Source: a virus
Strand: one strand, 5' to 3'
DNA length: 64,000 bases
IMG/VR virus record: IMGVR_UViG_3300043803_000951
Span: 1 to 64,000 of that record
The first letter of the stretch is position 1. Every line of letters begins with the position of its first letter. The position numbers and the translations under genes are program-made. The notes below the pieces were generated by a model. The model had not been told where the DNA came from and searched no databases. It worked only from the letters and a program-made list of their open reading frames with translations. Positions 1 to 64,000 of this stretch are shown here, piece by piece.

Positions 1-704
1 CGGGGCTGCTCGAAGAGGTGGAGGCGGGCATCATCATCGCACACCTCCCCATAACACCAGCCAGCCGACCAGGCCAGCGTGTTGAACCGACGGCGGGCAT
101 AGCCCATTGCCGGCTGGTTGCACAGGGTTCCAACCCCAATCACATGGCTGCCATCAATGGATGGTGAACCGATCTGCCCGGCGACGTGGGCGTGGGCAAC
201 CACTGCCCTCCGCATCACCTTCGCCGTATTCTGGAGGTAGTTGGCACCGAACGCGAAGCCGTGGCCGAAGTGGTATCCACCGAGCTTGACCCAGTTCTTC
301 TCAACGTCGTAGGGAGTGACCTTGATCTTCAGCAGGGCGCACTTGGTTTCAATCCTGCGAACCACCTCCTCCGCACACATCTGGACGATGGCGTTGTGGT
401 GGCGGAGATGGTCCCAGAACCTGGCTTCGTGGTTGCCGAGGGTCAGGTAGTCCGGCTCCAGTCGATCAAGGAACCTGAAGCCAGCCTCAAGGTCCTGTAA
501 GATTGGCTCACCCTCATCAGGGGTGCCCTTCGCTCCGGAGCGGAAGGCGGCTGAGTCGAAGTTGTCCCCGAGGTGGATGGTTATGTCCGGCTTCCACTTC
601 TTCTTGAACTCCACCAGCTTTTCCACCGCGATGGGGTCGGCCAGTTCTCCGTGGTTGCAGCCGAAGGCGAGGACTCGCTTCCATCGTCGGGTGATTGTCG
701 CCAT
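1..704 (-). CDS. Calcineurin-like metallophosphoesterase, truncated by window edge
   Basis: Reads leftward from ATG at 704 and runs off the left edge, so the C-terminus is missing. The translation has the metallophosphoesterase order: FGCNHGE (residues 14-20), HLGDN (about 44-48), LGNHEARF (about 91-98) and VAHAHV near 170. These normally bind two metal ions and hydrolyse phosphoesters. The first motif has Cys where the family usually has Asp (DxH), so metal site 1 may be altered. A second phosphoesterase of a different subtype lies at 42267-43121. The substrate cannot be inferred. It follows a 75-residue unknown gene in the same leftward operon. Confidence 0.8.
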   Translation of the reverse strand, partial: MATITRRWKRVLAFGCNHGELADPIAVEKLVEFKKKWKPDITIHLGDNFDSAAFRSGAKGTPDEGEPILQDLEAGFRFLDRLEPDYLTLGNHEARFWDHLRHHNAIVQMCAEEVVRRIETKCALLKIKVTPYDVEKNWVKLGGYHFGHGFAFGANYLQNTAKVMRRAVVAHAHVAGQIGSPSIDGSHVIGVGTLCNQPAMGYARRRFNTLAWSAGWCYGEVCDDDARLHLFEQP

Positions 705-746
705 CGGGATTCTTATGCCATCCGGGTTGGTTGATTTGCAAGGCTT

Positions 747-974
747 TTAGGGAAACTCATCCCACCCATCCTCGCGTGGGGCGGGTCGTCCCTCCTCATT
801 CACAATCGCTGCCCCAATCACCGCCCAATCCCGGTCGCCCACCCGGACCGCGTAGTTCCAAGTCTTCGTCCCCAATAGGAACGCCTTGGACACCACGCCC
901 CGTTGCAGGTCTCGCTTACCGGTCACCTTGAAGTCCACGGTGGTTCCGGCTGGGATTGGGTGGGCGATGGTCAC
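747..974 (-). CDS. Small hypothetical protein (75 aa)
   Basis: GTG start at 974, placed directly after the TAG stop of the sliding-clamp gene with no gap, which suggests translational coupling. The short beta-rich sequence has VDFKVTGKRDLQRG near the start and the pattern GDRDWAVIGAAIVNEEG in the second half. I do not recognise a family. Its position between clamp and phosphoesterase suggests an accessory DNA-metabolism gene, but nothing in the sequence proves it. Confidence 0.6.
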   Translation of the reverse strand: MTIAHPIPAGTTVDFKVTGKRDLQRGVVSKAFLLGTKTWNYAVRVGDRDWAVIGAAIVNEEGRPAPREDGWDEFP

Positions 975-2021
975 CTACTGTCTCCTCATCGGCGCCATCA
1001 TCGCCAGCCGCCCATCCGGGACAGCCGCCTCAATCGAGATGGGGGATTTTGGATCACTGAATCCTACCGCCACCTCGTCACAATCGAACGCAGCGAGGGC
1101 GGCAATGAGCGGGATAGCATTGGCCATGATGGTCGCCCCATCCACTGACTCCTTGAGCGTGGCGGACCCGTCGAAGCTCTCGCCTTCCCCGAGTAGATGC
1201 AGGGCCTCACCCATGACCTTCAGCTCCACATCGCAGCTCAGGCTCATACCCTTCCCGGAGGGAGCGTGGATGCCCATGTAGGCCCGAAGAAGGCCAAGGA
1301 GTTCCTCGCGGTTGGCAATCCCGGCAATGGGCTGCTTGAGCGCAAGGAGCTTCGAGTAGCTCATCGAGCGGCGGTCGTGGAACAGGGGGATGGTGAAGCC
1401 GCAATCAGGTGAGGTGACCCGCAGCTTGTCCCCATCCGAGTCCACCACCACATCGCCCTCCATCGCCTTGAGCAACGGGAGGACGGAGGTTGGGATGAAG
1501 AGGTCTTCCCGACCCCAAGGAAGCTCCGTCAACTGGACGGAGAAGTTCATCCGGTCTGTCCCGAACGCCACCAAATTGCCATTGTGGGACTGGATGTTGA
1601 TGTGGTCGAAGTCGCTGTTCTCATCCGGGTGGCTCATCAGGGCACCAAACCCAACCGCCTCCACGAACATATGGGGGAGTGAGATTGGGGAGTTCTTAAC
1701 GTCCGCCCATTTGACCAGCTCCGCGGAGTCCAACGTGGGGGCCTTGATCTTCAGGGAGCCGCTCTTGATGAGGGCGGAGGATTCGCCTGCGTCGATGACG
1801 ATTTCCTCCCCGCCGGCCGCGAGGGCTGATTCAAGCGGGGCCTGCTTGATACAGGTGGAGCCAAGGAAGTCCCCGACCTTGAACCAAGCCTCGCCCTTCG
1901 CGGACGTTGCCATAACTACCCCATCGACCAACTGGATGGCCCCGATGGATTGGCGGGTGATGATGCGGCTGACGAAGCTGAGCCCCTTCTCCAGCAGCCG
2001 GGAGTTGATGGTGGTCTTCAT
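975..2021 (-). CDS. Divergent DNA polymerase III beta-type sliding clamp
   Basis: 348 residues from ATG at 2021, close to the usual DnaN length of about 370. The C-terminus (ISIEAAVPDGRLAMMAPMRR) matches the beta-clamp ending, in which a final strand leads into MPMR-L. The N-terminal stretch, a self-contained start MKTTINSRLLEKGLSFVSR, resembles domain I. A clamp encircles DNA and tethers the replicative polymerase. The start overlaps the upstream stop by one base (TAATG), so a longer in-frame extension starting near 2135 is unlikely. The call rests on weak but well-placed similarity; a structure prediction showing three repeated clamp folds would settle it. No phage DNA polymerase is visible in the window. 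Confidence 0.65.
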   Translation of the reverse strand: MKTTINSRLLEKGLSFVSRIITRQSIGAIQLVDGVVMATSAKGEAWFKVGDFLGSTCIKQAPLESALAAGGEEIVIDAGESSALIKSGSLKIKAPTLDSAELVKWADVKNSPISLPHMFVEAVGFGALMSHPDENSDFDHINIQSHNGNLVAFGTDRMNFSVQLTELPWGREDLFIPTSVLPLLKAMEGDVVVDSDGDKLRVTSPDCGFTIPLFHDRRSMSYSKLLALKQPIAGIANREELLGLLRAYMGIHAPSGKGMSLSCDVELKVMGEALHLLGEGESFDGSATLKESVDGATIMANAIPLIAALAAFDCDEVAVGFSDPKSPISIEAAVPDGRLAMMAPMRRQ

Positions 2022-2227
2022 TAGTCGATAAGGAAGAGGGCGCACCGGATTTGGCTGTTCCCGCCGGGGGTGGCGAGGTGCACCTGCTTTATGTCGCCCG
2101 GGAACAGCGGCTCGGCCTTGTTGTTGAGCCAGCAAACCTTCGCAGACGGGTCAATCTGGGGCTGGCTGAGGCGCTCGATGAGGTCGTGGACGGTGAGGTA
2201 GGGCTGGTTTGTGGATGTGTTGATCAT
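2021..2227 (-). CDS. Small hypothetical protein upstream of clamp (68 aa)
   Basis: ATG at 2227; its TAA stop shares one base with the clamp's ATG (TAATG). The segment TVHDLIERLSQPQIDPSAKV followed by a beta-rich C-terminus resembles small phage proteins annotated only as hypothetical. No motif, membrane segment or metal ligand set is visible. The tight coupling suggests co-expression with the clamp. Confidence 0.6.
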   Translation of the reverse strand: MINTSTNQPYLTVHDLIERLSQPQIDPSAKVCWLNNKAEPLFPGDIKQVHLATPGGNSQIRCALFLID

Positions 2228-2268
2228 TGTGATTTTCAGTTATGGTTTCTAGCTACGGTTTCGACTCT

Positions 2269-2535
2269 CTACTTTTTCTTCTTCTTGTCAATAGGCAATT
2301 CACTCTCAAGGGTTTCCTTGATGTCCTCCGCGGTGATTCCCATCACACACAGCAGGTGGGCGAAGATGGCTGCCCCGCAGACCTGCTGCTGCTCGTCAAG
2401 GAGCGGCAGCAACCCCGCCGCCACGCATTGCTCATTGCAGCTCTCGGTGATGGTGATGGCCTGAAGGCGGACCAGCTCCAGGGTGGCCTTGAGTTCCTCG
2501 GGGTCCAGCTTCTCGGGTTGCTCGTCGCTGCTCAC
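2269..2535 (-). CDS. Small helical hypothetical protein (88 aa)
   Basis: I prefer the GTG start at 2535 because it overlaps the upstream TGA as GTGA, the pattern used throughout this arm; an in-frame ATG at 2562 would add nine residues. The protein is helical with an acidic N-terminus, a central cysteine-containing region (ESCNEQC) and a lysine tail of five residues at the very end. Function unknown. Confidence 0.55.
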   Translation of the reverse strand: MSSDEQPEKLDPEELKATLELVRLQAITITESCNEQCVAAGLLPLLDEQQQVCGAAIFAHLLCVMGITAEDIKETLESELPIDKKKKK

Positions 2536-2780
2536 GGCTTGGCCTCCTTGGCTTGGGTCCATTGGTGAGTTTGTAACGTCGGGTGGTGAAATTGCTGGAA
2601 CAACGCATCCCCCGCCTCCACCACCCGGCGGATGCGCTCGTTGACTGCGGCCAGCTCGCGTTCGAGCCTTTCAATCTCCCGATGCGCCCACCACTCGGAT
2701 TCCCCCTTTGGGATACGGCTGTCCATGATGCGGCTTCGCAGTTCGGCTGCTGGCGTTGCGTTGCAAGGTTTGCCATCCAT
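2532..2780 (-). CDS. Small coiled-coil hypothetical protein (82 aa)
   Basis: ATG at 2780, three bases after the glycosyltransferase stop. The middle (HREIERLERELAAVNERIRR) is a strong heptad-type coiled coil, so the product probably dimerises. Its TGA overlaps the GTG of the next gene. No enzyme motif is seen. Confidence 0.6.
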   Translation of the reverse strand: MDGKPCNATPAAELRSRIMDSRIPKGESEWWAHREIERLERELAAVNERIRRVVEAGDALFQQFHHPTLQTHQWTQAKEAKP

Positions 2781-2783
2781 AGT

Positions 2784-3551
2784 TTACACTTTCGTTGCTA
2801 GTCCCAGATACGTGTCCCGACCCTCCATGTGAATCCACTCGGCCACCGGGAAATCCCCGGCAATCCCGTGGGCGGCTGCCAATGCCCCATACTCATGGGC
2901 TGGCGTCTGCGCTTTCCTGAGATATTTCTTGGCCTTCCCGATCTGCGGGTTGGCCAGCTCCTCAACCGCCCGGTGGTTATTCGGCAGGAGATCGTTGCAG
3001 ATGTGGCCCCAGACCACCTCGCAAAACTGGTCGCTCGGCTTCTCCGCCTTGGCAACCCGGTCCCGGTAGATTTCCATCAGCCTCTCCGCACTGAGGCTAT
3101 CCGTCCGCCAAGCCACACAATCGCTGAGGATGGTGAATTTGCTGAAGAACCTAGCCGATGAACGGGCGAACGTGTGGAGCTTGGGCTGGCCCGGGACCAC
3201 CACCTTCACCGACTCATCCGCGAACGGGTCAAGGATCAGCTCCTTGAAGCCGGCCAAGGGGATGAAGCGTTGGCTTAGTTTCACCACCACATCGGCCCCT
3301 ACCTGCCCCGCCATGACCGCGCCGTTGATAAAGGCGCTCCAATCCCCGGACGTATGGGAGCGACGCCTTGGTGGGCATGTGTAGGCGCAACCGTGACGGT
3401 CCGCAACGGCCTTGATCTGCGGGGATTCCAAGGAAGCATCGTCCGAGACGAGGATGGGAACGTCCTGCCCGAAGACCTTCCTGCATTGGACCACGCACAG
3501 CTCCACAAACTGGGGCAGCCGGTAGGCCCCGATGGTGATGGCGATAGTCAT
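2784..3551 (-). CDS. GT-A type glycosyltransferase-like protein
   Basis: 255 residues. The start MTIAITIGAYRLP is the first Rossmann strand of family 2-type glycosyltransferases; VSDDAS (35-40) is the nucleotide-sugar aspartate motif, and GDWSAF near 70 followed by ADVVVKLSQRF near 85-95 sits where the metal-binding DxD loop is expected, although a clear DxD is missing there. It would transfer a sugar from a nucleotide donor. It is coupled by an ATGA overlap to the small gene upstream. It lies 35 kb from the main sugar cluster, so it may act alone, for example on DNA bases or on a host glycan. Donor and acceptor are unknown. Confidence 0.6.
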   Translation of the reverse strand: MTIAITIGAYRLPQFVELCVVQCRKVFGQDVPILVSDDASLESPQIKAVADRHGCAYTCPPRRRSHTSGDWSAFINGAVMAGQVGADVVVKLSQRFIPLAGFKELILDPFADESVKVVVPGQPKLHTFARSSARFFSKFTILSDCVAWRTDSLSAERLMEIYRDRVAKAEKPSDQFCEVVWGHICNDLLPNNHRAVEELANPQIGKAKKYLRKAQTPAHEYGALAAAHGIAGDFPVAEWIHMEGRDTYLGLATKV

Positions 3552-3853
3552 TTGAAGAAGGAGATGACTTGGAATATCGACTCCGCCCGCTCGGCTGCGG
3601 TGGCTCGGTGGTTTCGCTTGAGCGCGAAGTAATACTCCTCGTCCAACTGTGGCGTTGTCAGGAGCGTGTTCTCAAGAATATGGCATTCATCCAGCGAGTT
3701 GAAGTAGTCGGGGATGTGGTGATGGGCGTCTGAAAGCAGGACGTGGCCGCCTTCGGGGCTATAAAGCACCTCCTTGCCCATCCGAACTAACCTCTTCCAC
3801 CCCGCCCACTCGGCCAGTTTGATCCGCTTCTCTTCTTGGGTGAGTTGGCTCAT
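3548..3853 (-). CDS. Phage ABA-sandwich-like small protein (101 aa)
   Basis: The layout LAEWAGW near the start, then IPDYFNSLDE in the middle, then a helical AERAESIF end, is the pattern of small phage proteins assigned to the ABA sandwich domain, a fold of unknown role found in accessory regions. ATGA overlaps tie it to genes on both sides. The assignment is from pattern memory, not from a search. Confidence 0.55.
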   Translation of the reverse strand: MSQLTQEEKRIKLAEWAGWKRLVRMGKEVLYSPEGGHVLLSDAHHHIPDYFNSLDECHILENTLLTTPQLDEEYYFALKRNHRATAAERAESIFQVISFFK

Positions 3854-3990
3854 TTGAGTTTCATTATCCGGCGTTTCTGGAATCTCTGGAAATGCTTCTC
3901 TCCGGTGGCCTCAAGGTATTCGCGGCTCGGATTGCGGCAGATGGATTTCCATCCCATTTCTGTCTTCACTTGTAATTCGTAGGTGCTCAT
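3850..3990 (-). CDS. Small basic hypothetical protein (46 aa)
   Basis: Short ORF from ATG at 3990 to TGA at 3850, with ATGA overlaps at both ends. The C-terminal half is strongly basic (FQRFQKRRIMKLK), and the N-terminus (YELQVKTEMGWKS) looks like two beta strands. The perfect overlap with both neighbours is the main evidence that it is translated. Function unknown. Confidence 0.5.
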   Translation of the reverse strand: MSTYELQVKTEMGWKSICRNPSREYLEATGEKHFQRFQKRRIMKLK

Positions 3991-4181
3991 TCGTGGCTCC
4001 TCTTGAAAATCTCCGGAATCTTCCCCAGCACACTCGGCCAGTCGAACTTGTTGCGCTTCCGTTTCCGGGGCAGCTTGGTGGAGCCCCAGTCGATCTCGTC
4101 GTAGTTGGAGCCGTAGTGGTAGCGGTTGACCCGGCGGGGTGTGTCGCCCTTGCCGGAGCCTTCGGTGGGTATCGTGCTCAT
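3987..4181 (-). CDS. Small hypothetical protein downstream of integrase (64 aa)
   Basis: The ATG at 4181 shares a base with the integrase stop (TAATG), so I take this start rather than the longer in-frame ORF running into the integrase. A glycine- and charge-rich N-terminus is followed by a basic run (KLPRKRKRNKFDW) and a short helix. Function unknown; possibly nucleic-acid binding. Confidence 0.55.
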   Translation of the reverse strand: MSTIPTEGSGKGDTPRRVNRYHYGSNYDEIDWGSTKLPRKRKRNKFDWPSVLGKIPEIFKRSHE

Positions 4182-5209
4182 TACTGTCCTTTCCTTCCCA
4201 TTGCCTTCATTGCTGATTCCTGAAGTGCCCGGTCCATCTCCTCGCGAACCCGTTCCGGGTCCATCGTGGCGTAGGCCAGGAAAGTGGAGGGGTTGCTGTG
4301 GCCGGTGATGGCGCACCCAATCAACGGGTTCACCCCGCCCTCGACCAGCTTGGTCACAAACCCCCTGCGGAAGCAATGGGGGGAGTATTCGGGACTGATA
4401 CCAGCCAGTTCCCGGGCGGCCGTCCAAGCATTGCCCCACCGTGAGTGCTCCCGCATCCGGGCAGCGTCAGGCTCAACGTATTCGCTGCGGTTGTATTCGG
4501 GATGGAACTTCCTGACCCTTTCCTGATCCAGCAGGCTCTTGTCGTTCAAGCGGATAAGCTCCGAGGCAAGAACTCCCGACGGGTCCACGGGGATGATGCA
4601 GGGGCGGGTGAAAGCCTTGGTCTTCCGTCTCACCTTGGAAATCACCATCCGCTCAAGGTCCACCTCGTCCCACCGCAGCTCCTGGGCATCTACCAAGGCC
4701 ATTCCCGTATGCCACATGACCGTGACCAGCCAGCGGACCATCGGATGGACCCCCTTGGTTTCCATGAGCTTCCGGTAGTGGTGGTCGCGGATAGGAGGAC
4801 GGCTAGGCGGACGCTTCGGGGGAGGCGGGGAGATGGACTCGATGACGTTCGGCTCCACCCACCGGTTCCTCACCAGCCAGCCAATGAAGGACCGGCAGAT
4901 GGACCATTCGATCTGCGTGACTCCCCCGTTGCGGTAGGCTGCGAGGTAGTCCCGGTAGTCCACCATCGTCTGCCGGCTCAACTGCCGCCCATTAAGCCAC
5001 CGCTCGAAGATTTTCAGGGCAGCGATGGTGCGGCTGATGGTGGATTCCGTCCAAGCCCCCTTCTTCTCGGCCAGATACCAGCCGATGACGACGTGGGCGG
5101 GGGGCAGCTCGTAGACTCCCCGCTTCAGCTTGGCGGGTTCCTGCGAGGGCATCACCACCTCCCACCGGCCTTCGATGGCGAGGGGTTGGATGGGGTTGTC
5201 CATGGTCAT
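4181..5209 (-). CDS. int: Tyrosine recombinase / phage integrase with non-canonical box I
   Basis: 342 residues. Residues about 35-120 form a SAM-like core-binding domain and about 140-320 the catalytic domain. Box II is present: H278-x-x-R281 (HCFRR), H304 (GHSN) and nucleophile Y313 (FLAYA). Box I reads TGMALVDAQEL, with Ala171 where most integrases have the first catalytic Arg. The Bacteroides element integrase IntDOT is a known precedent for losing this residue. It would integrate and excise the genome with the help of the upstream HTH protein, to which it is coupled by ATGA. No attP core could be identified. The presence of an integrase suggests a temperate lifestyle. Confidence 0.9.
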   Translation of the reverse strand: MTMDNPIQPLAIEGRWEVVMPSQEPAKLKRGVYELPPAHVVIGWYLAEKKGAWTESTISRTIAALKIFERWLNGRQLSRQTMVDYRDYLAAYRNGGVTQIEWSICRSFIGWLVRNRWVEPNVIESISPPPPKRPPSRPPIRDHHYRKLMETKGVHPMVRWLVTVMWHTGMALVDAQELRWDEVDLERMVISKVRRKTKAFTRPCIIPVDPSGVLASELIRLNDKSLLDQERVRKFHPEYNRSEYVEPDAARMREHSRWGNAWTAARELAGISPEYSPHCFRRGFVTKLVEGGVNPLIGCAITGHSNPSTFLAYATMDPERVREEMDRALQESAMKAMGRKGQ

Positions 5210-5580
5210 GGGGTTCCTTTCGATTTCAGGTATCTCGTCAACTCCTCCTCATCAATCCGGACTGTCCGATGGCCCAGCCGGGTGGCCTTGATCTTCCCCC
5301 TCCCCACATCCTTGCTCAATGTGGCAGGCAGCATACCCGCCAACTTGGCGGCCTCCGCTACCGAGAGTCCCGGAGCGTCTCCCAATCGCTTGGCGGGCCG
5401 TTTACGGCGCAAGGCGGTGGCCTTATTCGAGCCAGCCCTGAACCCACAGGGAGCATCATTGCCCGTCCGCTTGGCCCATTGGTTGAACCGGAGCCGGAAC
5501 AGCTTCATCGAGGACGGCCCGAACCCCCAGTCAAGGCCGGCCGGGGATTGGTCAATTGAGGGGAAGGTTGGCTGGCTCAT
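5206..5580 (-). CDS. Excisionase-like helix-turn-helix protein
   Basis: 124 residues. Residues 71-122 (GLSVAEAAKLAG, then RLGHRTVRIDEEEL) form a MerR/excisionase-type winged helix: a recognition helix, a basic wing and a C-terminal helix. Residues 1-68 are a basic, proline-containing extension (ALRRKRPAKR) not typical of minimal Xis proteins. It sits immediately upstream of the integrase with an ATGA overlap, the standard place for a recombination directionality factor. It could also regulate integrase transcription. Confidence 0.75.
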   Translation of the reverse strand: MSQPTFPSIDQSPAGLDWGFGPSSMKLFRLRFNQWAKRTGNDAPCGFRAGSNKATALRRKRPAKRLGDAPGLSVAEAAKLAGMLPATLSKDVGRGKIKATRLGHRTVRIDEEELTRYLKSKGTP

Positions 5581-6047
5581 TGGGTTCCCTTCGCTTCCCC
5601 GGATTCCTTGTTCCTTCCCGCCTCATTCAAAACCAACGGGAGGGTTGTTCCAAAGCCTCCCCTACCCCTCATGGAGATGAGGGGATCGGGAGCCTTGGAT
5701 GATGCCTCAAAACCAGACGGTATGGGCGTTCCATAGACCCGTGGATTAAAAGCCTTGCGGCTCCCTAGCGTCGGCCCCACGGGAACAATTGCTCCTGCCG
5801 ATGTAGCTTCGCTGGCTGCTACCGTCAGAACCGGGAGCCACCCCGGGACGTTTGTGACTGAAGGAAAGAAGCCCCATCCCAAAGTGACGCCCGAAGTGTC
5901 CGGCAAAGAAGGACGAAGATTCGGCTTTGGGATGGGGGCTGAAGTCTTGTAGGAGCATCGCCCGATCTTTGCCAAACCGCCATCGTCTTTGCTGGGCGTC
6001 AACCCAGGGAAGCCTTTGCTTCCGTAACGTGGAGAGTTTTTGTTCAT
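5577..6047 (-). CDS. Low-complexity hypothetical protein (156 aa)
   Basis: Rich in Gly, Pro, Ser and Thr with no predicted fold. Coding status is less sure than for neighbours because other frames are also open here. In its favour are an ATG start at 6047 and an ATGA overlap with the excisionase-like gene. If real, it may be mostly disordered. Confidence 0.4.
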   Translation of the reverse strand: MNKNSPRYGSKGFPGLTPSKDDGGLAKIGRCSYKTSAPIPKPNLRPSLPDTSGVTLGWGFFPSVTNVPGWLPVLTVAASEATSAGAIVPVGPTLGSRKAFNPRVYGTPIPSGFEASSKAPDPLISMRGRGGFGTTLPLVLNEAGRNKESGEAKGTQ

Positions 6048-6071
6048 CAGATTGAAAATTGCAAGGTGTTT

Positions 6072-6302
6072 CTATTTCGTTGAAGGACAATCGCATTCAG
6101 GCTGCCCATCTGTCAATAGGCAACTTTCCTTTTCATGGGGGAACTGGACTCCCGGGCACGTCATCTGCGGCTCACCGACAATCTTCCCCTGCCGCCACAG
6201 GCGCCGTAGCTGGATGAACTCCTCAACGGCCACGCTCCCTGAGGCGATGGTCCGCATCTCCCCCTTGCCGGGCAGGTAGATTCGGTAGTGGGTGGGGTTC
6301 AC
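6072..6302 (-). CDS. Small hypothetical protein (76 aa)
   Basis: The GTG at 6302 overlaps the upstream TGA as GTGA, which selects this start over the longer open frame. The N-terminus YRIYLPGKGEMRTIASGS suggests a small beta-barrel. The C-terminus carries three cysteines (TCPGVQ, SCLL, ECDCP) that could bind a metal. Function unknown. Confidence 0.5.
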   Translation of the reverse strand: MNPTHYRIYLPGKGEMRTIASGSVAVEEFIQLRRLWRQGKIVGEPQMTCPGVQFPHEKESCLLTDGQPECDCPSTK

Positions 6303-6445
6303 AGTGCAACCTCCACCACCTTGCAGATGGTTTTCCGGTGGCCTTTCCACAGCGATCTCGCCTCCTTCATGGTGTGGCACATGCCGATCAGGTTCCGCTT
6401 CTGGTAATCGCACCAGACAATGACGCGGTATTTCGGCGGTTTCAC
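6299..6445 (-). CDS. Small basic hypothetical protein (48 aa)
   Basis: GTG start at 6445, coupled by GTGA at both ends. The sequence begins KPPKYRVIVWCDYQKRN and continues as a helix rich in Lys and Arg. Evidence for translation is the double overlap; nothing indicates function. Confidence 0.45.
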   Translation of the reverse strand: MKPPKYRVIVWCDYQKRNLIGMCHTMKEARSLWKGHRKTICKVVEVAL

Positions 6446-6699
6446 TGGGTTCCTTTCTCGCGCTCAGCAAGCATGGCGTCGGCGAATACGTAGGCCATCT
6501 TGGCAATATCGGATGGTGGTTTCCTGACCATCGCCCCGTCGGCCAGTATGCCAACCAATGCCTGCCCCGCGAACCAGTCGCGGAGGGTCATGCCTACACT
6601 GGCTTGGTATTGATGCCAAACCCGACCGTCTTCGCCGTGCATGGTGTCGCCGAGTGGTCCATGTGGAAAAGCGGGTCCGCCTGTTGGGTCAGTGCTCAC
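6442..6699 (-). CDS. Conserved phage accessory protein (85 aa)
   Basis: GTG start at 6699, overlapping the upstream TGA. It contains GMTLRDWFAGQAL followed by AKMAYVFADAMLAER, a pattern common to small phage and prophage proteins of unknown function (short N-terminal loop, LRDWFA helix, final ADAML helix). It is unlikely to be an enzyme because it lacks conserved polar clusters. Confidence 0.6.
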   Translation of the reverse strand: MSTDPTGGPAFPHGPLGDTMHGEDGRVWHQYQASVGMTLRDWFAGQALVGILADGAMVRKPPSDIAKMAYVFADAMLAEREKGTQ

Positions 6700-6866
6700 T
6701 TGCTCCCTCCCTTGTTCTTCCGTCTCCGCGAATAGGCGCTGGCCGGGTCGGGGTGGAGGCGTGCCCAAGCCGCGGCGGCCTTGTAGATGCTCATGGGTGA
6801 GCCCATTTCCGGATGGCCGGCGGGCAGGGACTTGCCTAGGTGGCCGGCTTCAATTCTGACTTTCAT
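6696..6866 (-). CDS. Small basic hypothetical protein (56 aa)
   Basis: ATG at 6866. It overlaps the preceding gene by 17 bases and the following gene by GTGA. The C-terminal RRRKNKGGSK tail is basic. No motif is recognised. Confidence 0.5.
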   Translation of the reverse strand: MKVRIEAGHLGKSLPAGHPEMGSPMSIYKAAAAWARLHPDPASAYSRRRKNKGGSK

Positions 6867-7131
6867 TGGTTTCCTTTGGTTCGTTGTGGAGGACTGACTT
6901 CGTTGCTTCCTTGGCGCCCTGCTGGAAAAGGGGGTAGACCCCGAATCGCTTGGCGTCGCTGGCCGCAAACTGGAACCCCAGCTTCCGGAGGCGATCAATC
7001 TGCCTGTCCGGGTGGGTGGTCCGGCCCGACTGGATGGCCAGGGCCAGACTCATGCCCATATGCCAGCCGAAGGCGGTGATGGCGGACTCGTAGTTGGGCG
7101 TAGGCGCCCATTTGGTGGGTGGGTTGGTCAC
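6850..7131 (-). CDS. Hypothetical protein (93 aa)
   Basis: GTG at 7131 overlaps the upstream TGA, selecting this start. A central helix (ESAITAFGWHMGMSLALAI) is amphipathic rather than clearly membrane-spanning. The C-terminus is polar. Unknown family. Confidence 0.5.
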   Translation of the reverse strand: MTNPPTKWAPTPNYESAITAFGWHMGMSLALAIQSGRTTHPDRQIDRLRKLGFQFAASDAKRFGVYPLFQQGAKEATKSVLHNEPKETNESQN

Positions 7132-7292
7132 TTGTTTCCTTTCCTGTAGTTCTTCCGATAGTTCCGCATAAACTGGATGGCCACCGCATACCGTTCCGGG
7201 CTGGCCCATTTCTCCCGGAATCTTTCCCCGCGCTTCTCGTATGCAAGGAACCGATAGCCGTCGGCCCTCGTATCGCCTTGCTTGAAATCCAT
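7128..7292 (-). CDS. Small basic hypothetical protein (54 aa)
   Basis: ATG at 7292, GTGA overlap with the next gene. The sequence is rich in Arg, Lys and Tyr (YRFLAYEKRGERFREKW, ending NYRKNYRKGNK), suggesting nucleic-acid or surface interaction. Function unknown. Confidence 0.5.
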   Translation of the reverse strand: MDFKQGDTRADGYRFLAYEKRGERFREKWASPERYAVAIQFMRNYRKNYRKGNK

Positions 7293-7315
7293 TGGCTACT
7301 TTTGGTTGGAGTTCC

Positions 7316-7657
7316 CTATGCCCATCTTTCCCGCCCGGCCCAATCGAGCCCGCGGAAAACCTTCCCGTCCCTCACATCCCCGCGGACAGGCAGCCCATTG
7401 GCCCGCTTGACCAGCGTAATAGTGCGGGCCGTTACCCCCATATCCTGGATGATCCGGACGTATTCCTCCCCAGCCTCCAGTCGCCTAAGGATTTCCGGGG
7501 TGACTTCCTTCATCCGGGCCGGCGACAAGGGCGCCCCGTTGCGGTGGGAACGCTTGCCCCGTGGTGCTGAGTGAGAAGACGGGGCAGTGTGGCGGATAAG
7601 CCCCTTGGCCGCACAGGCTTTGGCGGCGTTGGCCAGTTCTAGGAGGGCGGGGTTCAT
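7316..7657 (-). CDS. Putative helix-turn-helix protein (113 aa)
   Basis: The ATG at 7657 gives a compact basic protein. Residues about 50-85 (MKEVTPEILRRLEAGEEYVR then DMGVTARTITLVKRANG) look like a helix-turn-helix: a turn at GVTARTI and a positively charged recognition helix. It could act as a small transcription regulator. The region before this ATG in the same frame overlaps the neighbour and is not used. Confidence 0.5.
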   Translation of the reverse strand: MNPALLELANAAKACAAKGLIRHTAPSSHSAPRGKRSHRNGAPLSPARMKEVTPEILRRLEAGEEYVRIIQDMGVTARTITLVKRANGLPVRGDVRDGKVFRGLDWAGRERWA

Positions 7658-7899
7658 TTCAGTGATACGGTGAAGTGGATGTTGCTGCCGGTGGTTTCGG
7701 ATTGACCGCTTTTGTAGCCGACGAAGGCCGTGAACTCGGCGAACCGCATACGGGGATCGTATCCGCCCATATTCGGGCTGAAGGCAATCCCGCGCTTCCC
7801 CCACTTCCGGCGGGCCATCCGGTCCGCGAAGATTTGGGCGGCCTCCCGCATTCCTTCCGCCTTCACATTCCTCATCCCGGAGCATAGGTAGGTATTCAC
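7654..7899 (-). CDS. Hypothetical protein (81 aa)
   Basis: GTG start at 7899 with GTGA overlap upstream and ATGA overlap downstream. Contains a basic helix (AQIFADRMARRKWGKRG) and a beta-rich end. No family recognised. Confidence 0.5.
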   Translation of the reverse strand: MNTYLCSGMRNVKAEGMREAAQIFADRMARRKWGKRGIAFSPNMGGYDPRMRFAEFTAFVGYKSGQSETTGSNIHFTVSLK

Positions 7900-8252
7900 A
7901 GGGAGCCTTTCGCCTTCAGGAGGACACGCCTTGCTTTCGCAATTGTCTCATCGGAAGGCATTTCGTTCTCCGTTTCATCTATCCATTTCAGGAACAACTC
8001 AAGCGCCTCAACCATCTCCGGCGTAAGGTTTACCACCTTCACGATATACTCCGCATTGGCCGCCGCGACCAGCTTGTTTGGGTTCCCCATGTTCACCACG
8101 GGCGCCCCGTCCTTGTCGGCCACAAAGCGGCGGTCGTGGACGAACCAAGGGAGCGGGCTATGGGCCGGCAGCTCCCCATACGCATCCGCCTTGGCCTTGG
8201 CGTGGGCGGTTGAGGAGTAGAGATTGGCGGACTGGATTGCTTTGGTTTTCAT
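7896..8252 (-). CDS. Conserved phage accessory protein (118 aa)
   Basis: Residues about 45-90 (VNMGNPNKLVAAANAEYIV, then VNLTPEMVEALELFL) resemble the widespread phage pattern in which an asparagine-rich loop precedes NAEYIV and a C-terminal helix. These proteins occur in accessory regions of phages and integrative elements and have no assigned function. First gene of a coupled leftward set. Confidence 0.6.
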   Translation of the reverse strand: MKTKAIQSANLYSSTAHAKAKADAYGELPAHSPLPWFVHDRRFVADKDGAPVVNMGNPNKLVAAANAEYIVKVVNLTPEMVEALELFLKWIDETENEMPSDETIAKARRVLLKAKGSL

Positions 8253-8264
8253 TGGCTTGGCAGG

Positions 8265-8705
8265 TTAGTAGCGGACGAGGTAGGTAGTGCCCTGATATTT
8301 CACTTCCGAATAGTCAACGCGGAGGTTGTCGGCCGTTTTGTCCCAGTCGATTGCGATGTAGCCGGGCAAGTCTTTCGGCAAGTCGCCAATGTCCTCCAGA
8401 AGCTCCATACAGTAGTCAACGAACTCGCTTTCCGGGATCATCGTCGCCCCGTCTTTCCAGTCGCTGATTTCCTCGCTGAGGGATTCCAGTTCCGCGAGTT
8501 CCTTCTGTTCGTCCTCGTCAAAGTCGGCCTCCAGCTTTTCGAGTTCTTCAACCGCCTTCTCGAATGCTTCCGGACTGGCCGTCTCGTCTGCCTCCGTCTC
8601 GTCCCGTTGCTCAATGGCTTCGTCGATGGCGTCCCGCTTGGCCTCCAGTTCTTCAAGCCGTTCCTGAAGGTCGCGGGTGTCAATGATTCCAGAATTACGT
8701 GGCAT
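8265..8705 (-). CDS. Acidic coiled-coil accessory protein (146 aa)
   Basis: Residues about 10-90 are an acidic coiled coil rich in Glu and Asp. The C-terminal part (IPESEFVDYCMELLEDIG, then GYIAIDWDKTADNLRVDY) is a compact domain shared by many phage and plasmid accessory proteins of unknown function. The acidity might mimic DNA or bind a basic partner, but that is only inference. Confidence 0.65.
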   Translation of the reverse strand: MPRNSGIIDTRDLQERLEELEAKRDAIDEAIEQRDETEADETASPEAFEKAVEELEKLEADFDEDEQKELAELESLSEEISDWKDGATMIPESEFVDYCMELLEDIGDLPKDLPGYIAIDWDKTADNLRVDYSEVKYQGTTYLVRY

Positions 8706-8798
8706 AGCTTTGTCTTTCCTGTCGCCCGGCCTCCGCGTAATTGCCGAGGGCGGGCCGCAAGAGCCGGAAGGATTCGCTCCGGCGGGCGGGGCGCTGGA

Positions 8799-9188
8799 TC
8801 AATCCTCCGCCAAGTCCTGAAGGACGAGCTTCTGGCAATCCGGCGGCAAGTCGGCAAACCGGATGCGCTTGCCAAGGTGGTTACGCCCGCCAAGGCGGCA
8901 AGGCGGGAAGTCTGCCGGCCCACGGTCGCTTTCCCCATGCTGGCCGAATCCCTGAGGATGGAATGGCTCCGTGCTCATGCCCGCGTAGGCGAAGCTGTCC
9001 GGAGAGTAGCGGGTGCCATCCTTCTGGATCATCGGCTTCAGGTAGACGGCGGTGTAGCGGTCAAACGTGCCGCCCCTGTTTGGCCCACCGTTATCGTAAA
9101 ACCTGGCCAGCTTGTTGCGGGTGTTGACGAGGCGGGCGCGGATTGCCATATGGTCGGTTTGCTTTTGGGATTTGGTTAGAGAGTTCAT
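8799..9188 (-). CDS. Conserved phage/plasmid accessory protein (129 aa)
   Basis: Contains TFDRYTAVYLKP, then YAGMSTEPFHPQGFGQHGE and LGKRIRFADLPPDCQKLV, a conserved arrangement in phage and integrative-element accessory regions. The family has no assigned function. An internal ATG at 9149 is an alternative start. The gap to the next gene holds a GC-rich hairpin. Confidence 0.65.
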   Translation of the reverse strand: MNSLTKSQKQTDHMAIRARLVNTRNKLARFYDNGGPNRGGTFDRYTAVYLKPMIQKDGTRYSPDSFAYAGMSTEPFHPQGFGQHGESDRGPADFPPCRLGGRNHLGKRIRFADLPPDCQKLVLQDLAED

Positions 9189-9224
9189 CGGTTTTGCAGT
9201 TGTTCGTTATGGTCTAGGAAATTG

Positions 9225-9773
9225 TCACTTGGCTTCCATTTCAAAGTCTTCGCGGCAAGCCCTGGCGGCCTCTTCACGACTAGGAAATTCCTCTTCACTT
9301 GCCCACTGCTCAACCTCGGAATCGGACGTCTCGAAATACCAGCGGCCCGTCTCCGGATTGCGGGTAACGGCCCGCCCGTTACCCTGAAGCCATTCGTCGC
9401 TCACCTGCCCGAAATCTTCCGGAAGCAGGTAGTGCTCCCCGAAAATCTTGGCCGCATCTTGCAAAGCATCCCCGATTTCGTCCGGATATCCACGGTCCCA
9501 GAAGCCTACGCCGTGGCCGTTCCGGCTAAACCAGAAGTCCCGCCCGTTTTGATCATCGTCGCCGGCCTTGGCCAGCAATTCAGCGTTGGCTTCCTGGAAT
9601 GACCGGCAAGCCACGTCCGCTTCCAGAATCCACCAAGCGGGGAGTTCGGGCGCCAGTTCATCGGCCCGCCCACATTCGGCGTAATCGCAGCCGGAAGGCG
9701 GGTAGGCGTCGGTTGTAAACAGGGCGGCCTCTACGTAGCCGCGGAGGAATGGGGAGGCTTCGGAGAGTTTCAT
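9225..9773 (-). CDS. Conserved phage accessory protein with HGxGFWDRG motif (182 aa)
   Basis: I use ATG at 9773 (start KLSEASPFLRGY). Residues about 95-125 (GRDFWFSRNGHGVGFWDRG) match a recurring motif of phage and plasmid accessory proteins. The C-terminal third (YFETSDSEVEQWASEEEFP) resembles a second small domain, so this may be a fusion. Function unknown. Confidence 0.65.
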   Translation of the reverse strand: MKLSEASPFLRGYVEAALFTTDAYPPSGCDYAECGRADELAPELPAWWILEADVACRSFQEANAELLAKAGDDDQNGRDFWFSRNGHGVGFWDRGYPDEIGDALQDAAKIFGEHYLLPEDFGQVSDEWLQGNGRAVTRNPETGRWYFETSDSEVEQWASEEEFPSREEAARACREDFEMEAK

Positions 9774-9786
9774 TTGGTAAAGTGGG

Positions 9787-9939
9787 TTATGGGTTACGGC
9801 TGGAAATCCAAATTGCAGAGTCATTCCGGGCATCCCGCTTGGTCCGGCAGTAGCCGCCGGCCAGTAGGTTGCCCGCGTTGTCGGTGACGGACCAGAGCCA
9901 AGCCCGGCCGGTTTTCGTAAAGGTTGCGTTCATTGTCAT
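9787..9939 (-). CDS. Small hypothetical protein (50 aa)
   Basis: ATG at 9939 (a second in-frame ATG is at 9933), preceded by AGGAGA at a good ribosome-binding distance. Beta-rich start (ATFTKTGRAWLWSVTD) with a glycine loop. It was too short for routine ORF calling. A copy of the CTAGGAAATT repeat lies just upstream. Confidence 0.5.
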   Translation of the reverse strand: MTMNATFTKTGRAWLWSVTDNAGNLLAGGYCRTKRDARNDSAIWISSRNP

Positions 9940-9953
9940 TGTCTCCTAGGAAA

Positions 9954-10160
9954 TTACAGGCCCAAAAGTTCCCGCTGGCGGGCCGTCCCGAACTGGCGGA
10001 CGTAGGCGTTGACCTCCCCGGCAGTTTCGGGGCAGATGCCGTTACGGTGGGTTTCGGGAAGGTCGCCGTTCGTTTGGATAGTGAAGGGGCGGGCGCCGGG
10101 GATAGTTACCCGGACGATTCGGTTTCCGTTGCGGTCGCGGTCGGTGGTGCAGGTTGTCAT
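9954..10160 (-). CDS. Small conserved phage protein (68 aa)
   Basis: Contains PFTIQTNGDLPETHRNG, a motif I recognise from small phage and plasmid accessory proteins, followed by a helical C-terminus. Function unknown. The stop codon lies inside a CTAGGAAATT repeat. Confidence 0.6.
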   Translation of the reverse strand: MTTCTTDRDRNGNRIVRVTIPGARPFTIQTNGDLPETHRNGICPETAGEVNAYVRQFGTARQRELLGL

Positions 10161-10169
10161 GGGATAGCC

Positions 10170-10433
10170 TTAGGAATTGACGGGGACGTTGGTAGCGGTG
10201 GCGATGGCGGCGCGAAGCCCGGCCTTTGCGTCCCCGTCCATTGGCCCGGGGCTTGTGTTATCTTCCAACGCCCGCAATGCGGAGAGGCAAGCGGCCAGCA
10301 ATTCCGGGGCGGAGGCGATTAGGCGGGCGTTGGCTTCGGATTTCGGCCCGGTGTCGCAACTGATCACGCCGTCTTGCGTGTCCACAAGGTCGCCGTCGTT
10401 TAGCCAAGGCCCGGGAGTGTGGGTCAATTTCAT
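10170..10433 (-). CDS. Conserved phage protein, HTPGPW / LIASAPELL type (87 aa)
   Basis: ATG at 10433. The N-terminal HTPGPW and the ARLIASAPELLAACL helix identify a widely distributed phage protein family with no known function. Any start further upstream would enter a GC-rich intergenic stretch. It is the gene whose family I am surest of in this accessory block. Confidence 0.75.
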   Translation of the reverse strand: MKLTHTPGPWLNDGDLVDTQDGVISCDTGPKSEANARLIASAPELLAACLSALRALEDNTSPGPMDGDAKAGLRAAIATATNVPVNS

Positions 10434-10514
10434 TCTAGTTTTCCAGTTAGGGGTCCGGCTAATTCCGGCCCGCCTTGCCCGCCGACCTGAGCCGGAAGGC
10501 AACGCGGGGCGGGA

Positions 10515-11378
10515 CTACCAAGCCATCGCCTTGGCGAACCGTTCAATCTCCGGCCAAGCTATCCGGTGGCAACCGGCGACGATTCCCTGATCATTCACGG
10601 CGTCCAATTGGTAGCCGCCGACAGTGTGGGCTTCCCCGTTCTTATGCCATCCCCGGGAACGGAGCGCGGAAGCAAAGCGGAAAGTCCGTTCCGCATCGGC
10701 CAAGGGAACCCGGGCGCCCTTAGTTGTCACAAGCTCCAATCCCTCCGCCCGGAGCATTACGGGCCAATGGTAGGAAGGCCGCACGGCAGCATCCCCGGCC
10801 AGCCAAGCCGCGATTTCCTCTGCGTCACGGGCAAGCCTAGCCTTCTCCCGTTCCCGGGCCAGCTTGGCCGCCTTGGCCTTGGCGCGAGTCTCCGCCGCGG
10901 CCAGCCGGGAAACCGTCTTTTCGTCCACCTTGCGACGGAGCCCGAAGAAAGCGGAGATTTCCCCGGCCTTGCGGATACAGGCCGCTTGCGCCGCAAGGTA
11001 GCTGTCCCTGCCCGTCCGCGCCTTGGCGGCCTTGCTGGCGTGGATTGCCGCCGTCTTTACCGCATGATCAAACAATTCGCTTGGCTTCACGTCCGCCAAG
11101 CTCATTCCGCGCCCGATTCCGTCAGCAACAAACACGGGAACTCCGCCCGGAATTGCGCGGCGAACTTCGTTTTGTGCCTTGGCTGTGGTGACGGAGTAGC
11201 TTGTCGCGTTGAAAATGACGAAAGGCTTGCCCTTGTGCTCGCAATGGCGGGCGATTTCCGTCGCGTAGCTGAGAATTGCTGGCCCGTTGAATGAGAGATT
11301 GCCGGGGCATCGGCCATGCGGGGCGGACTTGTGAGCCCAAACGTGGGGGAGTTCTGCGGAAGTGAAGACTGTTTTCAT
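10515..11378 (-). CDS. Conserved phage/integrative-element protein (287 aa)
   Basis: The N-terminal domain (LPHVWAHKSAPHGRC, then GNLSFNGPAILSYATEIARH) and the following VIFNATSYSVTTAKAQNEV match a widespread hypothetical family in phages and mobile elements. The middle is an alanine-rich coiled coil (about 150-200), and the C-terminus (GCHRIAWPEIERFAKAMAW) is conserved too. Biochemical role unknown; an RNA- or DNA-binding role is possible. Alone in its stretch rather than coupled. Confidence 0.7.
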   Translation of the reverse strand: MKTVFTSAELPHVWAHKSAPHGRCPGNLSFNGPAILSYATEIARHCEHKGKPFVIFNATSYSVTTAKAQNEVRRAIPGGVPVFVADGIGRGMSLADVKPSELFDHAVKTAAIHASKAAKARTGRDSYLAAQAACIRKAGEISAFFGLRRKVDEKTVSRLAAAETRAKAKAAKLAREREKARLARDAEEIAAWLAGDAAVRPSYHWPVMLRAEGLELVTTKGARVPLADAERTFRFASALRSRGWHKNGEAHTVGGYQLDAVNDQGIVAGCHRIAWPEIERFAKAMAW

Positions 11379-11397
11379 TGCTTTGAGGGATTGGAGG

Positions 11398-11496
11398 TTA
11401 CAGGGGCAGGAAAATGAGGGCGATGGAGTAGGCTAGCAGGCTCGCCACTACGGCGAAGACCAGGAAGGCGACAAGGAAGGAAAGGATGGGGCGCAT
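11398..11496 (-). CDS. Very small single-span membrane protein (32 aa)
   Basis: ATG at 11496. Almost the whole product is one hydrophobic segment (ILSFLVAFLVFAVVASLLAY), with Arg near the N-terminus, so it should insert in the membrane N-in. It could be a toxin, a regulator or a holin-like peptide. Its translation is not proven. It sits alone between two conserved accessory genes. Confidence 0.4.
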   Translation of the reverse strand: MRPILSFLVAFLVFAVVASLLAYSIALIFLPL

Positions 11497-11503
11497 ATGT
11501 GGA

Positions 11504-11830
11504 TTAACGGTTAGATTTAAGGATGCCGGCCGCTTCCATCGCCTTCCGCCAATACTTGGCAAGGCGGGGCGGATTTGATCGGCAAAAATGGATTGATTCG
11601 GATTCGTAAGCGCCAGTCCGGAAATCCTGCTCTGCGTAGCTGGTCAGCCATTCCCCAACGCGGCCCGATGCTGGCCGATCTGAGCATTCCGGGAAGCCTT
11701 CCATTTCGCGGACAAGCTCCCGGAAGGTGAATTCCCGCTCTTCAAAAACGAATCCGCGCTCCGCGGCTTCGCCATAGCTGGCCGATTCGTCCGTCACAAT
11801 CTCAAATGTTTTGCTGATCAGGATGGGCAT
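11504..11830 (-). CDS. Conserved phage accessory protein, FTFRELV type (108 aa)
   Basis: ATG at 11830. The segment EREFTFRELVREMEGFPECS followed by a W-L-containing strand matches a phage and plasmid accessory family of unknown function. An upstream extension in the same frame overlaps the neighbouring gene and has no convincing start. Confidence 0.65.
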   Translation of the reverse strand: MPILISKTFEIVTDESASYGEAAERGFVFEEREFTFRELVREMEGFPECSDRPASGRVGEWLTSYAEQDFRTGAYESESIHFCRSNPPRLAKYWRKAMEAAGILKSNR

Positions 11831-11850
11831 AACAAGGGGAGGTTTGGCGG

Positions 11851-12186
11851 TTAGGGTGCGAGCTTGCGATCCGTCGCATTGGAACCGACGAAATAGGGGC
11901 GCATATTGTGGGACCAATAGTGGCCGGAAATTCCGAGGTCCGTGATTTCCTTCTTTTCCCATTCGGCCATGGCCGGGTCAAACTTCACAAGCCGTCCGTC
12001 GCTTAGGGTGTAAAGGAAAGTGAGTTTATCAAAATACCAACGGTCCCGCCGGCAATCCATGTATCCGGAAAGGTAGGCCCATTCGTATGCCGGGAGGTTG
12101 AATTCCTTTCGCAATTCAAGCCAGCGACGTGTAAGCTCTTCGCTGGCCATGCCGTAGCATTCGGCCCTTGAAAGCAAGCCTTGCAC
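11851..12186 (-). CDS. Conserved accessory protein (111 aa)
   Basis: Contains LPAYEWAYLSGYMDCRRDRW and, near the end, GISGHYWSHNMRPYFVGSN, patterns recurring in phage accessory regions without known function. Start uncertain: GTG at 12186 gives 111 residues, ATG at 12150 gives 99. A short ORF in another frame begins at ATG 12229, and the true N-terminus could have been lost by a frameshift there. Confidence 0.55.
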   Translation of the reverse strand: MQGLLSRAECYGMASEELTRRWLELRKEFNLPAYEWAYLSGYMDCRRDRWYFDKLTFLYTLSDGRLVKFDPAMAEWEKKEITDLGISGHYWSHNMRPYFVGSNATDRKLAP

Positions 12187-12318
12187 GCGAGTCTTCGCGG
12201 CGGACGGGGAACGGGGACGGAGTTTTCATTGGTAGGGATAGCTAGGAAAAGGAGCGGTTCATTCCGCCCCCACCATAACCCCCGGCCGGTTAGGCCAGAG
12301 GCTAGGGCGGGAGTCCGG

Positions 12319-12555
12319 TTAGATTTGCCCCTCTTGCCAGAAGGAAAGGCCAGAAAAACTACCGTCCGCCCGGTATGTGAAGGCCAAGCGGGAAACGTGG
12401 GCGCGAGGGTTCTCTAGGACAATTTCAACGTCGCCTTCCGCTTCCGGGGAGGAAATTCGGCAAACTCGGTAGGTTGCGCCGTCCTCCTTCTGGAAGGCGA
12501 GAACTTGGGAAGTGACAGCTTGAGCGAATGTGACAAGGTTTGTGGTGCGCTTCAT
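12319..12555 (-). CDS. First leftward accessory gene, hypothetical (78 aa)
   Basis: ATG at 12555, the first gene transcribed leftward from the divergent control region. The sequence TTNLVTFAQAVTSQVLAFQ then YRVCRISSPEAEGDVEIVL looks like a small mixed alpha/beta protein. Expressed early if the nearby promoter is early, but nothing indicates function. Confidence 0.55.
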   Translation of the reverse strand: MKRTTNLVTFAQAVTSQVLAFQKEDGATYRVCRISSPEAEGDVEIVLENPRAHVSRLAFTYRADGSFSGLSFWQEGQI

Positions 12556-12949
12556 GAGTGTGATGTGTGAGATGTGATTTGTTGCGACGAGAGATACTAG
12601 GAAATGGCGATCCCCGCTTGCGCCGCGTTCGCGACACTCCAATCGCATCAACGCATCCGGATACGTGGATATGTTGCAAATGTTTTACCCCTAAAACAAA
12701 TTGCCGCAGAACACGACAACAGGCCCGCCACCGTTGGATTGCAAGCACTTACAAAAGGAGCCTTTCCGGGCAAATCCGGGAGCGCGAAGAGCCCCCCGGA
12801 GTCCCCTTTGGCCTGGCCGGTAGGTGCGTGTGGTATCAAATACATAGGTTTGTAACGGTCACGGCTTGTTTTGGATTTTGGCTTTGGGTTTTTTGGGCTC
12901 ATTTCCATTTCTTGATTTACTTGTGGGGGCCTTTGGGGACACTTCTTGC
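12556..12949 (+). promoter_or_regulatory. Divergent control region between leftward and rightward early genes
   Basis: This 394-base stretch holds no convincing gene; the one rightward open frame inside it has no start signal and no recognisable sequence. It should carry promoters for both arms. It contains an 18-bp palindrome at 12681-12698, a CTAGGAAAT copy at 12597-12605, and a T- and G-rich tract about 12865-12910 before the HNH gene. I could not assign clear -35/-10 pairs. Confidence 0.5.
12681..12698. promoter_or_regulatory. Perfect palindrome, operator candidate
   Basis: TGTTTTA, four C residues, TAAAACA: seven-base perfect arms around a four-base spacer. It lies within the divergent intergenic region, where a repressor or activator would bind. 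No CI-type repressor gene was recognised in the window, so the binding protein is unknown. Confidence 0.45.
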
Positions 12950-13570
12950 ATGACTAAAAAAGAACGCAAGAAGCTATATCTTGCCCGCCGATTATCTTCC
13001 GGGAAATGCGCCCACTGCAAAAGCCCGGTGGCCCCCGGTAAGACGTGCTGCCAGCGCCATCTGGACATACTCAAGACAAACCACGCCATAAGGCTAAAGA
13101 ACCGTGATCTGCTTGGGCTTTGCGTGAAATGCGGAGGGGCCGTGTCTAAGGGTCGCTATTGTGATCGGCATCACCTAATGAGGAGGGCAATCCGGTCCGC
13201 GAGAAAGCTAACGGCGATTGGCAGGGTTGAGCGGAGCATAAAGAAGCGACTGAGGGCAGTAACGCGCCATGCCGCCCCAGTCCCATTCAAGGAGCTGGTT
13301 GGATGTTCCTCTCGGGAACTAGTCACCCACCTCGAATCCCTGTGGAAGCCGGGAATGAGCTGGTCGAACTACGGCTGGGGGACTGGAAAGTGGCAGTTGG
13401 ACCATATCCGCCCGATCTGCTCATTTGACCGGACTTCCCGGGAGGGCCTGAAGGAAGCCTTCCACTTCAGCAATACCCAGCCATTGTGGCATGAGGAGAA
13501 CATGGCGAAGGCTGCTTCCATTCCTGAGGAGTCCTCTGGAGATTTGTCTATGCGTTCGTGCCCTGCCTGA
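12950..13570 (+). CDS. HNH endonuclease with two zinc-binding knuckles
   Basis: 206 residues from ATG at 12950; the longer open frame lacks a credible start. Two CxxC...CxxxH knuckles lie at about 20-37 and 58-75. The C-terminal half has LVTHLESLWKPGMSWSNYG, WQLDHIRPICSFD and TQPLWHEENMAK, the pattern of phage HNH nucleases (His-metal-His core around LDHI). It probably nicks or cleaves DNA as a homing-type enzyme. First gene of the rightward early operon. The gene at 29987-30712 shares the same C-terminal domain. Confidence 0.8.
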   Translation: MTKKERKKLYLARRLSSGKCAHCKSPVAPGKTCCQRHLDILKTNHAIRLKNRDLLGLCVKCGGAVSKGRYCDRHHLMRRAIRSARKLTAIGRVERSIKKRLRAVTRHAAPVPFKELVGCSSRELVTHLESLWKPGMSWSNYGWGTGKWQLDHIRPICSFDRTSREGLKEAFHFSNTQPLWHEENMAKAASIPEESSGDLSMRSCPA

Positions 13571-13580
13571 GATTTGCCCC

Positions 13581-13609
13581 TTGACAAGGAATCCCCTCCC
13601 GCCAACCCT
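13581..13609 (+). promoter_or_regulatory. TTGACA-N17-AACC block before a start codon
   Basis: TTGACA at 13581, 17 bases, then AACCCT at 13604, ten bases before the ATG at 13619. No Shine-Dalgarno sequence precedes that ATG. The same arrangement occurs at 18335, 44555 and 46175. The TTGACA is a perfect -35 element, but the -10 position does not match TATAAT. If it is a promoter, the transcript would be nearly leaderless. Confidence 0.4.
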
Positions 13610-13618
13610 CCCCCAACA

Positions 13619-13849
13619 ATGAGCGACAAGGAATCAAAAGCAATTCCGCCCTCCGTTGAGACTGGGCGGCTGATCTACGGCCAACCCAACGACTGCTGCG
13701 ACGACGGGACGCTGGGTCAGCAGATCGAAATCGAAACCCACGACGGCGGTGGCGGAAAGTATCTGACCATCAAGACGGACCGCTGGTCGTTTGATTCGGC
13801 GGAGCAACTGGTTGAACTGCTGGAAGAGGCGAAAAGGAGACTGCTATGA
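13619..13849 (+). CDS. Small hypothetical protein (76 aa)
   Basis: ATG at 13619 is preferred over the in-frame TTG at 13574 because the latter lies inside the TTGACA-type block. The C-terminal part (KYLTIKTDRWSFDSAEQL then a helix ending KRRLL) resembles small phage proteins. Its stop overlaps the next ATG. Function unknown. Confidence 0.55.
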   Translation: MSDKESKAIPPSVETGRLIYGQPNDCCDDGTLGQQIEIETHDGGGGKYLTIKTDRWSFDSAEQLVELLEEAKRRLL

Positions 13850-14232
13850 CCACTGAACCTACAAAAATGACCAAGGAACTCCACCTGAAGCTGGTGGCGG
13901 CATGGTGGGATGGGGAGCTGGAGTTCAACTATTCCGATACGGGCTGGTCGAAAGCAAAAGGCACTCCCGCCAGCGATAGCTCTCTCGCTTGCTACCGCAT
14001 CCGCCCCAAACCCACCCTGCGCCCGTGGAAGCCGGAGGAGGTGCCGGTTGGGGCGCAGATAAAGCTGAAGGGCTCGAAGGCAATCCGCCATTTGCTTGTT
14101 TGCACCACCGACCACGAAATCGAGGCTGGCCGGACATTCCGAGGACCCCACAAGTGGGCGTTTGATGAGTGCGTCCACTCCCTCGACAATGGTAAAACCT
14201 GGCTGCCCTGCGGCGTGGAGGAATCCAGATGA
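13846..14232 (+). CDS. Hypothetical phage protein (128 aa)
   Basis: ATGA overlaps on both sides. The N-terminal half has a W-W-x-G-E pattern ending in CYRIRPK, typical of small phage proteins that begin with a short beta module. The second half is beta-rich (VPVGAQIKLKGSKAIRHLL). No catalytic motif. Function unknown. Confidence 0.6.
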   Translation: MTTEPTKMTKELHLKLVAAWWDGELEFNYSDTGWSKAKGTPASDSSLACYRIRPKPTLRPWKPEEVPVGAQIKLKGSKAIRHLLVCTTDHEIEAGRTFRGPHKWAFDECVHSLDNGKTWLPCGVEESR

Positions 14233-14456
14233 CCCCCCAAGACCACCTCAACCGGGCTGCCCAACACGGAGCGCCTGGCCTATACCCTTCCATCCACGCA
14301 TCTGGATGGCCCACAACTCACTGGAATGCGATGCGGAATGCGGCTCCCAGCGTTGGGTATCGTCCAATCCGGGATACGGTGGCCTATCCGGACCCCAAAC
14401 CCGGTGAACTCGGAGCGTCCCTTGTTCGGGCCGGATCACTGAGGAGGATTCCATGA
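14229..14456 (+). CDS. Hypothetical protein (75 aa)
   Basis: Coupled by ATGA to its neighbour upstream and overlapped by the next ATG at 14453. Rich in Pro, Gly and Arg with little secondary structure expected. No family recognised. Confidence 0.5.
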   Translation: MTPQDHLNRAAQHGAPGLYPSIHASGWPTTHWNAMRNAAPSVGYRPIRDTVAYPDPKPGELGASLVRAGSLRRIP

Positions 14457-14584
14457 CCTACGACCCTGAAACCGCCGGCCCTTCCGGCCCCAACTGGGGG
14501 CTGCTCTTGCTGCTGGCCCTGAGCGCCCTGATGTTTGGATTGGCCGTCTTCGGGGCCTTCACCCTCGCCAAGCTGATCCTATGA
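14453..14584 (+). CDS. Small membrane protein, one transmembrane helix (43 aa)
   Basis: GAGGAG upstream serves as a ribosome-binding site for ATG 14453. Residues about 15-42 (WGLLLLLALSALMFGLAVFG and on) form a long hydrophobic helix. The short N-terminal tail is polar. Possible roles are a membrane-anchored regulator or exclusion protein; there is no direct evidence. Confidence 0.55.
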   Translation: MTYDPETAGPSGPNWGLLLLLALSALMFGLAVFGAFTLAKLIL

Positions 14585-14736
14585 CGGCCGATCTGAGGGC
14601 CTTCAAGGTCGTTTCCGGTAAGTTGGTAGCCAATCTGCCTCCCGAGCCCGTGGCGGACCTGCCAGAGCCCGAGGAAGGGCCTTCTAGGAAGACAAGGAAT
14701 GACGAGGAGGACGTGGGGTGGAGGCAGTGGGATTGA
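14581..14736 (+). CDS. Small acidic hypothetical protein (51 aa)
   Basis: ATG overlaps the preceding TGA. Acidic, proline-rich, ending RQWD. The same RQWD ending, encoded by a 22-base exact repeat, terminates the gene at 14872-15102. Function unknown. Confidence 0.45.
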   Translation: MTADLRAFKVVSGKLVANLPPEPVADLPEPEEGPSRKTRNDEEDVGWRQWD

Positions 14737-14741
14737 AGACC
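14720..14741 (+). repeat. 22-bp exact direct repeat, copy 1
   Basis: Identical to 15086-15107. It spans the end of one gene (RQWD then TGA), a GGAGG ribosome-binding site and the TTG start of the next gene (LKT). It looks like a duplicated stop/start junction. Confidence 0.7.
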
Positions 14742-14909
14742 GCCTCAAGCTGCTGCGGCCAGGAATGCCGGGTTGAAGGGAAGACGACCAACTACTACGT
14801 GTGCGTATGGTGCGGGAAGACGTGTGATGATTTGATTGGGTTGATGGAGGATTGGGATAGGAAGGAAGACCATGAAGAAGGAAAAGACCGTGAAGATTCC
14901 AGAGGCTGA
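14733..14909 (+). CDS. Small zinc-finger-like protein (58 aa)
   Basis: I use TTG at 14733: it lies eight bases after GGAGG and overlaps the previous TGA, as at 15099. An in-frame GTG at 14718 is the alternative. The sequence has CCGQEC and CVWCGKTC, which could form one zinc site, followed by an acidic tail. Function unknown. Confidence 0.5.
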   Translation: MKTASSCCGQECRVEGKTTNYYVCVWCGKTCDDLIGLMEDWDRKEDHEEGKDREDSRG

Positions 14910-15102
14910 ATACCGCTGCCTCGTAAACTCATCGCAGATGCTGGGCAGGATTGCTGCTACGGTGGGCGACTGGTGCCGGACCCCGGAATCCACCACCTAC
15001 GAGGCTGTGCTGGCCATGAAGGCGGAGCTGTATCGGCTACGGGCCGACGGGCTGGAGCGTGATTTGCAGGATGAGATCGAGCGGAGGAGGCAGTGGGATT
15101 GA
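14872..15102 (+). CDS. Small helical hypothetical protein (76 aa)
   Basis: ATG at 14872. The second half (LAMKAELYRLRADGLERDLQ) is a coiled-coil helix. It ends RQWD like the gene at 14581, through the 22-base repeat. It overlaps the preceding gene by 38 bases. Function unknown. Confidence 0.55.
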   Translation: MKKEKTVKIPEAEYRCLVNSSQMLGRIAATVGDWCRTPESTTYEAVLAMKAELYRLRADGLERDLQDEIERRRQWD

Positions 15103-15107
15103 AGACC
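15086..15107 (+). repeat. 22-bp exact direct repeat, copy 2
   Basis: Second copy of the junction repeat found at 14720-14741, again joining an RQWD ending to a TTG start with GGAGG between them. Confidence 0.7.
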
Positions 15108-15341
15108 ATCGCCACAATCGTTCAGGGAGGTGTCCGCACTGGGATAATCAGTGGCCCGGACGCCTGCAACCAGACCATCCGGGTAAACGGGCACATCTGG
15201 CGCTTCGACTACGACCGCTGGGGCGGCCCGCTGTGGCTCAAGAAGGATTTCCATACCCCCAGGAAGTGCCAGTGCCCAAACAAGGCCGTCTGGAAGGCTT
15301 GGGAGCGGTGGTTGAAGCGGTGGGAGAGGAAGAGTCAATGA
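15099..15341 (+). CDS. Hypothetical protein (80 aa)
   Basis: TTG start at 15099, eight bases after GGAGG; GTG 15093 is an alternative. Beta-rich (KTIATIVQGGVRTGIISG, then IRVNGHIWRFDYD) with a basic helical end. Coupled by ATGA to the next gene. Unknown family. Confidence 0.55.
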   Translation: MKTIATIVQGGVRTGIISGPDACNQTIRVNGHIWRFDYDRWGGPLWLKKDFHTPRKCQCPNKAVWKAWERWLKRWERKSQ

Positions 15342-15586
15342 TCATCATCAAACCAGACGGGATCATCCACCACGGCTACGGACGCGACCGATTCAACCCG
15401 GACCAGGAACCGGTGGGGCAGGTAACCAACGGGCCGCCCAGTGAGTGGTGGTGCGTCCGGCGGGGCGGCAAGATGGCCAGTGGCTGGATTCGCCAGCCGG
15501 ACCACTGCTCCTACCATTGGCAGGTGCTGGCCTACGCGGCCAATAGCTGCGACGAGTTTCTGGAGGAGTTGAGGAAATCCAGTTGA
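15338..15586 (+). CDS. Hypothetical protein (82 aa)
   Basis: The ATG at 15338 overlaps the upstream TGA, so the longer open frame beginning inside the neighbour is rejected. Contains a tryptophan-rich strand (PSEWWCVRRGGKMASGW) and a short C-terminal helix. Function unknown. Confidence 0.55.
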   Translation: MIIIKPDGIIHHGYGRDRFNPDQEPVGQVTNGPPSEWWCVRRGGKMASGWIRQPDHCSYHWQVLAYAANSCDEFLEELRKSS

Positions 15587-15761
15587 CCCGGCCCGGGCGG
15601 TCGGGGTAGTTGTGGGGGCGTTGCGAGTGGACTGAGAGACCACTTTCAGCGAATTGTCATGAGTTTGGGTGAAAATTTTAACCGTCCGTTGCGTGCGTTG
15701 CCGTTCCAAATTCCGGCACTCTCAATTTGCACGCAGCGGGCGGTTTTCTGTTTCTACGACT

Positions 15762-16055
15762 ATGATGTATTCTGAGAAGTTGCGTGACCCGCGCTGGCAG
15801 AAGTTGAGGCTCAAGATTTTTGAGCGGGACGGGTGGAAGTGCGTGGTGTGTTCGGCCAGTGACAAAACACTCGAAGTCCACCACATGCGCTACCGGCGGC
15901 ATCCGTGGGATGTGCCGCAGAAGTATCTCCAGACGCTTTGCAGCCAGTGCCACCGCAGCAAGCACTTCAAGAAGCCAGAGCCTCCGGACCCGAACGCATT
16001 GAGCGGAGAGGAAATGCGCGGCGCCTTTGAGGCGATGATGAGGGCACTCGAATGA
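15762..16055 (+). CDS. HNH endonuclease (97 aa)
   Basis: A minimal HNH protein: zinc ligands C27, C30, C60 and C63 with H64, and the catalytic EVHHMRY (H40, H41). This compact form occurs in phages near terminase or replication genes and makes nicks or double-strand breaks. ATG at 15762 (15765 also possible). It overlaps the replication initiator by ATGA, so it belongs to the replication operon rather than being a free-standing insertion. The 175-base gap before it holds an imperfect inverted repeat followed by a T-rich stretch. Confidence 0.85.
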   Translation: MMYSEKLRDPRWQKLRLKIFERDGWKCVVCSASDKTLEVHHMRYRRHPWDVPQKYLQTLCSQCHRSKHFKKPEPPDPNALSGEEMRGAFEAMMRALE

Positions 16056-16969
16056 GCATCCAGATCATGAGCCTCGCGTGGAAGGCTAAGCTCGGAAGCC
16101 ACACCAAGAAAATCGTCCTGCTCGCGCTTTCTGACAACGCGAATGACGACGGGTTCTGCTGGCCGTCACTGGATACGATTCAGGAGAAGTGCGACCTTTC
16201 CAGGCAGTGCGTCCTCAACCAAATTGAGGCGCTTGCTGAGTCGGGAATCTTGCTGGTCGAGAAGAGCCACCGGAGGAACAACCGATACCAAATCCTGTCC
16301 GGACCGCTCTCGAAATTGGCGGCCGTTGAGTCTACGGCGTTGACCCAAGAGGATGCGTCTAGGGTCTACCGCGTAGACCCAGTTGAGTCTACGGCGTTGA
16401 CCCATAGAGTCTACGGCGTAGACTCCAACCGTAAAGAACCATCAATTAAACCATCAGGGAAGGAATGGCCGGACGAGGAGAACATCGAGACTGCTTCCCT
16501 AAAAGCTGCTCCTTCCCAAGGCGAAGCCCCCCACGTTCCGCCGCCCCCCCCGTCGAAGTCTCGGGAGAAGTTCACGCCGCCAACCCGGGCCGAGCTTGAC
16601 CTTGAGGCTGCCAAGCACGGCCTTCCCGAAACTCAGGTTACCCAGTTTGAGTGTTTCTACGGGAGCAAGGGCTGGGTGGTTGGTAAGTCTCCAATGAAAT
16701 CGTGGAAGCTCGCGCTCGCAGGATGGGCAAACCGGTGGCGTGAGAGCGGTGGGCGATTCCAAAGCCAATCCACCACTCCGAAACCCAAACCATTCCACCC
16801 CCACCAGAAGCTGATCGACGAGATTCGCTCGAAGCTGGCAACCCACCCGGCGGACATGGAGCGGGTTCTCGATAGCGGCCGGCAACCCACCCAGGAGGAA
16901 TCCCGGGAATACAACCAGCTCCGGGACAAGATGGCGGAGCTGATGATGGACAACGGAGGTGGTAAGTGA
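16052..16969 (+). CDS. Replication initiator with winged-helix domain and internal iterons
   Basis: 305 residues. Residues 1-90 (MSLAWKAKLGSHTKKIVLLA, then WPSLDTIQEKCDLSRQCV) are the winged-helix domain found at the start of phage replication initiators; SRQCVLNQIEALAESGI is the recognition region. Residues about 95-125 are encoded by four iterons (16328-16426), next to an AT-rich segment. The C-terminal domain (about 170-305) would contact the helicase encoded immediately downstream. This copies the lambda O layout, where the origin lies inside the initiator gene. GTGA joins it to dnaB. Confidence 0.75.
   Translation: MSIQIMSLAWKAKLGSHTKKIVLLALSDNANDDGFCWPSLDTIQEKCDLSRQCVLNQIEALAESGILLVEKSHRRNNRYQILSGPLSKLAAVESTALTQEDASRVYRVDPVESTALTHRVYGVDSNRKEPSIKPSGKEWPDEENIETASLKAAPSQGEAPHVPPPPPSKSREKFTPPTRAELDLEAAKHGLPETQVTQFECFYGSKGWVVGKSPMKSWKLALAGWANRWRESGGRFQSQSTTPKPKPFHPHQKLIDEIRSKLATHPADMERVLDSGRQPTQEESREYNQLRDKMAELMMDNGGGK
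16328..16426. repeat. Four 20-bp iterons: probable replication origin
   Basis: Copies at 16328-16347, 16362-16381, 16385-16404 and 16407-16426 share the core GTCTACNGCGTNGAC, itself an inverted repeat (GTCTAC and GTAGAC in copies 2 and 4). Copies 1 and 3 are identical over 23 bases. They lie in the initiator gene and are followed by an AT-rich stretch (about 16427-16460) that could be the melting region. Confidence 0.7.
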
Positions 16970-18318
16970 AGGACCCAACGATCCCGCCCCACTCCATCGA
17001 GGCTGAGGAGGGAATCCTCGCCTGCTGCCTGCTATCCCCGACGGAATCCATCGGCAAGTGCCTTGAATCCCTGAAGGCCGGCCCGGATTGCTTCTACGAC
17101 ATCCGCAACCGCGACATCTACTCGGCGCTGCTGGAGATGTATGAGGCCCGCCAGCCGGTAGACATCATCACCCTCCACCAGAAGCTCAAGGCGGACGGGA
17201 CGCTGGACATGTGCGGCGGAATGGCCCGTCTGTCCGAAATCCCAAACCGGGTGCCCAGCGCGGCCAACCTGTCCTACTACATCGACATCCTGCGGGAGAA
17301 GCACGTCCTCCGGTCCGTCATCGCAACCTGCACCACCACCATCGCTTCCGCCAGCCAGTGCGAGGGCGGGGTTGAGGAACTGGTCAGCGGGTTCGAGCAG
17401 AACGTGATGGCCATCGGGGCCTTCCGGGTTTCCTCGGAGGCTGAGGACCACGATGGGAAGTCGGTGGCCATCGCTTCCTTCGCGGCCATCAACGAGCGCA
17501 TCCGCGGGAATGTGGATGCCCTGCGGACGGGCTGGAGCAATTTCGACGGCATCACCAAGGGCGGGCTCAAGCCCAGCCGCTACTACGTGATTGCCGGCCG
17601 CCCCGGGACGGGAAAGACGGCGGTTCTGGTGAGCCTGCTGATGAGCGTCTGCCGGACCAGTGGGGCGAGTGTAGGGCTGATCGAGCTGGAGATGGATGCG
17701 GCGGAATTGGGCGACCGGATGCTGTCCGTTGAGTCCGAGATCGACGTGACCGCGTTCCACCAGCAGAACCATCCGTCCGATGAGCAGGGCAAGCAGATGG
17801 CCGGAGCGGCCCGACGGATGAAGGCCATGAAGTTCTCCATCTCCGACCGACCGAACTCCTCGGTGGCCGCCATTGCGGCCAAGGCGCGGAGGTGGGTGGT
17901 GTCGAAGAAGATTCAGGTCCTCGGCATCGACTACCTACAACTCGTCGAATCCCACAAGGGCAAGGACCGGCGTGAGCAGGTGGATCACATCAGTCGGTCC
18001 ATCAAGCTGCTCGCCAAGGAGCTGAAAATCCCCATCATCGTGCTGGCCCAGTTGAACCGGGAGTTCGACAAGGAGAAGAAGCGGAAGCCCCGCCTGAGCG
18101 ACCTCCGGGAAAGCGGAAGCATCGAGCAGGATGCGGACTTCGTGGGGATGCTCTACGACCCGAGCGAAAAGGAGGAGGATGATAAGCGGGACCGCCTCAG
18201 CCCCGTGTCCATCAACATGCTTGTAGCCAAGCAGCGCGGCGGCATTGCCGGGATTGACCTGAAATTCAAGTTCCGCCCATGGCTCACCCGCTTCGACCCC
18301 GAATCCCCCATCCTCTAA
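16966..18318 (+). CDS. dnaB: Replicative DNA helicase, DnaB family
   Basis: 450 residues, full-length for DnaB. An N-terminal helical domain (SIEAEEGILACCLL) is followed by the RecA-fold domain with Walker A AGRPGTGKT (from residue 210), Walker B IQVLGIDYLQL (D322), the VLAQLNRE sensor and the RESGSIEQDAD motif. It unwinds DNA 5'-3' as a hexameric ring at the fork. The GTG start overlaps the initiator stop, so the two are translated together, as expected for loader/helicase partners. No separate loader is visible, so the initiator may load it. Confidence 0.95.
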   Translation: MKDPTIPPHSIEAEEGILACCLLSPTESIGKCLESLKAGPDCFYDIRNRDIYSALLEMYEARQPVDIITLHQKLKADGTLDMCGGMARLSEIPNRVPSAANLSYYIDILREKHVLRSVIATCTTTIASASQCEGGVEELVSGFEQNVMAIGAFRVSSEAEDHDGKSVAIASFAAINERIRGNVDALRTGWSNFDGITKGGLKPSRYYVIAGRPGTGKTAVLVSLLMSVCRTSGASVGLIELEMDAAELGDRMLSVESEIDVTAFHQQNHPSDEQGKQMAGAARRMKAMKFSISDRPNSSVAAIAAKARRWVVSKKIQVLGIDYLQLVESHKGKDRREQVDHISRSIKLLAKELKIPIIVLAQLNREFDKEKKRKPRLSDLRESGSIEQDADFVGMLYDPSEKEEDDKRDRLSPVSINMLVAKQRGGIAGIDLKFKFRPWLTRFDPESPIL

Positions 18319-18334
18319 CCCCGTAAATTCCCCA

Positions 18335-18363
18335 TTGACAATGAACCCCCAGGAATCAACCTC
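18335..18363 (+). promoter_or_regulatory. TTGACA-N17-AACC block overlapping a start codon
   Basis: TTGACA at 18335, 17 bases, AACCTC at 18358. Flanking bases also match the block at 13581 (a C-rich stretch and CCCCCAAC after the second element). Here the annotated ATG lies at 18341, inside the spacer. Confidence 0.35.
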
Positions 18364-18652
18364 CCCCAACGACTGGAAGGTGGAGCGGCTGGACGGCGAA
18401 TACTTCCGGTTTCGCGTGGGCAGCAAGTCAAGACCCGGCAAGTCCCACTTCGTAGACCTCGAAGAGGCTGCGTGGGCAGGCCAGTGCGACTGTGAGCGGT
18501 TTGCGTTCGTGGTGGGTGTGGAGCGGAGGGCCGGCAAGAAATCGGAATGCCGCCACATCCGCGTGGCCCGCGAGGCTTGCAAGGATTGGCTATGGTCCGA
18601 GATAGCGCCGATGATTTCCAAGCAGATGAACCAACAGAATACGATTCAATGA
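18341..18652 (+). CDS. SWIM-type zinc-finger protein (103 aa)
   Basis: C49-x-C51 followed by C70-x-H72 (QCDCERF, then SECRHIRV) is the SWIM zinc-finger arrangement, seen in DNA-interacting proteins linked to helicases and recombination. The start is uncertain: ATG 18341 lies inside a TTGACA-type block, and GTG at 18380 is an alternative that would keep the finger. The stop overlaps the next ATG. It probably assists replication or recombination. Confidence 0.65.
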   Translation: MNPQESTSPNDWKVERLDGEYFRFRVGSKSRPGKSHFVDLEEAAWAGQCDCERFAFVVGVERRAGKKSECRHIRVAREACKDWLWSEIAPMISKQMNQQNTIQ

Positions 18653-19170
18653 GCGAAGATTCCCCCGACTACAAGGTTTCCACCTACGACTCCCTGAAGG
18701 CCCGCATCCGCGACTGGCAACTGGCGATGGGACAGCCTCTGCAAGACCCGAAGTTCCCCACCCAGCAGTTCCAATACGTCCGCGAGGAGTGGGATGAGCT
18801 GCTGGAGGCCCAGCTCTACGGGACGCTCAAGGACGAGGTGGACGCCATCGGCGACATCGCCTTCACGCTGGTCGGCCTTGAGAACGCTGGCGGGCCTTCC
18901 CATGTGAACAAGGCGTGGTTCACGCTGGAGCTGATCTGCGGCCAGCGGGGATTCAGCCTTGCCCAAATCCTTGAGCGCATCTGCGACTCCAACGAGACGA
19001 AGTTCTGGTCCGAGGAGGATGCGCTGAAAACGTATCCGGGCGGGGTTGACAGCGGTGGCGGCCACATCGTTGACAAGGTGAACGGGCGTTGGGTTGTCCG
19101 GGGCGCCTACACGAACAAGGTCGTCAAGCCGCCCACCTACAAGGCCCCCGACTTCACGGGGATCATCTGA
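18649..19170 (+). CDS. MazG-like nucleotide pyrophosphohydrolase candidate
   Basis: 173 residues from ATG 18649 (ATGA overlap). Residues 46-50 (EEWDE) and 62-69 (DEVDAIGD) give the EExxE...ExxD arrangement of all-alpha NTP pyrophosphatases, which bind Mg2+ and hydrolyse nucleoside triphosphates or (p)ppGpp-type nucleotides. The C-terminal 60 residues are an extra beta-rich tail. It might keep nucleotide pools or the host alarmone level suitable for replication. Substrate unknown. Confidence 0.65.
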   Translation: MSEDSPDYKVSTYDSLKARIRDWQLAMGQPLQDPKFPTQQFQYVREEWDELLEAQLYGTLKDEVDAIGDIAFTLVGLENAGGPSHVNKAWFTLELICGQRGFSLAQILERICDSNETKFWSEEDALKTYPGGVDSGGGHIVDKVNGRWVVRGAYTNKVVKPPTYKAPDFTGII

Positions 19171-19490
19171 TGGCAATCAACCAGAACCCCAAATGCCTCG
19201 CCCGCAAGCCCCGTCCGCGCATCCCGTCGATCAGCAAGGCCCGCCATGCTCGTCTTCGCGAATACGCTACGCTGCGGAAGCAGTTCTTGCACGCCAGACC
19301 GCGCTGCGAAAGGTGCAAGAAGAAATCGACCGACATCCACCACAAGCGCGGCCGGGTTGGCCGCCTGCTCTGCATGAGTGAGCACTGGGCATCCGTATGC
19401 CGCTCCTGTCATAATTGGATCGGCGAGAATCCCAAGGAAGCCCGGGAGCTGGGGCTGCTGTGTGAGTTGGGGAAATGGAATACGCCGTGA
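19170..19490 (+). CDS. HNH endonuclease (106 aa)
   Basis: Starts at the ATG sharing a base with the upstream stop (TGATG). Zinc ligands C46, C49, C77 and C80, with DIHHKRG (H57, H58) and H81, form a compact HNH centre. The family includes phage recombination-associated nucleases next to Holliday-junction resolvases, as here. Basic N-terminus for DNA contact. Not of the homing type seen at 12950. Confidence 0.85.
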   Translation: MAINQNPKCLARKPRPRIPSISKARHARLREYATLRKQFLHARPRCERCKKKSTDIHHKRGRVGRLLCMSEHWASVCRSCHNWIGENPKEARELGLLCELGKWNTP

Positions 19491-19873
19491 GCATAACCAG
19501 TAAGTGGTTCAAGGATTATGAGCGAAGACAACGTGGAGAGCCTACTCCCAAAAAACCTGATGCAGGTGGGAGACAAGATGGCCATCACGGTGAAGTATGT
19601 GGTCCCGTCCCTGAATGCGTTGTTCGCGATGAACCACTGGCAAAGGGCAAAGGCAAGAAAGCTGACGGCCGCCGCTTTCGCGTCAGCGTTGTCTCCCGAA
19701 GGAGTCGCCTTCTTGACCCCGACAATCTCTGTGGAAAGGGCCTCGTTGATTGTCTCCGCTATGCGGGAGCAATTGAGCAGGACGATCCAGGATCGGTCGA
19801 GTATCGCATTAGCCAGGAAAAAGTTGCGAAAGGCGCGGAAGAAACCGTAGTTACGGTCGAGCGAATTGAATAA
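19487..19873 (+). CDS. RusA-like Holliday junction resolvase candidate
   Basis: 128 residues from GTG at 19487 (GTGA overlap; ATG 19475 is in frame). The core RRSRLLDPDNLCGKGLVDCL (DPDN at 77-80, D88) then EQDD (98-101) and SQEKV resembles RusA-type resolvases, which use clustered Asp residues to cut four-way junctions. The basic stretch KGKGKK lies just before. An alternative frame (19518-19850) is open over the same bases and is discussed in the findings. The gene closes the replication operon. Confidence 0.65.
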   Translation: MSITSKWFKDYERRQRGEPTPKKPDAGGRQDGHHGEVCGPVPECVVRDEPLAKGKGKKADGRRFRVSVVSRRSRLLDPDNLCGKGLVDCLRYAGAIEQDDPGSVEYRISQEKVAKGAEETVVTVERIE

Positions 19874-19889
19874 AGGAGGTGATTATGAC

Positions 19890-19946
19890 GTGAAGGGCAC
19901 CAAGAAAGGTGGTAAGAAGGGTGGCAAGAAGGGCTGCGGCTACTGA
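19890..19946 (+). CDS. Tiny Lys/Gly-rich peptide (18 aa)
   Basis: The longest 16S-complementary sequence noticed in the window (AAAGGAGGTGAT) precedes ATG-ACG-TGA; a GTG at 19890 overlaps that TGA and opens KGTKKGGKKGGKKGCGY. The peptide is strongly basic. Either it is a small nucleic-acid-binding peptide or the remnant of a longer gene broken by one base. It lies just before the terminator. Confidence 0.35.
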   Translation: MKGTKKGGKKGGKKGCGY

Positions 19947-21217
19947 CTTGCCGGAGCGCCGTCCAGATTGGGCGGCGTTTCTGCCTCTACTCCACCCAGC
20001 CCACCCCCGGAACCCCCATCTCCTGGAGCCAGCACTGCTTCCTTGAATCCCTCGCCGCCTGAGGAACTGGACACCAGCACCCGATCCGCATCTCCACCTT
20101 CCCATTGGATGCGCGTAAGACTTCCCCTGGGGTTCCGCATGTCCGCAAGGCGGAATTGTAAAATTGGCAATGATGACACGTTCTTAGTCTTAGCCACCAG
20201 CGCCCTCCGACCTCTGTCGTCAACAAGTTCGTCCCCGCCCGCAGTGACAGGATCGACCTGACATAAATCCACCCCAACCGGAGTGCCTCGGCGGTTCCCA
20301 GTGTAAGGAAGGAGGTAACTGCCACCCGGCCCATCACCCTTAGATAATGCGCCAGCCGGGAGAGCCGTTTGCGCCACAAACCTGTGGAAAACCGAGAGTA
20401 TTTTCGGATAGAGGCGGGTGATGATGGAGCCCCATGACGTTGTGTATCCATGACGATTGACGAGTTTTGCGCGGTCAGCCTCCACATTCCTTGTGTAGGC
20501 AAACCATTCCGGGTTGGGAGTGACCTCCAGAGTCCACTGGAAGCTGCTCACTGGCCCCTGTGATTCGATGGCGCAGTTGACGACGTTGCGGAGGAGGGCC
20601 GGAAGCTCAGTCTCCTCGGCGGACTTCCTCAGCTCCTTGTCGCGGAGGCGGCGGAGAGCGTTGGGAAATCTGCTGAGCACTATCTGCTTCCAATTTGCCC
20701 TATACGGGAAGGCGTGGAGCTGGCCGAACCCGAAGTCTACGTGCCTGAGGTCCCCCACCATCCACCGTGGCATCTCCTGCGTAATGGCGATCCAGACGGC
20801 CTTGAAGGTGGCAAGGTCGGCGATGGCGGACCGTTTCCACGCGGCCTTGACGAACGCCTCATCACTCACCTCGTCGTCCTCGCTGCATTTCAGCTTGTCG
20901 AACTTGATGGCCTTGGCGGACTTGTTGATGCCCTCGTAGCGTTCGTGGTATCGCGGCGTGATACCGTAGACCGGATGGGCCACCTCCTTCCACCATTCGT
21001 CAGCCACGATGGGCATGGAGGCGTTACCGGAGATGGAGTTGGCGCGGACCAGCTCCCCGACCAGCTTGCGAATCTTAATGGGGACGGCTCCGGTGAGCAG
21101 GACGGCCCAATGGGGCTTCCCATCGACGGTGCCCCCGGTGGCGTAGAAGGGGACGGCCCATTCCGGGCACTCCATGACCCAGAGTTGGCGGTCGGTGGTT
21201 ATGGCGAATTCACTCAC
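19940..21217 (-). CDS. Unknown protein downstream of terminase (425 aa)
   Basis: The GTG start overlaps the terminase stop as GTGA, so it is made with the terminase. The N-terminal half is mixed alpha/beta (QLWVMECPEWAVPFYATGG, then KIRKLVGELV), and the C-terminal 60 residues are Gly/Ser-rich and disordered. I recognise no domain. Being co-translated with the large terminase it may be a packaging accessory or an undetected small terminase, but the size is large for that. Confidence 0.7.
   Translation of the reverse strand: MSEFAITTDRQLWVMECPEWAVPFYATGGTVDGKPHWAVLLTGAVPIKIRKLVGELVRANSISGNASMPIVADEWWKEVAHPVYGITPRYHERYEGINKSAKAIKFDKLKCSEDDEVSDEAFVKAAWKRSAIADLATFKAVWIAITQEMPRWMVGDLRHVDFGFGQLHAFPYRANWKQIVLSRFPNALRRLRDKELRKSAEETELPALLRNVVNCAIESQGPVSSFQWTLEVTPNPEWFAYTRNVEADRAKLVNRHGYTTSWGSIITRLYPKILSVFHRFVAQTALPAGALSKGDGPGGSYLLPYTGNRRGTPVGVDLCQVDPVTAGGDELVDDRGRRALVAKTKNVSSLPILQFRLADMRNPRGSLTRIQWEGGDADRVLVSSSSGGEGFKEAVLAPGDGGSGGGLGGVEAETPPNLDGAPASQ
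19957..19983. terminator. Hairpin terminator between convergent operons
   Basis: CGCCGTCC, five-base loop, GGGCGGCG followed by TTTCTG. One G-U wobble in the rightward RNA. It ends the rightward replication operon and lies inside the last codons of the leftward 425-residue gene. Confidence 0.65.
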
Positions 21218-22671
21218 AGGATCATTACCGTCGGCTTGGGCTTGCTGGCTCCGGGGACGCGCTTGTTCAGCTCGCTCGGGACAGCGCAGGAAAGCATGTA
21301 GGTCAGCGCGTCGAAAATGTGCTTGTGTTCGGAGTGGGGGTCAATCGCATTAGTGCCAGTTCCGGGCCGTATCTGCTCCAGCATCGACTGGACGCGCTGG
21401 CAGTTTGACCCCACAAAGATGCGCTGCTCGAACAGGAGCCGGTGGAGGAGGTCCCGCCGGGCTGCAACGGAGTGGCGTCCCTTGCGGACGGGCAGCAGCC
21501 GAATCTTCCCCTCGGAATACTTCTCGATCAGCATGGCTTCCGTGCCGTTGATGGTCATCGACTGGTTCATGGACGACGTGTCCGACCAATGCTGCCAGAG
21601 GACCGGGGCTTTCCCGTGGCAGGCTGACCGCCTTTCCTCCCAATACCCCATCTTCTCCAGCACTACCTCCGTGAAGTTGCTGAGCCCCCGCTTGGTTTCC
21701 TGAAGCCACACCTGCTCGTCGATGATGTCGAAGGCAATCTCCCCGTCCACCGACCGTGGAACCCCCATCACCCAGGCGGTGTTGAGGTTGCCGATGTCCC
21801 AGCCCGTGTGGAATACGTGGGATTCCCGGGGTGGGTCAATCAGCTCCCATTCCATCTTGTCCCGCTCCGAGGTGAGCGTGGGGACGATGTGGGTTTCCTC
21901 TCGATACACATCCTCGAACGTAGTTCCTTCCGTGACGAAATCCACCCACTCCCCGTAGTAGTAGCGGGCCAGCTTGTTCTGGTCGTTCGCGTAGGTGTCG
22001 TGGATTTCCTGCTTCTCCTCGGCCGTCAGGAAGGCGTTGTCGTCAATCGTCCAGTGGATGCGGTCGTGGTCCTTGATCTTGTTCTCGATGAACCGCTTGT
22101 AAATCCAGTGACGCTTTCCCTCTTGGGCTGGGTTGGTATCCAGCAGGAATTGCTGGCGTTCCCGGGGAACCACCATCGACCGCAAGCACTGGCTGATGGT
22201 GGCGAATACGTTCTCGTCCTTGAAGTTGTCCGCTTCGACAAGATTCGCCAGCGAGAATTTCACACCCTTCAGCTTCTGCTCCACCTCATGGTCATGCTCC
22301 AGCGAATGAAGCTGGACCTCTGATTCCCCGCCGTAGTAGTTACGGACGCGGAAGTAGCACATCTTGGTTGTGGCCGAGATGGATGGCTCCTTGCTGATCT
22401 TCAGGCCGGCATATTTTGCCCATGCGTAGAGCCGTCCAGACCCTGTGTTTACCAAGTCACCCCATACACCAAGCTCACCGTTACGCAGGGTGCGGGCTAT
22501 GATTCCAACAACAGCCCCGTCATTTTCCCAAGCGTGGCGGATGATCTTGTCCGCAACAGCAATAGTCTTTCCCACACGACGCGGGCCATCAATTAGCAAG
22601 AACCGGCTGTAATTGTTCAGAACATCAACCCCCTTTGGGTTCATTGGAGGAAGATTGAATTCGTCAGGCAT
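21214..22671 (-). CDS. terL: Terminase large subunit
   Basis: 485 residues. ATPase: Walker A GPRRVGKT (29-36) and Walker B LANLVEAD (141-148, catalytic E146). Nuclease domain: HTGWDIGN supplies the first Asp and HIFDALTYML the late Asp. It powers DNA translocation into the prohead and cuts the concatemer. The segment AWENDGAVVGIIARTL gives the motor fold. It lies leftward, opposite to portal and capsid, in an operon with an HNH/AP2 nuclease. No small terminase was recognised beside it. Confidence 0.93.
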   Translation of the reverse strand: MPDEFNLPPMNPKGVDVLNNYSRFLLIDGPRRVGKTIAVADKIIRHAWENDGAVVGIIARTLRNGELGVWGDLVNTGSGRLYAWAKYAGLKISKEPSISATTKMCYFRVRNYYGGESEVQLHSLEHDHEVEQKLKGVKFSLANLVEADNFKDENVFATISQCLRSMVVPRERQQFLLDTNPAQEGKRHWIYKRFIENKIKDHDRIHWTIDDNAFLTAEEKQEIHDTYANDQNKLARYYYGEWVDFVTEGTTFEDVYREETHIVPTLTSERDKMEWELIDPPRESHVFHTGWDIGNLNTAWVMGVPRSVDGEIAFDIIDEQVWLQETKRGLSNFTEVVLEKMGYWEERRSACHGKAPVLWQHWSDTSSMNQSMTINGTEAMLIEKYSEGKIRLLPVRKGRHSVAARRDLLHRLLFEQRIFVGSNCQRVQSMLEQIRPGTGTNAIDPHSEHKHIFDALTYMLSCAVPSELNKRVPGASKPKPTVMIL

Positions 22672-22676
22672 TGTCG

Positions 22677-23189
22677 TTAGGCTTCACAAGCCGCTGTAGT
22701 TGTTTTTCGACTGATGTGCGATGCGAACTCGCCGTGGTGAATGACCTCTGCGGCTATTCTGGCGGCGGATGCTTCTTCTTTGGAACCGAAGAACCCTAGG
22801 TGTATATTCTTGCTGTTGATCCCGATTTGAGCTTGGTATTTCTTGAGCGCCCTACTCCAGCTAACGCCCAAAATACCAGTCGTTGAGTTGCGCTTCCCGA
22901 GGGTATTTCGCCCGTTCTCGGATACGGATGCCTCGCGAAGATTTTCAATCCTATTGTCAGACGAATCCCCATTGATATGGTCTATGCACTTGGATGGAAA
23001 ACGTCCATTCACTATCGCAAACGCAACCCGATGGATGAGCATATTCCTACCCAGGACACGAACCACCAAGTGGCCCCATGGACTCACCACCGACCCAGCT
23101 ACAGCCTTCCCGTTCTTTCTCCGCCTCAGAATGCCAGTGTCAGGGTTGTAATCAAAAACCTCCCGCAGTATTTCTGGAGTAATTTCCAT
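22677..23189 (-). CDS. HNH/AP2-domain homing-type endonuclease
   Basis: 170 residues. HNH motif: LIHRVAFAIVNG, then IDHINGDSSDNRIENL (D70, H71, N73, N79). AP2-type DNA-binding domain at about 104-140 (TTGILGVSWSRALKKYQAQI, then HLGFF). Such proteins are usually mobile homing endonucleases inserted in or beside phage genes. The gene ends five bases before the terminase start and sits at the head of that operon, so it could have hitch-hiked there. The leader before it forms a nested hairpin. Confidence 0.88.
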   Translation of the reverse strand: MEITPEILREVFDYNPDTGILRRRKNGKAVAGSVVSPWGHLVVRVLGRNMLIHRVAFAIVNGRFPSKCIDHINGDSSDNRIENLREASVSENGRNTLGKRNSTTGILGVSWSRALKKYQAQIGINSKNIHLGFFGSKEEASAARIAAEVIHHGEFASHISRKTTTAACEA

Positions 23190-23407
23190 GTGAACAAAAA
23201 GCAGCCCTCACGAAGCCCTGGAGGTGCATACGCACTAAGCGTAATCAGGGCCACGGAGGGCAAAATTTGCTTGTCTAAACACAGGCCCAGAAAGCACCAC
23301 ACCTCCAGACCCAACGACCGCAGCTTGACGCTAAATTCCACAGATGCAAGGCTGGAGCTGCTGGATTTGCTGCGACAACATCTTGTCTGGACTTTGCAAA
23401 CTGACGG
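23190..23407. promoter_or_regulatory. Divergent intergenic region between terminase and head operons
   Basis: 218 bases with no recognisable gene between the leftward HNH/terminase operon and the rightward head operon. It must carry promoters both ways. It holds the nested hairpin at 23204-23261 and, on the rightward strand, a TTGACG at about 23324-23329. Confidence 0.45.
23204..23261 (-). terminator. Nested hairpin in the terminase-operon leader (attenuator candidate)
   Basis: Three nested arm pairs: GCCCTC 23204-23209 with GAGGGC 23256-23261, GCCCTG 23215-23220 with CAGGGC 23246-23251, and TACGC 23229-23233 with GCGTA 23239-23243. Read leftward it is followed by TGCTTTTTG just before the ATG at 23189, like an intrinsic terminator placed in a leader. 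Confidence 0.45.
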
Positions 23408-23722
23408 ATGCAGCCTTCCACCCCAGATATGAAGGATTTAGGCGAATCTTACGAAAAGACGGTTCCCATGCCGGAACCTTCTACGGACAATTCAAAGAAG
23501 AAGACCTACCCCAAGCTGTGCTTGCGCGACAAGACGCTGGCGGCGGTATTCGGCAAGGACTTGCCCAAGGTCGGAACCGAGATCGAGGGCGAAATCATGC
23601 TGAAGGTCACCGGCATCCGGGACGACGAATACGGCAAGAGCGTGGATTTCGACGTGGTTTCCATGGAGTTGGAGGGAGCTGAATCGGAGGAGGATTCCGA
23701 GGAAGATGGCCAAGAATCATAA
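23408..23722 (+). CDS. Capsid-staple-like / small head protein (104 aa)
   Basis: Sequence YPKLCLRDKTLAAVFGKDLP followed by VGTEIEGEIMLKVTGIRDD and VDFDVVSMEL has the beta-strand rhythm of phage capsid staple proteins, with an acidic tail. ATG 23408; ATG 23429 is an alternative. It opens the head operon. Its role is probably structural, but the assignment rests on pattern only. Confidence 0.5.
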   Translation: MQPSTPDMKDLGESYEKTVPMPEPSTDNSKKKTYPKLCLRDKTLAAVFGKDLPKVGTEIEGEIMLKVTGIRDDEYGKSVDFDVVSMELEGAESEEDSEEDGQES

Positions 23723-24059
23723 GATTCTGGTCCAGACCTCCAAGGATGGGTCGCTTGCCATCGGCATCCACGCATCCAAGTTGGTTCCTAAACGGGTAGC
23801 GAACAAGCTGGTATGGTCGCTTGCAGCCATCAACGAATTAGCGGGGTTCCTGATCGAACCAGTTCCGGGCGTCATAATCCGCCCGCGCATTGTTGTCCGT
23901 ATCGAGGGGCGAGCCTCGCGGCAGGCAATGGAAGCCTACGCAATCCACCTCGCACGTAACCGCAAGCTGTCCCTATGCTCGATCTCAAAGAACTTGAAAA
24001 GAAGGGTTATTCAGAAGAGGCCCTCAAGACCATCTTCCAAAAGGATACCCATGTCCTGA
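23706..24059 (+). CDS. Hypothetical protein overlapping portal start (117 aa)
   Basis: ATG 23706, overlapping the previous gene by 17 bases and the portal by 85. Basic C-terminus (KNLKRRVIQKRPSRPSSKR) encoded where the portal reading begins, so the overlapping end may be an extension without function. The N-terminal half (KILVQTSKDGSLAIGIHASK) is well ordered. Function unknown. Confidence 0.55.
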   Translation: MAKNHKILVQTSKDGSLAIGIHASKLVPKRVANKLVWSLAAINELAGFLIEPVPGVIIRPRIVVRIEGRASRQAMEAYAIHLARNRKLSLCSISKNLKRRVIQKRPSRPSSKRIPMS

Positions 24060-26440
24060 AGAAGTCCCACCCGAAGGTGGCCGAGCTGATTGATCTCCAC
24101 GTCAGCCGCATCGACGACGGGGTTCTCCGCTCCCTCCAGCGGTCCCGGGAGTTCTGGGCCATCGACAAGGCTTACGATGTCAGCCAGGACCAGATTCCCT
24201 ACACGTTGGTCAAGGGCCTCATCAGCAAGAACGTCGGCCCCGAGGAGCTGCTGAATGTCGCCAAGGACTGGGGGCTGGACCACATGCTCACCGGCAAGGC
24301 GGACGCCAACGGGAATCCGATTGGCTGTGACGGGAAGCGGTGCGACAAGGCGGCCCAAGCCTACGAGCTCCATCTCCCCACCTTCTTCACCATCTACGTG
24401 CCGTTGGTGATGGCCTACCACAAAGCCCGGTGGGCCAAGCTGTTCAATGATCGCAACGTGGACCCGCTCTACAAGCTGGAGCCCACGATGCTGTCGATGA
24501 AGCGGAAGCTGCAAACCCGCATCATCACCTCCCGAATTCGGCGGATGACGCAGGACATGGGCTACCAAGCCTACGAGCGGGATTCCATCCACAACAGCCT
24601 CCTCTACGGCGTGTGCATGAACTTCGCCGAGGACTCCTGGTTCTCTGAAAAGCACGTCTTTAACGGTAAAGAAACAGTAACCAAGTCGGGCATCCCGTTC
24701 ACCATCCCCCACCCGGGCCGGACTTTCTGGGACCTGACCAAGCCGCTCCATACCCTCAACACCGATTCGGGTGTCAGCTATGCCGGATACTGGACCATCC
24801 AGCGTCTGATAGATGTCAATGCCGAGCCGGCCTACTGGAACAAAGAGAAGATCGAGATTGGCTCGAACTCCAAGTGGCGCTCCTCCGGGCTCTTCCAGCT
24901 CTATCAGGAGCTTTACCCCTGTGCGGCCAAGTTCCCGGACAAGCTGATCGGGCCTCAGAACGACCGAATCCAGGAAGCCTTCCGCTACAACTACTCGTCC
25001 GACAAGGATTCCGCCATCGACGTGACGGTGATGTTCCACCGCATCATCCCGAAGGATTGGGGCCTGTATGACTACGACCGCCCGGTGTGGCATCGCTTCG
25101 TCTACGCCGGCTGCAAGGTCATCCACGTCAAGCCGTTCCCATATTGCCCGGCCAACGTCTACCAATACGACGCTGACGGGAACCGGGGCCGGGTCACCGG
25201 CATCGGCCTTGAGCTGCTTCCGTATCAGGACCACATGGGCAACCTGTTGTCCCAATACCTGCTGTCGGTGAAGAAGAACCTGACCCGCATCGTCGCCTAC
25301 GATCAGGACATCCTCTCCAAGGACACCATCGACACCATCCGCAACGACGCGGAGAACGCCCTGCGTGGCATCCAGTTCGTCCCCTACGACGCCCGGGAGC
25401 TTCGCAACATGGGCAAGGGCGGGGTCGGTGAGGCCCTCACTCCCCTTCCGCTCCAGCCCCAGTCAACCCAGGAAGTCCTGAACGCCGTGACAGCCCTGCT
25501 GTCGATGGTGGAACGGGCGCTCGGGTTTTCCCCGCAGGAAATCGGAGCCTCAGCTTCCCATCAACAGTCCGCCACGGAGGTCATCACGATCTCCAACAAC
25601 ACCTCCCAACGCCTCCAGCTCACCGGCTCCTATATCGACGAGGCGATGGCAGCCCGGGCGAAGATGCTATACGAGGCGATGCTGGCCTACGATTCCGACG
25701 AGGTGCTGGCAGAAGTAGCCGACCTCACTGAAGATGGGGCGAAGATTCTCAAGGAGATGGGCTTTGAGCTGGAAGAGGACGGAACCCACTCGGTTGGTGT
25801 CCGCGGTCCCAAGTCCGCCCTCATCCTTGAAGGCATCGGCATGTTTAAGGACCCGTCCGGCCGCATCAACGAGCCAAAGGTGGCTGAGCTGATGACAACC
25901 TTCTTCGACCGGATGCTGAGCAACCAAGCCATCGTCCAGACCGTCGGCGTGAAGTTCCTGTTCGACCGGTTCAACGACATCACCCAATGGTTCCAGCTCC
26001 CGGTGGACTTCCGCCTCCCGAGCAACTTCAAGGACCCGAACGCCGCCGAGAACCAGCAGCAGGCCCAGGAAGCCCAAGCCCAACAGCAGCAAGCCGCTAT
26101 GCAGGCAATGCAGCAGATCGCCGCCGAGGTCAGCCAGCAGGTGGTGGGTCAGGCCCTCCAACAGGCTGGCCAGCAGATTCAGGAAGCTGTGGCTGTCCCG
26201 CTGGCTGAGAAGCAGGCCCAGCTTGAACAGGCCCTCATGGGCATCATGCAGCAAGTCCAGCCCACCCAGCAGGCCCTTGCCCAGATTGCCCAGCAGATGC
26301 AGGTGGACCAGCAAGCCAACCAGCAAGCCATCACGCAGGTTGCCGGCGTCACAGCTTCCCAGCAGGGGCAGATTGACCAGATTGCCGGGGTGCTTAAGGG
26401 GATTGACCAGACGATTACCGGGCAAGCCCCGATGCAATGA
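23975..26440 (+). CDS. Portal protein
   Basis: 821 residues, in the range of podovirus portals. The N-terminal half carries a helical clip/wing region (MKRKLQTRIITSRIRRMTQD). The region LLPYQDHMGNLLSQYLLSVK is typical of the portal crown-to-stem transition. The last 130 residues are Gln-rich and helical, with long coiled-coil character. Portals form the dodecameric ring through which DNA enters and leaves the head. Position before a scaffold-like and a capsid gene supports the call. Confidence 0.85.
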   Translation: MLDLKELEKKGYSEEALKTIFQKDTHVLKKSHPKVAELIDLHVSRIDDGVLRSLQRSREFWAIDKAYDVSQDQIPYTLVKGLISKNVGPEELLNVAKDWGLDHMLTGKADANGNPIGCDGKRCDKAAQAYELHLPTFFTIYVPLVMAYHKARWAKLFNDRNVDPLYKLEPTMLSMKRKLQTRIITSRIRRMTQDMGYQAYERDSIHNSLLYGVCMNFAEDSWFSEKHVFNGKETVTKSGIPFTIPHPGRTFWDLTKPLHTLNTDSGVSYAGYWTIQRLIDVNAEPAYWNKEKIEIGSNSKWRSSGLFQLYQELYPCAAKFPDKLIGPQNDRIQEAFRYNYSSDKDSAIDVTVMFHRIIPKDWGLYDYDRPVWHRFVYAGCKVIHVKPFPYCPANVYQYDADGNRGRVTGIGLELLPYQDHMGNLLSQYLLSVKKNLTRIVAYDQDILSKDTIDTIRNDAENALRGIQFVPYDARELRNMGKGGVGEALTPLPLQPQSTQEVLNAVTALLSMVERALGFSPQEIGASASHQQSATEVITISNNTSQRLQLTGSYIDEAMAARAKMLYEAMLAYDSDEVLAEVADLTEDGAKILKEMGFELEEDGTHSVGVRGPKSALILEGIGMFKDPSGRINEPKVAELMTTFFDRMLSNQAIVQTVGVKFLFDRFNDITQWFQLPVDFRLPSNFKDPNAAENQQQAQEAQAQQQQAAMQAMQQIAAEVSQQVVGQALQQAGQQIQEAVAVPLAEKQAQLEQALMGIMQQVQPTQQALAQIAQQMQVDQQANQQAITQVAGVTASQQGQIDQIAGVLKGIDQTITGQAPMQ

Positions 26441-26742
26441 TAACCGTCAAGAAGCGGGAGCTTACAAGGTCCTCAACCGACCCCATCCAGATGTGGTTGG
26501 CGGAGGACGCAGCCTTCAAGTTCCGGGCAGTCCTCGCGGGCAGGATAGCAGAGCTGGAAGCTGAGTTCGTAAACGAGTCCATGAGATGGTCCACGAAGCT
26601 CGTTTCCGGTGAGGTTCCCCAGAGCGCCCAAAGTAAATTGAGCCTTGCAACTCGCTATCAGATAGCCCTAGATGTCCTCAACGAAATGGGCCAAGCAGAC
26701 GCGCCCATGAGCCATGTAACGCTGGAATTGCCGTATGCCTGA
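26437..26742 (+). CDS. Hypothetical protein (101 aa) between portal and scaffold
   Basis: ATGA overlap with the portal and an eight-base overlap with the scaffold ATG. Helical in the middle (AFKFRAVLAGRIAELEAEF). Possibly a head-assembly accessory; no family recognised. Confidence 0.55.
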   Translation: MITVKKRELTRSSTDPIQMWLAEDAAFKFRAVLAGRIAELEAEFVNESMRWSTKLVSGEVPQSAQSKLSLATRYQIALDVLNEMGQADAPMSHVTLELPYA

Positions 26743-28141
26743 TCCTATCGAAGCCGCAGCCGAATCAAAGATCGCCACTACCCCGCCCGCCGAGGAAAAA
26801 CCAAAGGTCCGGGAGACACGCGAGGAGGCCGCCGGGAAAGCCGTGAACGCAGCACGGTCCCTGTTCAGCCGGATGAACAACGCCCCCGAGGAGAAGAAGG
26901 AAGACGATAAGCCCGTCGAGCCCAAGGCTGAAAAGAAAGCCGAGGCGCCCAAGGCTGAGAAGAAGGAACAGCCACCCGAGGAAGAGAAGGTGGTCAAGCG
27001 CAAGGCCAAGAAGGAGACGAAGGAAGATTTGGTGGATGCCCTTGCTGAGGCCCAGAAGCCCCTTGTAGAGGCCATCCGAAAGCAATCCGAGAAGGCAGCC
27101 CCGGAGAAGCCCGAGGCCGCCAAGCCCCAGCTCAGCAAGTCCGACGAGAAGATGGTCGCCCGGCTCAAGAAGCTGGAGGAGATCAATCCCAACTACAAGG
27201 AGGCGTCCAAGGCATTCCTGGACTTCAAGGAGAAGGAACGCGCCTACCAAGCCGAGTGGGAGAAGCGCAACCCGGACAGCGAGTTCGAGCCGGATGACGA
27301 TTCCCATTCCCGTTTCTACGAGAAGAACGAGCCGCAGGTGGACGAGGAGGATTTCGAGGAAGCCAAGGAAGCCCTTATCCGCGAGCAGGCCGAGAAATCC
27401 GTCGAGGAGCGTGTCCGTAAGGAGCTTGAGCCCGTCCGGCGCAAGCAGCAGGAGGACACCGCCAAGGCATCCGCAGCCCCGAAGATCGAGAAGACATTGG
27501 TGGAAATTGGTCGCAATGCCGCCGCCGCCATCGACCCTGAATTCGCCAAGCTCAAGGACCTGAGCAAGTTGGCCGAGGAAGACCCCATTGCCGCGGAGAT
27601 TCTCACGGAGTCCGCAAATCGCTGGTTCCCGCTGGCTCAAGGCGCATCTCTGCTCTACTCCGGCCATCCAGCCGATGCCTCCAACCCAGTGTTCCAAGCT
27701 GTTGGCGAGCTGGTCAGCAGCCTTGAGGAGCAGATTTCCTCCATGGATGCCGACGACCAAGTGCGCGACGGCAAGCGGTTCGCCACCATCTCCGCCTATT
27801 CCAAGATGGACGACCGCCAGCGTGCCCGCCACTGGTATATCGGTGAGAACGAAGTCGTCGAGTTTGTCAACAAACGGATGGCTTATGAGGCCAAGGAAAC
27901 CTACGCCGCCGAGGTAAAACGGGCCGATGCACTGGCCAAGCGCCGTGGGTATGTCCAGAATACGGCACCAAATGCTTCCCGATCCACCACCCCAAAACAG
28001 GAGGGTAAGCCGCCCCAGCAGCCCTACGAGCAGCGTTCCGTCCGGGTGGGTGGCTCAGGCGCACCCCCACCAGCCCCGTCCGCTGGGGAGTCCGAGGCGC
28101 TAAAAGGCAAGGGCGGCTTCGCAAAGAAGTTCGGCTGGTGA
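26735..28141 (+). CDS. Scaffolding protein candidate
   Basis: 468 residues, dominated by charged coiled coil (for example PKAEKKAEAPKAEKKEQPPE) and low in hydrophobic residues, as in phage scaffolds. A compact segment (about 300-400, WFPLAQGASLLYSGHPADAS) probably binds the coat. The C-terminal basic tail (LKGKGGFAKKFGW) is typical of coat-contact ends. It lies directly between portal and capsid genes. Scaffold function is inferred from position and composition. Confidence 0.75.
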   Translation: MPDPIEAAAESKIATTPPAEEKPKVRETREEAAGKAVNAARSLFSRMNNAPEEKKEDDKPVEPKAEKKAEAPKAEKKEQPPEEEKVVKRKAKKETKEDLVDALAEAQKPLVEAIRKQSEKAAPEKPEAAKPQLSKSDEKMVARLKKLEEINPNYKEASKAFLDFKEKERAYQAEWEKRNPDSEFEPDDDSHSRFYEKNEPQVDEEDFEEAKEALIREQAEKSVEERVRKELEPVRRKQQEDTAKASAAPKIEKTLVEIGRNAAAAIDPEFAKLKDLSKLAEEDPIAAEILTESANRWFPLAQGASLLYSGHPADASNPVFQAVGELVSSLEEQISSMDADDQVRDGKRFATISAYSKMDDRQRARHWYIGENEVVEFVNKRMAYEAKETYAAEVKRADALAKRRGYVQNTAPNASRSTTPKQEGKPPQQPYEQRSVRVGGSGAPPPAPSAGESEALKGKGGFAKKFGW

Positions 28142-28147
28142 AAAGTG

Positions 28148-28165
28148 GGTCCTGTAACAAGGACC
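28148..28165 (+). promoter_or_regulatory. Hairpin over the capsid-gene ribosome-binding site
   Basis: GGTCCT, six-base loop, AGGACC: a perfect six-base stem. The AAGGA Shine-Dalgarno sequence lies in the right arm and starts 10 bases before ATG 28170. It could tune capsid translation. Confidence 0.5.
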
Positions 28166-28169
28166 TACT

Positions 28170-29897
28170 ATGGCTGATTATTTCGAGAAGTGCTCTCCGC
28201 TGCTGCGGACCGATTACGATTCGTGCGGTGGCCTGACGCTGTGCAACGTCGCCCCCGTTTCGGATACCCAACTGGACTCCATCTTCACGGACGGCGGTGG
28301 CCGCTTCCGTGGCATCGGCACCCTGCTAGAAGCCGACATGATGGGCAAGGCGTGTCAGGTTGAAGAGAATGCTCTCTACAACTTCATCATCGCCAACGTC
28401 GAGTCCTACCAGACCGCAGTGAAGGCGAACAAGCGCCTCAACTCCGGCATCACCGAGGTTGAACCGTTCCTGCGCGTCCGCCGCAAGGGCATCATCAACA
28501 ACCTGTTCTGGTCCGTGAAGACCGCCACCAACGGCTCCGTGAGCGTCAATGGCACCACCGCCGATGCGTTCTTCGACCTCCAGTCCCAGACCTCCATCCC
28601 CTCGGATGTCGCCTGGTTCGCCGTGGGTGACGAAATCATGATCTCCGGCAAGTCCACCGCCGGCCTCGCTACCCGCACCAACTGGCGCGTCGTATACTCG
28701 AAGATTCAGGGCGATTACGTCCGCGTGTATGTGAAGTCCCGCAATACCGGTTCGGCCCTCGCGTCCGGCAAGCTGGAGTTCCCCACCGCAGGCGTCGCCA
28801 TCACGCTGGCCAACAACAGCTCGCCCTACGAGTCCCGCTGCAACAACCTGCCGCGCCTCAACACCACCAGCGATTACCTCATCTGGCTCCAGAACAGCCG
28901 CTGGTCGATCTGCAACGACGAGCACACCCAGAAGTTCCGCAAGTATCTCCTGGAGAACAACCCGCTCTACCGGGAATACTACAACGTGGAAGAGGGCGAA
29001 TACAACCGGCAGGTCCTCACCGACTTCCGGAACAAGCTCACCCACTCCTTCCTGTTCGGCAAGAAGGACGCTAACCAGACCGAATCCCTCTGGCCGAATC
29101 TGGAGCAGATCAACTCCGGCTCCGATCAGGTGTTCGGGGAATACATCTACCTCCCGGGAATCGAAGGCCGCTGCGTTGAGCGCCGCGCCTACTCTCAGGG
29201 TGTGTATGAGCAGTTGGCTGATTGCGGTCGCGTGCTGGACCTCCAGGGTGACATGATTAACTGGCCCGAACTTCAGGACTACATCTACACGATGTATCGT
29301 ATCCGGAAGTCCAACGGCCTCCAGAGCAAGATCATCGAGATCGTCACGGATTCGGCGTTCCGGCAGTTGTTCGTCAAGGGCCTCTACCAGTATCTCCGTA
29401 GCCAATACGGCGGCGATCTGCGTGTCCAAGCGAACTTCCCGGCGTTCCCGAAGGCCGAGAAGACCCCGCTGGGCTTCCTGTTTACTGACTTCGAGCTGGA
29501 TTACCCGGCCGGCGTCACGCTGCGTGTCGTCTCCCATGAGTCCTTCGACGACATCGTTAACGCCCACACCCGCGAGTCCGCTGCGCTGTCCAATTCTGGC
29601 CGGTGGTTGTGGATTCTGGCATGGGACACCATTGAAATGGGCGTCATTGACTCTCGCTACCGCGATCTGTCCAGCGGTGGGATTGAGGACCTTGCGCGCA
29701 TAAATGGGGACTACTTTTGTAGGATGGATAATCCCGTGCGTTCCATCCGGCACTATTTGCTGAAGTGGACTACAAATGTGTCATGCCCAGCAGCTTCGCT
29801 GATCCTGGAGAACTTTGCGTTCCAGACCCCGGAAAGCGAGTTCAAGGTTGGTTCTTATTCGGACGTGAAGGGTAACGACCCTAGCAACGACGCCTAA
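28170..29897 (+). CDS. Major capsid protein
   Basis: 575 residues. The position after scaffold, the strong ribosome-binding site and the terminator immediately after it identify the major head protein. The N-terminus is helical, followed by a beta-rich insertion (about 105-215) and a long alpha/beta core. The length suits a HK97-fold capsid with an inserted domain, but I cannot verify the fold. The codon choice resembles that of the portal gene. Abundance would be high. Confidence 0.85.
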   Translation: MADYFEKCSPLLRTDYDSCGGLTLCNVAPVSDTQLDSIFTDGGGRFRGIGTLLEADMMGKACQVEENALYNFIIANVESYQTAVKANKRLNSGITEVEPFLRVRRKGIINNLFWSVKTATNGSVSVNGTTADAFFDLQSQTSIPSDVAWFAVGDEIMISGKSTAGLATRTNWRVVYSKIQGDYVRVYVKSRNTGSALASGKLEFPTAGVAITLANNSSPYESRCNNLPRLNTTSDYLIWLQNSRWSICNDEHTQKFRKYLLENNPLYREYYNVEEGEYNRQVLTDFRNKLTHSFLFGKKDANQTESLWPNLEQINSGSDQVFGEYIYLPGIEGRCVERRAYSQGVYEQLADCGRVLDLQGDMINWPELQDYIYTMYRIRKSNGLQSKIIEIVTDSAFRQLFVKGLYQYLRSQYGGDLRVQANFPAFPKAEKTPLGFLFTDFELDYPAGVTLRVVSHESFDDIVNAHTRESAALSNSGRWLWILAWDTIEMGVIDSRYRDLSSGGIEDLARINGDYFCRMDNPVRSIRHYLLKWTTNVSCPAASLILENFAFQTPESEFKVGSYSDVKGNDPSNDA

Positions 29898-29920
29898 GAA
29901 TCTCAGCTAGACTGAGCGAC

Positions 29921-29948
29921 AGCCCTCGGCGAAAGCCGGGGGCTTTTT
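29921..29948 (+). terminator. Rho-independent terminator after the capsid gene
   Basis: AGCCCTCGGC, GAAA loop, GCCGGGGGCT then TTTTTG. One G-U wobble in a ten-base stem. It would reduce read-through from the head operon into the HNH gene and later genes. Confidence 0.9.
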
Positions 29949-29986
29949 GTTTGACTCCAAATGGGTTTCAGAACAACGCTGCGCCA

Positions 29987-30712
29987 GTGGAATCTCAGTC
30001 TATTTTGGAAAGTAAATCAGCGAAGAAGGATTACAATAAGGCGTGGCTTGAAAAGGTTCGAGGAGACGAAAAGCTGAGGCTGGCATTGAAGTCCAAAAAG
30101 CAGTGGAACTACATCAAGCGAAGGATTGACGAAGACGGAGACGCAATCGGAGCTGACGAGTTCAGGACACCAGACGGACTCATTTACTACGCGGCCGGAA
30201 TGTTGGTGCTCATTAAGGCGATTCGGGATCACAAGGAATTCATGCGGGAGCGCGACAAGTTGATTCGTAGGCGGAAATACGCGGAGCGGATTAAGAATCC
30301 TGAGTGGCTGGATCGTCGCAGGAAAAGAACCAACGCATACCAGAAGAAGATGCGGGCTGAGTCGGCGCATCACAAGATCGCTGGAGTTCTTAGAATTAGG
30401 CTGTGCAATGTGGTTCGTTGCCACGGCGGCAAGAAGCTCACCTCCACAGTGGCCCTCCTCGGCTGCTCAATCGAGGACCTCAAACTCCACCTCGAATCCC
30501 AATTCAAACCCGGGATGACTTGGGAGAATTACGGCCGGAAGAAGGGAATCCAGTGCTGGGAGATAGACCACATCCTCCCCTGCGCCTCGTTCGACCTGAC
30601 CGACCCGGAGCAGCAGAAGCGATGCTTCAACTACACGAACCTCCAACCCCTGTGGGCGAAGGACAACCAATCCAAATCCTCGTCGCTCCCTGCGAATCCC
30701 GCTTGCCTATAA
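29987..30712 (+). CDS. HNH endonuclease inserted between capsid and tail genes
   Basis: 241 residues from GTG 29987 (TTG 29951 is in frame and also possible). The C-terminal domain (LHLESQFKPGMTWENYG, then WEIDHILPCASFD and LQPLWAKDNQSK) is the same type as the HNH nuclease at 12950. The first 150 residues are basic and helical with unusual base composition, visibly richer in A and T than neighbours. This suggests a recently arrived mobile nuclease placed just after the capsid terminator. Confidence 0.8.
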   Translation: MESQSILESKSAKKDYNKAWLEKVRGDEKLRLALKSKKQWNYIKRRIDEDGDAIGADEFRTPDGLIYYAAGMLVLIKAIRDHKEFMRERDKLIRRRKYAERIKNPEWLDRRRKRTNAYQKKMRAESAHHKIAGVLRIRLCNVVRCHGGKKLTSTVALLGCSIEDLKLHLESQFKPGMTWENYGRKKGIQCWEIDHILPCASFDLTDPEQQKRCFNYTNLQPLWAKDNQSKSSSLPANPACL

Positions 30713-30752
30713 CGATAAAGCGTAGGAGGCTTCCTGCCGGAGGTTCAACCCA

Positions 30753-31091
30753 ATGGCACTCGACATAGAAAATCTAGGATCAACCGGAGTAGCGGTTGTT
30801 GAAACCCGTGTAGACAGGACCACTGTGGACCCGGCTGTGGATGGGATTCCAAATGTGACCCACCAGGCCACTATCGGGCTTCAGGGCCTTGTGCTGCTGG
30901 GGACAGGAACCTTGCTCAAGGGGAACTATTGCAAGATTCGGGTCATCACGGCCGCAACCTTCAGCGTGGTTGTTGGCCACAAGCTGGACGGGACGTTCAC
31001 CGGGGTTGCATTCCCTGTCGGCTTTGAGATCGAGGGCCACTTCACCCAGCTTGCCCTGAGCGGCGGGTCCGTTGTCGTTTACAAAGCCTGA
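30753..31091 (+). CDS. Hypothetical structural protein (112 aa)
   Basis: GGAGG at the correct distance from ATG 30753. The sequence is beta-rich with repeated hydrophobic/Gly pattern (LLGTGTLLKGNYCKIRVI), as in small phage decoration or tail-interface proteins. No family identified. Confidence 0.55.
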   Translation: MALDIENLGSTGVAVVETRVDRTTVDPAVDGIPNVTHQATIGLQGLVLLGTGTLLKGNYCKIRVITAATFSVVVGHKLDGTFTGVAFPVGFEIEGHFTQLALSGGSVVVYKA

Positions 31092-31105
31092 TAACCCAAA
31101 CCATT

Positions 31106-31375
31106 ATGGCTCCACAGAACCAGAATGATGCACTGGACTCCGCGATGAGGCGGCTGGACTCACTGCAATCGTGTCTCAACGGGATTCTGGCGGAGAACGT
31201 CCGAACTAACACGATCCTTGAGAAGGTTGTCCAGCCAAAGCTGGACTTGGTGGACAAGCATGAGGGATTCCTGAACAGGGCTTGGGGCTGGCTGGTGGGG
31301 CTTTCGGTTGGAAGCGGGATGATTGGGGCCAAGGCCGCCAAGACGTTTGGGCTGTTGGGGGACACACACAAATGA
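31106..31375 (+). CDS. XhlA/holin-like membrane protein (89 aa)
   Basis: An N-terminal coiled coil (LDSAMRRLDSLQSCLNGIL) followed by one transmembrane helix (WGWLVGLSVGSGMIGAK, about 61-77) and a short tail. This layout matches XhlA-type lysis proteins that associate with the membrane next to a holin. No Shine-Dalgarno is visible. No endolysin was found nearby, so the lysis assignment is provisional. Confidence 0.5.
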   Translation: MAPQNQNDALDSAMRRLDSLQSCLNGILAENVRTNTILEKVVQPKLDLVDKHEGFLNRAWGWLVGLSVGSGMIGAKAAKTFGLLGDTHK

Positions 31376-31743
31376 GCGAACAATCTTCAGGGCCGTTCAA
31401 GAACCAGGACTGGGGGCTTAAATTCCGCGACAAGTGGTCGTGCAAGGTCACGATGGACTGCATTCGTGCGAATGCAGAAGCCATTGCTGCGCTGATTGAG
31501 CCGATGCTTAACGGGGTTCCTCCTAGTGGGACGGCAAGTGGCGACCTGAAGGGAACGTATCCAAGCCCGCGGATTGACTCGATTGTTGGCTACGACGGTC
31601 ATGGTATTGTTCTCTCTAGGGGCGCATTCTTCATCTACGACATCAGCAGTGGATTCTACCATAGGCTCTACATCGACTCGGACGAGACTGGGTTCCCGCA
31701 GACAATCCTTGGCCCGGCAAAGACTTACGCAGAAATCATCTGA
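31372..31743 (+). CDS. Tail-fibre-like small protein (123 aa)
   Basis: ATGA overlap selects ATG 31372. Residues about 51-60 (GTASGDLKGTYPSPRID) carry the glycine-proline linker typical of phage tail-fibre proteins, followed by a beta-rich end. Possibly an adaptor between tail and spike, because it sits just before the large tailspike gene. Confidence 0.6.
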   Translation: MSEQSSGPFKNQDWGLKFRDKWSCKVTMDCIRANAEAIAALIEPMLNGVPPSGTASGDLKGTYPSPRIDSIVGYDGHGIVLSRGAFFIYDISSGFYHRLYIDSDETGFPQTILGPAKTYAEII

Positions 31744-31747
31744 TCCC

Positions 31748-34700
31748 ATGAGGAAACTTCTACCATTTTTACTGGCTGCGTTTTCCGCCCTTGGCGCGGA
31801 CGTGCTTACCCCCGGGCTGTTCTATCGGACGGACACCAGGGTTGTTGGTGCTACCAATCTTTACTTCGTAAACCAGCACATCACCAACTCCACGATCAAT
31901 GGGGTGTCCAGCGCGGCCATCGCGACCAACAGCGCGGCCAACAAACTCGACATCACCAACGGCACCGCCGTTAACCTCACGGGTGTTTTGACCGGCGTGC
32001 GGTTGGACGGCACCACGCTTTACGGCGGCGACGGGAGCAACAATCTGACCGCCAACACCATGTTTGCCCTCGGGCTGCGCGGCGTCAACGGTGAAACGGT
32101 CAGCGTGTATCCAACAGCGCACACAACCAAAAACATCGCCAGCCTCGTTGGACTCAACACCGGACTGGTAACCACCAACGCGACCGTCGAAGTGCGCGGT
32201 TATTACGAGCCCGGCGACGGTGGCGGCGGGACGTTCTATTACGCGCCGTTTGAGGCGACCAACAGCGGCACCGTGTTTCAGTCGGGCAGCGGTTCGTTCG
32301 TTTGGAAGCGGCTGCTCGAAGGCCCCGCCATCGACATTCGCTGGTTTGGCGCCCGCAACAACGGTTTCCAGACCAACGAGGTTTACGATTCGACTGCCGC
32401 CATTGAGGCCGCGGTGGATTATGCGAACGCCACCGGCTCGGCTGTATTCATTCCCGAAGGTGAGTGGATTTCCAGCGGCGGCCACGAACTTGACGGAATC
32501 CGCATGTATGGAATCAAGGAGTTGAACCGCTTCGGTGTGGGCGGTCCGAGCCCGTTTAACACCAACGCCACGTCGGTTTTGAGGCACAAAATCGGCGCGA
32601 CCAATCACATGGTTCGGCTGTTGCGCGGCGCTCAGACAGACACGTTCAGCATGCTTGGCCGGCGTTGGTATAACCGCCGCAACGAATACACGATTACGGC
32701 GTCAAGCTCGTCCACAATCACCGTCGCCACCAACGGCTTGCCGGCGGACCCGGCAAACCCGGCAATTCTTCCATATTACGGTGTTGGACTTCTTTACACC
32801 GCCGAGGGCGTCAACGCGGGAACGATGGTCTTCACCGACATCAATCAGACAACTGGTGTGCTTACGTTCTCATCGACGTTTGACTATTTTTGCACCGCGA
32901 CCAACGGCCTGATTCCTGCCGGCTGGAAGGTAAGCATAAGCCCGACAGCCAACCTCTACAATCCGCGCACCGATGCCTACACGACCGATTTCATTGACCC
33001 CACGCAAGCGGGGTGGAATGCCATTCAGGTAGATGGCGACCATTGCCGCATTTACGACATGACCCTCTACGGGTTCCACGTCGGCGTGAGCATTGGAAAC
33101 GTTTACTGCACCCGCGTTGAAAATCTCACGTCGCAGGGCATGGCGCTGGCCAACATTGCAAAATCCAATCCGTTCTACGGTTTCGACAGCTACATTTCCG
33201 GGCTTTCGCTGCAATGCAGCTACACCGAGGATTTATACAATCCGCAGGCGAGCGGGGCGCCGCTGGAATACATCGGTTCGCTGCTGGTTGGCACCGACAT
33301 CATGGACGTGGCCGCCCGCTACACGCCGTTTGGCATCATGTTCCCGTCCAACGCGGACCAGTTCAACGGGCGCACGGTCATCGACCTGCCCATCACGGGC
33401 GTTTGGTTCGGTTCGCCGAATACGCTGACGTTCGACGACCTATTGTCCGACAGCGCGTTGCATTTCGGTGTGTTTGGAGAATATGGCAACAGCGCTCAAA
33501 CCAGCTTCATCATCAACAACGCCAAGTTGCGAAGCCCGGCCGAGGCCAGCCCATCCGTTCCGCCGTATCAACTCGCCCGCCCGACGAAGTGGACCAACCC
33601 GACGGCGATGTGGGTGAACAATCCCAGCGCGACGCGATTCAATATTGGTGTGTTGGACATTCCCGACCTAGGACTTGGCAGCGGGCAACGCTTTACTAGC
33701 GGGCTTTACTTCGCGCCGGGCGGCACCGGCACCCGGTCAGTCGGCACGCTGGCAAGCACCCAAGGCGCCACCAACTTGCTCAACGGTTCCTCCGACGGCG
33801 TGACGTTCGGCATCGGTCACAACGGCTCGTTTGACGTGACTTTGGATGACTTGACGGCAACCAACAGCGTGACAGCCGCGACGGTGACCGCGACTGGTTC
33901 CGCAACCGTGGGCACGGCCGCAAACGGTCTTTCGCTCACAGTGAACGGCGGCACCAGCGGCACGGGAATGTTGCGTCTGGTGCGCGACGGCGTGGGGACT
34001 AATTCCATCGGCGTGGGAACGCGGGCGCTGACGTTTCGCGAGACGACGCAAAACCGGACCTTCGCCCAATTCGATACGGACGGTTCCACGCTCAACCGCC
34101 TCACGTTCGGCGGCAGCGCCACCACGACTCCTCGGGATGCCTATATCGTCGGCGAAAATGCCAGCGGAACGGACCAAGCGGGCAAGATACTCTACGTCCG
34201 CCCCGGCGCCGGCACGGGCAACTCGACCAGCGGAGGTTCGATTACATTCCAGACGCCGGACGCGACGAGTTCCGGGTCAACCCTTCAATCCCACACGTCC
34301 AAATTCACCATCCAGCGCGACGGCGACATTGCGATTGGTGACGCCGCCCAGATTGAGTTCGGCACCCGCGCCGCGCTGTCGTCGCCTTCGACGGGCGTGT
34401 TGAGTGTGAGCGGGGTGAAGCTGGCCACGCAGCCCGCCACGGAGACGCTCACCTACTCAACTACCAACGTGACCATCACCGCGGGCAAAGGGCCGATGCA
34501 ACGCAGCCTGCTGACGGTCACGAACGACTTCCAGTTGCTCTGGTCGGGATTGACGGACAACGACGGCGGCGTGGTGCATCTGATTCCAGCGACCACCAAC
34601 GTCAACGTGCTCGTCAGTTCACCCGGCCGCGCCGCGGGCAGCTCCGCCGCGACGGCAACGGGCTCAACCACGCTCACCATTACCGGCGCCACGAACGGCT

Positions 34701-34774
34701 GGGCGGAACTCGCGTGGAGCGTCGTGTCGGTCGGTGGAACCAACCGTGTGTCGGTCAACCTTGGAGCTTACTGA
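31748..34774 (+). CDS. Tailspike with pectate-lyase-type beta-helix and signal peptide
   Basis: 1008 residues from ATG 31748, without a Shine-Dalgarno. The N-terminus MRKLLPFLLAAFSALGADVL is a classic signal peptide with cleavage near AGA/GAD, very unusual for a tail protein. After a Thr/Asn/Ala-rich linker there is a parallel beta-helix (about 220-550, starting IDIRWFGARNNGFQTNE and IEAAVDYANATGSAVFIP), the fold of spikes that cleave polysaccharide. The C-terminus (about 700-1008) is a repetitive beta region. Alanine codons lean to GCG, unlike neighbours. It would bind and cut host surface glycan. Confidence 0.85.
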   Translation: MRKLLPFLLAAFSALGADVLTPGLFYRTDTRVVGATNLYFVNQHITNSTINGVSSAAIATNSAANKLDITNGTAVNLTGVLTGVRLDGTTLYGGDGSNNLTANTMFALGLRGVNGETVSVYPTAHTTKNIASLVGLNTGLVTTNATVEVRGYYEPGDGGGGTFYYAPFEATNSGTVFQSGSGSFVWKRLLEGPAIDIRWFGARNNGFQTNEVYDSTAAIEAAVDYANATGSAVFIPEGEWISSGGHELDGIRMYGIKELNRFGVGGPSPFNTNATSVLRHKIGATNHMVRLLRGAQTDTFSMLGRRWYNRRNEYTITASSSSTITVATNGLPADPANPAILPYYGVGLLYTAEGVNAGTMVFTDINQTTGVLTFSSTFDYFCTATNGLIPAGWKVSISPTANLYNPRTDAYTTDFIDPTQAGWNAIQVDGDHCRIYDMTLYGFHVGVSIGNVYCTRVENLTSQGMALANIAKSNPFYGFDSYISGLSLQCSYTEDLYNPQASGAPLEYIGSLLVGTDIMDVAARYTPFGIMFPSNADQFNGRTVIDLPITGVWFGSPNTLTFDDLLSDSALHFGVFGEYGNSAQTSFIINNAKLRSPAEASPSVPPYQLARPTKWTNPTAMWVNNPSATRFNIGVLDIPDLGLGSGQRFTSGLYFAPGGTGTRSVGTLASTQGATNLLNGSSDGVTFGIGHNGSFDVTLDDLTATNSVTAATVTATGSATVGTAANGLSLTVNGGTSGTGMLRLVRDGVGTNSIGVGTRALTFRETTQNRTFAQFDTDGSTLNRLTFGGSATTTPRDAYIVGENASGTDQAGKILYVRPGAGTGNSTSGGSITFQTPDATSSGSTLQSHTSKFTIQRDGDIAIGDAAQIEFGTRAALSSPSTGVLSVSGVKLATQPATETLTYSTTNVTITAGKGPMQRSLLTVTNDFQLLWSGLTDNDGGVVHLIPATTNVNVLVSSPGRAAGSSAATATGSTTLTITGATNGWAELAWSVVSVGGTNRVSVNLGAY

Positions 34775-34775
34775 G

Positions 34776-35516
34776 ATGACCCGCATCCTCCTTTCCCTCC
34801 TGCTCGCGCTCACCTGCTACGCGCCGACGCCGCTTTTCTTCGCGCAGAATGGGGCGATGACGGCGGCGTTTAGCCCGGCGGATGTCAGCGGGCTCAAGCT
34901 ATGGCTGGTCGCAGGCGACGTGTCGGGGGCCGATGGCGACACGGTGCAAACTTGGTCAGCGCGCACCCCGACCACGATCAATGCGACGCAATCCACGTTG
35001 GCATCTCGCCCAACGCTTCAACTTTCTGAGATCAAAGGGCAGTCGGCCATCCTGAGCGACGGGGTAAATGACTTCATGACGCTCAGTGCGTCAATCGTGA
35101 CAACGGGAAGCTGGACGGTGATTACCGTGCAGAAGCGACTTTCGTCCGGCGGGCTCGGCGGAAGTCTTGGCAATAACGTCGGCGTTGTTCCACCATTTGC
35201 GGCACTCGAATACGGATCGCTTTCTCGGATGTATATCGCGAGCCGGACAGACCAGAAATACTCCACAATTCCGTCGCACGCCTACCATGTCATCACCTCG
35301 CAGGACAACGCCGGCACGTTGGTCATGCGCGTGGATGGCGTTAATCAATCACTGACTGCGGCGGCAACAACCGGGTCGTCGAACTTTGAGCGAATGTTCT
35401 CCAGATTAGGTGAATATTGGGGCACTTACATCGCTGAAATACTCGCTTGGGAACGGGCGCTGAACTCAACCGAACTCGGCCAGATCGAAACCTACCTGCT
35501 CGGGAAATACTTCTGA
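34776..35516 (+). CDS. Concanavalin A-like lectin-fold protein with signal peptide
   Basis: 246 residues from ATG 34776. Residues 1-24 (MTRILLSLLLALTCYAPTPL) form a signal peptide. The remainder has the LamG/ConA lectin rhythm: LKLWLVAGDVSGADGD, GSWTVITVQKR, AYHVITSQDNAGTLVMRVDG, then YIAEILAWERALNSTELGQI. Such domains bind sugars. It lies next to the tailspike and shares its unusual codon choice, so it may be a receptor-binding accessory of the spike. Confidence 0.75.
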   Translation: MTRILLSLLLALTCYAPTPLFFAQNGAMTAAFSPADVSGLKLWLVAGDVSGADGDTVQTWSARTPTTINATQSTLASRPTLQLSEIKGQSAILSDGVNDFMTLSASIVTTGSWTVITVQKRLSSGGLGGSLGNNVGVVPPFAALEYGSLSRMYIASRTDQKYSTIPSHAYHVITSQDNAGTLVMRVDGVNQSLTAAATTGSSNFERMFSRLGEYWGTYIAEILAWERALNSTELGQIETYLLGKYF

Positions 35517-35887
35517 TGAGAACGCTGCTCACATTTGTCGCGGGCCTCACTGCGCTGGCCCAGACCAGCACCATCGTCATTGTCCCCGCCGCCCTACGCG
35601 ACGCGGCCAACGCGCTGGCTAAGGCTGAGTTCGACCCGGTTGGCGGGGAGTTCACGTTCACCGCCGCGCTGGTCACGCCACCCGCGACCAACGTGACGCA
35701 CTTCTGGTGTGCGGCTCCGTTCTCCGCGACCAATCGCACCAAGCTCAACGTGTTGACCAACACACCACCATTTGCCGGCGTGACGCTGGTGCTAGACTAC
35801 GACCTCACCAACGGCGCCGCGCCCTTCGAGTTCCTCGCCACCAACGGCCTCGCGCCCTACTCGCCGTCACCTTTCCAAACTCCGTAA
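35516..35887 (+). CDS. Small secreted-type protein of the spike module (123 aa)
   Basis: The start overlaps the previous stop (TGATG). The N-terminal MRTLLTFVAGLTALAQT is a signal peptide. The rest is beta-rich with Asn/Thr/Ala repeats (NVTHFWCAAPFSATNRTK), resembling the neighbouring spike in composition. No enzymatic motif. Third consecutive product with a signal peptide. Confidence 0.6.
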   Translation: MRTLLTFVAGLTALAQTSTIVIVPAALRDAANALAKAEFDPVGGEFTFTAALVTPPATNVTHFWCAAPFSATNRTKLNVLTNTPPFAGVTLVLDYDLTNGAAPFEFLATNGLAPYSPSPFQTP

Positions 35888-35933
35888 TTTGCGGATTGCA
35901 ATCCAAGCCAACCCATAAGAATCTACAACCACC

Positions 35934-36131
35934 ATGAAGTCCTGGAAGACAACCATCGCTGGCGTTGGCGCAATCCTCACCGCTGTCGGCCACGCCCTAT
36001 CCGCCCTTTTTGACAACGACCCGTCCACGGTAGTTCAACTGGACGTTACCGTTGGCGCAATCCTTGCCGGTGTTGGCCTCATTGCCGCCCGCGACAATGG
36101 TGTTACAAGTGAACAGGCTGGGGTGAAGTGA
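35934..36131 (+). CDS. Holin-like two-span membrane protein (65 aa)
   Basis: Two hydrophobic segments (TTIAGVGAILTAVGHALSAL and VTVGAILAGVGLIAARD) joined by a short polar loop, both termini charged. This small holin-like type (with the KSWKTT start and a VTSEQAG end) is common in phages next to lysis genes. GTGA coupling to the next ORF supports a lysis cassette. Confidence 0.65.
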   Translation: MKSWKTTIAGVGAILTAVGHALSALFDNDPSTVVQLDVTVGAILAGVGLIAARDNGVTSEQAGVK

Positions 36132-36301
36132 ACTGGATTGGCCAGATTGTAACCGCGCTGCTCCGCTGGCTACAAGGGCTGGCGGAGCGCGACAAAACCA
36201 TTCAAGATGCAAAGACTCCGAAGCCTATTCGTGACGCTTGGGCTGGTTATCTGCGCGACCGGCTGCCTCCCAAAGACGGTGGTGGTGGACAGCCAAAGTG
36301 A
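36128..36301 (+). CDS. Putative inner-spanin-like small protein (57 aa)
   Basis: GTG start at 36128 overlaps the holin-like stop (GTGA). The N-terminal NWIGQIVTALLRWLQGL is amphipathic rather than a clear transmembrane helix. The C-terminus is charged and Gly/Pro-rich. The lipoprotein gene at 36207 begins inside it in another frame, an arrangement typical of spanin pairs. Confidence 0.4.
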   Translation: MNWIGQIVTALLRWLQGLAERDKTIQDAKTPKPIRDAWAGYLRDRLPPKDGGGGQPK

Positions 36302-36422
36302 CGTGGTGAGGATCGGCCCGAACGTGAAGGGATCGGTCTACATCTATCGCGATGGGCAATGGGTCCGCACCGGCAAGGTCCATTTGCCTGAAGGTTGGTA
36401 TGCCGGACCAGGACCCAAATGA
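36207..36422 (+). CDS. Small lipoprotein, outer-spanin candidate (71 aa)
   Basis: The signal sequence ends in a lipobox (VICATGC, Cys about residue 19), so it should be lipidated and placed in the outer membrane. The rest is short and beta-rich (VRIGPNVKGSVYIYRDGQWV). It overlaps the preceding ORF by 95 bases in another frame, as do Rz1-type spanins. Two-step lysis through a Gram-negative envelope would need such a pair. Confidence 0.6.
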   Translation: MQRLRSLFVTLGLVICATGCLPKTVVVDSQSDVVRIGPNVKGSVYIYRDGQWVRTGKVHLPEGWYAGPGPK

Positions 36423-36622
36423 ATCCATCTATCGGAACGCTGTGGCGCTTCAAGGAACTCAACGACGAGACCCCTGAGGAGGTGGCCAAAAACCGCTTCG
36501 TCGTTGTCGCTCACGATGACGGATGGGTTGAATACACCCAATATGACCAATCCTTGCCCACCCGCCGGCCCGTCTCCGAATTCCGCAAGCTGTTCGAGCC
36601 TATCCTACCATCCATTGAATGA
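36419..36622 (+). CDS. Small hypothetical protein (67 aa)
   Basis: ATGA overlap selects ATG 36419. A small beta-rich domain (FVVVAHDDGWVEYTQYD) followed by VSEFRKLFEPIL. Similar small domains occur in phages without known function. Confidence 0.55.
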   Translation: MNPSIGTLWRFKELNDETPEEVAKNRFVVVAHDDGWVEYTQYDQSLPTRRPVSEFRKLFEPILPSIE

Positions 36623-37110
36623 CGAATGACCCGGAATCAGGTGTGGTTGAATCCAACCTCCCGGTCGTAAATCCCAAGATTGGCAAGGGAAAAGCCAAGC
36701 GGAAGGCTATGACCGAGGTGGAGGCCAAGGCTGCCGCCAAGGCGCTTGGGCTTAACCTGATCACCGGTCAATACATCACCAAGGCCCACCAGCTTGGGCA
36801 ATACCTTGAGGAGCAGGGGGCTGTTCAGGTAAGCCGGTCGATGTATCTGCTGACCACCGAGCATGCCCTGCTGGCAGCGGACAAGGTGATGGGGATGATG
36901 GATGAGAAAGGTGACCCAGAGATGACCCTCTCCCTGTTCAAGGCCCACCAAGGCTACCTGTCCATCGTCCAGTCGGCGGCAAATGGTATTGCCAAGGCCA
37001 GTCAGATTGTGGAGCCTACCGATGGAGAGGCTGTCAGGATGCCGCCCCCTCCTGGAGCGGTGGTGCAAATCACTACCACCGCCCCATTGCAGGTAAACCA
37101 ATCCGCATAG
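36619..37110 (+). CDS. Hypothetical protein, small-terminase candidate (163 aa)
   Basis: ATGA overlap. A basic N-terminus (KIGKGKAKRKAMTEVEAKAA) is followed by a helical core (LLTTEHALLAADKVMGMMDE, then LSLFKAHQGYLSIVQSAANG) and a Pro-rich tail. The helical, DNA-binding-like layout is compatible with a small terminase subunit, but the gene is 14 kb from terL and I cannot confirm it. Confidence 0.45.
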   Translation: MTNDPESGVVESNLPVVNPKIGKGKAKRKAMTEVEAKAAAKALGLNLITGQYITKAHQLGQYLEEQGAVQVSRSMYLLTTEHALLAADKVMGMMDEKGDPEMTLSLFKAHQGYLSIVQSAANGIAKASQIVEPTDGEAVRMPPPPGAVVQITTTAPLQVNQSA

Positions 37111-37113
37111 CTT

Positions 37114-37581
37114 ATGCCATACTTTGTCCGTTACGGTATCACCCGTCCGCTGCGTATTCCCACTGGAGACATCGTTCCCTTCGAGTCCATTGGGGACGAC
37201 ACGGGCCTGCTGGAAACCAATAACTCCCTCACCTCCTCCGAGCTTCGGAAGCTGCAAGCCCAATCAAAGATGGGTGTGAAGGAGGTGAGTCCAGAGGAGT
37301 TCGCCGAGCTAAAAAAAAAGGCGTCCGCTGGCGAATTGCGACTGAGATCAGTGAGGAGTCGAAGCGCCGAGCCAGAACTACGGGTGGAGCGATTGGAGCA
37401 GCCCCAAAGAAGTGCTGCGGACGGAAATAACCTGCTGGACCCCACGGTGGGGAACAGCCAGAAGCCCGGGAACGGCCACCCACTGGAAGTGCCGGACGAA
37501 ATCCCATTGCCACCATCCATCAAGGCGGCTACCAAGCCGGTCGCAGCCAAGCCGAAGAAGAAGGCTGCTGCCGAGGAGTAA
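37114..37581 (+). CDS. Hypothetical protein with disordered basic tail (155 aa)
   Basis: N-terminal half ordered (YFVRYGITRPLRIPTGDIVP), C-terminal half Pro/Ala/Lys-rich (TKPVAAKPKKKAAAEE). A run of nine A residues in the middle of the gene would be slippery. Function unknown; possibly a connector or head-interface protein. Confidence 0.5.
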   Translation: MPYFVRYGITRPLRIPTGDIVPFESIGDDTGLLETNNSLTSSELRKLQAQSKMGVKEVSPEEFAELKKKASAGELRLRSVRSRSAEPELRVERLEQPQRSAADGNNLLDPTVGNSQKPGNGHPLEVPDEIPLPPSIKAATKPVAAKPKKKAAAEE

Positions 37582-37584
37582 CCC

Positions 37585-38397
37585 ATGATGACATTCGCCG
37601 AGCTGTTCACGGAAGTATCCAACAACGTGTGGCCTGAGGGCCGCTCGGCACGATTGCTTACCCTCCACAAGACTTGGCTACGGGACTGCCTGATTGACGT
37701 TCAGCGGAAGGTCAAGTGCTTCCAAGTATCCCACATCCACTACGTCGGCCTCCAGTCCACTTACTTCTCCTGCGGGGCTTCTGTGTTTGAGGCTCCCCAG
37801 GGTGGAATCATCAAGGAATTCTGGACCGAGGACAACGAAACCCGCTGCAAGAAGGTCCATGGGTTGCCCCAGACCAAGGACGCCTTCCAATGCACGCTGG
37901 AGAGCAAGGCTAACTGCGCTTGCACGGACATCGAGGACCCCTACCAATACTACGCGGTCGGGGACGACTACTACGCCTACCCGGAACTCCCGCTTGGCCT
38001 GAAGTATCCGGACGAGACGGTGGACAGCGACAGCCGCTCCTGCCTGCGGTCCTTCGCCATGTTCGACGGGTTCATCTGGACCTTCCCGGCACTATCCTCG
38101 CTGGAGACGGGCGTGCTGCGCTGGGACGGAATCAAGAAGACTTGGCAGGACACCGACATCGTTCAGTGGGTGGATGACGAGGGTAGCGTTGACCGCGACC
38201 TCATCAAGGCTTGCGAGCTGTATCTGGAATACAAGAAGGCCCGCAAGGAGAACTGCGACAACGACGACTCCAGAATCTACCTGTCAGAATACAACGCCCA
38301 TATTTCTGACATGATTATCGACTGCAAGCGCAGCCACCGGCTTCCCGACGGACGTTCCTGCTTCACTGCCTGTGGTTCAGGAGGTTCCTGTGGCTGA
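37585..38397 (+). CDS. Head-tail adaptor candidate (270 aa)
   Basis: The N-terminus TFAELFTEVSNNVWPEGRSA then LHKTWLRDCLIDVQRKVKCF has the helical start typical of phage adaptor proteins (a helix, then a W-containing helix ending DVQR). The remainder is beta-rich with many cysteines. Its place between small head genes and the tail genes fits an adaptor. Assignment by position and pattern only. Confidence 0.5.
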   Translation: MMTFAELFTEVSNNVWPEGRSARLLTLHKTWLRDCLIDVQRKVKCFQVSHIHYVGLQSTYFSCGASVFEAPQGGIIKEFWTEDNETRCKKVHGLPQTKDAFQCTLESKANCACTDIEDPYQYYAVGDDYYAYPELPLGLKYPDETVDSDSRSCLRSFAMFDGFIWTFPALSSLETGVLRWDGIKKTWQDTDIVQWVDDEGSVDRDLIKACELYLEYKKARKENCDNDDSRIYLSEYNAHISDMIIDCKRSHRLPDGRSCFTACGSGGSCG

Positions 38398-38644
38398 GTA
38401 TCAGGGCAGGAAGGTGAAGCTCAACACGCCCTTCCGGACTCCCGGAGAGCGGAAGAAGCGAGCTGTCTACGTCCGCAACAAGAAGGGGCGCGTCATCAAG
38501 GTTCGCTTCGGCGACCCCAAGATGGACGACTTCAGGTCCCACAAGGACCCGAAACGCCGCAAGAGCTTCCGGGCTCGCCACAATTGCAGCGAGAAGAAGG
38601 ACAAGACCAAGCCCGGATACTGGGCCTGTTCTTACGGGTGGTAG
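38390..38644 (+). CDS. Basic conserved phage protein (84 aa)
   Basis: Start at GTG 38390, five bases after AGGAGG. KVRFGDPKMDDFRSHKDPKR, then KSFRARHNCSEKKDKTKPGY and YWACSYGW form a conserved phage pattern of unknown function that is usually located near structural or adaptor genes. Rich in Lys and Arg. Confidence 0.65.
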   Translation: MAEYQGRKVKLNTPFRTPGERKKRAVYVRNKKGRVIKVRFGDPKMDDFRSHKDPKRRKSFRARHNCSEKKDKTKPGYWACSYGW

Positions 38645-38645
38645 G

Positions 38646-39299
38646 CTACACCATCGCCTCATGGCCCGGGTCCAACATGCTCATGGCATTGTCCATGACC
38701 CGGTGCTGGATGTCTGACTCGTTCTCATACTGGACGAACAGCCTTGGCTGAACGCAGTAGGCTTTCGCTGTTGGCAGGTGGTTCGAGATCAGGCAGTCAA
38801 TCGGACCAACCCCGTGGATGTGTGGGCAAATCTTCCTGGCGAACTGATGGGTCACCGCGTAGCTGGAAGTGGTCATCATCGTATTCACCCGGATGATTGA
38901 GGGTGATAGGCGTCCCTGAGGCTTGGAGGCGTATCCTCCTCCGAGATACAATGCGTCCCAATCCTCGGGAATCTCAGGCAGAATCTTCTCCCATTGCTCC
39001 CTGAACGGAAGCCGGTCAACGGCATGGTCGGCATAGCGTCCCGGCTTCACCTCGTCCGCGTCATCCTCAAAAATAAGCGTCCGCTTCCAGCCGTGGTGGG
39101 AGATCAGCTCAAGGACGCCACGATGGGAGGCGGTGCAACCGTAGTTCCCGCTGAATGACCCGTCCGGCATGGAGCCTTCGTGGGCCTCGAACCGGTCAGC
39201 CGTAATCCCGGTTGACCTACACATCTTCAGGAAATGATACCACCGGTCAGTTCTGGAGGCGCGGTTGATGCAGATGATCTTGTCGAAGTAGTCGTTCAT
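38646..39299 (-). CDS. Glycosyltransferase family 25-like protein
   Basis: 217 residues. ICINRASRTDRWYHF, RFEAHEGSMPDGSFSGNYGC and TLIFEDDADEVK (EDD motif near 75-78) match family 25, which adds sugars to lipopolysaccharide. SHRG and YAVTHQFA further support it. Coupled by ATGA to the FkbM methyltransferase. Catalysis uses a nucleotide sugar and a divalent metal at EDD. Confidence 0.85.
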   Translation of the reverse strand: MNDYFDKIICINRASRTDRWYHFLKMCRSTGITADRFEAHEGSMPDGSFSGNYGCTASHRGVLELISHHGWKRTLIFEDDADEVKPGRYADHAVDRLPFREQWEKILPEIPEDWDALYLGGGYASKPQGRLSPSIIRVNTMMTTSSYAVTHQFARKICPHIHGVGPIDCLISNHLPTAKAYCVQPRLFVQYENESDIQHRVMDNAMSMLDPGHEAMV

Positions 39300-39844
39300 T
39301 TAAGTCGGTAGTTCTCCCAGCAGAAAGGGGCGTCGTAGGTGAGTTCGTGGGTTTCCAGCAGGCGGGTCCGGATGGCCTCCCATCGTTCCTGGAAGTTACT
39401 GACTACCCGGTGGAACTGGACTTGGATGTTCCTGACCATGGTGACCTTCCCGCTGTCCAGCAGGGCTTCGAGAATCTCGTATTCAGCTCCCTCGCAGTTG
39501 AGCTTCATAAGGTCAACGGGCTCATCCACGACCTCGTTCACATCAACGATTTCCACCTCCACCTCCTTGTCTGACTCTGCCCACATACCCGTGGAATCCC
39601 CCTTGACGCCAATAATTACAGTCCCATTTCTTCCGCCGATGGCGAATGGGAACAGCTCGATAGAGGGGTGGAGCTTATCCTTGATGGCCTCATGGAACAC
39701 CGGCTCAAAGCACCAAACCCTACATCCGTAGCGGCGGTGGATTTCGTTGGCGAAGCGGCCCTCAAACCCGCCCGCGTCAAATACGAGGCTGGATGGGTTG
39801 AGCGGGTATTCGTAGCGAATCTCCTCGGTAAACGGCTTCATCAT
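39296..39844 (-). CDS. FkbM-family methyltransferase
   Basis: 182 residues. SLVFDAGGFEGRFANEIHR (20-37) is the SAM-binding loop. NCEGAEYEILEALL (about 115-128) is the FkbM signature. These enzymes O-methylate sugars or lipids. Together with the fucosyltransferase-like neighbour it would methylate a transferred sugar. ATGA couplings on both sides show a single leftward unit. Confidence 0.88.
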   Translation of the reverse strand: MMKPFTEEIRYEYPLNPSSLVFDAGGFEGRFANEIHRRYGCRVWCFEPVFHEAIKDKLHPSIELFPFAIGGRNGTVIIGVKGDSTGMWAESDKEVEVEIVDVNEVVDEPVDLMKLNCEGAEYEILEALLDSGKVTMVRNIQVQFHRVVSNFQERWEAIRTRLLETHELTYDAPFCWENYRLK

Positions 39845-40521
39845 TCTTCCTTCAGGTGTAGTTCAGTGTTGTCGTCAAGATTGCAGAATCGCGGGTGGTT
39901 CCCCTTCACGAACGGAACATCGTGTTCCTTGCCACCCTCAAGCCCGTCGATAATGGGGCTGTAAACCTCCCCATCCCCAAGGGTGGCGGCCCACCAGGAG
40001 AAGGTGGAGTTGCCGCGGAATAGCACGTCCGCATGGACCATCGCAAGAAAGTCCGGCACGAACGAAAGGCTGTCCGGAAACCCGCAGCTATCACTCTTGA
40101 TGTCGTCGCTGACCATCTCGTAGTCGCGGAATCCATGGCGGGGAATCTCAGTGGCGTAGGACCTCATTGACACCACCGGGTAGCCGTAGCCGAGGTAGTC
40201 CCCGGCCCGGCGGTGGGCGAGGACCTTCTTCTGGGATTGAACCCTGCGTCTGACCATCTTCACCATGCTGTTGGCTGGCCGGAGCCACTTCTTCAGTTGG
40301 CTGCGGGTGTAGATGAGGTCCTTCTGGCGCTGCCGGTATTCCCCGATCTCCAAGTCATCCTGATGGCGAGGGCGTGTGGTGGGAATCCCGAAGACGATGT
40401 TGCCTTCCCAAGGGGGTGTAATCAGCTCCTTTCCCTCAATCTCCGAGAGGGCCTTGGCGTAGGCCCATTGGAACAGCTTGTTACCGAACCGTCCGATCAG
40501 CGGTGTATAGATGCCTGCCAT
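39841..40521 (-). CDS. GT11-like fucosyltransferase
   Basis: 226 residues. GRFGNKLFQWAYAKALS (10-26) parallels GGLGNQ-MFQYA of alpha-1,2-fucosyltransferases, HRRAGDYL (103-110) parallels HIRRGDY, and RGNSTFSWWAA near 171-181 parallels the STFSWWAAWL segment. Family 11 transfers fucose from GDP-fucose. The donor cannot be checked here. First gene of the leftward half of the cluster. Confidence 0.85.
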   Translation of the reverse strand: MAGIYTPLIGRFGNKLFQWAYAKALSEIEGKELITPPWEGNIVFGIPTTRPRHQDDLEIGEYRQRQKDLIYTRSQLKKWLRPANSMVKMVRRRVQSQKKVLAHRRAGDYLGYGYPVVSMRSYATEIPRHGFRDYEMVSDDIKSDSCGFPDSLSFVPDFLAMVHADVLFRGNSTFSWWAATLGDGEVYSPIIDGLEGGKEHDVPFVKGNHPRFCNLDDNTELHLKEE

Positions 40522-40582
40522 TGACTGGCGCGACTATTGCCGATGGGAAGCCTTAATCAACCACTAAATCGAACATTGCCTA

Positions 40583-40611
40583 TTGACTGAGAGCCGCAGG
40601 CTCCCATCCTC
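40583..40611 (+). promoter_or_regulatory. TTGACT-N17-ATCC block before the two-domain glycosyltransferase
   Basis: TTGACT at 40583, 17 bases containing GAGCC-GCA-GGCTC, then ATCCTC at 40606 and ATG at 40621. No Shine-Dalgarno. The same layout as at 13581, 44555 and 46175. Divergent genes start on either side of this intergenic stretch. Confidence 0.4.
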
Positions 40612-40620
40612 ACCCCGCCG

Positions 40621-42270
40621 ATGTTGAAGATTCACCGCCAAGCTCCCGTAGGCCCACCTGACTCCATGTGGAAGCCATTGGCTGATGAGCGGGCCGCCAA
40701 GATTGCGCTGCTGGAGAAGCGGTTAATGGAGGAGGAAGAATCGGCCCCGCCGCCTTGGCCGACTGAGCGGACCATCACCGTCATCCTCACCGTCCACGGG
40801 GACAAGCGGTTGCCAATGGCCAAGGAAGCCTACCGGTCCATATTGGCTGCTGGATTCAAGGCTGACCAGATTCGCATCTGCCTAACCCACCCTGCTGGTG
40901 TTGGATACGGGATGACGCTCTCCGCATTCCGGGATTGTGCCTGCGTTGACCAACTAGGCCCCATCGACAACAACTCCGCATGGCTCCAATCCTGTGAGCG
41001 GGCCGAGTCCTCCCACATCATCATCCTCCACGACGATGACCTGATGAAGCCCGGCCTCGCGGACAAACTGCGGGAGCGGGATGATTGGGAGGTGGCTTAC
41101 TGGGATGCGGACCTGATTGGGGATGTCCAATCGTCCGTCCGATACTTCAAGTGCAAGCCGGGAGTCTACAACGGGCAGCTAGTCCGGGAGGTCCAGTCCG
41201 AAAATGAGCTGACCATCTCAACGATTCAGGGATGCTTTCCGCGCCACATAGCCATCGAAGCCTTCTCCCGTTTCCAGGGCGAATTCAACCAGCCTGAGTT
41301 CCAGTTCCGGCCCGGGATGTGGGTTGGGAATGACTTCCTGATCTGGTGGCTGGCCGGCGGCTCAAGCAAGGTCTGGATTGTTGGGGAGTCATTCAGTTGC
41401 TGCCGTGGTCACACAGGCTCAACAACCGCCATCGGGCTCCAGGATGGAAGGATTGCCCCGATGTATGGTGAGATGAGGCGCCGGCTTGGGGCGATCCCCA
41501 AGAGGCGGGTCATTTTCGGCCACGCCTTCGGGGAGGTGGGAAAGTTCTGCCGCCACTTTGAATCCTTCAAGACCCGCCATCAGGTGGTGTTCTTGTGCCA
41601 CTCGGCAAGCCAAAGAATCCCATCCAACTCCAGCCGCGTAATCATCCCGGACTCAGGGCTGAAGATTCCACGGAACCCGGCCGTGTCCGTCTCCAACCAC
41701 GCCTCGAAGTTCATCTTCCCGCAAGCCTGCAAGGCTGCCTTGGATGGGTTCGATGAGATGATGTGGGTGGAGACGGACTGCCAGTTCTCGGGGGACAACT
41801 GGGACGATGTGTTGCGCCATGAGCACTCAGGCGCCGGGGATGTGGTTTGCTCCGGGACCCCGGTTATGTGGTCCACCTTCTACTCCAAGACCAAGACAGC
41901 CGCGGCAGCGATTGAATACGCCAGCAACTACCACAGGCTCACTGGCAGGGTTGCCGCCATCGAGGGCACCCTGAATGACAGTCCGTGTGTTTTCCCCAAT
42001 GGAGCCTTGTCCTGGTATTCCCGGGAGCTGATGGATGAGTGCTTTGTGGCCCGGATGAAATCGGGGCTGGAGCAGTTCGCTTCCGGTGACCAGTTCGACC
42101 TTGAGTGCGGGAGATACATCTGGAGCCGGTTTGGCGAGAACTCCTTCAAGAAGGTTGGGATTACCCCCTCATCCTACTCCGGCTGCGGGGACCACTGGTA
42201 TAGCCTCAATGACCGCTTGCAAATGCTTTCCAGCGGTAAGATTGTCGCCGTCCATCAGGTCAAGTCATGA
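40621..42270 (+). CDS. Two-domain glycosyltransferase (549 aa)
   Basis: N-terminal domain: TITVILTVHGDKRLPMAKEA, SSHIIILHDDDLMKPGLAD (HDDD motif near 139). C-terminal domain: RRVIFGHAFGEVGKFCRHFE and DEMMWVETDCQFSGDNWDD give a second GT-A-like fold (about 300-549). Two active sites could add two sugars in sequence. ATGA to the phosphoesterase. Function in glycan assembly is inferred from neighbours. Confidence 0.75.
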   Translation: MLKIHRQAPVGPPDSMWKPLADERAAKIALLEKRLMEEEESAPPPWPTERTITVILTVHGDKRLPMAKEAYRSILAAGFKADQIRICLTHPAGVGYGMTLSAFRDCACVDQLGPIDNNSAWLQSCERAESSHIIILHDDDLMKPGLADKLRERDDWEVAYWDADLIGDVQSSVRYFKCKPGVYNGQLVREVQSENELTISTIQGCFPRHIAIEAFSRFQGEFNQPEFQFRPGMWVGNDFLIWWLAGGSSKVWIVGESFSCCRGHTGSTTAIGLQDGRIAPMYGEMRRRLGAIPKRRVIFGHAFGEVGKFCRHFESFKTRHQVVFLCHSASQRIPSNSSRVIIPDSGLKIPRNPAVSVSNHASKFIFPQACKAALDGFDEMMWVETDCQFSGDNWDDVLRHEHSGAGDVVCSGTPVMWSTFYSKTKTAAAAIEYASNYHRLTGRVAAIEGTLNDSPCVFPNGALSWYSRELMDECFVARMKSGLEQFASGDQFDLECGRYIWSRFGENSFKKVGITPSSYSGCGDHWYSLNDRLQMLSSGKIVAVHQVKS

Positions 42271-43121
42271 ACAGAGTCCCCATTGAAACAACGGCCCCGA
42301 CGCCCTACTTCAAGCGTCGCCTCTACGCCTTCACGTCCGACCATGGGGAAGCCGGGGCGACCCAGACTTCCGTGGCCAACCTGATGAAGGGGTGGGATGC
42401 GGACCTCTACCTGTTTGGCGGGGACAACGCCTACCCATCCGGCTCAGTAGCCCAAACCGCAGCAGCTTGGGCGGTGTGGGCTTCGGAGATCGCGAGCGAG
42501 AAAGTCTACGCAGCCCTCGGCAACCACGACCTCGACACGGATACGTGGCAGCCCCACGTCAACTTCTTCACCTACTTCCCTGGGAATCGCCGCTACTACT
42601 CCGTCCGGGACGGGAATGTGGAGTTCTTCATCCTGAACAGCGGCTACAATACAGCCGGGACGATGGTGGAGCCGGACGGCAACACTTCCACCAGCAACCA
42701 GAAGCAGTGGCTGGAAGCGGCCGTTGAAGCCTCGGATGCCCATTGGAAGATCGCCATCTTCCACCACCCCGCCTACACCTCCGGGGTTTCCTACGCTCCC
42801 GGGAAGACGGCGCTGCGGTGGGATTGGAGGAACCTAGGGATTGACCTCGTTCTGTCCGGCCACTCCCACAACTACGAGCGCCTAATCATCGACGGGATGA
42901 CGTATGTAGTGGCGGGGATTGGGGCAAAGTCCCTGGTCGCATTCGCAGCCACTCCGCTCACCGGAAGTCAAGTCCGGGACTACACCCACTACGGGGCGGT
43001 CAAGATCATCGACAACGGGGACGAACTGGACGTTGAGGCTTGGTCCACTGACTCCGTTCTTTTGGACAACTTCCAGCTATCGAAGGCTCCGTCAGACAAA
43101 ACACCAGACTTGGTTGAATGA
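42267..43121 (+). CDS. Calcineurin-like metallophosphoesterase (284 aa)
   Basis: Full set of motifs: SDHGEAG (24-30), GGDNAYP (51-57), LGNHDLD (84-90), IFHHPAY near 163 and SGHSHNYER near 197. The last motif and the overall length resemble purple-acid-phosphatase-like or cAMP-type members. It hydrolyses phosphate esters, perhaps on the glycan or a nucleotide sugar. Coupled to both neighbours by ATGA. No signal peptide, so it acts in the cytoplasm. Confidence 0.88.
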   Translation: MNRVPIETTAPTPYFKRRLYAFTSDHGEAGATQTSVANLMKGWDADLYLFGGDNAYPSGSVAQTAAAWAVWASEIASEKVYAALGNHDLDTDTWQPHVNFFTYFPGNRRYYSVRDGNVEFFILNSGYNTAGTMVEPDGNTSTSNQKQWLEAAVEASDAHWKIAIFHHPAYTSGVSYAPGKTALRWDWRNLGIDLVLSGHSHNYERLIIDGMTYVVAGIGAKSLVAFAATPLTGSQVRDYTHYGAVKIIDNGDELDVEAWSTDSVLLDNFQLSKAPSDKTPDLVE

Positions 43122-43531
43122 AACCAATCTCCATCTACACCCTCAACCCAAAGCTGAAGGCGCTTGGGTTCCATGAGATCAAACTGGCTGACTCCAGCTA
43201 CGTCGCACCGTCCTATGGCTGGCTGAAAGAGTTCTCCGACTACCTGTTCCGTGGGTGCCCGCCATACTACCGGGAAACCTTCGACTGCGAGAACATTGCC
43301 CGCTGGGCGATGGCGGAAGCGGACAAGGCGCTGGTGGACTCGGGAACCCGTGATGCTGGCCACACATTCGGGGAGGCTACCGGAGTGATACAGGTGAATG
43401 AAAAGTTTGACAACCATACCCTCAACTTCTGCTACTGTGACGACGATGAAATCTACGTGGTCGATGCCAAAGCGGGCCTGCTGGCTCCTATTGCTGGCTA
43501 CAACGCTGCTTGGTCTTCCTGCCGGCTGTAA
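43118..43531 (+). CDS. MOA-related Cys/His domain protein (137 aa)
   Basis: YRETFDCENIARWAMAEADK places a cysteine before a helix. HTLNFCYCDDDEIYVVDAKAG supplies a His and a following acidic strand. This Cys...His...Asp layout resembles the C-terminal papain-like domain of the lectin MOA, found in several phage proteins. It may be a cysteine hydrolase. It is not a convincing endolysin. Confidence 0.5.
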   Translation: MKPISIYTLNPKLKALGFHEIKLADSSYVAPSYGWLKEFSDYLFRGCPPYYRETFDCENIARWAMAEADKALVDSGTRDAGHTFGEATGVIQVNEKFDNHTLNFCYCDDDEIYVVDAKAGLLAPIAGYNAAWSSCRL

Positions 43532-43569
43532 GGCCACCGGGGACCGTCCGCCAACAATGCGCTGACTGC

Positions 43570-44544
43570 ATGAGCAACCTCCAGCTTCCACCCCCAATCT
43601 CCATCCAGGCCCATGAGCAGGGATTCGAGGCTGGAATCTTCAAGGCCAACGGAGGCCCGAACACCTACCTGTTCAACAACGCCTTCTTCCTGCGGGGTAA
43701 GAAGCTGTGGATGGCCGCCCGGCAGACCCACATGATCGGCGGGAGGTGGAGTGAGTGCATGAGTGACCTGATGGCCTACCCGGTCAATGGGGACATGACG
43801 CTGGGAAGCCCGGAGTCCATCTACTACCCACGGCGTTCCCCATCCGAGAACATCGAGGACCCGCGGGTGATTCCATATGGGGACGGGTATCTGGTCAGCC
43901 TGTGTAGCTGGGAGCGGACACCGCGCCCTGAGAACGTGCAAGCCCAGCAGGTCTGCTGCTACATGGACGACCAGCTCCGCATTGAGAGTGTATGGACCCC
44001 GGAATATGGCAAGAACTCCGGTAGATTCGGTGGGAACATCGGCTTCGAGAAGAACTGGATTTGGTGGTTGGACGCGGAAGGCCAGCTCTGCTTCACCTAC
44101 ATGACCCACCCCCACCACGTCGCCATCACGGACGGGCGGAAGGTCATCGCCTCCACCTCGGACGACTACGACCATCGCTGGCTGTTTGGCCATATCCGCG
44201 GTGGGACTCCTCCCATCCAGATGGGGGACGAGTATGTGGTGGCCTTCCATTCCTCGCTGCCGTGGAAGTCGGTCCGCGGTCTGGGCCTGAGGATGAAATA
44301 CTTCTTGAGCTTCCTCAGCTTCGAGCCGACCTACCCCTACAAGGTGAAGCGGATTTGCCGGCGCCCAATCCTGAGCGGGACGGACCAGGACCCGGTAATC
44401 CGGGAAAGCCCCGCAGTGGTGTTCCCGTGTGGGTTGGTGAAGATTGGGGACGATGCGCTGGTGAGCCTTGGCAGCAACGACATCTCCATGGGGTGGGCGA
44501 GGATTCCTCTCAAGCTGATCGACTCATGGATGGAGCCGGTGTGA
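43570..44544 (+). CDS. GH130-like glycoside phosphorylase/hydrolase
   Basis: 324 residues from ATG 43570. SENIEDPRVIPYGDGYLVSL, then GGTPPIQMGDEYVVAFHSSL are the two signature segments of family 130 (catalytic Asp in EDPR, then the GGTPP-strand). The fold is a five-bladed propeller that cleaves beta-mannosides, often by phosphorolysis. A phage gene of this family is unusual and suggests processing of a mannose-containing glycan. It follows the MOA-like gene after a short gap. Confidence 0.75.
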   Translation: MSNLQLPPPISIQAHEQGFEAGIFKANGGPNTYLFNNAFFLRGKKLWMAARQTHMIGGRWSECMSDLMAYPVNGDMTLGSPESIYYPRRSPSENIEDPRVIPYGDGYLVSLCSWERTPRPENVQAQQVCCYMDDQLRIESVWTPEYGKNSGRFGGNIGFEKNWIWWLDAEGQLCFTYMTHPHHVAITDGRKVIASTSDDYDHRWLFGHIRGGTPPIQMGDEYVVAFHSSLPWKSVRGLGLRMKYFLSFLSFEPTYPYKVKRICRRPILSGTDQDPVIRESPAVVFPCGLVKIGDDALVSLGSNDISMGWARIPLKLIDSWMEPV

Positions 44545-44554
44545 GAGTTGTCTC

Positions 44555-44583
44555 TTGACGGCCAGTCCGTTCTGGATAACCGT
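44555..44583 (+). promoter_or_regulatory. TTGACG-N17-AACC block
   Basis: TTGACG at 44555, 17 bases, AACCGT at 44578, ATG at 44599 with no Shine-Dalgarno. Sits in one of the few true gaps in this cluster. Confidence 0.4.
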
Positions 44584-44598
44584 AGCTCCGCCTTCTAA

Positions 44599-45558
44599 AT
44601 GAGCAACCACCTGACAATCGCCTGGATCACCAACCGGCTGGATGCCCGCCCGGAATACTTCCTCCACAGCCTCGCCAACGAACTGAATCGAACCCAGTTC
44701 AACCGGGACAACCTCACCATCCTGCTGGTGGACTTCCACCTCCACTATGATGGGGACCTGACCCGAAAGACCCTCTACTCGCTGCTCATCCAAGAGGCCG
44801 GGTTACAAGGCTTGGTCCGCCACGTCCCCACCGCCCCGTCTGTCTGGCAAGGCCCGCACAGGCTGACCAAGGAGGACCACTTCGACGCCGCAGCCGTCCG
44901 CAACGGGGCCGTGTGTTATGCCAAGGATGGCTACTTCGCCTGCGTGGACGATCTGAGCGTGATGCTGCCCGGCTGGCTGGATGGGGTGATTGAGGCCCAG
45001 AAGACCCACTACATCGCCTGCGGGGCCTACAAGAAGGTCAAGAAGCTGGTGGTCGAACGGGGAGTCGTGAAGTCCTTCGAGGAGAATCCGCCGGGGAATG
45101 ACCATCGCCTCAACTACCCGACGATGTGGAAGTGGTGTAGTGGGCAGTGGATGTATGGGTGTAGCTTCGCGGCTCCTGTGGAAGCTATACTCAAGGTGAA
45201 TGGTTGGCCGGCGTGGGATTGTGGGGGTATGTCCTACGAGGACGCCTTGCTCGGGGTAACAATGCAGCGCAATGGATACCTGTTCAGATACGACCCAAGG
45301 ATGATGACCTACGAATCCGACGAGTTGCATGGGCAAGGCAAACCGTTCCGGAGAGACGACCCCGGCGTAAGTCCGAATGACAAATCCCACGCACTTCTTG
45401 ATAGGTGTAAAGGTTCTGTGCGCTTCCACAACGAGTTTGGGGAAGGTATCACATCGCTGGCCGACTTGCGGCAGCGAATCCTTGCTGGTCACCCATTCCC
45501 AATCCCCACCACCCCAACCCATGAGTGGTTCACCGGGAAGGCCCTGCCAGACCTATGA
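44599..45558 (+). CDS. Glycosyltransferase, family 2/27-like (319 aa)
   Basis: Nucleotide-sugar domain: ITNRLDARPEYFLHSLANEL, YFACVDDLSVMLPGWLDG (VDD near 119-121). Acceptor end: VNGWPAWDCGGMSYEDALLG, a galactosyltransferase-type NGxP...DGW/EDxD segment. It would extend the glycan. ATGA coupling to the next GT25 gene. Confidence 0.75.
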   Translation: MSNHLTIAWITNRLDARPEYFLHSLANELNRTQFNRDNLTILLVDFHLHYDGDLTRKTLYSLLIQEAGLQGLVRHVPTAPSVWQGPHRLTKEDHFDAAAVRNGAVCYAKDGYFACVDDLSVMLPGWLDGVIEAQKTHYIACGAYKKVKKLVVERGVVKSFEENPPGNDHRLNYPTMWKWCSGQWMYGCSFAAPVEAILKVNGWPAWDCGGMSYEDALLGVTMQRNGYLFRYDPRMMTYESDELHGQGKPFRRDDPGVSPNDKSHALLDRCKGSVRFHNEFGEGITSLADLRQRILAGHPFPIPTTPTHEWFTGKALPDL

Positions 45559-46166
45559 ACCCACCCACCTGCGTCATCACCCTGAAATCCCAGCCGGACC
45601 GCTGGACGCGCTGCTTCACCCACCTGAACGAGCGTGGCTACTGGGCGCAACCGTGGGCTGGGATTGACGCCGATAAGATGGGGCTGGTTACGACCCACAC
45701 CCATCGCCTTCCCGACGGCCGGGACTACACTCCACCTCCCTACCACGTAGGCTGCTGCCTGTCCCATTGGCTACTCTGGCGCGATCTGTGGCGGAACTGG
45801 GGAGGCTCCTCCAACCCGGTTGCGGTGATGGAGGATGACGTGGAGCTGCGGGAAGACTGGGAGCCCATGCTGTATGCGGCCCTGAAGGACCTCCCGGACG
45901 ACTGGGACATCCTGTTTGCCGGGAGCTGCAATGCAAAGTTCAACGGGGCAACCCACTACAAGGGCAACCTGTGGCAAGCCAAGGAGCCGCTATGCACCCA
46001 CTTCTACCTCGTCCGCCCGAAAGCCCTGCCTGTCCTCATCGAATCCTGCGAACGCATCTACACCAAGATTGACTGGGCGATTGTGGAGCAAGCCCTGCCG
46101 AAGCTGAATTCGTTCGTGGTCCTGCCAAGGATTGCCGGCCAACACGGGACTGAGCTGATCGAATGA
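45555..46166 (+). CDS. Glycosyltransferase family 25-like protein (203 aa)
   Basis: VITLKSQPDRWTRCFTHLNE, then GIDADKMGLV, GCCLSHWLLWRDL and VAVMEDDVEL (EDD) follow the family 25 order. Overlaps the upstream stop. It is related in type to the leftward GT25 at 38646, so the cluster has two such enzymes, one in each direction. Ends at TGA before a TTGACA block. Confidence 0.85.
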   Translation: MNPPTCVITLKSQPDRWTRCFTHLNERGYWAQPWAGIDADKMGLVTTHTHRLPDGRDYTPPPYHVGCCLSHWLLWRDLWRNWGGSSNPVAVMEDDVELREDWEPMLYAALKDLPDDWDILFAGSCNAKFNGATHYKGNLWQAKEPLCTHFYLVRPKALPVLIESCERIYTKIDWAIVEQALPKLNSFVVLPRIAGQHGTELIE

Positions 46167-46174
46167 GTTGCCCG

Positions 46175-46203
46175 TTGACAGCCGGCAACGGTTGACCAAC
46201 CTA
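46175..46203 (+). promoter_or_regulatory. TTGACA-N17-AACC block before methyltransferase
   Basis: TTGACA at 46175, 17 bases, AACCTA at 46198, ATG at 46211. No Shine-Dalgarno. If a promoter, the transcript would begin at or next to the ATG. Confidence 0.4.
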
Positions 46204-46210
46204 TCCCAGA

Positions 46211-46858
46211 ATGAAGTTGCTTCCGCTCCCTGACGACCTGAAGGCCCATGTCCTTGCCCATTTCAATACCGTGACGGACGGGTGGTGCTGGGAAGACAAG
46301 GCCATCAAGCTGGCTGAGGTGGTGTGGACGCTGAAGCCGAAGCTGACCGTGGAGGTGGGGGTGTTTGGCGGGAAGTCCTTCATCCCCATGGCAGCCGTGG
46401 TGGCCCATCTGGACCAGAACACGGGGAACCATAGCGCGGTGGGGATTGATGCGTGGGCGGCTGCGGCTGCGCTGGAGAACAACCTCGGCACGGCGCATGA
46501 GCAATTCTGGAAAGATCAAGCCATGTTGGATGCCGTCCACGCCCGGGCAATCGGCCGGTGCAATGCGCTGGCCTGCCGGAACGTGAAGCTGGTCAAGGCT
46601 TGGTCCGCCAATGCGATCAACGATTTTGGGTCGGGTGAAATACAGGTCCTTAGTCTCGATAGCAATCATTCGGAAGAAACGTCGTCCCGAGACGTTATGA
46701 CGTGGTGGGTGAAGCTGGCAAAGGGCGGAGTATTCATCTTCGACGACACCGCTTGGGAATCCCAGCAGAAGGCCGTCAACTGGCTCAAGGAGCGCGGGGA
46801 AGTCATCTGGGAATACAACCAGAACGGGAACTCGACGATGTTATTCCTTAAAAGCTAA
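46211..46858 (+). CDS. Class I SAM-dependent methyltransferase (215 aa)
   Basis: LTVEVGVFGGKSFIPMAAVV (about 47-65) is the glycine-rich SAM loop. LDSNHSEETSSRDVMTWW and VFIFDDTAW supply later strands. It resembles Methyltransf_24-type enzymes acting on sugars. Last gene of the cluster and followed by a hairpin terminator. Substrate inferred from neighbours. Confidence 0.8.
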   Translation: MKLLPLPDDLKAHVLAHFNTVTDGWCWEDKAIKLAEVVWTLKPKLTVEVGVFGGKSFIPMAAVVAHLDQNTGNHSAVGIDAWAAAAALENNLGTAHEQFWKDQAMLDAVHARAIGRCNALACRNVKLVKAWSANAINDFGSGEIQVLSLDSNHSEETSSRDVMTWWVKLAKGGVFIFDDTAWESQQKAVNWLKERGEVIWEYNQNGNSTMLFLKS

Positions 46859-46926
46859 TTTGGTTCGGAACGTGGCCGGGCAGGCTTTCGTGGAATTAAC
46901 TGCCATCGGTCTGGAAATTCCGTTTA

Positions 46927-46975
46927 CGGGGCGCTTCTGGCTTATGCTTTCGCCGGTTAGCGCCCCGACCTTTTT
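46927..46975 (+). terminator. Terminator after the sugar cluster
   Basis: CGGGGCGC (46927-46934) pairs with GCGCCCCG (46960-46967) around a 25-base loop, followed by ACC and TTTTT. An unusually long loop but a strong GC stem and T-run. Confidence 0.75.
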
Positions 46976-47014
46976 CGGCTTGCTCCTTTACCGATAACGA
47001 CTGACTGTTCCCCC

Positions 47015-47704
47015 ATGGGCAGTCCAGTTGTATCAGGAGACATTGAGAGTCTCAATCTCTCGAACTCGTTGTGCGCGGAGGAACTCAAGCATCTGCGCCT
47101 TCGCGACCAGATGAAGGAGTTCCTTGACTGGTTCATCGACGAGACGGGCGACGTGAGCGATGCGTTCCTTGAGAACATTGCCGACAAGGTGACTCCAATC
47201 GGGACGATCCTGCTGTGGAGTTCAGCTACCCTCCCGTCCCCAAAATACCTGCTGTGCAACGGTCAGGCCATCAGCCGGACAACCTACGCTTCCCTGTTCG
47301 CCCGGATTGGCGTCATTTTCGGGGCCGGTGACAGCTCCACGACCTTCAACCTACCGAACCTGACCGACCGGGTTCCGGTGGGGATTGGCCAGCAATACAC
47401 GATGGGGCAGCAGGTTGGCTCAAAGGAGGTGGCCCTGACCTCGGCGATGTTGCCGCTCCATTCCCACACCATTCCAGTAAGGCGGGCGGATGCGGTTGAG
47501 TTTTTCGGAAGCTCGATGGCTAAACTGGAGGTTTTTCAAGTTTACAACAGTGGAACAACAACCCCAGTAGTGGACGGAGCTATATCTGGAAATAACCCAG
47601 AATCAGCTACGGTTACCACCGCCGAATCAGGCTCTGCAACCCCCACGAACGTAAACCTCCTCCAGCCTTCGCTGGGTGTGAACTTCATCATCAAGGTCCT
47701 GTAA
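47015..47704 (+). CDS. Phage tail collar-domain protein
   Basis: 229 residues. GTILLWSSATLPSPKYLLCN (62-81), then SRTTYASLFARIG and FNLPNLTDRVPVGIG form the phage collar (short tail-fibre) domain. The C-terminus is beta-rich and ends in VNFIIKVL, the usual trimeric end. It likely forms a fibre or tail-tip attachment. ATG 47015 without a Shine-Dalgarno. The last base overlaps the next ATG. Confidence 0.88.
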   Translation: MGSPVVSGDIESLNLSNSLCAEELKHLRLRDQMKEFLDWFIDETGDVSDAFLENIADKVTPIGTILLWSSATLPSPKYLLCNGQAISRTTYASLFARIGVIFGAGDSSTTFNLPNLTDRVPVGIGQQYTMGQQVGSKEVALTSAMLPLHSHTIPVRRADAVEFFGSSMAKLEVFQVYNSGTTTPVVDGAISGNNPESATVTTAESGSATPTNVNLLQPSLGVNFIIKVL

Positions 47705-49833
47705 TGGCTGCCCCCTGCAAGGACATCCTGCTGGAACCATTGGCCGGAGGGCTGGACCTAAAGAGCCAGTCCGGGGCCGTGGCGTTCGGCAACTTCCGCC
47801 TCATCCTCAACATGGATGGGTCGCGGCAAGAAAGTTGGTGCAGGCTCAATGGCTGGCGGCGTTACGGGTGGGACCAAGAATGCGTCAACAACCTCGACCT
47901 CCACGACCAGATGGTGGATGGGTCGGGGTTCTACTCGACTCCCTACGACTACACCACGCCCGAGCGTCGGGTAACCATCGGTCAAGTTTTCAGTCAATGG
48001 AATGGGTCCTCTGGCTACGGCCAGCTACTCGATGTGGTGAAGACCGTCCCCGAGTCCACCGACGAGTATTGCGCTCCGGAGACTTACTACCTCGGCGGGC
48101 AATGCCGGGAAACCCCGACGCTGCTGGCCTCGGTAGCCTCCACCTCCGGCAAGCGTAGGCTGGTGGCTGGAACCAAGTCCCGGCTGTATGCCAACGACGA
48201 CAGCGGCGGGAACTGGACCATCATCGCGGACGGGCTGGGTGGGATACCCCTGTCGGGAGACTGCAACTGTGCGGACCGGCGGACCACGCTGGCCCAGCTT
48301 GGGAACACCGTCCTGTTCACCAACGGGATTGACCCGGTGATGGCTTGGGAGATCGGGGAGACAGCCACGGGCTGCTACTACTGGTCGGCCGACTTCATCA
48401 CCGAGCTTCAGGCGATTGGTATTTCCTATGCCCAGACGATTGCCGTCTGGAACGGGTTCGTGTTTGTGGGGAACGTGATGGATTCCGGAGCCATCCGGTC
48501 CAGCCGGCTCTACTGGAGCGACTACAACGACCCCTACTCTTGGATTCCCTCGGAGGATTCCCTGAGCGGGTTCCATGATTTTGGCCTTGGCGAGCAGATA
48601 CGCTCCATGAAGCCCATCGGCGGGAGGCTCCGTATCTACACGGACAAGGCCATCTACGACTTGACCCCATCCAGCGACGCCACACTGGTCCACAACATCC
48701 AGGAAATCTACCGGGGCACCTCGATCCCCAAGTTTCCCCATGCGATTGTGGATACCGGGACAGCCCATGTGTGGCTGGGGGACGATGACATCTGGGGGAT
48801 GAGCGAATACGACCGCTCCCCGCAGCGGGTGGAATGGATGAGGCTGGCCGGGGCTGCCATCTACAAGGGCATCTCCTCGGAGTATCTGGCTGACCTACCA
48901 ACGGGAATCCTTGGCAACTACGGCCCCATCAACAAGAGCCTGTGTTCGCTGGCTTCGGGCTGGTGGAACCCGATTGACCAGTCCATCTGGTTCTCCTGGC
49001 CTTCAGCTTCTTCTACGTGCCCGAACCTGACGCTGGTGCTCTGGGCTTCAACCCAGAAGGCCACCATCATCGACCACGGGATCACCGCCGCCACTACCCA
49101 TCGTCCCGACACATCCCCATCGCTGCGGGATTGGTTGGGGACTAATGGGCTGTGTGACCCCGAAACCATCCGGGAAGCCAAGGAGGGGGTGCCTTGCCCG
49201 ATTGAGTTTGTTGAAGGGAACTTTGACGGCCTCTTTAACGCTAACGAGTCCGCTTCTGACGGGGTGAGCGGGAGTTCCTTCTTCGGCCAGTTCTGCAACC
49301 TTACGGTGGCTGATCTGTGCGAGTCCTGTGATGCCGGGGAGCGGTGGTTGCTGGTGAGTGCCAGCGACAAGGGCATCAAGGAGTTCACGGACCAGACATA
49401 TTCCCGGGAGCAAATCACCTCGGTTGATGAGGTTTCCTTCCCGGCTGTCGGGACTGCCACCTACGAGCAGGGGGGCTACGCCTCCTTGATGCAGTCGGAT
49501 GCCACCAACTTCCGCACGAATACGGAGAAGATGGTGCAAGCCATTGCCGTGGAGTTCACTGCCGAGGACCAGACCACCGCCGGCCAGCTCAACTGCGCCA
49601 TCGGGACAGGCTCCCAGCCGAAGTGTTTGGACTGGGAAACATCGGACCCGGTTGATCTCGACTGCCTTGATGTAGATTCGACGGCGGGGACAAGGCCGAT
49701 GGAGATTCCACGGTTCGCCTTCTGGTCCTCCGGGGTCCATGTGGCCTTCCGGTTGTGGACCACCGGCTCCGGGAATTCTTTTTGTATCAACAGCCTGACC
49801 ATGAAGGGGCAGGGCATCAGCAAGTGCTGGTAG
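47704..49833 (+). CDS. Large tail protein, propeller-like (nozzle/stabilisation candidate)
   Basis: 709 residues, beta-rich with recurring short blades (TLLASVASTSGKRRLVAGTK, LFTNGIDPVMAWEI, GGRLRIYTDKAIYDLTPSS), suggesting a beta-propeller of the kind found in podovirus tail nozzle or head-completion proteins. Many cysteines. It sits between the collar fibre and the internal proteins. The role is inferred from location and shape. Confidence 0.6.
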   Translation: MAAPCKDILLEPLAGGLDLKSQSGAVAFGNFRLILNMDGSRQESWCRLNGWRRYGWDQECVNNLDLHDQMVDGSGFYSTPYDYTTPERRVTIGQVFSQWNGSSGYGQLLDVVKTVPESTDEYCAPETYYLGGQCRETPTLLASVASTSGKRRLVAGTKSRLYANDDSGGNWTIIADGLGGIPLSGDCNCADRRTTLAQLGNTVLFTNGIDPVMAWEIGETATGCYYWSADFITELQAIGISYAQTIAVWNGFVFVGNVMDSGAIRSSRLYWSDYNDPYSWIPSEDSLSGFHDFGLGEQIRSMKPIGGRLRIYTDKAIYDLTPSSDATLVHNIQEIYRGTSIPKFPHAIVDTGTAHVWLGDDDIWGMSEYDRSPQRVEWMRLAGAAIYKGISSEYLADLPTGILGNYGPINKSLCSLASGWWNPIDQSIWFSWPSASSTCPNLTLVLWASTQKATIIDHGITAATTHRPDTSPSLRDWLGTNGLCDPETIREAKEGVPCPIEFVEGNFDGLFNANESASDGVSGSSFFGQFCNLTVADLCESCDAGERWLLVSASDKGIKEFTDQTYSREQITSVDEVSFPAVGTATYEQGGYASLMQSDATNFRTNTEKMVQAIAVEFTAEDQTTAGQLNCAIGTGSQPKCLDWETSDPVDLDCLDVDSTAGTRPMEIPRFAFWSSGVHVAFRLWTTGSGNSFCINSLTMKGQGISKCW

Positions 49834-49860
49834 TCGTTAGCGATAAAGTTATTGCATTCC

Positions 49861-50064
49861 ATGGCAACCAATCTGAATCTGAGGCGGACGGTGGCCAAAC
49901 CAGAGGCGGCTGAGGAGTTTTCCTTGGAGCCCCTACCCGAACTGCCAATCGCCCTGCGTAACCGGCTGCCCGATCTGGAGCTATGGGTGAAGCAGGTGCG
50001 GGGAAGGGACGAACGGAACGGGGCTCGGCTGCGGGCTATCTTGGTGAATCTGAAGGGGGAATAA
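49861..50064 (+). CDS. Small hypothetical protein (67 aa)
   Basis: ATG 49861 is preferred to the in-frame TTG at 49852. Sequence LRRTVAKPEAAEEFSLEPLP, then helical RGRDERNGARLRAILVNLKG. Three bases before the next gene's ATG. Possibly an internal or tail-assembly accessory. Confidence 0.55.
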   Translation: MATNLNLRRTVAKPEAAEEFSLEPLPELPIALRNRLPDLELWVKQVRGRDERNGARLRAILVNLKGE

Positions 50065-50067
50065 TCT

Positions 50068-51099
50068 ATGGCATTCAAGGACCCGCTTTTTAGCGCAATC
50101 GATATGTTCGGTGGAAAGACCGAATATGAGCCCCTCTATTACTCCAAGCCGCTGAAGCAGGCCACGGAAGACTCCATCTCCCAGATGGCCGTGGACCGGG
50201 CTGGCTACAACCGGGACATCGGCAACATCGAGGGAGAGGTGGCAGGTGCCCAAGCCCTCTACAAGCAGATCACCCCCGAGGACGTATCCACGTTGGGCCG
50301 CATCGCCCAGCAATCCTCGATTAACCCGCAGGACCTGTTCGATGTGCTAGCCTCCCGCTACCAAGGGATGGCTGACTCCTCGCTGGCCAAGCTGAACGCG
50401 GGTGGGCTGAGTGCGCTGGACAAGCTGAACCTCAGCCGGTCGGGCCGGGGAGGACGCGGGAATGCCCGTAGCCGCTACGAGAACATCCTGTCCGCCAACC
50501 GGTTCTCCCAGTCGGCAGTTCCTCTTTTCAGTCAGGCAATGGGGTCTGTCACGCCCGCCGTCACCGCTCTCTCCAACGTGGGTGCCCAGAACGCCCGGAC
50601 GGCCATGGACGCCATCTCCCAGCGGGGCAACCTGCCGCTGCGTGGGGTGGGTCTTTCCTTCCTGCCGATGGATGCGAGGGGTCAAGCCTCGAACACGCAG
50701 GCAGACCTCCTCGGGAAGATCGGGGCTGCGAACGTCGCCAACATCTTCGGCATCGAGTCCAAGGACAACTTCGCCCGGAAGCTCGGGAAGTATGGGAATG
50801 AACAGGCTGGCCAGATCATGGACCTCGCCAAGTCCGCAGCCTCCATGTATTTCACCGGAGGTTTGGGCGGGATGGGTGGGATGGGTGGGGGTGGTGGTGA
50901 GGGTGGTGGTGGATTCAGCCAAATCTTCGGAATGCTCAACAAGGGTAAGGGTGGTGGCGGCCAACAGCAAGGCGGCTACATCCCCTCCTACACGCCCGTC
51001 TACCAGCCCCAGCAGTATCAGCAGCCCAGTTTCGGATACAGCACACCGGCCTACGGGCAGCAGCAGCAACCTGGCTACTCCGGCTACTTCGGAGGCTAA
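50068..51099 (+). CDS. Internal virion protein candidate (gp14-like position)
   Basis: 343 residues. Helical N-terminal two thirds (QATEDSISQMAVDRAGYNRD), a hydrophobic Gly/Met stretch (LAKSAASMYFTGGLGGMG, about 252-269) that could insert in a membrane, and a Gln/Tyr/Pro-rich tail. It is first of three consecutive genes ending in the giant protein, like the gp14-gp15-gp16 ejection set of T7. Ejection role is inferred. Confidence 0.6.
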   Translation: MAFKDPLFSAIDMFGGKTEYEPLYYSKPLKQATEDSISQMAVDRAGYNRDIGNIEGEVAGAQALYKQITPEDVSTLGRIAQQSSINPQDLFDVLASRYQGMADSSLAKLNAGGLSALDKLNLSRSGRGGRGNARSRYENILSANRFSQSAVPLFSQAMGSVTPAVTALSNVGAQNARTAMDAISQRGNLPLRGVGLSFLPMDARGQASNTQADLLGKIGAANVANIFGIESKDNFARKLGKYGNEQAGQIMDLAKSAASMYFTGGLGGMGGMGGGGGEGGGGFSQIFGMLNKGKGGGGQQQGGYIPSYTPVYQPQQYQQPSFGYSTPAYGQQQQPGYSGYFGG

Positions 51100-51111
51100 C
51101 CGCTAAATCTT

Positions 51112-52002
51112 ATGGCAGTCTACTTCAACAACCCGGTGATGGCCCAGCAGCGCATGGCGGACGACCAGCTCCCCATGCAGCAGGAAGCCCTGCGGCTCCA
51201 GGAGCTGGCCCAGTTGCTCCAAGCCTCCCAGCAGAACAAGCAGACCGATTCCCAGGAGCGCCAGAACCGGGAGCGGGTGGGCGCCCAGCGGTATCAGACG
51301 GATACCTACGGGGAAGTGGCGCGGGGACAGAATGAGATTGGCCGAAGGAATGCCGAGAACGACATCCTCAAGGGCATCAACGAGCTGTCCCTCAATCGCG
51401 ACAGGCTCAACCAGCAAGCCGAGCAGTTCCGCATCCAAGCCGGACTCAGCAAGGAGCAGATGGTGAACGCCTTGGAGATTGCCAAGGTGAATGCGGGACG
51501 GAATCCGCTGCGCTCGCAAGATCAGGCGGACATCCTCCTGAACAACGCCGAGGTTGAATCCGAGAACGCAGCCGCCCAGCGGGCCATTGCGGCAGTTCAA
51601 TCTCTTGCCGGCCAGTTTCAGGCTCAGGATGAGGAGGCATTGGCGAACGAATGGCTCACATCCAAGACAGGCGCCAAGGAACAGGTGGCCAAGAAGGCTC
51701 CGACCGGATTCTACATCCAGCAGGCTATCAACCAGCTTTCCCAATCCAACCCGGAAATTGGGAAGATGCTTGTGCCTAGCGGGACCAACGCCGTTCAACT
51801 GAATCAACGACGGCCCATTACATTCGGCGGCAACCCGGCCCTGACAACCCCGCTGCAATCCACCAACGCACCAGCCTTGACCCAAGAGGACGTGCTGGCC
51901 AATGCCCTGCGACTGATGCAGGGGTCCTTGACCAACGGCGCATCAGGCGGAAGGATCAACCGGGTTCGCTCTGGTCGATTCAGCATAAACGCTGTCAACT
52001 AG
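51112..52002 (+). CDS. Internal virion protein candidate, Gln-rich helical (296 aa)
   Basis: Long coiled coils rich in Gln, Arg and Asn (QQEALRLQELAQLLQASQQN), a hallmark of podovirus core proteins. A short structured end (GGRINRVRSGRFSINAVN). Second of three internal proteins. No enzymatic motif. Confidence 0.6.
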   Translation: MAVYFNNPVMAQQRMADDQLPMQQEALRLQELAQLLQASQQNKQTDSQERQNRERVGAQRYQTDTYGEVARGQNEIGRRNAENDILKGINELSLNRDRLNQQAEQFRIQAGLSKEQMVNALEIAKVNAGRNPLRSQDQADILLNNAEVESENAAAQRAIAAVQSLAGQFQAQDEEALANEWLTSKTGAKEQVAKKAPTGFYIQQAINQLSQSNPEIGKMLVPSGTNAVQLNQRRPITFGGNPALTTPLQSTNAPALTQEDVLANALRLMQGSLTNGASGGRINRVRSGRFSINAVN

Positions 52003-52049
52003 TTGTTGATTCCCCAAGTTGAAAGCGGCAATCCTTCGACCAGAAGGCT

Positions 52050-55000
52050 ATGCCGCAATATCAACTGGTTGACAACGAGACGGGCCGCGAACTTCTGGTA
52101 GAATCGGATTCCCCGCCAACGGAGGCGGAGGTTTCCAAGCTATTCCAGAACCACGACGCCTTCAAGGTGGCCATTGCCGGCCCCAAAGGCTCGGAGGAAC
52201 GCCGCCGGGTAATGGCGCGGGAGGTGGCTGACCAATCCCGCCAAACCTTCACCGAGGAATCGGGTGGATCAACTGCCGGCCCCCTGCTGAGCGGAACAGC
52301 ATCGCTCGGCCAAAGCCTTTCCGCTGCTGGCACAAAGATTCTCGGTGGCGCAGCTTCCGGATTCGAGATGCTGAAGGAGGGCCTTGGTGCACCCGAGGGT
52401 GGATTTTCGCTTCCGGAGCCGGGCAAGCTACCAAGAACTCCAGCCGAAGTTGAGCAGGACATTCAGGCAAATCAGGTTCGCCAGCAGGCCAGAGAGCTTC
52501 AGGCCCAAGCTGAGGCGACTTACCCGGTAAACCCGAAATATCCTTGGGCAAATCTTCCCGGTCAGGTTGTTGGGTCGGTGGCGCAAATGCTGGCGACTGG
52601 TCCTGCCAGAATCCCAGCCTACGCCCTGAGCGCATTGGAGGGTGGTATGGAGCAGGCCCGTGAGTCTGGAGCAACACCGGCCCAGGTCCAAGCCCAAGGA
52701 CTCGTAGAGGCTGCTACTGGCGCCGTCAGCGAGAAGCTGCTGGGCCTTGCCCCATTCCTGAAGGATGCGGGGAAGATGACGGCCCGCCAATTTGCCCGTC
52801 AGGCCCTCACCCCCACTGCGGGGAAGGTTGCCCTTCAGGAAGCCATCCAAGAGCCCACTGAGGGCATCCTGAACCGATTGTCGTCCAAGTATGTGACGGG
52901 CGCGAATCCAGATGAGGCTGTGTGGGACCCGCAAACCCTCGCCATGGAAGCGGTTGGGGGTGGGTTAGGTGGTGCGGGCCTGTCAATCCCCACCCTCGCC
53001 GGGGCAAAGATTCAGCGGCAGCGGGATGTAATGGGGCGCCGGGAACTTGGATTGGCTGGCCGTTCCGAGCAGCAGCTCCAAGCTGAGCTGGAAGCGTTCA
53101 ACCAAGGAATCCAGCAATCCCAACTGACCGGAGGTGGTGTGGAGCTTGTGCAACAGACGGGTGATCCTTACCGGAACCAGCTCAACCTGTCCGCCCAGAA
53201 CGCCCCGCCGCAGTTTCAGATGGTAACGTCTCCGCGGACTGCCCGGGGATTGCTCAGAAGCGAAACCGACTCAGGGCTTGGAGACTTTGCGCCCCCGGAT
53301 GGTCGCACCCCCATCGACCAGTTCATTGGCCGGACCCGCCAAGCTGCCGTCCCCAGTGCTGAGGATCGCCGGGCTGCCCTTGAGGCTGGCCTGACTCTCC
53401 CGCAGGATACTGGCAAGTTCGCTTCGGACGAGCCCCAAGTGGCTATCCCTCCCCGCTACGCCCAAGCCCCGCAGCTTGCCTCCCTCGGCACTACGCCCCG
53501 GACGGCAATGACCACCTCCCCGATTGATGAGGCCATCATGGGCGGACGGTTGCAGCGGTCTACTCTTCCCCCAATCAACCCGCAGCTCCAGCAGCTTCAG
53601 GACTTGGCGGAATCCGAGCTGAACGCGATTGAGCGGTTCCCGAACCGGGACACCAACCGCCGGGATTCCCTGCTTGGGGCAGCCCCGCAGGTGGTCCAGA
53701 TGCTGGACACCCGAATCAACAACTCCATCGGCAAGGTGAGTGACGCGGAGGTTGGGCGGTTGATGGATTTGCGGGAACGGCTGGCCAAGTTCTACAACGA
53801 CCAGACGGCCTACAATGAGCTGACGGCTGAGGCGATTGGGGTTGCCCGCGATACCCGCCGTCCGGCTCCGCAGATGGCGGCTGGTCTTTCCCAACTGGAA
53901 CAATCCCGGCAAGCCCAGTTCCCTGCCGGCGGTGCGGCTGTCCAGCCTGAGCAGCCACAATCCATCCAACCCCAAGGCGACTTGATGGCTCGCCTCCGCG
54001 AGGCTCGCCAGATGGACGTTCTCCGCCAACCCTCCCCGATGAGCGCGGCCCAACTGGGGACTGGCCAGCCGGTGGGTGGGCCTCCCGCAGTGGCGGACCT
54101 GACCCCGTTCCTCCAGTTCTATGAGGCGCAGGCGTCTGCCCCGCAGGCTCCTGTTCAGGCAGCACCAGAAGCTCCCGTAACCCAATCCGCCCCCGTCCGT
54201 CGTGGGGTGCGGATGCGGGCCAAGACTTCCCGTTCAATCGGGATGAGTAGAAAGCCCTCGCAAACCATCACCGGCTCCAATGTGCAAACGGGCACTGAAA
54301 TGCCGGTGCTCCCCACGGGAGGCGAGGCGCCCATTTCCCGCACGGAATCGAAGCCAAGGCAGATGAGTGATGAGGAGCTTGCCGCCATGAAGGTGGCAAA
54401 GCTGAAGGGCGCCGAGCATCGTGGTGATGGAATCACGTTCGTTCCGGAAAAGTTGATGACTCCGGAGCGGCGTAAGGCAATGAAGCGCGGTGGCTCACTG
54501 ATTGAGGTCAAGCCAATGGCTGATGTCACCGGCGTTCAAACCGACCGAGGATACGCCATCTTGGACAGGCGGTCACGGATTGCATTCAGGGGCAATGAGC
54601 CGGTTCAAGCCGAAGCTGTTGACGCCTATGGAATAAAGCCCCCCAAAGGCTACGTTCGCCAAGGTGAACTCTACGTTTACCAACCCATTTCCCGCAGCGA
54701 ACCTGCGGCGGCCCAAGGAGTCGCTACCGAGGGGGTCGGGGTTTCCTCATCCGAGGAGACCCCGGCTTTCGGGGTTCGTCGCTACGGGGATGCGCTGTTC
54801 ATCTCCATCGCCGAATACAACCGGCTCCGCCCGCAGATTGATGAGCGGCTGGCTGCCGGGGATGAGGTAGCCAAGCGGATTGACGACATCGAGGTGAACG
54901 CGGAGCAATACGTCCGCTCCTCGGCGGGCTTCGGAGCCCTGACTCCCGAAGGGCAGGAGCAGGCCGTCGGGAACTTCAAGACCAAGCTCTACCAGTCGGC

Positions 55001-58000
55001 CGCCAAGTGGCTGGCTGGTGGGGAGTTCCAGTTCTCCCCTCCCGTCATCGCCAAGTCCGTCGCCATGGACATCGGCAAGAGCGTGGCTGAGAAAGACCGC
55101 AAGCGCACCCAGTCGGGTGAAACTTCCGAGGAAGATGGGGAGGAGGTTCGCGGGGACTTTGAGTCCCTCAGTGAACGGGTGATGCCCAAGCAACCCCTGA
55201 AGGCGCCTCCTGCCATCAGGAAGGCCGACCAGGACATTGTGTTGGTAGTTGCGAATGTTCGCCGACAATTCGGACTAAACGAGGCCCAGATGGCAAGAAT
55301 CATGGGTGCATACGTTGACCCGGAGATGGAGGCCAATCTGGACGACGAGGAGCTGGGTGTCCTTGAGCGGGTGCGGCCGATGCTGGCCCGGCTGGAGAAT
55401 GTGAGGTATTCGGTTGCAGGTGGAATCCAGTTGACCGAGCAAGGCCCGTTCTACTCCCAGCTCACCCGCACAATTCAGGGGATGGGGCAGGAGACGATGA
55501 CGGTGGGGCAGGCTCGCAGCGCCATTGAGAAGGGGGCCAAGAAGGACGAGGTTGCGATGAGCGGTATTTTCACCGACCCGCTGAGCCCTCTCTACGGGAA
55601 GCAGCCCGGGGATAAGGTGACCAAATCCGAGCTGATTGGCTACGCGCTGGAGCGGCAGGCAAAGGTGGAGGATGTGGTGTTGGGTGAGCCCCGTGGGAAA
55701 AACCTATCCGGCACATATCAAGACCGAAAAACAGGGGAGTGGGTTGTTTCACAAAATGGACGCGAGGAGAGGTTTTCTTCACTCAATGAAGCGGCCCGGC
55801 GTGGTGATGAGTTGAACCGGATTGCTGATCAGTCCAGGGAGACCAGCTTCTCCTCCTACCAACTCCCCGGCGCGGACGAGGGGAGCTACCGGGAGATGTT
55901 TGTGACGTGGCCTTACACCGGGAAAAGCCTGCGGGTGGATTTAACGCCCGACAACAAGTGGGGTGTTTTTAGTGGAAAAACATTGCTGGAGAAATACACG
56001 GACAAAATCTACGCGGAGCACGCGCTCAAGCATCGTCTAAATTGGCGGGACGGCCATTCGCAATACGCTTCCATCGCGAACCCCATCGTCCGCATCCGCC
56101 GCAACATCCGCACGGACGCGAACGGGAAGAAGACCTACTTCATCGAGGAGATTCAGGGGCCTCAGAAGGCCAACCAAGAGAAGATGCCGCCAGAGCTTCG
56201 CAAGCGCATCTACGAGATCGGAATGAAGCGGGCCATCCGGGATGCCGTGGACAGCGGTGCGGACGCGATTGCTTGGACGACTGGGCAGCAGCAGGCTGAC
56301 CGGTATGATTTGAGCAAGCAGGTTCTCCACGTCGCGTGGGAGAAGAACGACGACGGGACCTACAACATCAACGCCCCTCAGCCCGACGGGAGCCCGGGGG
56401 TTTACAAGGAAGACCTGTCGCTGGATCAGGTTGAGGAGCTGGTCGGGAAGGACCTCGCCAAGAAGATTGAGTCCGGGGAAGGCCGGCAGCAGGAAAAGGA
56501 CGGCGGCTACCGTAGCTGGAAGATTCTGGAGGGAGTGGACCTGATTGGTGGAGATGGCCTCAGGCGCCTCTACGACCAGACCCTCCCCTCCATCGCGAAT
56601 GATCTCGCCAAGAAGTTTGGGGTGAGGGTTGGGATGGGGGAGATTGCGACGGCTGCTAAATATCAATTCTCGCCACGAGCCGCCCGCGATGGAACAGGGA
56701 AGCCAATCCTGTTGAACGGCGTGCAGGCGTATGTTTTGCAGGACATCGCTTCCGGCGATTATCTCGCAGACAGGAACCAAAACACCTTCGCGCGAAGACC
56801 GCAGGATGGTCAGTTATTCTCAAAGGGTGAAGCTGACTCCATTGCGGACAAGAAGACTTCTGACTTTAAGGCCAACGTCCACTCCCTGGCAATCCCCGAA
56901 GCCATGAAGGCTGCGGCGAAGACTGGCCTGCCGCTGTTCTCCCTCTCCTCCCTCATCCGCGAGCCCATCGGCCTTGCCCGTGCCCAGCAAGCGGTCGCCC
57001 GGTGGAAGCAGGAGAATGGGGTGGAGGGAGCCCTCATCGAGGTGGTGGATGATCCCGAGCTGATGACCCCCGACGGGCGGCCGGTCGCGGCGATGGTGAG
57101 GACAATCCCCGGGCAACCCCCGGTAATCACCGTCAACGCGGCCCAGATTTCCTCGGAGCAGGAGCTGATCGAGAAGCTGTGGCATGAGGCCCTCCATCCG
57201 GTCTGGGAAGATCAGGGAGTCCAGCGGGCTTGGCAGGAGGTCCTCCAGACCCTTCCCCGTAACGCCATCCAAGCTGAGCTGGCCCGTGGGTATAGCCCCC
57301 TTGAGGCCACGATGGAGGCGGCCATCAACTCCGCGGCTACGCAGGCTGCGAATACGCCCCTGCGGACGGCTTGGAAGAAGTTCCTTGATGCGGTGTGGGA
57401 GGCGATGGGGCGGGTATTTGGGTTCACCACGAAGCCCAAGGATTTCGAGAAGCTGATGGAGGAGGCGCTGCGGTCGCTGAGCCGGCCGTATAATCAGGAA
57501 GGAGAATTGCGCTACTCCGTGGCCAACACCATCGCCATGGTCAGCTCCGCCAAGGCGACCAAGGCAACCCTGGAAACCTCAGGCGACCCACAGGCTGTGG
57601 CGATGATGGGACAGGCAGCCGCCTCCCTGATCAACCCGGCGTTCAGCGACCTGATGAACCGGCTGAGCGTAGCGGAACCGGGCACCGCGGACGCCACCAC
57701 CTACACCTTCCTGAAGGCAGCGGACAATATGGCTGCGTCCGGGGCTGCGGTGGTGGAGTGGGCGCAATCCCATCAGGACCCAATCCCTGCGTTCACGAAC
57801 CTGAGCGACCTCCCTACGGGCTGGCGGTCCGTGGTGGGGAATGTGGTGATGGGCGCCCACCTTCAACTGGGCCAGCAGATGGGGTCCATTGACCGGGCGA
57901 TTGAGCGGGAATCCGCCAAGCTGGTGGAGGCTGCCGCGGACCTTGAGGATGCGAGCAAGGAGCGGCTGTCTGCTGAGGCGGCTGAGACTCAGGCGCTGGA

Positions 58001-61000
58001 CCTACTGGACGGCCTGATGCGGACGATTGTGGTTGAGCGCAAGAAGATTGGCACCTCGTCGGCCACACTCAGCCGTCAACAGGCAGAGGACCAAGCCAAG
58101 GCAATCTTTGGCATCAAGCGCAACAAGCTGTCGGCCCTGACCATTGCCATCCAGACGATGGCGCGGGAGATGCCGGTGGAAGGGTTCGTCAACAACGAGG
58201 CTGCCCTCGCTTGGTTCGATGAGCGTCAGAGCAAGAACCCAATCCTAGGGGACAGCGCGGCGGATGTGGTGAAGGCTTTCCGGGAGGCCCTGTCCCGTCA
58301 GGCCGACCTCACCAAGCGCATCGAGCAAGTCCGGGCCTTCACGCTGGACAGTGTGGATGCGGTGCGGGAGGTGGGGGAGATTGCCAAGCTGATCGGCAAG
58401 AACAAGAAGGCCACCATCAACAACTACGCCAAGCTCCGCAGCGAATACGAGGCTGGGTTCCGTCGGTTCAAGCTGGCATCCAAGAAAGCCACCGACGCCT
58501 CTACGCGCCTTGACGGGCTGCTGGCGGCCAAGGAAGCCCTGAGTGGGCTGATGGCCTCACCTGAGTATCTGGAGAAGACCAATGACGCCTTCCTGCGCGG
58601 CCGGGGCAGCCTCAGCGGGTTGATGAGCGAGGTGAAGAGTGATGGGCGGCCGACCGGGGTGGTGGAGGTCTATGGTCCCTCTGCCTACGTGGCGGCCGGA
58701 AACCGGGTGGCCAAGGACAAGGACCTCGCGGCTCTCCGTCGCAACTCCACAATTGAGACGTGGGGGAAGAAGGGGAAGGAGAAGTCCGGCACCATCTACG
58801 AGATCGACTACCGACCTGACTTCGCCATCGAGGCCAAGAATGTGGAGGCCATCGACCGGTTGTCCCAAGAAATCACGCAGGCCCTGAACGACGAGTCCTC
58901 CCCGTTCTACCTGACGGACCCGTTGGCTAGGTCGTCCTACACCCAACTGGGAGCCTACCTTGCCCAGTTTGTGGCGACCAACCGCTACCTCATCGAGCAG
59001 CAGTTGTCGGACACGATGCTGCTGACCGTCCTGAAGGGCGGACGAATCTTCTCCGGTAAGGCGGGAATCCTGAGTGCGTTCGGGGGCGCCCTCTACACCA
59101 CCCGAATGAATGCTGCCCGTGCGATTGGTGGGCGGGGTGGGATGGAATGGGAGAAGGCCAACCGGGCATCCGACCTCTTCGAGAAGAAGGCCGGCAACGT
59201 CCTCAAGGCGACCCGGGTTGAGAACGCAGTGGCCCGACGTAAGGCCATCGAATCCCACGGGCTGAACCCGGACAGCCGGGAAGGGATTGCCCAGTGGTCG
59301 GCCCATATCTCCTCCGTAATTGGCTCCTTCCAGAACCCGTCGCAGGACCGCCTAAAGGAAGGTGACTATGTGGGCGGGATGGTGGTGACAAAGGAGGACC
59401 TCAAGTCCGCCGAGATTCAGAAGAAGTTCTCCACCGGGGTAGTGGGCGACTTCTCGTCCATGACGGCTGACCTGAGCGAGGTGGTGAATCCCGAGGAGAA
59501 GTTTGGCAGCGGGGATTCCGCCGTCCTGTTCACCCGTGCGGCCGAGGATTACGGGCTGAAGACCCGCCGCCAGTTCTCCCAATGGGGCCGGCAGTTCAAG
59601 GAAGACTGGGCCACCGCATCCGAGAAGGACCTCGAAGCCTTCCGGCTTAATCAGGCTCAGTCGACCGGGGATGAACCGGTGCCAATGGTCTGGACTGAGC
59701 GCGAGAAGCTGGCCGACCGGGAGATCGAGGGGCCGGTGTATTCCCACCTGACGGAGACGAACCAAGAATACTCCAGCAAGGCGCCCGCTTCCATCCGCCC
59801 GGCTTATGCGCGGCTCCGTAGCGCCATCAAGGCTGGCCGTGGACCCAAGACCGTCGAAGGTATCGGCGAAGCCATCTCCCAGCTCACGTCGGACGCGGAA
59901 GGCAATGCGACCATCGACCCCATCACGGCCAAGGAAGCCTTGCTTGGAGCGATTGATTTGGACGTGAATGCAATTGGCAAGGCCATCGGGGAATGGCACC
60001 AGTCCACCCTCGGAAACTCCGACCTTCCCGATGTCCTCATCGGCGTCAAGGCGGCCAACGGGGCACTCGCCCTAGCCCGTGGAAAGATGGTGGCCCCGAC
60101 GTGGTTCTATGACTACGGCCTCCACGACGACATGGAGCGGGCGGTGTTTGTGGCGCAAGGCAAGCGCATCCTGCTGATGAAGGTCTACGAGACGATGGGG
60201 ACCTTCAAGGAAGCGGTCCGCCGGAACCTTGATGAGGCCAATCGGGAGATCGAGGAGAACGCCAAGAAGCGGAAGGCGAACGGGGATGTGGTTGGCTACG
60301 ACGCAGCCGAGGCTGAATACGACAAGAAGTCCAAGGCCAAATACCGGGACGGCGGGGAGTTTGCCACCCGGAAGGGACTCCAGCGTTCCTTCGACACGCT
60401 CGAAGCCCTCCAGTCCGAGCTGAAGTCGGTCCTTCAGGTGGCCAATGAGGCAGCGGTGGACCAGCTCAAGGCAAGGACGATTGGTTCGCTGGCTAGGCTC
60501 CAAATCTCCGTGCTGCTGTCCAGCGTATCGTCCATCCTGAACAACATGACCGCGGTGGTTGCTGACCCATGGCGAACCTGGTCCCAGAGCGAGAGGTTCT
60601 TCCTGAAGGTTGGCAAGACCACCAAGGCGGTGAAGAACGCCTTCAAGTTCATGGCCAGCGACATGGTGGCAAGGCTCCCTGCATCAATCCGCAACAAGCT
60701 CACCAAGAAGCGGAAGATGGTGCTGATCTCAACCGTTAGCGACTTCCTGAGAACCATGATGGCGGAGCGGGACATGATGGAGCAGACCGGCCAGTTCGAG
60801 GAATTCGAGTCCATCAAGGACAAGGTTGCCGCCATCCGGGCCAACCCCCTGTCGTTCGGCCAGTCCACCACCATGGAATCCTCCAAGTTCGAGCGGGCCA
60901 TGAGCTGGCTGTATAGCAAGGCCATCTACGGGGTGGCTGTGGCTGAATGGGTGCGGGACCGGGCTCCCGGATACTTCGACAAGGTTATCAACCGGGTGCT

Positions 61001-62366
61001 GGCCGAGGATGCCAAGGAGTTCGAGCTGTGGCTGTCCCCCCATCTGTGGAACTGGGCTCGTAACCAGCCCGGAGCAACCGTTGAAGAGAAGATCGAGAAT
61101 GCCCGCAAGTCAGTCATCCGCGGCAGCGATCTTGGAATCAGTGACGAGAACATAGCCTCCATCCGCGACTTCATGAGTGCGGCTGGATCGCTGGAGTCGA
61201 TGGCAATCCGGCTGCTGTCTGACAACGGGGACAAGAAGATGACCACGAAGAAGTCCTCCCTGAGCGATGGCGAGCTTCAGTCCGTCCAGTATGATGCTGG
61301 CCGGAAATACAACGTCCGCGCTTCCTCAACCTCCCCCGACGTGATGAAGGGTGGGCCGGGCATCAAGGGCACGTTCAAGAATATCCTCCACACCTTCCTG
61401 AGCTGGACTTTCCACCGCATGGGGACGGACGCCAACCAGTTCTTCAAGAAGCGCGGCGGCGGATGGAAGAAGGAGGTAACGGCTGCATGGGGAGTCGCGA
61501 TGCTGGTCTTGGCCACATTGCTCCTTGGCGCCATGGTAAAGATTCCGAAGGACATCTGGCGCTGGGTCACAGGCGATCCCGCCACGACCCCCAATATCCT
61601 CCAGGCTGTGGACAGCCCTGAGATGGCCATGCGCTACATGGCGGCATCAACCGCCCCGGTATTCCCGATTGGTGGTCAGGTCATCGCCGAGATGATGGGC
61701 GGGTCTGGTATCTCCAGCCCGCTGGACAACAACGTGCTGGACAACAACCCCCCAGCCCAGTTCCTCGCCTCCATGGTCCAGACGGGCCAACGCATCTACC
61801 AGACGGGCGACCTCAAGTATCCGCTGGTGGACTTTGCCCGGAAGAACTTCTGGCCCGCCGGACTGGTCCTGAACCGGGTAATGGAAGGGGATACCGAAGC
61901 CCGGGCTGCCAAGCGGGCTGTCCGGATGGCGGCTGCGGGGATGGAGGTCAGGCCGTCCGGAAGTGGAATTGGTTCCCGGGAAACTCCCATCACCCCCATC
62001 ACCCGGAACGCCATCGCAGCCCTCTACGAGGGGGACACCGGGGCCTTCAATACGGCCAGGGAGAAGGCGATTGCCCACTACGTGGGTCAGGGGAAGACGC
62101 CCAAGGAGGCGGCCAAGCGGTTTGATTCCTCGGTGAGTGGGCGGGACCCGCTGCGATCTGTCCTTGGCCGGAATCCCACCGAGGAGGAGGAAGCTACTAT
62201 CCTCCGCCGGCTCAACCCCAGCCAGCGCCGGGCAGTCGGGAAGTCCCGGTCGCTGTTCCGCAAGCCCAAGAAGATCAGGTTGGGTAGGAGCAAGTCGCGG
62301 AAGGTCCGCCTTGGCAGGAAGCGGCCCGCTCGGCGTTCCTTGCGATTGCGGCGAGCTGCCTCTTAG
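52050..62366 (+). CDS. Giant polyvalent virion protein with zincin domain (3438 aa)
   Basis: One uninterrupted ORF. Order: a Pro/Gln-rich N-terminal region (about 1-1000); a polyvalent-protein domain beginning FYSQLTRTI (1134) and ending VEDVVLGE (1206); a second conserved domain with SYREMFVTWPY (1279), FIEEIQG (about 1364-1370) and AWTTGQQQADRY (1408-1419); a zincin domain with HEALH (H1712, E1713, H1716); a long helical region; a hydrophobic segment (WGVAMLVLATLLLGAMVKI, from 3147); and a Lys/Arg-rich tail. The LPD-type domains and HExxH match polyvalent proteins that phages inject with DNA to protect it. It sits last in the internal-protein set. The first two domains have no proven activity. 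Confidence 0.85.
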   Translation: MPQYQLVDNETGRELLVESDSPPTEAEVSKLFQNHDAFKVAIAGPKGSEERRRVMAREVADQSRQTFTEESGGSTAGPLLSGTASLGQSLSAAGTKILGGAASGFEMLKEGLGAPEGGFSLPEPGKLPRTPAEVEQDIQANQVRQQARELQAQAEATYPVNPKYPWANLPGQVVGSVAQMLATGPARIPAYALSALEGGMEQARESGATPAQVQAQGLVEAATGAVSEKLLGLAPFLKDAGKMTARQFARQALTPTAGKVALQEAIQEPTEGILNRLSSKYVTGANPDEAVWDPQTLAMEAVGGGLGGAGLSIPTLAGAKIQRQRDVMGRRELGLAGRSEQQLQAELEAFNQGIQQSQLTGGGVELVQQTGDPYRNQLNLSAQNAPPQFQMVTSPRTARGLLRSETDSGLGDFAPPDGRTPIDQFIGRTRQAAVPSAEDRRAALEAGLTLPQDTGKFASDEPQVAIPPRYAQAPQLASLGTTPRTAMTTSPIDEAIMGGRLQRSTLPPINPQLQQLQDLAESELNAIERFPNRDTNRRDSLLGAAPQVVQMLDTRINNSIGKVSDAEVGRLMDLRERLAKFYNDQTAYNELTAEAIGVARDTRRPAPQMAAGLSQLEQSRQAQFPAGGAAVQPEQPQSIQPQGDLMARLREARQMDVLRQPSPMSAAQLGTGQPVGGPPAVADLTPFLQFYEAQASAPQAPVQAAPEAPVTQSAPVRRGVRMRAKTSRSIGMSRKPSQTITGSNVQTGTEMPVLPTGGEAPISRTESKPRQMSDEELAAMKVAKLKGAEHRGDGITFVPEKLMTPERRKAMKRGGSLIEVKPMADVTGVQTDRGYAILDRRSRIAFRGNEPVQAEAVDAYGIKPPKGYVRQGELYVYQPISRSEPAAAQGVATEGVGVSSSEETPAFGVRRYGDALFISIAEYNRLRPQIDERLAAGDEVAKRIDDIEVNAEQYVRSSAGFGALTPEGQEQAVGNFKTKLYQSAAKWLAGGEFQFSPPVIAKSVAMDIGKSVAEKDRKRTQSGETSEEDGEEVRGDFESLSERVMPKQPLKAPPAIRKADQDIVLVVANVRRQFGLNEAQMARIMGAYVDPEMEANLDDEELGVLERVRPMLARLENVRYSVAGGIQLTEQGPFYSQLTRTIQGMGQETMTVGQARSAIEKGAKKDEVAMSGIFTDPLSPLYGKQPGDKVTKSELIGYALERQAKVEDVVLGEPRGKNLSGTYQDRKTGEWVVSQNGREERFSSLNEAARRGDELNRIADQSRETSFSSYQLPGADEGSYREMFVTWPYTGKSLRVDLTPDNKWGVFSGKTLLEKYTDKIYAEHALKHRLNWRDGHSQYASIANPIVRIRRNIRTDANGKKTYFIEEIQGPQKANQEKMPPELRKRIYEIGMKRAIRDAVDSGADAIAWTTGQQQADRYDLSKQVLHVAWEKNDDGTYNINAPQPDGSPGVYKEDLSLDQVEELVGKDLAKKIESGEGRQQEKDGGYRSWKILEGVDLIGGDGLRRLYDQTLPSIANDLAKKFGVRVGMGEIATAAKYQFSPRAARDGTGKPILLNGVQAYVLQDIASGDYLADRNQNTFARRPQDGQLFSKGEADSIADKKTSDFKANVHSLAIPEAMKAAAKTGLPLFSLSSLIREPIGLARAQQAVARWKQENGVEGALIEVVDDPELMTPDGRPVAAMVRTIPGQPPVITVNAAQISSEQELIEKLWHEALHPVWEDQGVQRAWQEVLQTLPRNAIQAELARGYSPLEATMEAAINSAATQAANTPLRTAWKKFLDAVWEAMGRVFGFTTKPKDFEKLMEEALRSLSRPYNQEGELRYSVANTIAMVSSAKATKATLETSGDPQAVAMMGQAAASLINPAFSDLMNRLSVAEPGTADATTYTFLKAADNMAASGAAVVEWAQSHQDPIPAFTNLSDLPTGWRSVVGNVVMGAHLQLGQQMGSIDRAIERESAKLVEAAADLEDASKERLSAEAAETQALDLLDGLMRTIVVERKKIGTSSATLSRQQAEDQAKAIFGIKRNKLSALTIAIQTMAREMPVEGFVNNEAALAWFDERQSKNPILGDSAADVVKAFREALSRQADLTKRIEQVRAFTLDSVDAVREVGEIAKLIGKNKKATINNYAKLRSEYEAGFRRFKLASKKATDASTRLDGLLAAKEALSGLMASPEYLEKTNDAFLRGRGSLSGLMSEVKSDGRPTGVVEVYGPSAYVAAGNRVAKDKDLAALRRNSTIETWGKKGKEKSGTIYEIDYRPDFAIEAKNVEAIDRLSQEITQALNDESSPFYLTDPLARSSYTQLGAYLAQFVATNRYLIEQQLSDTMLLTVLKGGRIFSGKAGILSAFGGALYTTRMNAARAIGGRGGMEWEKANRASDLFEKKAGNVLKATRVENAVARRKAIESHGLNPDSREGIAQWSAHISSVIGSFQNPSQDRLKEGDYVGGMVVTKEDLKSAEIQKKFSTGVVGDFSSMTADLSEVVNPEEKFGSGDSAVLFTRAAEDYGLKTRRQFSQWGRQFKEDWATASEKDLEAFRLNQAQSTGDEPVPMVWTEREKLADREIEGPVYSHLTETNQEYSSKAPASIRPAYARLRSAIKAGRGPKTVEGIGEAISQLTSDAEGNATIDPITAKEALLGAIDLDVNAIGKAIGEWHQSTLGNSDLPDVLIGVKAANGALALARGKMVAPTWFYDYGLHDDMERAVFVAQGKRILLMKVYETMGTFKEAVRRNLDEANREIEENAKKRKANGDVVGYDAAEAEYDKKSKAKYRDGGEFATRKGLQRSFDTLEALQSELKSVLQVANEAAVDQLKARTIGSLARLQISVLLSSVSSILNNMTAVVADPWRTWSQSERFFLKVGKTTKAVKNAFKFMASDMVARLPASIRNKLTKKRKMVLISTVSDFLRTMMAERDMMEQTGQFEEFESIKDKVAAIRANPLSFGQSTTMESSKFERAMSWLYSKAIYGVAVAEWVRDRAPGYFDKVINRVLAEDAKEFELWLSPHLWNWARNQPGATVEEKIENARKSVIRGSDLGISDENIASIRDFMSAAGSLESMAIRLLSDNGDKKMTTKKSSLSDGELQSVQYDAGRKYNVRASSTSPDVMKGGPGIKGTFKNILHTFLSWTFHRMGTDANQFFKKRGGGWKKEVTAAWGVAMLVLATLLLGAMVKIPKDIWRWVTGDPATTPNILQAVDSPEMAMRYMAASTAPVFPIGGQVIAEMMGGSGISSPLDNNVLDNNPPAQFLASMVQTGQRIYQTGDLKYPLVDFARKNFWPAGLVLNRVMEGDTEARAAKRAVRMAAAGMEVRPSGSGIGSRETPITPITRNAIAALYEGDTGAFNTAREKAIAHYVGQGKTPKEAAKRFDSSVSGRDPLRSVLGRNPTEEEEATILRRLNPSQRRAVGKSRSLFRKPKKIRLGRSKSRKVRLGRKRPARRSLRLRRAAS

Positions 62367-62667
62367 TCAGCTTCTTGCTGGATAGATGGGAGAACGGGCG
62401 GTCCTTCGACTTGCTCGTTCTCCTGATGTATTTGCGGAGCTTGGATAGGTCCGAGAACTCGTAGCCACAACCCCGCAGGAAGTCGTCCACAACCCAAATT
62501 GGCTCGTCCGCCCATTCCGGTTGCTGGGAAATCCAAGAAACAACCCCAACTGGAAGTCCAGACTTATTCGCGATCTCCTTCAGGGTCATGGGCTTCCCCC
62601 TCCCGCTCCGGGCGCTCATGCGGACTACGGGAGGGGGGAACTCGTTCAGGATGGAGAGGAGGGTCAT
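62275..62667 (-). CDS. Putative helix-turn-helix protein, overlapping the giant gene's end
   Basis: 130 residues from ATG 62667. MTLKEIANKSGLPVGVVSWI (about 28-47) looks like a helix-turn-helix. The basic C-terminus (SSKKLTKRQLAAIARNAERA) is encoded antisense to the last 92 bases of the giant gene. It could regulate the right arm. Confidence 0.55.
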   Translation of the reverse strand: MTLLSILNEFPPPVVRMSARSGRGKPMTLKEIANKSGLPVGVVSWISQQPEWADEPIWVVDDFLRGCGYEFSDLSKLRKYIRRTSKSKDRPFSHLSSKKLTKRQLAAIARNAERAASCQGGPSATCSYPT

Positions 62668-62732
62668 TTGTGGTTGGTGGTGGTCTGGTAGCCAATATCG
62701 CCGCAATTTTGTGGCTCACTCAACTGTTCGGG

Positions 62733-63047
62733 CTATTCATCCGCGTAGTCCGCACAGTATTTTTCCCACGTTATCGGCGTCGCCTTCATGCCTTCGCATC
62801 CCGGCAGTCCGCTCGCCACGAGCTTTGCCACCGTGTCGGCGCATTGCTCGTCAGTCGGCACTTTTCCGCACGGGCCAATTTTCAGTTTCACGCCAGCCTC
62901 ACAAGGATTGCCCTGCTCATCTTCTCCGAGGCCAAAGACCTCGAAGAGCAGCAGGATGCTTTGTTCGTCCGCAGCCCAGCGCCAGCCAAGCCCGAACCTG
63001 TCAGTGGATCCAACGGCTACGCCGTCGGCGGTTTCAGTGGTATTCAT
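62733..63047 (-). CDS. Hypothetical protein (104 aa)
   Basis: ATG at 63047. Mixed alpha/beta (SILLLFEVFGLGEDEQGNPC) with five cysteines. Base composition here differs from the giant gene, with fewer GG-rich runs. Unknown function. Confidence 0.55.
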   Translation of the reverse strand: MNTTETADGVAVGSTDRFGLGWRWAADEQSILLLFEVFGLGEDEQGNPCEAGVKLKIGPCGKVPTDEQCADTVAKLVASGLPGCEGMKATPITWEKYCADYADE

Positions 63048-63083
63048 AGTTTTTTCTCGGCGTAGCCGTGGCTCACTTCGGCG

Positions 63084-63440
63084 TTAGCTGCCTTGCGGTG
63101 CGTCCATCACCCACACGATGTCAGACAGTCGCACGTCCACGCCACGCTCGGCGGGATAGGCGATTCGGTTGGCCTCTGGCTGTTCGTCCATCGGCTTGAT
63201 GTCGAGATGCACCCATTCCTTGTTCAGCACTTTCGCAAATGAGAAGTCTATCACTTCCCCTGTGCGAAGCTTCATGGCGTAGTCGAAAGGGTCTTGGCAC
63301 GCCTTGGCGAGAGCCGCACTTCCGGTCAGGATTTCGATTAGTCTGCCTTCCTCATTTTCATACGGTTCACCGGCAGCTAACAAGTCGCTGGAGGCAACAG
63401 CGCCCCCGCCTTCTGTTTTCGTTTGGTCTTGGTTGTTCAT
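63084..63440 (-). CDS. Hypothetical protein (118 aa)
   Basis: ATG 63440, ATGA overlap with the upstream zinc-binding gene. ENEEGRLIEILTGSAALAKA and FDYAMKLRTGEVIDFSFAKV suggest a small beta domain with a helix. Function unknown. Confidence 0.55.
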   Translation of the reverse strand: MNNQDQTKTEGGGAVASSDLLAAGEPYENEEGRLIEILTGSAALAKACQDPFDYAMKLRTGEVIDFSFAKVLNKEWVHLDIKPMDEQPEANRIAYPAERGVDVRLSDIVWVMDAPQGS

Positions 63441-63778
63441 ATATTTTTGGTGTTGTCGGAGTCTTCCGCCGGGGCGCTGTGCCTCAGCTTGTCGTTAGGT
63501 GTCTCGCCGTAGATGCACGCAAAGTTTCCATCCGTCTCGACGCTATCCACGGTTGCGCCTTCCCATCCGCCGGAAGCGGTGATCGTGATGCCGTGTCGCA
63601 GCCGCACACAGACGCCATCCCACCATCCCTTGTCTGGTTCTTGGTTTCGGTCATACATTTCGCCCCATTCAGGGTTTGGCGTTTTCCAGTGCTTGCAGTC
63701 CCGACACCTAACCAGGGCGGTGCAGCGAATGACGCCGGGCGCATCTGGTTTGCAATCAGGAATCTTGGGTGGCGTCAT
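63437..63778 (-). CDS. Zinc-ribbon-like hypothetical protein (113 aa)
   Basis: ATG 63778 (ATGA overlap). CRDCKHWKTPN and later GVCVRL, FACIYGE supply four cysteines for a metal site. Similar phage proteins are annotated only as hypothetical. It links the partial methyltransferase upstream with the genes downstream. Confidence 0.55.
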   Translation of the reverse strand: MTPPKIPDCKPDAPGVIRCTALVRCRDCKHWKTPNPEWGEMYDRNQEPDKGWWDGVCVRLRHGITITASGGWEGATVDSVETDGNFACIYGETPNDKLRHSAPAEDSDNTKNI

Positions 63779-64000
63779 CGCTGACCTTTCTCGTTCGGCT
63801 TCAAGAACGCGATCCAATGCGTCTGCGCCTGCTTGCCAGACTTGTGACCATAGAGCGGCAACATCGGTGTGAGCTTCAAGATTTCCGAGACGGGGTTTTC
63901 CGTGGCCGTCCACTTAAAGATGAGCGTGCCGCCCGGCTTGAGCACGCGGAAGCCCTCCGCGAATCCGGCGGCAATCATCTTCCGCCAGTCACCATCGAGC
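63775..64000 (-). CDS. SAM-dependent methyltransferase, C-terminal part only
   Basis: Open to the right edge. GFAEGFRVLKPGGTLIFKWT and later PLYGHKSGKQAQTHWIAFLK are the final strands of a class I methyltransferase found in phages. The glycine-rich SAM loop lies outside the window. ATGA overlap with the next gene. Target (DNA or small molecule) unknown. Confidence 0.65.
   Translation of the reverse strand, partial: LDGDWRKMIAAGFAEGFRVLKPGGTLIFKWTATENPVSEILKLTPMLPLYGHKSGKQAQTHWIAFLKPNEKGQR

Follow-up and report, generated by a model that had tools for sequence, protein, structure and literature searches.

Glycosylation of virions has reportedly been demonstrated so far for a few mycobacteriophages. 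In Che8, Corndog and Myrna, phage glycosyltransferases glycosylate the capsid and tail-tube proteins, as described in PMC12363180 and PMC12619734, which cite Freeman et al. 2023. These phages are the closest precedent for the locus described here; the likeness is in the phage-encoded glycosyltransferases. The enzymes named for the mycobacteriophages are single glycosyltransferases (Che8 gp110, Corndog gp38), whereas up to ten genes, including one for a predicted GH130/GT108-fold enzyme, occur in our locus. The gtrABC serotype-conversion cassettes of temperate phages are likewise multi-gene glycosylation systems with glycosyltransferases. Unlike them, the locus studied here has no GtrA match, no membrane protein and far more cytoplasmic enzymes; thus, it lacks both the GtrA flippase and the membrane glycosyltransferases by which a gtr cassette is recognized.

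The locus belongs to IMGVR_UViG_3300043803_000951, a complete, circularly permuting genome of an uncultivated phage (~68.5 kb), which also carries an integrase gene; the window, i.e. the whole stretch of DNA that was analysed, covers its positions 1 to 64,000. The island (38646-46858) consists of 10 ORFs in two divergent operons, with A-C transcribed leftward and D-J rightward. The positions and directions of these ORFs given in the preliminary description agree with the coordinates, as does the single 99-base divergent gap. The features of the region are as follows.

37585-38397, plus strand: late gene of the left flank, a possible head-tail adaptor by position only (65% identical orthologue at the same place in the relative L005)
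38372-38644, plus strand: small basic phage protein of the left flank (phrog_7595, 1.8e-16)
38646-39299, minus strand: A, GT25-type glycosyltransferase, 217 aa (Pfam PF01755, 2.5e-5; EDD motif)
39296-39844, minus strand: B, FkbM-type methyltransferase, 182 aa (Pfam PF05050, 5.3e-8)
39841-40521, minus strand: C, GT11-like (alpha-1,2-fucosyltransferase-like) protein, 226 aa (PHROG 2644, 8.8e-5; motifs)
40522-40620, no strand: divergent intergenic gap, 99 bp, from ORF coordinates
40621-42270, plus strand: D, large protein, 549 aa, with two GT-A-like acidic motifs (HDDD, ETDC)
42267-43121, plus strand: E, purple-acid-phosphatase-like metallophosphoesterase, 284 aa (Pfam Metallophos, 3e-18)
43118-43531, plus strand: F, 137 aa, no family assigned
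43570-44544 (ORF opens at 43510), plus strand: G, predicted propeller enzyme, 324 aa (Pfam PF04041, 5.8e-8; EDPR motif)
44599-45558, plus strand: H, GT-A (GT2/GT27-like) protein, 319 aa (VDDLS motif; Pfam GT2 weak, 0.16)
45525-46166, plus strand: I, GT25-type glycosyltransferase, 213 aa (Pfam PF01755, 1e-7; EDD motif)
46211-46858, plus strand: J, class I methyltransferase, 215 aa (Methyltransf_24, 9e-15; RMNT_CmcI, 9.9e-7; TylF, 2.6e-6)
47015-47704, plus strand: tail collar protein of the right flank (Pfam PF07484, Collar, 9.6e-18)
47704-49833, plus strand: virion structural protein of the right flank (phrog_3287, 7.9e-16)

Both operons are translationally coupled, with 4-base overlaps, typical of coupled operons, at C/B, B/A, D/E and E/F. 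On the left side the stop codon of the small basic protein gene adjoins the stop of the convergent gene A. The island was earlier placed between head-adaptor and collar genes; the collar side holds by its Pfam Collar match, while the head adaptor was named from gene order, and the gene at 37585-38397 has no family match. An origin of the island from DNA of foreign composition was rejected, as its GC content (57-61%) is the same as in the remainder of the window.

Most of the enzyme names proposed earlier are backed by profiles or motifs. Scores above the curated Pfam cut-offs were observed for A (24.7 bits, cut-off 24), I (32.5 bits, cut-off 24) and B (33.6 bits, cut-off 22.7), with the EDD motif present in both GT25-type proteins. 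For C the score against Pfam GT11 (PF01531; E 0.067, 12.9 bits) is under the cut-off of 23.9; still, the protein carries the GT11 motifs HRRAGDY (HRRxGDY), GRFGNKLFQ (GRFGN.LFQ) and STFSWW, and the HxRRxDY-type motif is seen in its orthologues as HMRRGDY (L013) and HQRRDDY (L020). We suggest that C works like a GT11 enzyme, but it was not filed as a member of the family. All four motifs of E (GGDNAY, GNHD, HHPAY and GHSH) were found. J belongs by its profile matches to the Methyltransf_24/CmcI/TylF group of sugar O-methyltransferases. No significant match to a family of Pfam or PHROGs was obtained for D, and no significant family for H; a relative of solved structure was found neither for H nor for J. 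In the alignment of H with seven viral homologues VDD.S is invariant and MTYES-type motifs are conserved. The exception among the earlier labels is F, which had been called MOA-like: this name is unsupported by Pfam, PHROGs and PDB, none of which gave a match, and there was no match to the Agglutinin_C model, a model that gave none in the control genomes either.

The fold of G was predicted with AlphaFold (pLDDT 80, pTM 0.82), and its score against GH130 PF04041 was 32.5 bits with a curated cut-off of 26. The best Foldseek matches of the model were all GH130 (E ~1e-10; Teth514_1788, 1.1e-10), and synthesizing enzymes, Uhgb_MS and Leishmania MPT-2 (2.6e-9), were matched as well. The model thus indicates a GH130/GT108 beta-mannoside phosphorylase/transferase fold, i.e. 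a five-bladed beta-propeller. It is shared, at TM ~0.65, with the GH130 beta-1,2-mannoside phosphorylases Teth514_1788, Teth514_1789 and Lin0857 and with Uhgb_MS, although identity to these enzymes is only ~16% and G has EKNW, RGGTPP and HSS in place of the usual motifs. These enzymes reside in catabolic loci, whereas G sits in phage head operons with glycosyltransferases. The EDPR motif of the catalytic Asp is common to G and the GH130 phosphorylases (DPR in Uhgb_MS); it is invariant in seven aligned G homologues and aligns with EDPR of Teth514_1788. The catalytic Asp of GH130 is Asp142 of BT3780 and its equivalents (PMC4599007), and the beta-1,2 specificity residue is Lys199 of BT3780. GH130 phosphorylases bind phosphate through three basic residues. 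Among the candidates for these in G, the His in HSS pairs with the His in YHA of Teth514_1788, the invariant Arg of G (in RGGT) lies two columns off from the Arg of ESAR, and at the position of MLHRR there is no conserved basic residue in the G alignment. A candidate for the specificity Lys is the invariant Lys of G (in EKNW), which aligns with the Lys of FPEK in Teth514_1788. The top six sequence-profile matches of G are beta-1,2-mannoside enzymes. The Leishmania GT108 MPT/MTP beta-1,2-mannosyltransferase-phosphorylases, 11-15% identical to G, have the same propeller fold; in them it is able to synthesize from GDP-Man, and their role is in eukaryotic mannogen turnover.

Two relatives, ~65% identical to our phage in the neighbouring structural genes, hold the island at the same site. 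Between relative and window, identities are 70% for E, 61% for H, 59% for J and 56% for G, with 42% for D and 44% for I (the values for D and E being those in L005, from which F is missing); in the flanks they are 51% for the collar gene, 65% for p709 and 65% for the left flank. As the identities of E, H, J and G fall within the flank range, the island has been vertically kept, and conservation of the cluster in relatives rules out chance. D and I evolve faster.

A search for the same gene order in metagenomic phages, proposed in the preliminary description, returned the C-B-A and G-H-J modules in IMG/VR, and parts of the island recur there as one modular cassette. A single-sequence scan found no relatives of G; the alignment query found 92 viral contigs, which make 49 non-redundant groups. 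J is present in 30 of these groups and H in 26, all 26 having both. The order C-B-A was seen in five contig groups (L101, L102, L103/L029, L106 and L107/L013) and in the MAG contig L020, while L104/L105 have C and A but no B; every such locus also carries G, H or J. Orthologues of A in viral contigs (42-68% identity) adjoin C and usually B; identities are 39-50% for B orthologues and 35-43% for those of C. C, G, H and J are all absent from the 28 contigs in which every GT25 is a distant one (≤30%).

The GH130 enzymes characterized in PMC4599007 break mannosides, acting as phosphorylases or as hydrolases. One could therefore suppose that G, too, degrades a mannoside in one of these two ways and serves as an auxiliary metabolic gene or a depolymerase-like aid, with the rest of the cluster being loose passengers; in 15 of the 49 groups, indeed, the surroundings of G to about 10 kb hold none of H, J and GT25. 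We regard this as improbable, since 34 of the 49 groups have glycosyltransferases and sugar-type methyltransferases linked to G, and its fold matches extend to the synthesizers named above.

A G gene was called in 43 of the groups. In 30 of these a recognized head or tail gene is present in the locus, at ≤3 kb from G in 23 of the 43, and in all 30 loci the nearest one shares the orientation of G. In 16 of the 43 groups G lies between TerL/portal and scaffold/MCP; this MCP family has the HK97 fold, while 'portal' and 'scaffold' in the main lineage were assigned from size, order and composition, the fold test being confined to the MCP. The ~750-aa protein taken as the portal was identified by neither PHROGs nor PDB profiles, and hhalign of it against the head proteins of our window was negative. 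The cassette is immediately upstream of a portal gene in a second lineage (phrog_7376, 4.9e-8), and in a third G is immediately downstream of the major head protein (phrog_617). In L101 the order J-C-B-A is followed by a collar-like tail gene; in L071 G is flanked by homologues of the window's portal-like protein and of p575 of its head module. Similarity of G correlates with that of the capsid (r 0.69) and the portal (r 0.61; permutation p≤0.0005). For H and J the correlation with portal similarity is -0.11 and 0.11; as their similarity does not track the portal, these genes have been exchanged. The island is not unique: it is kept by relatives, and dozens of other uncultured phages have the same kit next to capsid genes.

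Phage-encoded glycosyltransferases linked to structural genes, the mark of virion-glycosylation systems, are what is observed here. We consider it rather probable that the phage builds a short glycan, probably with beta-mannose, and caps it by methylation on its own virion proteins. The cassette would be a phage-owned glycan assembly expressed late in infection and fed by host nucleotide sugars; two families of sugar-nucleotide biosynthesis (epimerase, NTP-transferase) were searched in the record and had no match. A short oligosaccharide would be produced on at least one virion protein by the glycosyltransferases A, C, D, H and I, all soluble and cytoplasmic, together with G, which probably uses mannose-1-phosphate or GDP-mannose for synthesis. 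O-methylation by B and J would serve as the cap. E may help a phosphorylase-type step to proceed by removing phosphate, or it may trim a phospho-sugar. We infer a benefit such as particle shielding or attachment tuning by the sugar coat. Modules beside capsid, portal and terminase genes in diverse phage contigs, soluble proteins and no match to GtrA, thymidylate synthase or the two sugar-nucleotide families strengthen the earlier proposal that the enzymes form a single glycan pathway aimed at the virion; its MOA label is unsupported. The position next to virion genes may, on the other hand, mean no more than that the genes are expressed late or that an insertion is tolerated there.

Modification of the host surface or of DNA is less likely than virion glycosylation. 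In the former case the cassette would act from the cytoplasm on the LPS core, O-antigen or capsule of the host, for lysogenic conversion or superinfection exclusion; the phage encodes an integrase, the Pfam name of GT25 refers to LPS biosynthesis, and the decoration of surface glycans is a task of GT11 enzymes. Moreover, the trio A-C is transcribed against the late genes, as lysogenic-conversion genes often are, and therefore requires its own promoter; a promoter scan of 40522-40620 recognized no sigma-70-like promoter. This reading we find rather unlikely, because the cassette has no GtrA (none was matched in the whole record either) and no membrane-anchored protein, and in many phages is co-directional with head operons and often within them. 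None of the 10 island proteins has hydrophobic segments typical of a membrane helix, and all ten look soluble. In addition, a pattern scan with H of 84,980 genomes of bacteria and archaea gave two loci only: a 6.4-kb MAG contig, essentially the cassette alone, and a chromosome-like Acidobacteria contig with H and J and no recognized phage genes. Repeated occurrence in host chromosomes, expected earlier of passenger DNA, was thus not seen.

As to DNA, phage glycosyltransferases are able to hypermodify it, according to work cited in PMC12619734, and the cassette could glycosylate modified bases, thus blocking restriction. In the T4-like contigs L017, L062, L065 and L070 the D/G/GT25 set (D at 27-33% identity in L017, L062 and L070) is indeed found near DNA polymerase and clamp-loader genes and an anti-restriction-like gene, and not near head genes. 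We judge this very improbable, however, as many G loci are in head operons and not in replication modules, and the whole record has no match to the thymidylate-synthase family, whose members hydroxymethylate bases.

If virion glycosylation is the function and the cassette coats capsids, sugar-coated particles would be common among uncultivated environmental phages and would be made with more enzymes than in the known cases; G would then be a new GH130/GT108 branch in a synthetic role. Enzymes of the GH130/GT108 type form beta-mannosidic bonds, which are chemically difficult. We propose only tentatively that a widespread modular virion-glycosylation system exists in uncultivated phages, with no cultured representative found. 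A beta-mannosyl enzyme of viral GH130/GT108 fold, inherited together with the capsid gene, would be part of its core, and the capsid would receive a sugar coat made partly by phosphorylase-type chemistry and closed by a methyl cap. The G-H-J and C-B-A signatures provide an easy handle for finding candidate phages.

A 3438-aa protein of the phage was considered as an N4 virion RNA polymerase and rejected, having no match among PDB sequences. Among 50,697 phage records there was no match to the island DNA, D, G and a second G sequence, H and a second H sequence, the new MCP family or the 709-aa virion protein. In the same set the matches of A were limited to three records of large uncultured phages, at 28%, and the sole match of TerL was a Leptospira phage, at 27%.

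ORF coordinates confirmed the preliminary description of the island (38646-46858) as ten genes in two operons, A to C leftward and D to J rightward, diverging from a 99-base gap. Overlaps of 4 bases occur at four junctions (C/B, B/A, D/E and E/F), and GC content of the island is that of its surroundings. Most of the family labels proposed earlier were supported by Pfam, namely GT25 (A and I), FkbM (B), metallophosphatase (E) and GH130 (G), while the 'MOA-like' label of F found no support; F matched no recognised family. Pfam matches of J are sugar-type O-methyltransferase families; C has GT11 motifs, with a Pfam score under the cut-off; D and H carry acidic GT-A-like motifs, kept in homologues, with no family assigned. 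No hydrophobic stretch of membrane-helix type was found in the ten proteins (maximum 19-residue mean 1.47).

When the same genes were sought in other viral contigs, G, H, J, GT25 and C-B-A were repeatedly found linked. Alignment queries, which reached into distant relatives, gave H in 9 viral contigs, G in 92 and A in 118; for A, orthologue-like matches (>=42%) are confined to the top seven of the list. The G loci formed 49 groups, which do not represent 49 independent events since only near-identical loci or contigs were merged; alongside G we observed J in 30 groups, H in 26, each of which has J as well, and GT25 in 20. The C-B-A order is kept in L101, L102, L103/L029, L106, L107/L013 and an Opitutaceae MAG contig (L020), with C and A present in L104/L105. 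Every C-B-A locus also carries G, H or J, while none of 28 contigs with distant GT25s (<=30%), a natural negative control, has C, G, H or J; this argues that the two divergent operons are, judging from gene linkage, halves of one system.

In a related contig (L005/L004) a D-E-G-H-I-FkbM-J set is flanked by orthologues of both flanks of the island, the left late gene and the tail collar gene. The leftward trio and F are absent from L005; L003, with H-I-FkbM-J ahead of the collar gene, begins inside H and so is uninformative on them. The FkbM gene of L005 and L003 sits in the rightward operon and is no close relative of B (29%). For most island genes, divergence matches that of the virion genes on either side, which indicates that the island is old and retained. 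An HNH-like insert, judged by sequence alone, adjoins the cassette at L003:2874-3401; in the window such a gene lies directly upstream of the terminase gene:

22677-23189, minus strand, HNH_3 gene (1.9e-15)

Among the 43 groups in which a G gene was called, 30 had a recognised head or tail gene in the locus (within 3 kb in 23), the nearest one always having the orientation of G; in 16 groups G lies between TerL/portal and scaffold/MCP. The order in the main lineage is TerL, a small protein, a ~750-aa protein (by size and place the presumed portal), H, J and G, a small protein, a ~390-aa proline-rich, scaffold-like protein and a ~410-aa protein whose predicted structure is of the HK97 major-capsid type (AlphaFold model with pLDDT 75.5; in Foldseek the capsid of phage N4 ranks first, at E 2e-12 and TM 0.50):

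L064:16367-17605 and 15 relatives, HK97-fold major capsid family (A8), fold nearest the N4 capsid

This family had no tblastn match in 50,697 phage records and apparently marks a large uncultivated phage lineage. In a second lineage G-J-GT25-H immediately precedes the portal gene (phrog_7376), in a third G directly follows the major head protein (phrog_617), and in L101 J-C-B-A is followed by a collar-like gene. A T4-like group departs from this pattern, its D, G and GT25 genes lying close to DNA polymerase. In these contigs (L017, L018, L062, L065 and L070) the D-type protein is larger, about 820-1080 aa, and the set, between clamp-loader and endolysin-type genes, makes a second cassette setting. 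Similarity of G correlated with that of the capsid (r 0.69) and portal (r 0.61), both at permutation p<=0.0005; no such relation to the portal was seen for H or J. The pattern suggests that G may go with the head and that the other parts of the cassette may be swapped.

We favour the virion as the target of the cassette because of this head-operon linkage, because the enzymes look soluble and because no GtrA, TS-family, epimerase or NTP-transferase genes were found in the phage record. The host surface may instead be the target, most plausibly that of the leftward trio, whose genes point opposite to late transcription in the window. As to passenger DNA recurring in host chromosomes, a non-exhaustive H pattern scan of genome contigs returned two loci, one on a small MAG contig and one on an Acidobacteria contig that looks chromosomal and carries SDF and VTT genes; this result counts against the cassette being a common passenger there.

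Structure and profile searches place G, as a prediction, in the GH130/GT108 propeller group. Its six best profile matches represent four enzymes (Teth514_1788, Thermoanaerobacter beta-1,2-mannobiose phosphorylase, Uhgb_MS and Lin0857), all of which act on or make beta-1,2-mannosides, and an EDPR motif, which includes the catalytic Asp, occurs unchanged in all seven aligned sequences. GH130 phosphorylases are marked by three phosphate-binding basic residues and hydrolases by a glutamate pair (PMC4599007); GT108 enzymes show the fold to be capable of both synthesis and breakdown (PMC8950772). G may therefore work in either direction, with its linkage to glycosyltransferases and methyltransferases favouring synthesis. 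Virion glycosylation by phage-encoded glycosyltransferases is already known, as accounts of mycobacteriophages indicate (PMC12363180, PMC12619734); for a GH130-type enzyme within a phage glycan cassette like this one, no precedent was found in open-licence publications. G and H of the window have no PHROG match, and neither family turned up in the 50,697 phage records searched.

The IMG/VR record containing the window has 68,472 bases. A second, ~100% identical record spans its ends (window 1 / record base 68472) with 28 extra bases; therefore the genome, essentially complete at ~68.5 kb, is circularly permuted or circular. That second record (L002, G001) lacks exactly the stretch 35293-48242, island included, its two ends lying 3.3 kb from the island on the left and 1.4 kb from it on the right. 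The gap may be fortuitous, or an assembly break brought about by variation of the island within the population. The phage is tailed, encoding an integrase, DnaB, terminase and tail collar protein. Downstream of the collar gene, and last in the late module, lies a gene whose product has no sequence match in Pfam or PDB and whose size is reminiscent of giant internal virion proteins, e.g. N4 virion RNA polymerase:

52050-62366, plus strand, 3438-aa protein

One further gene has its phage relatives chiefly in Caulobacter/Brevundimonas phages, while phages of Erythrobacter and Synechococcus account for a few; this hints weakly at an alphaproteobacterial or cyanobacterial host:

10515-11378, minus strand, phrog_7247 protein (1e-41)
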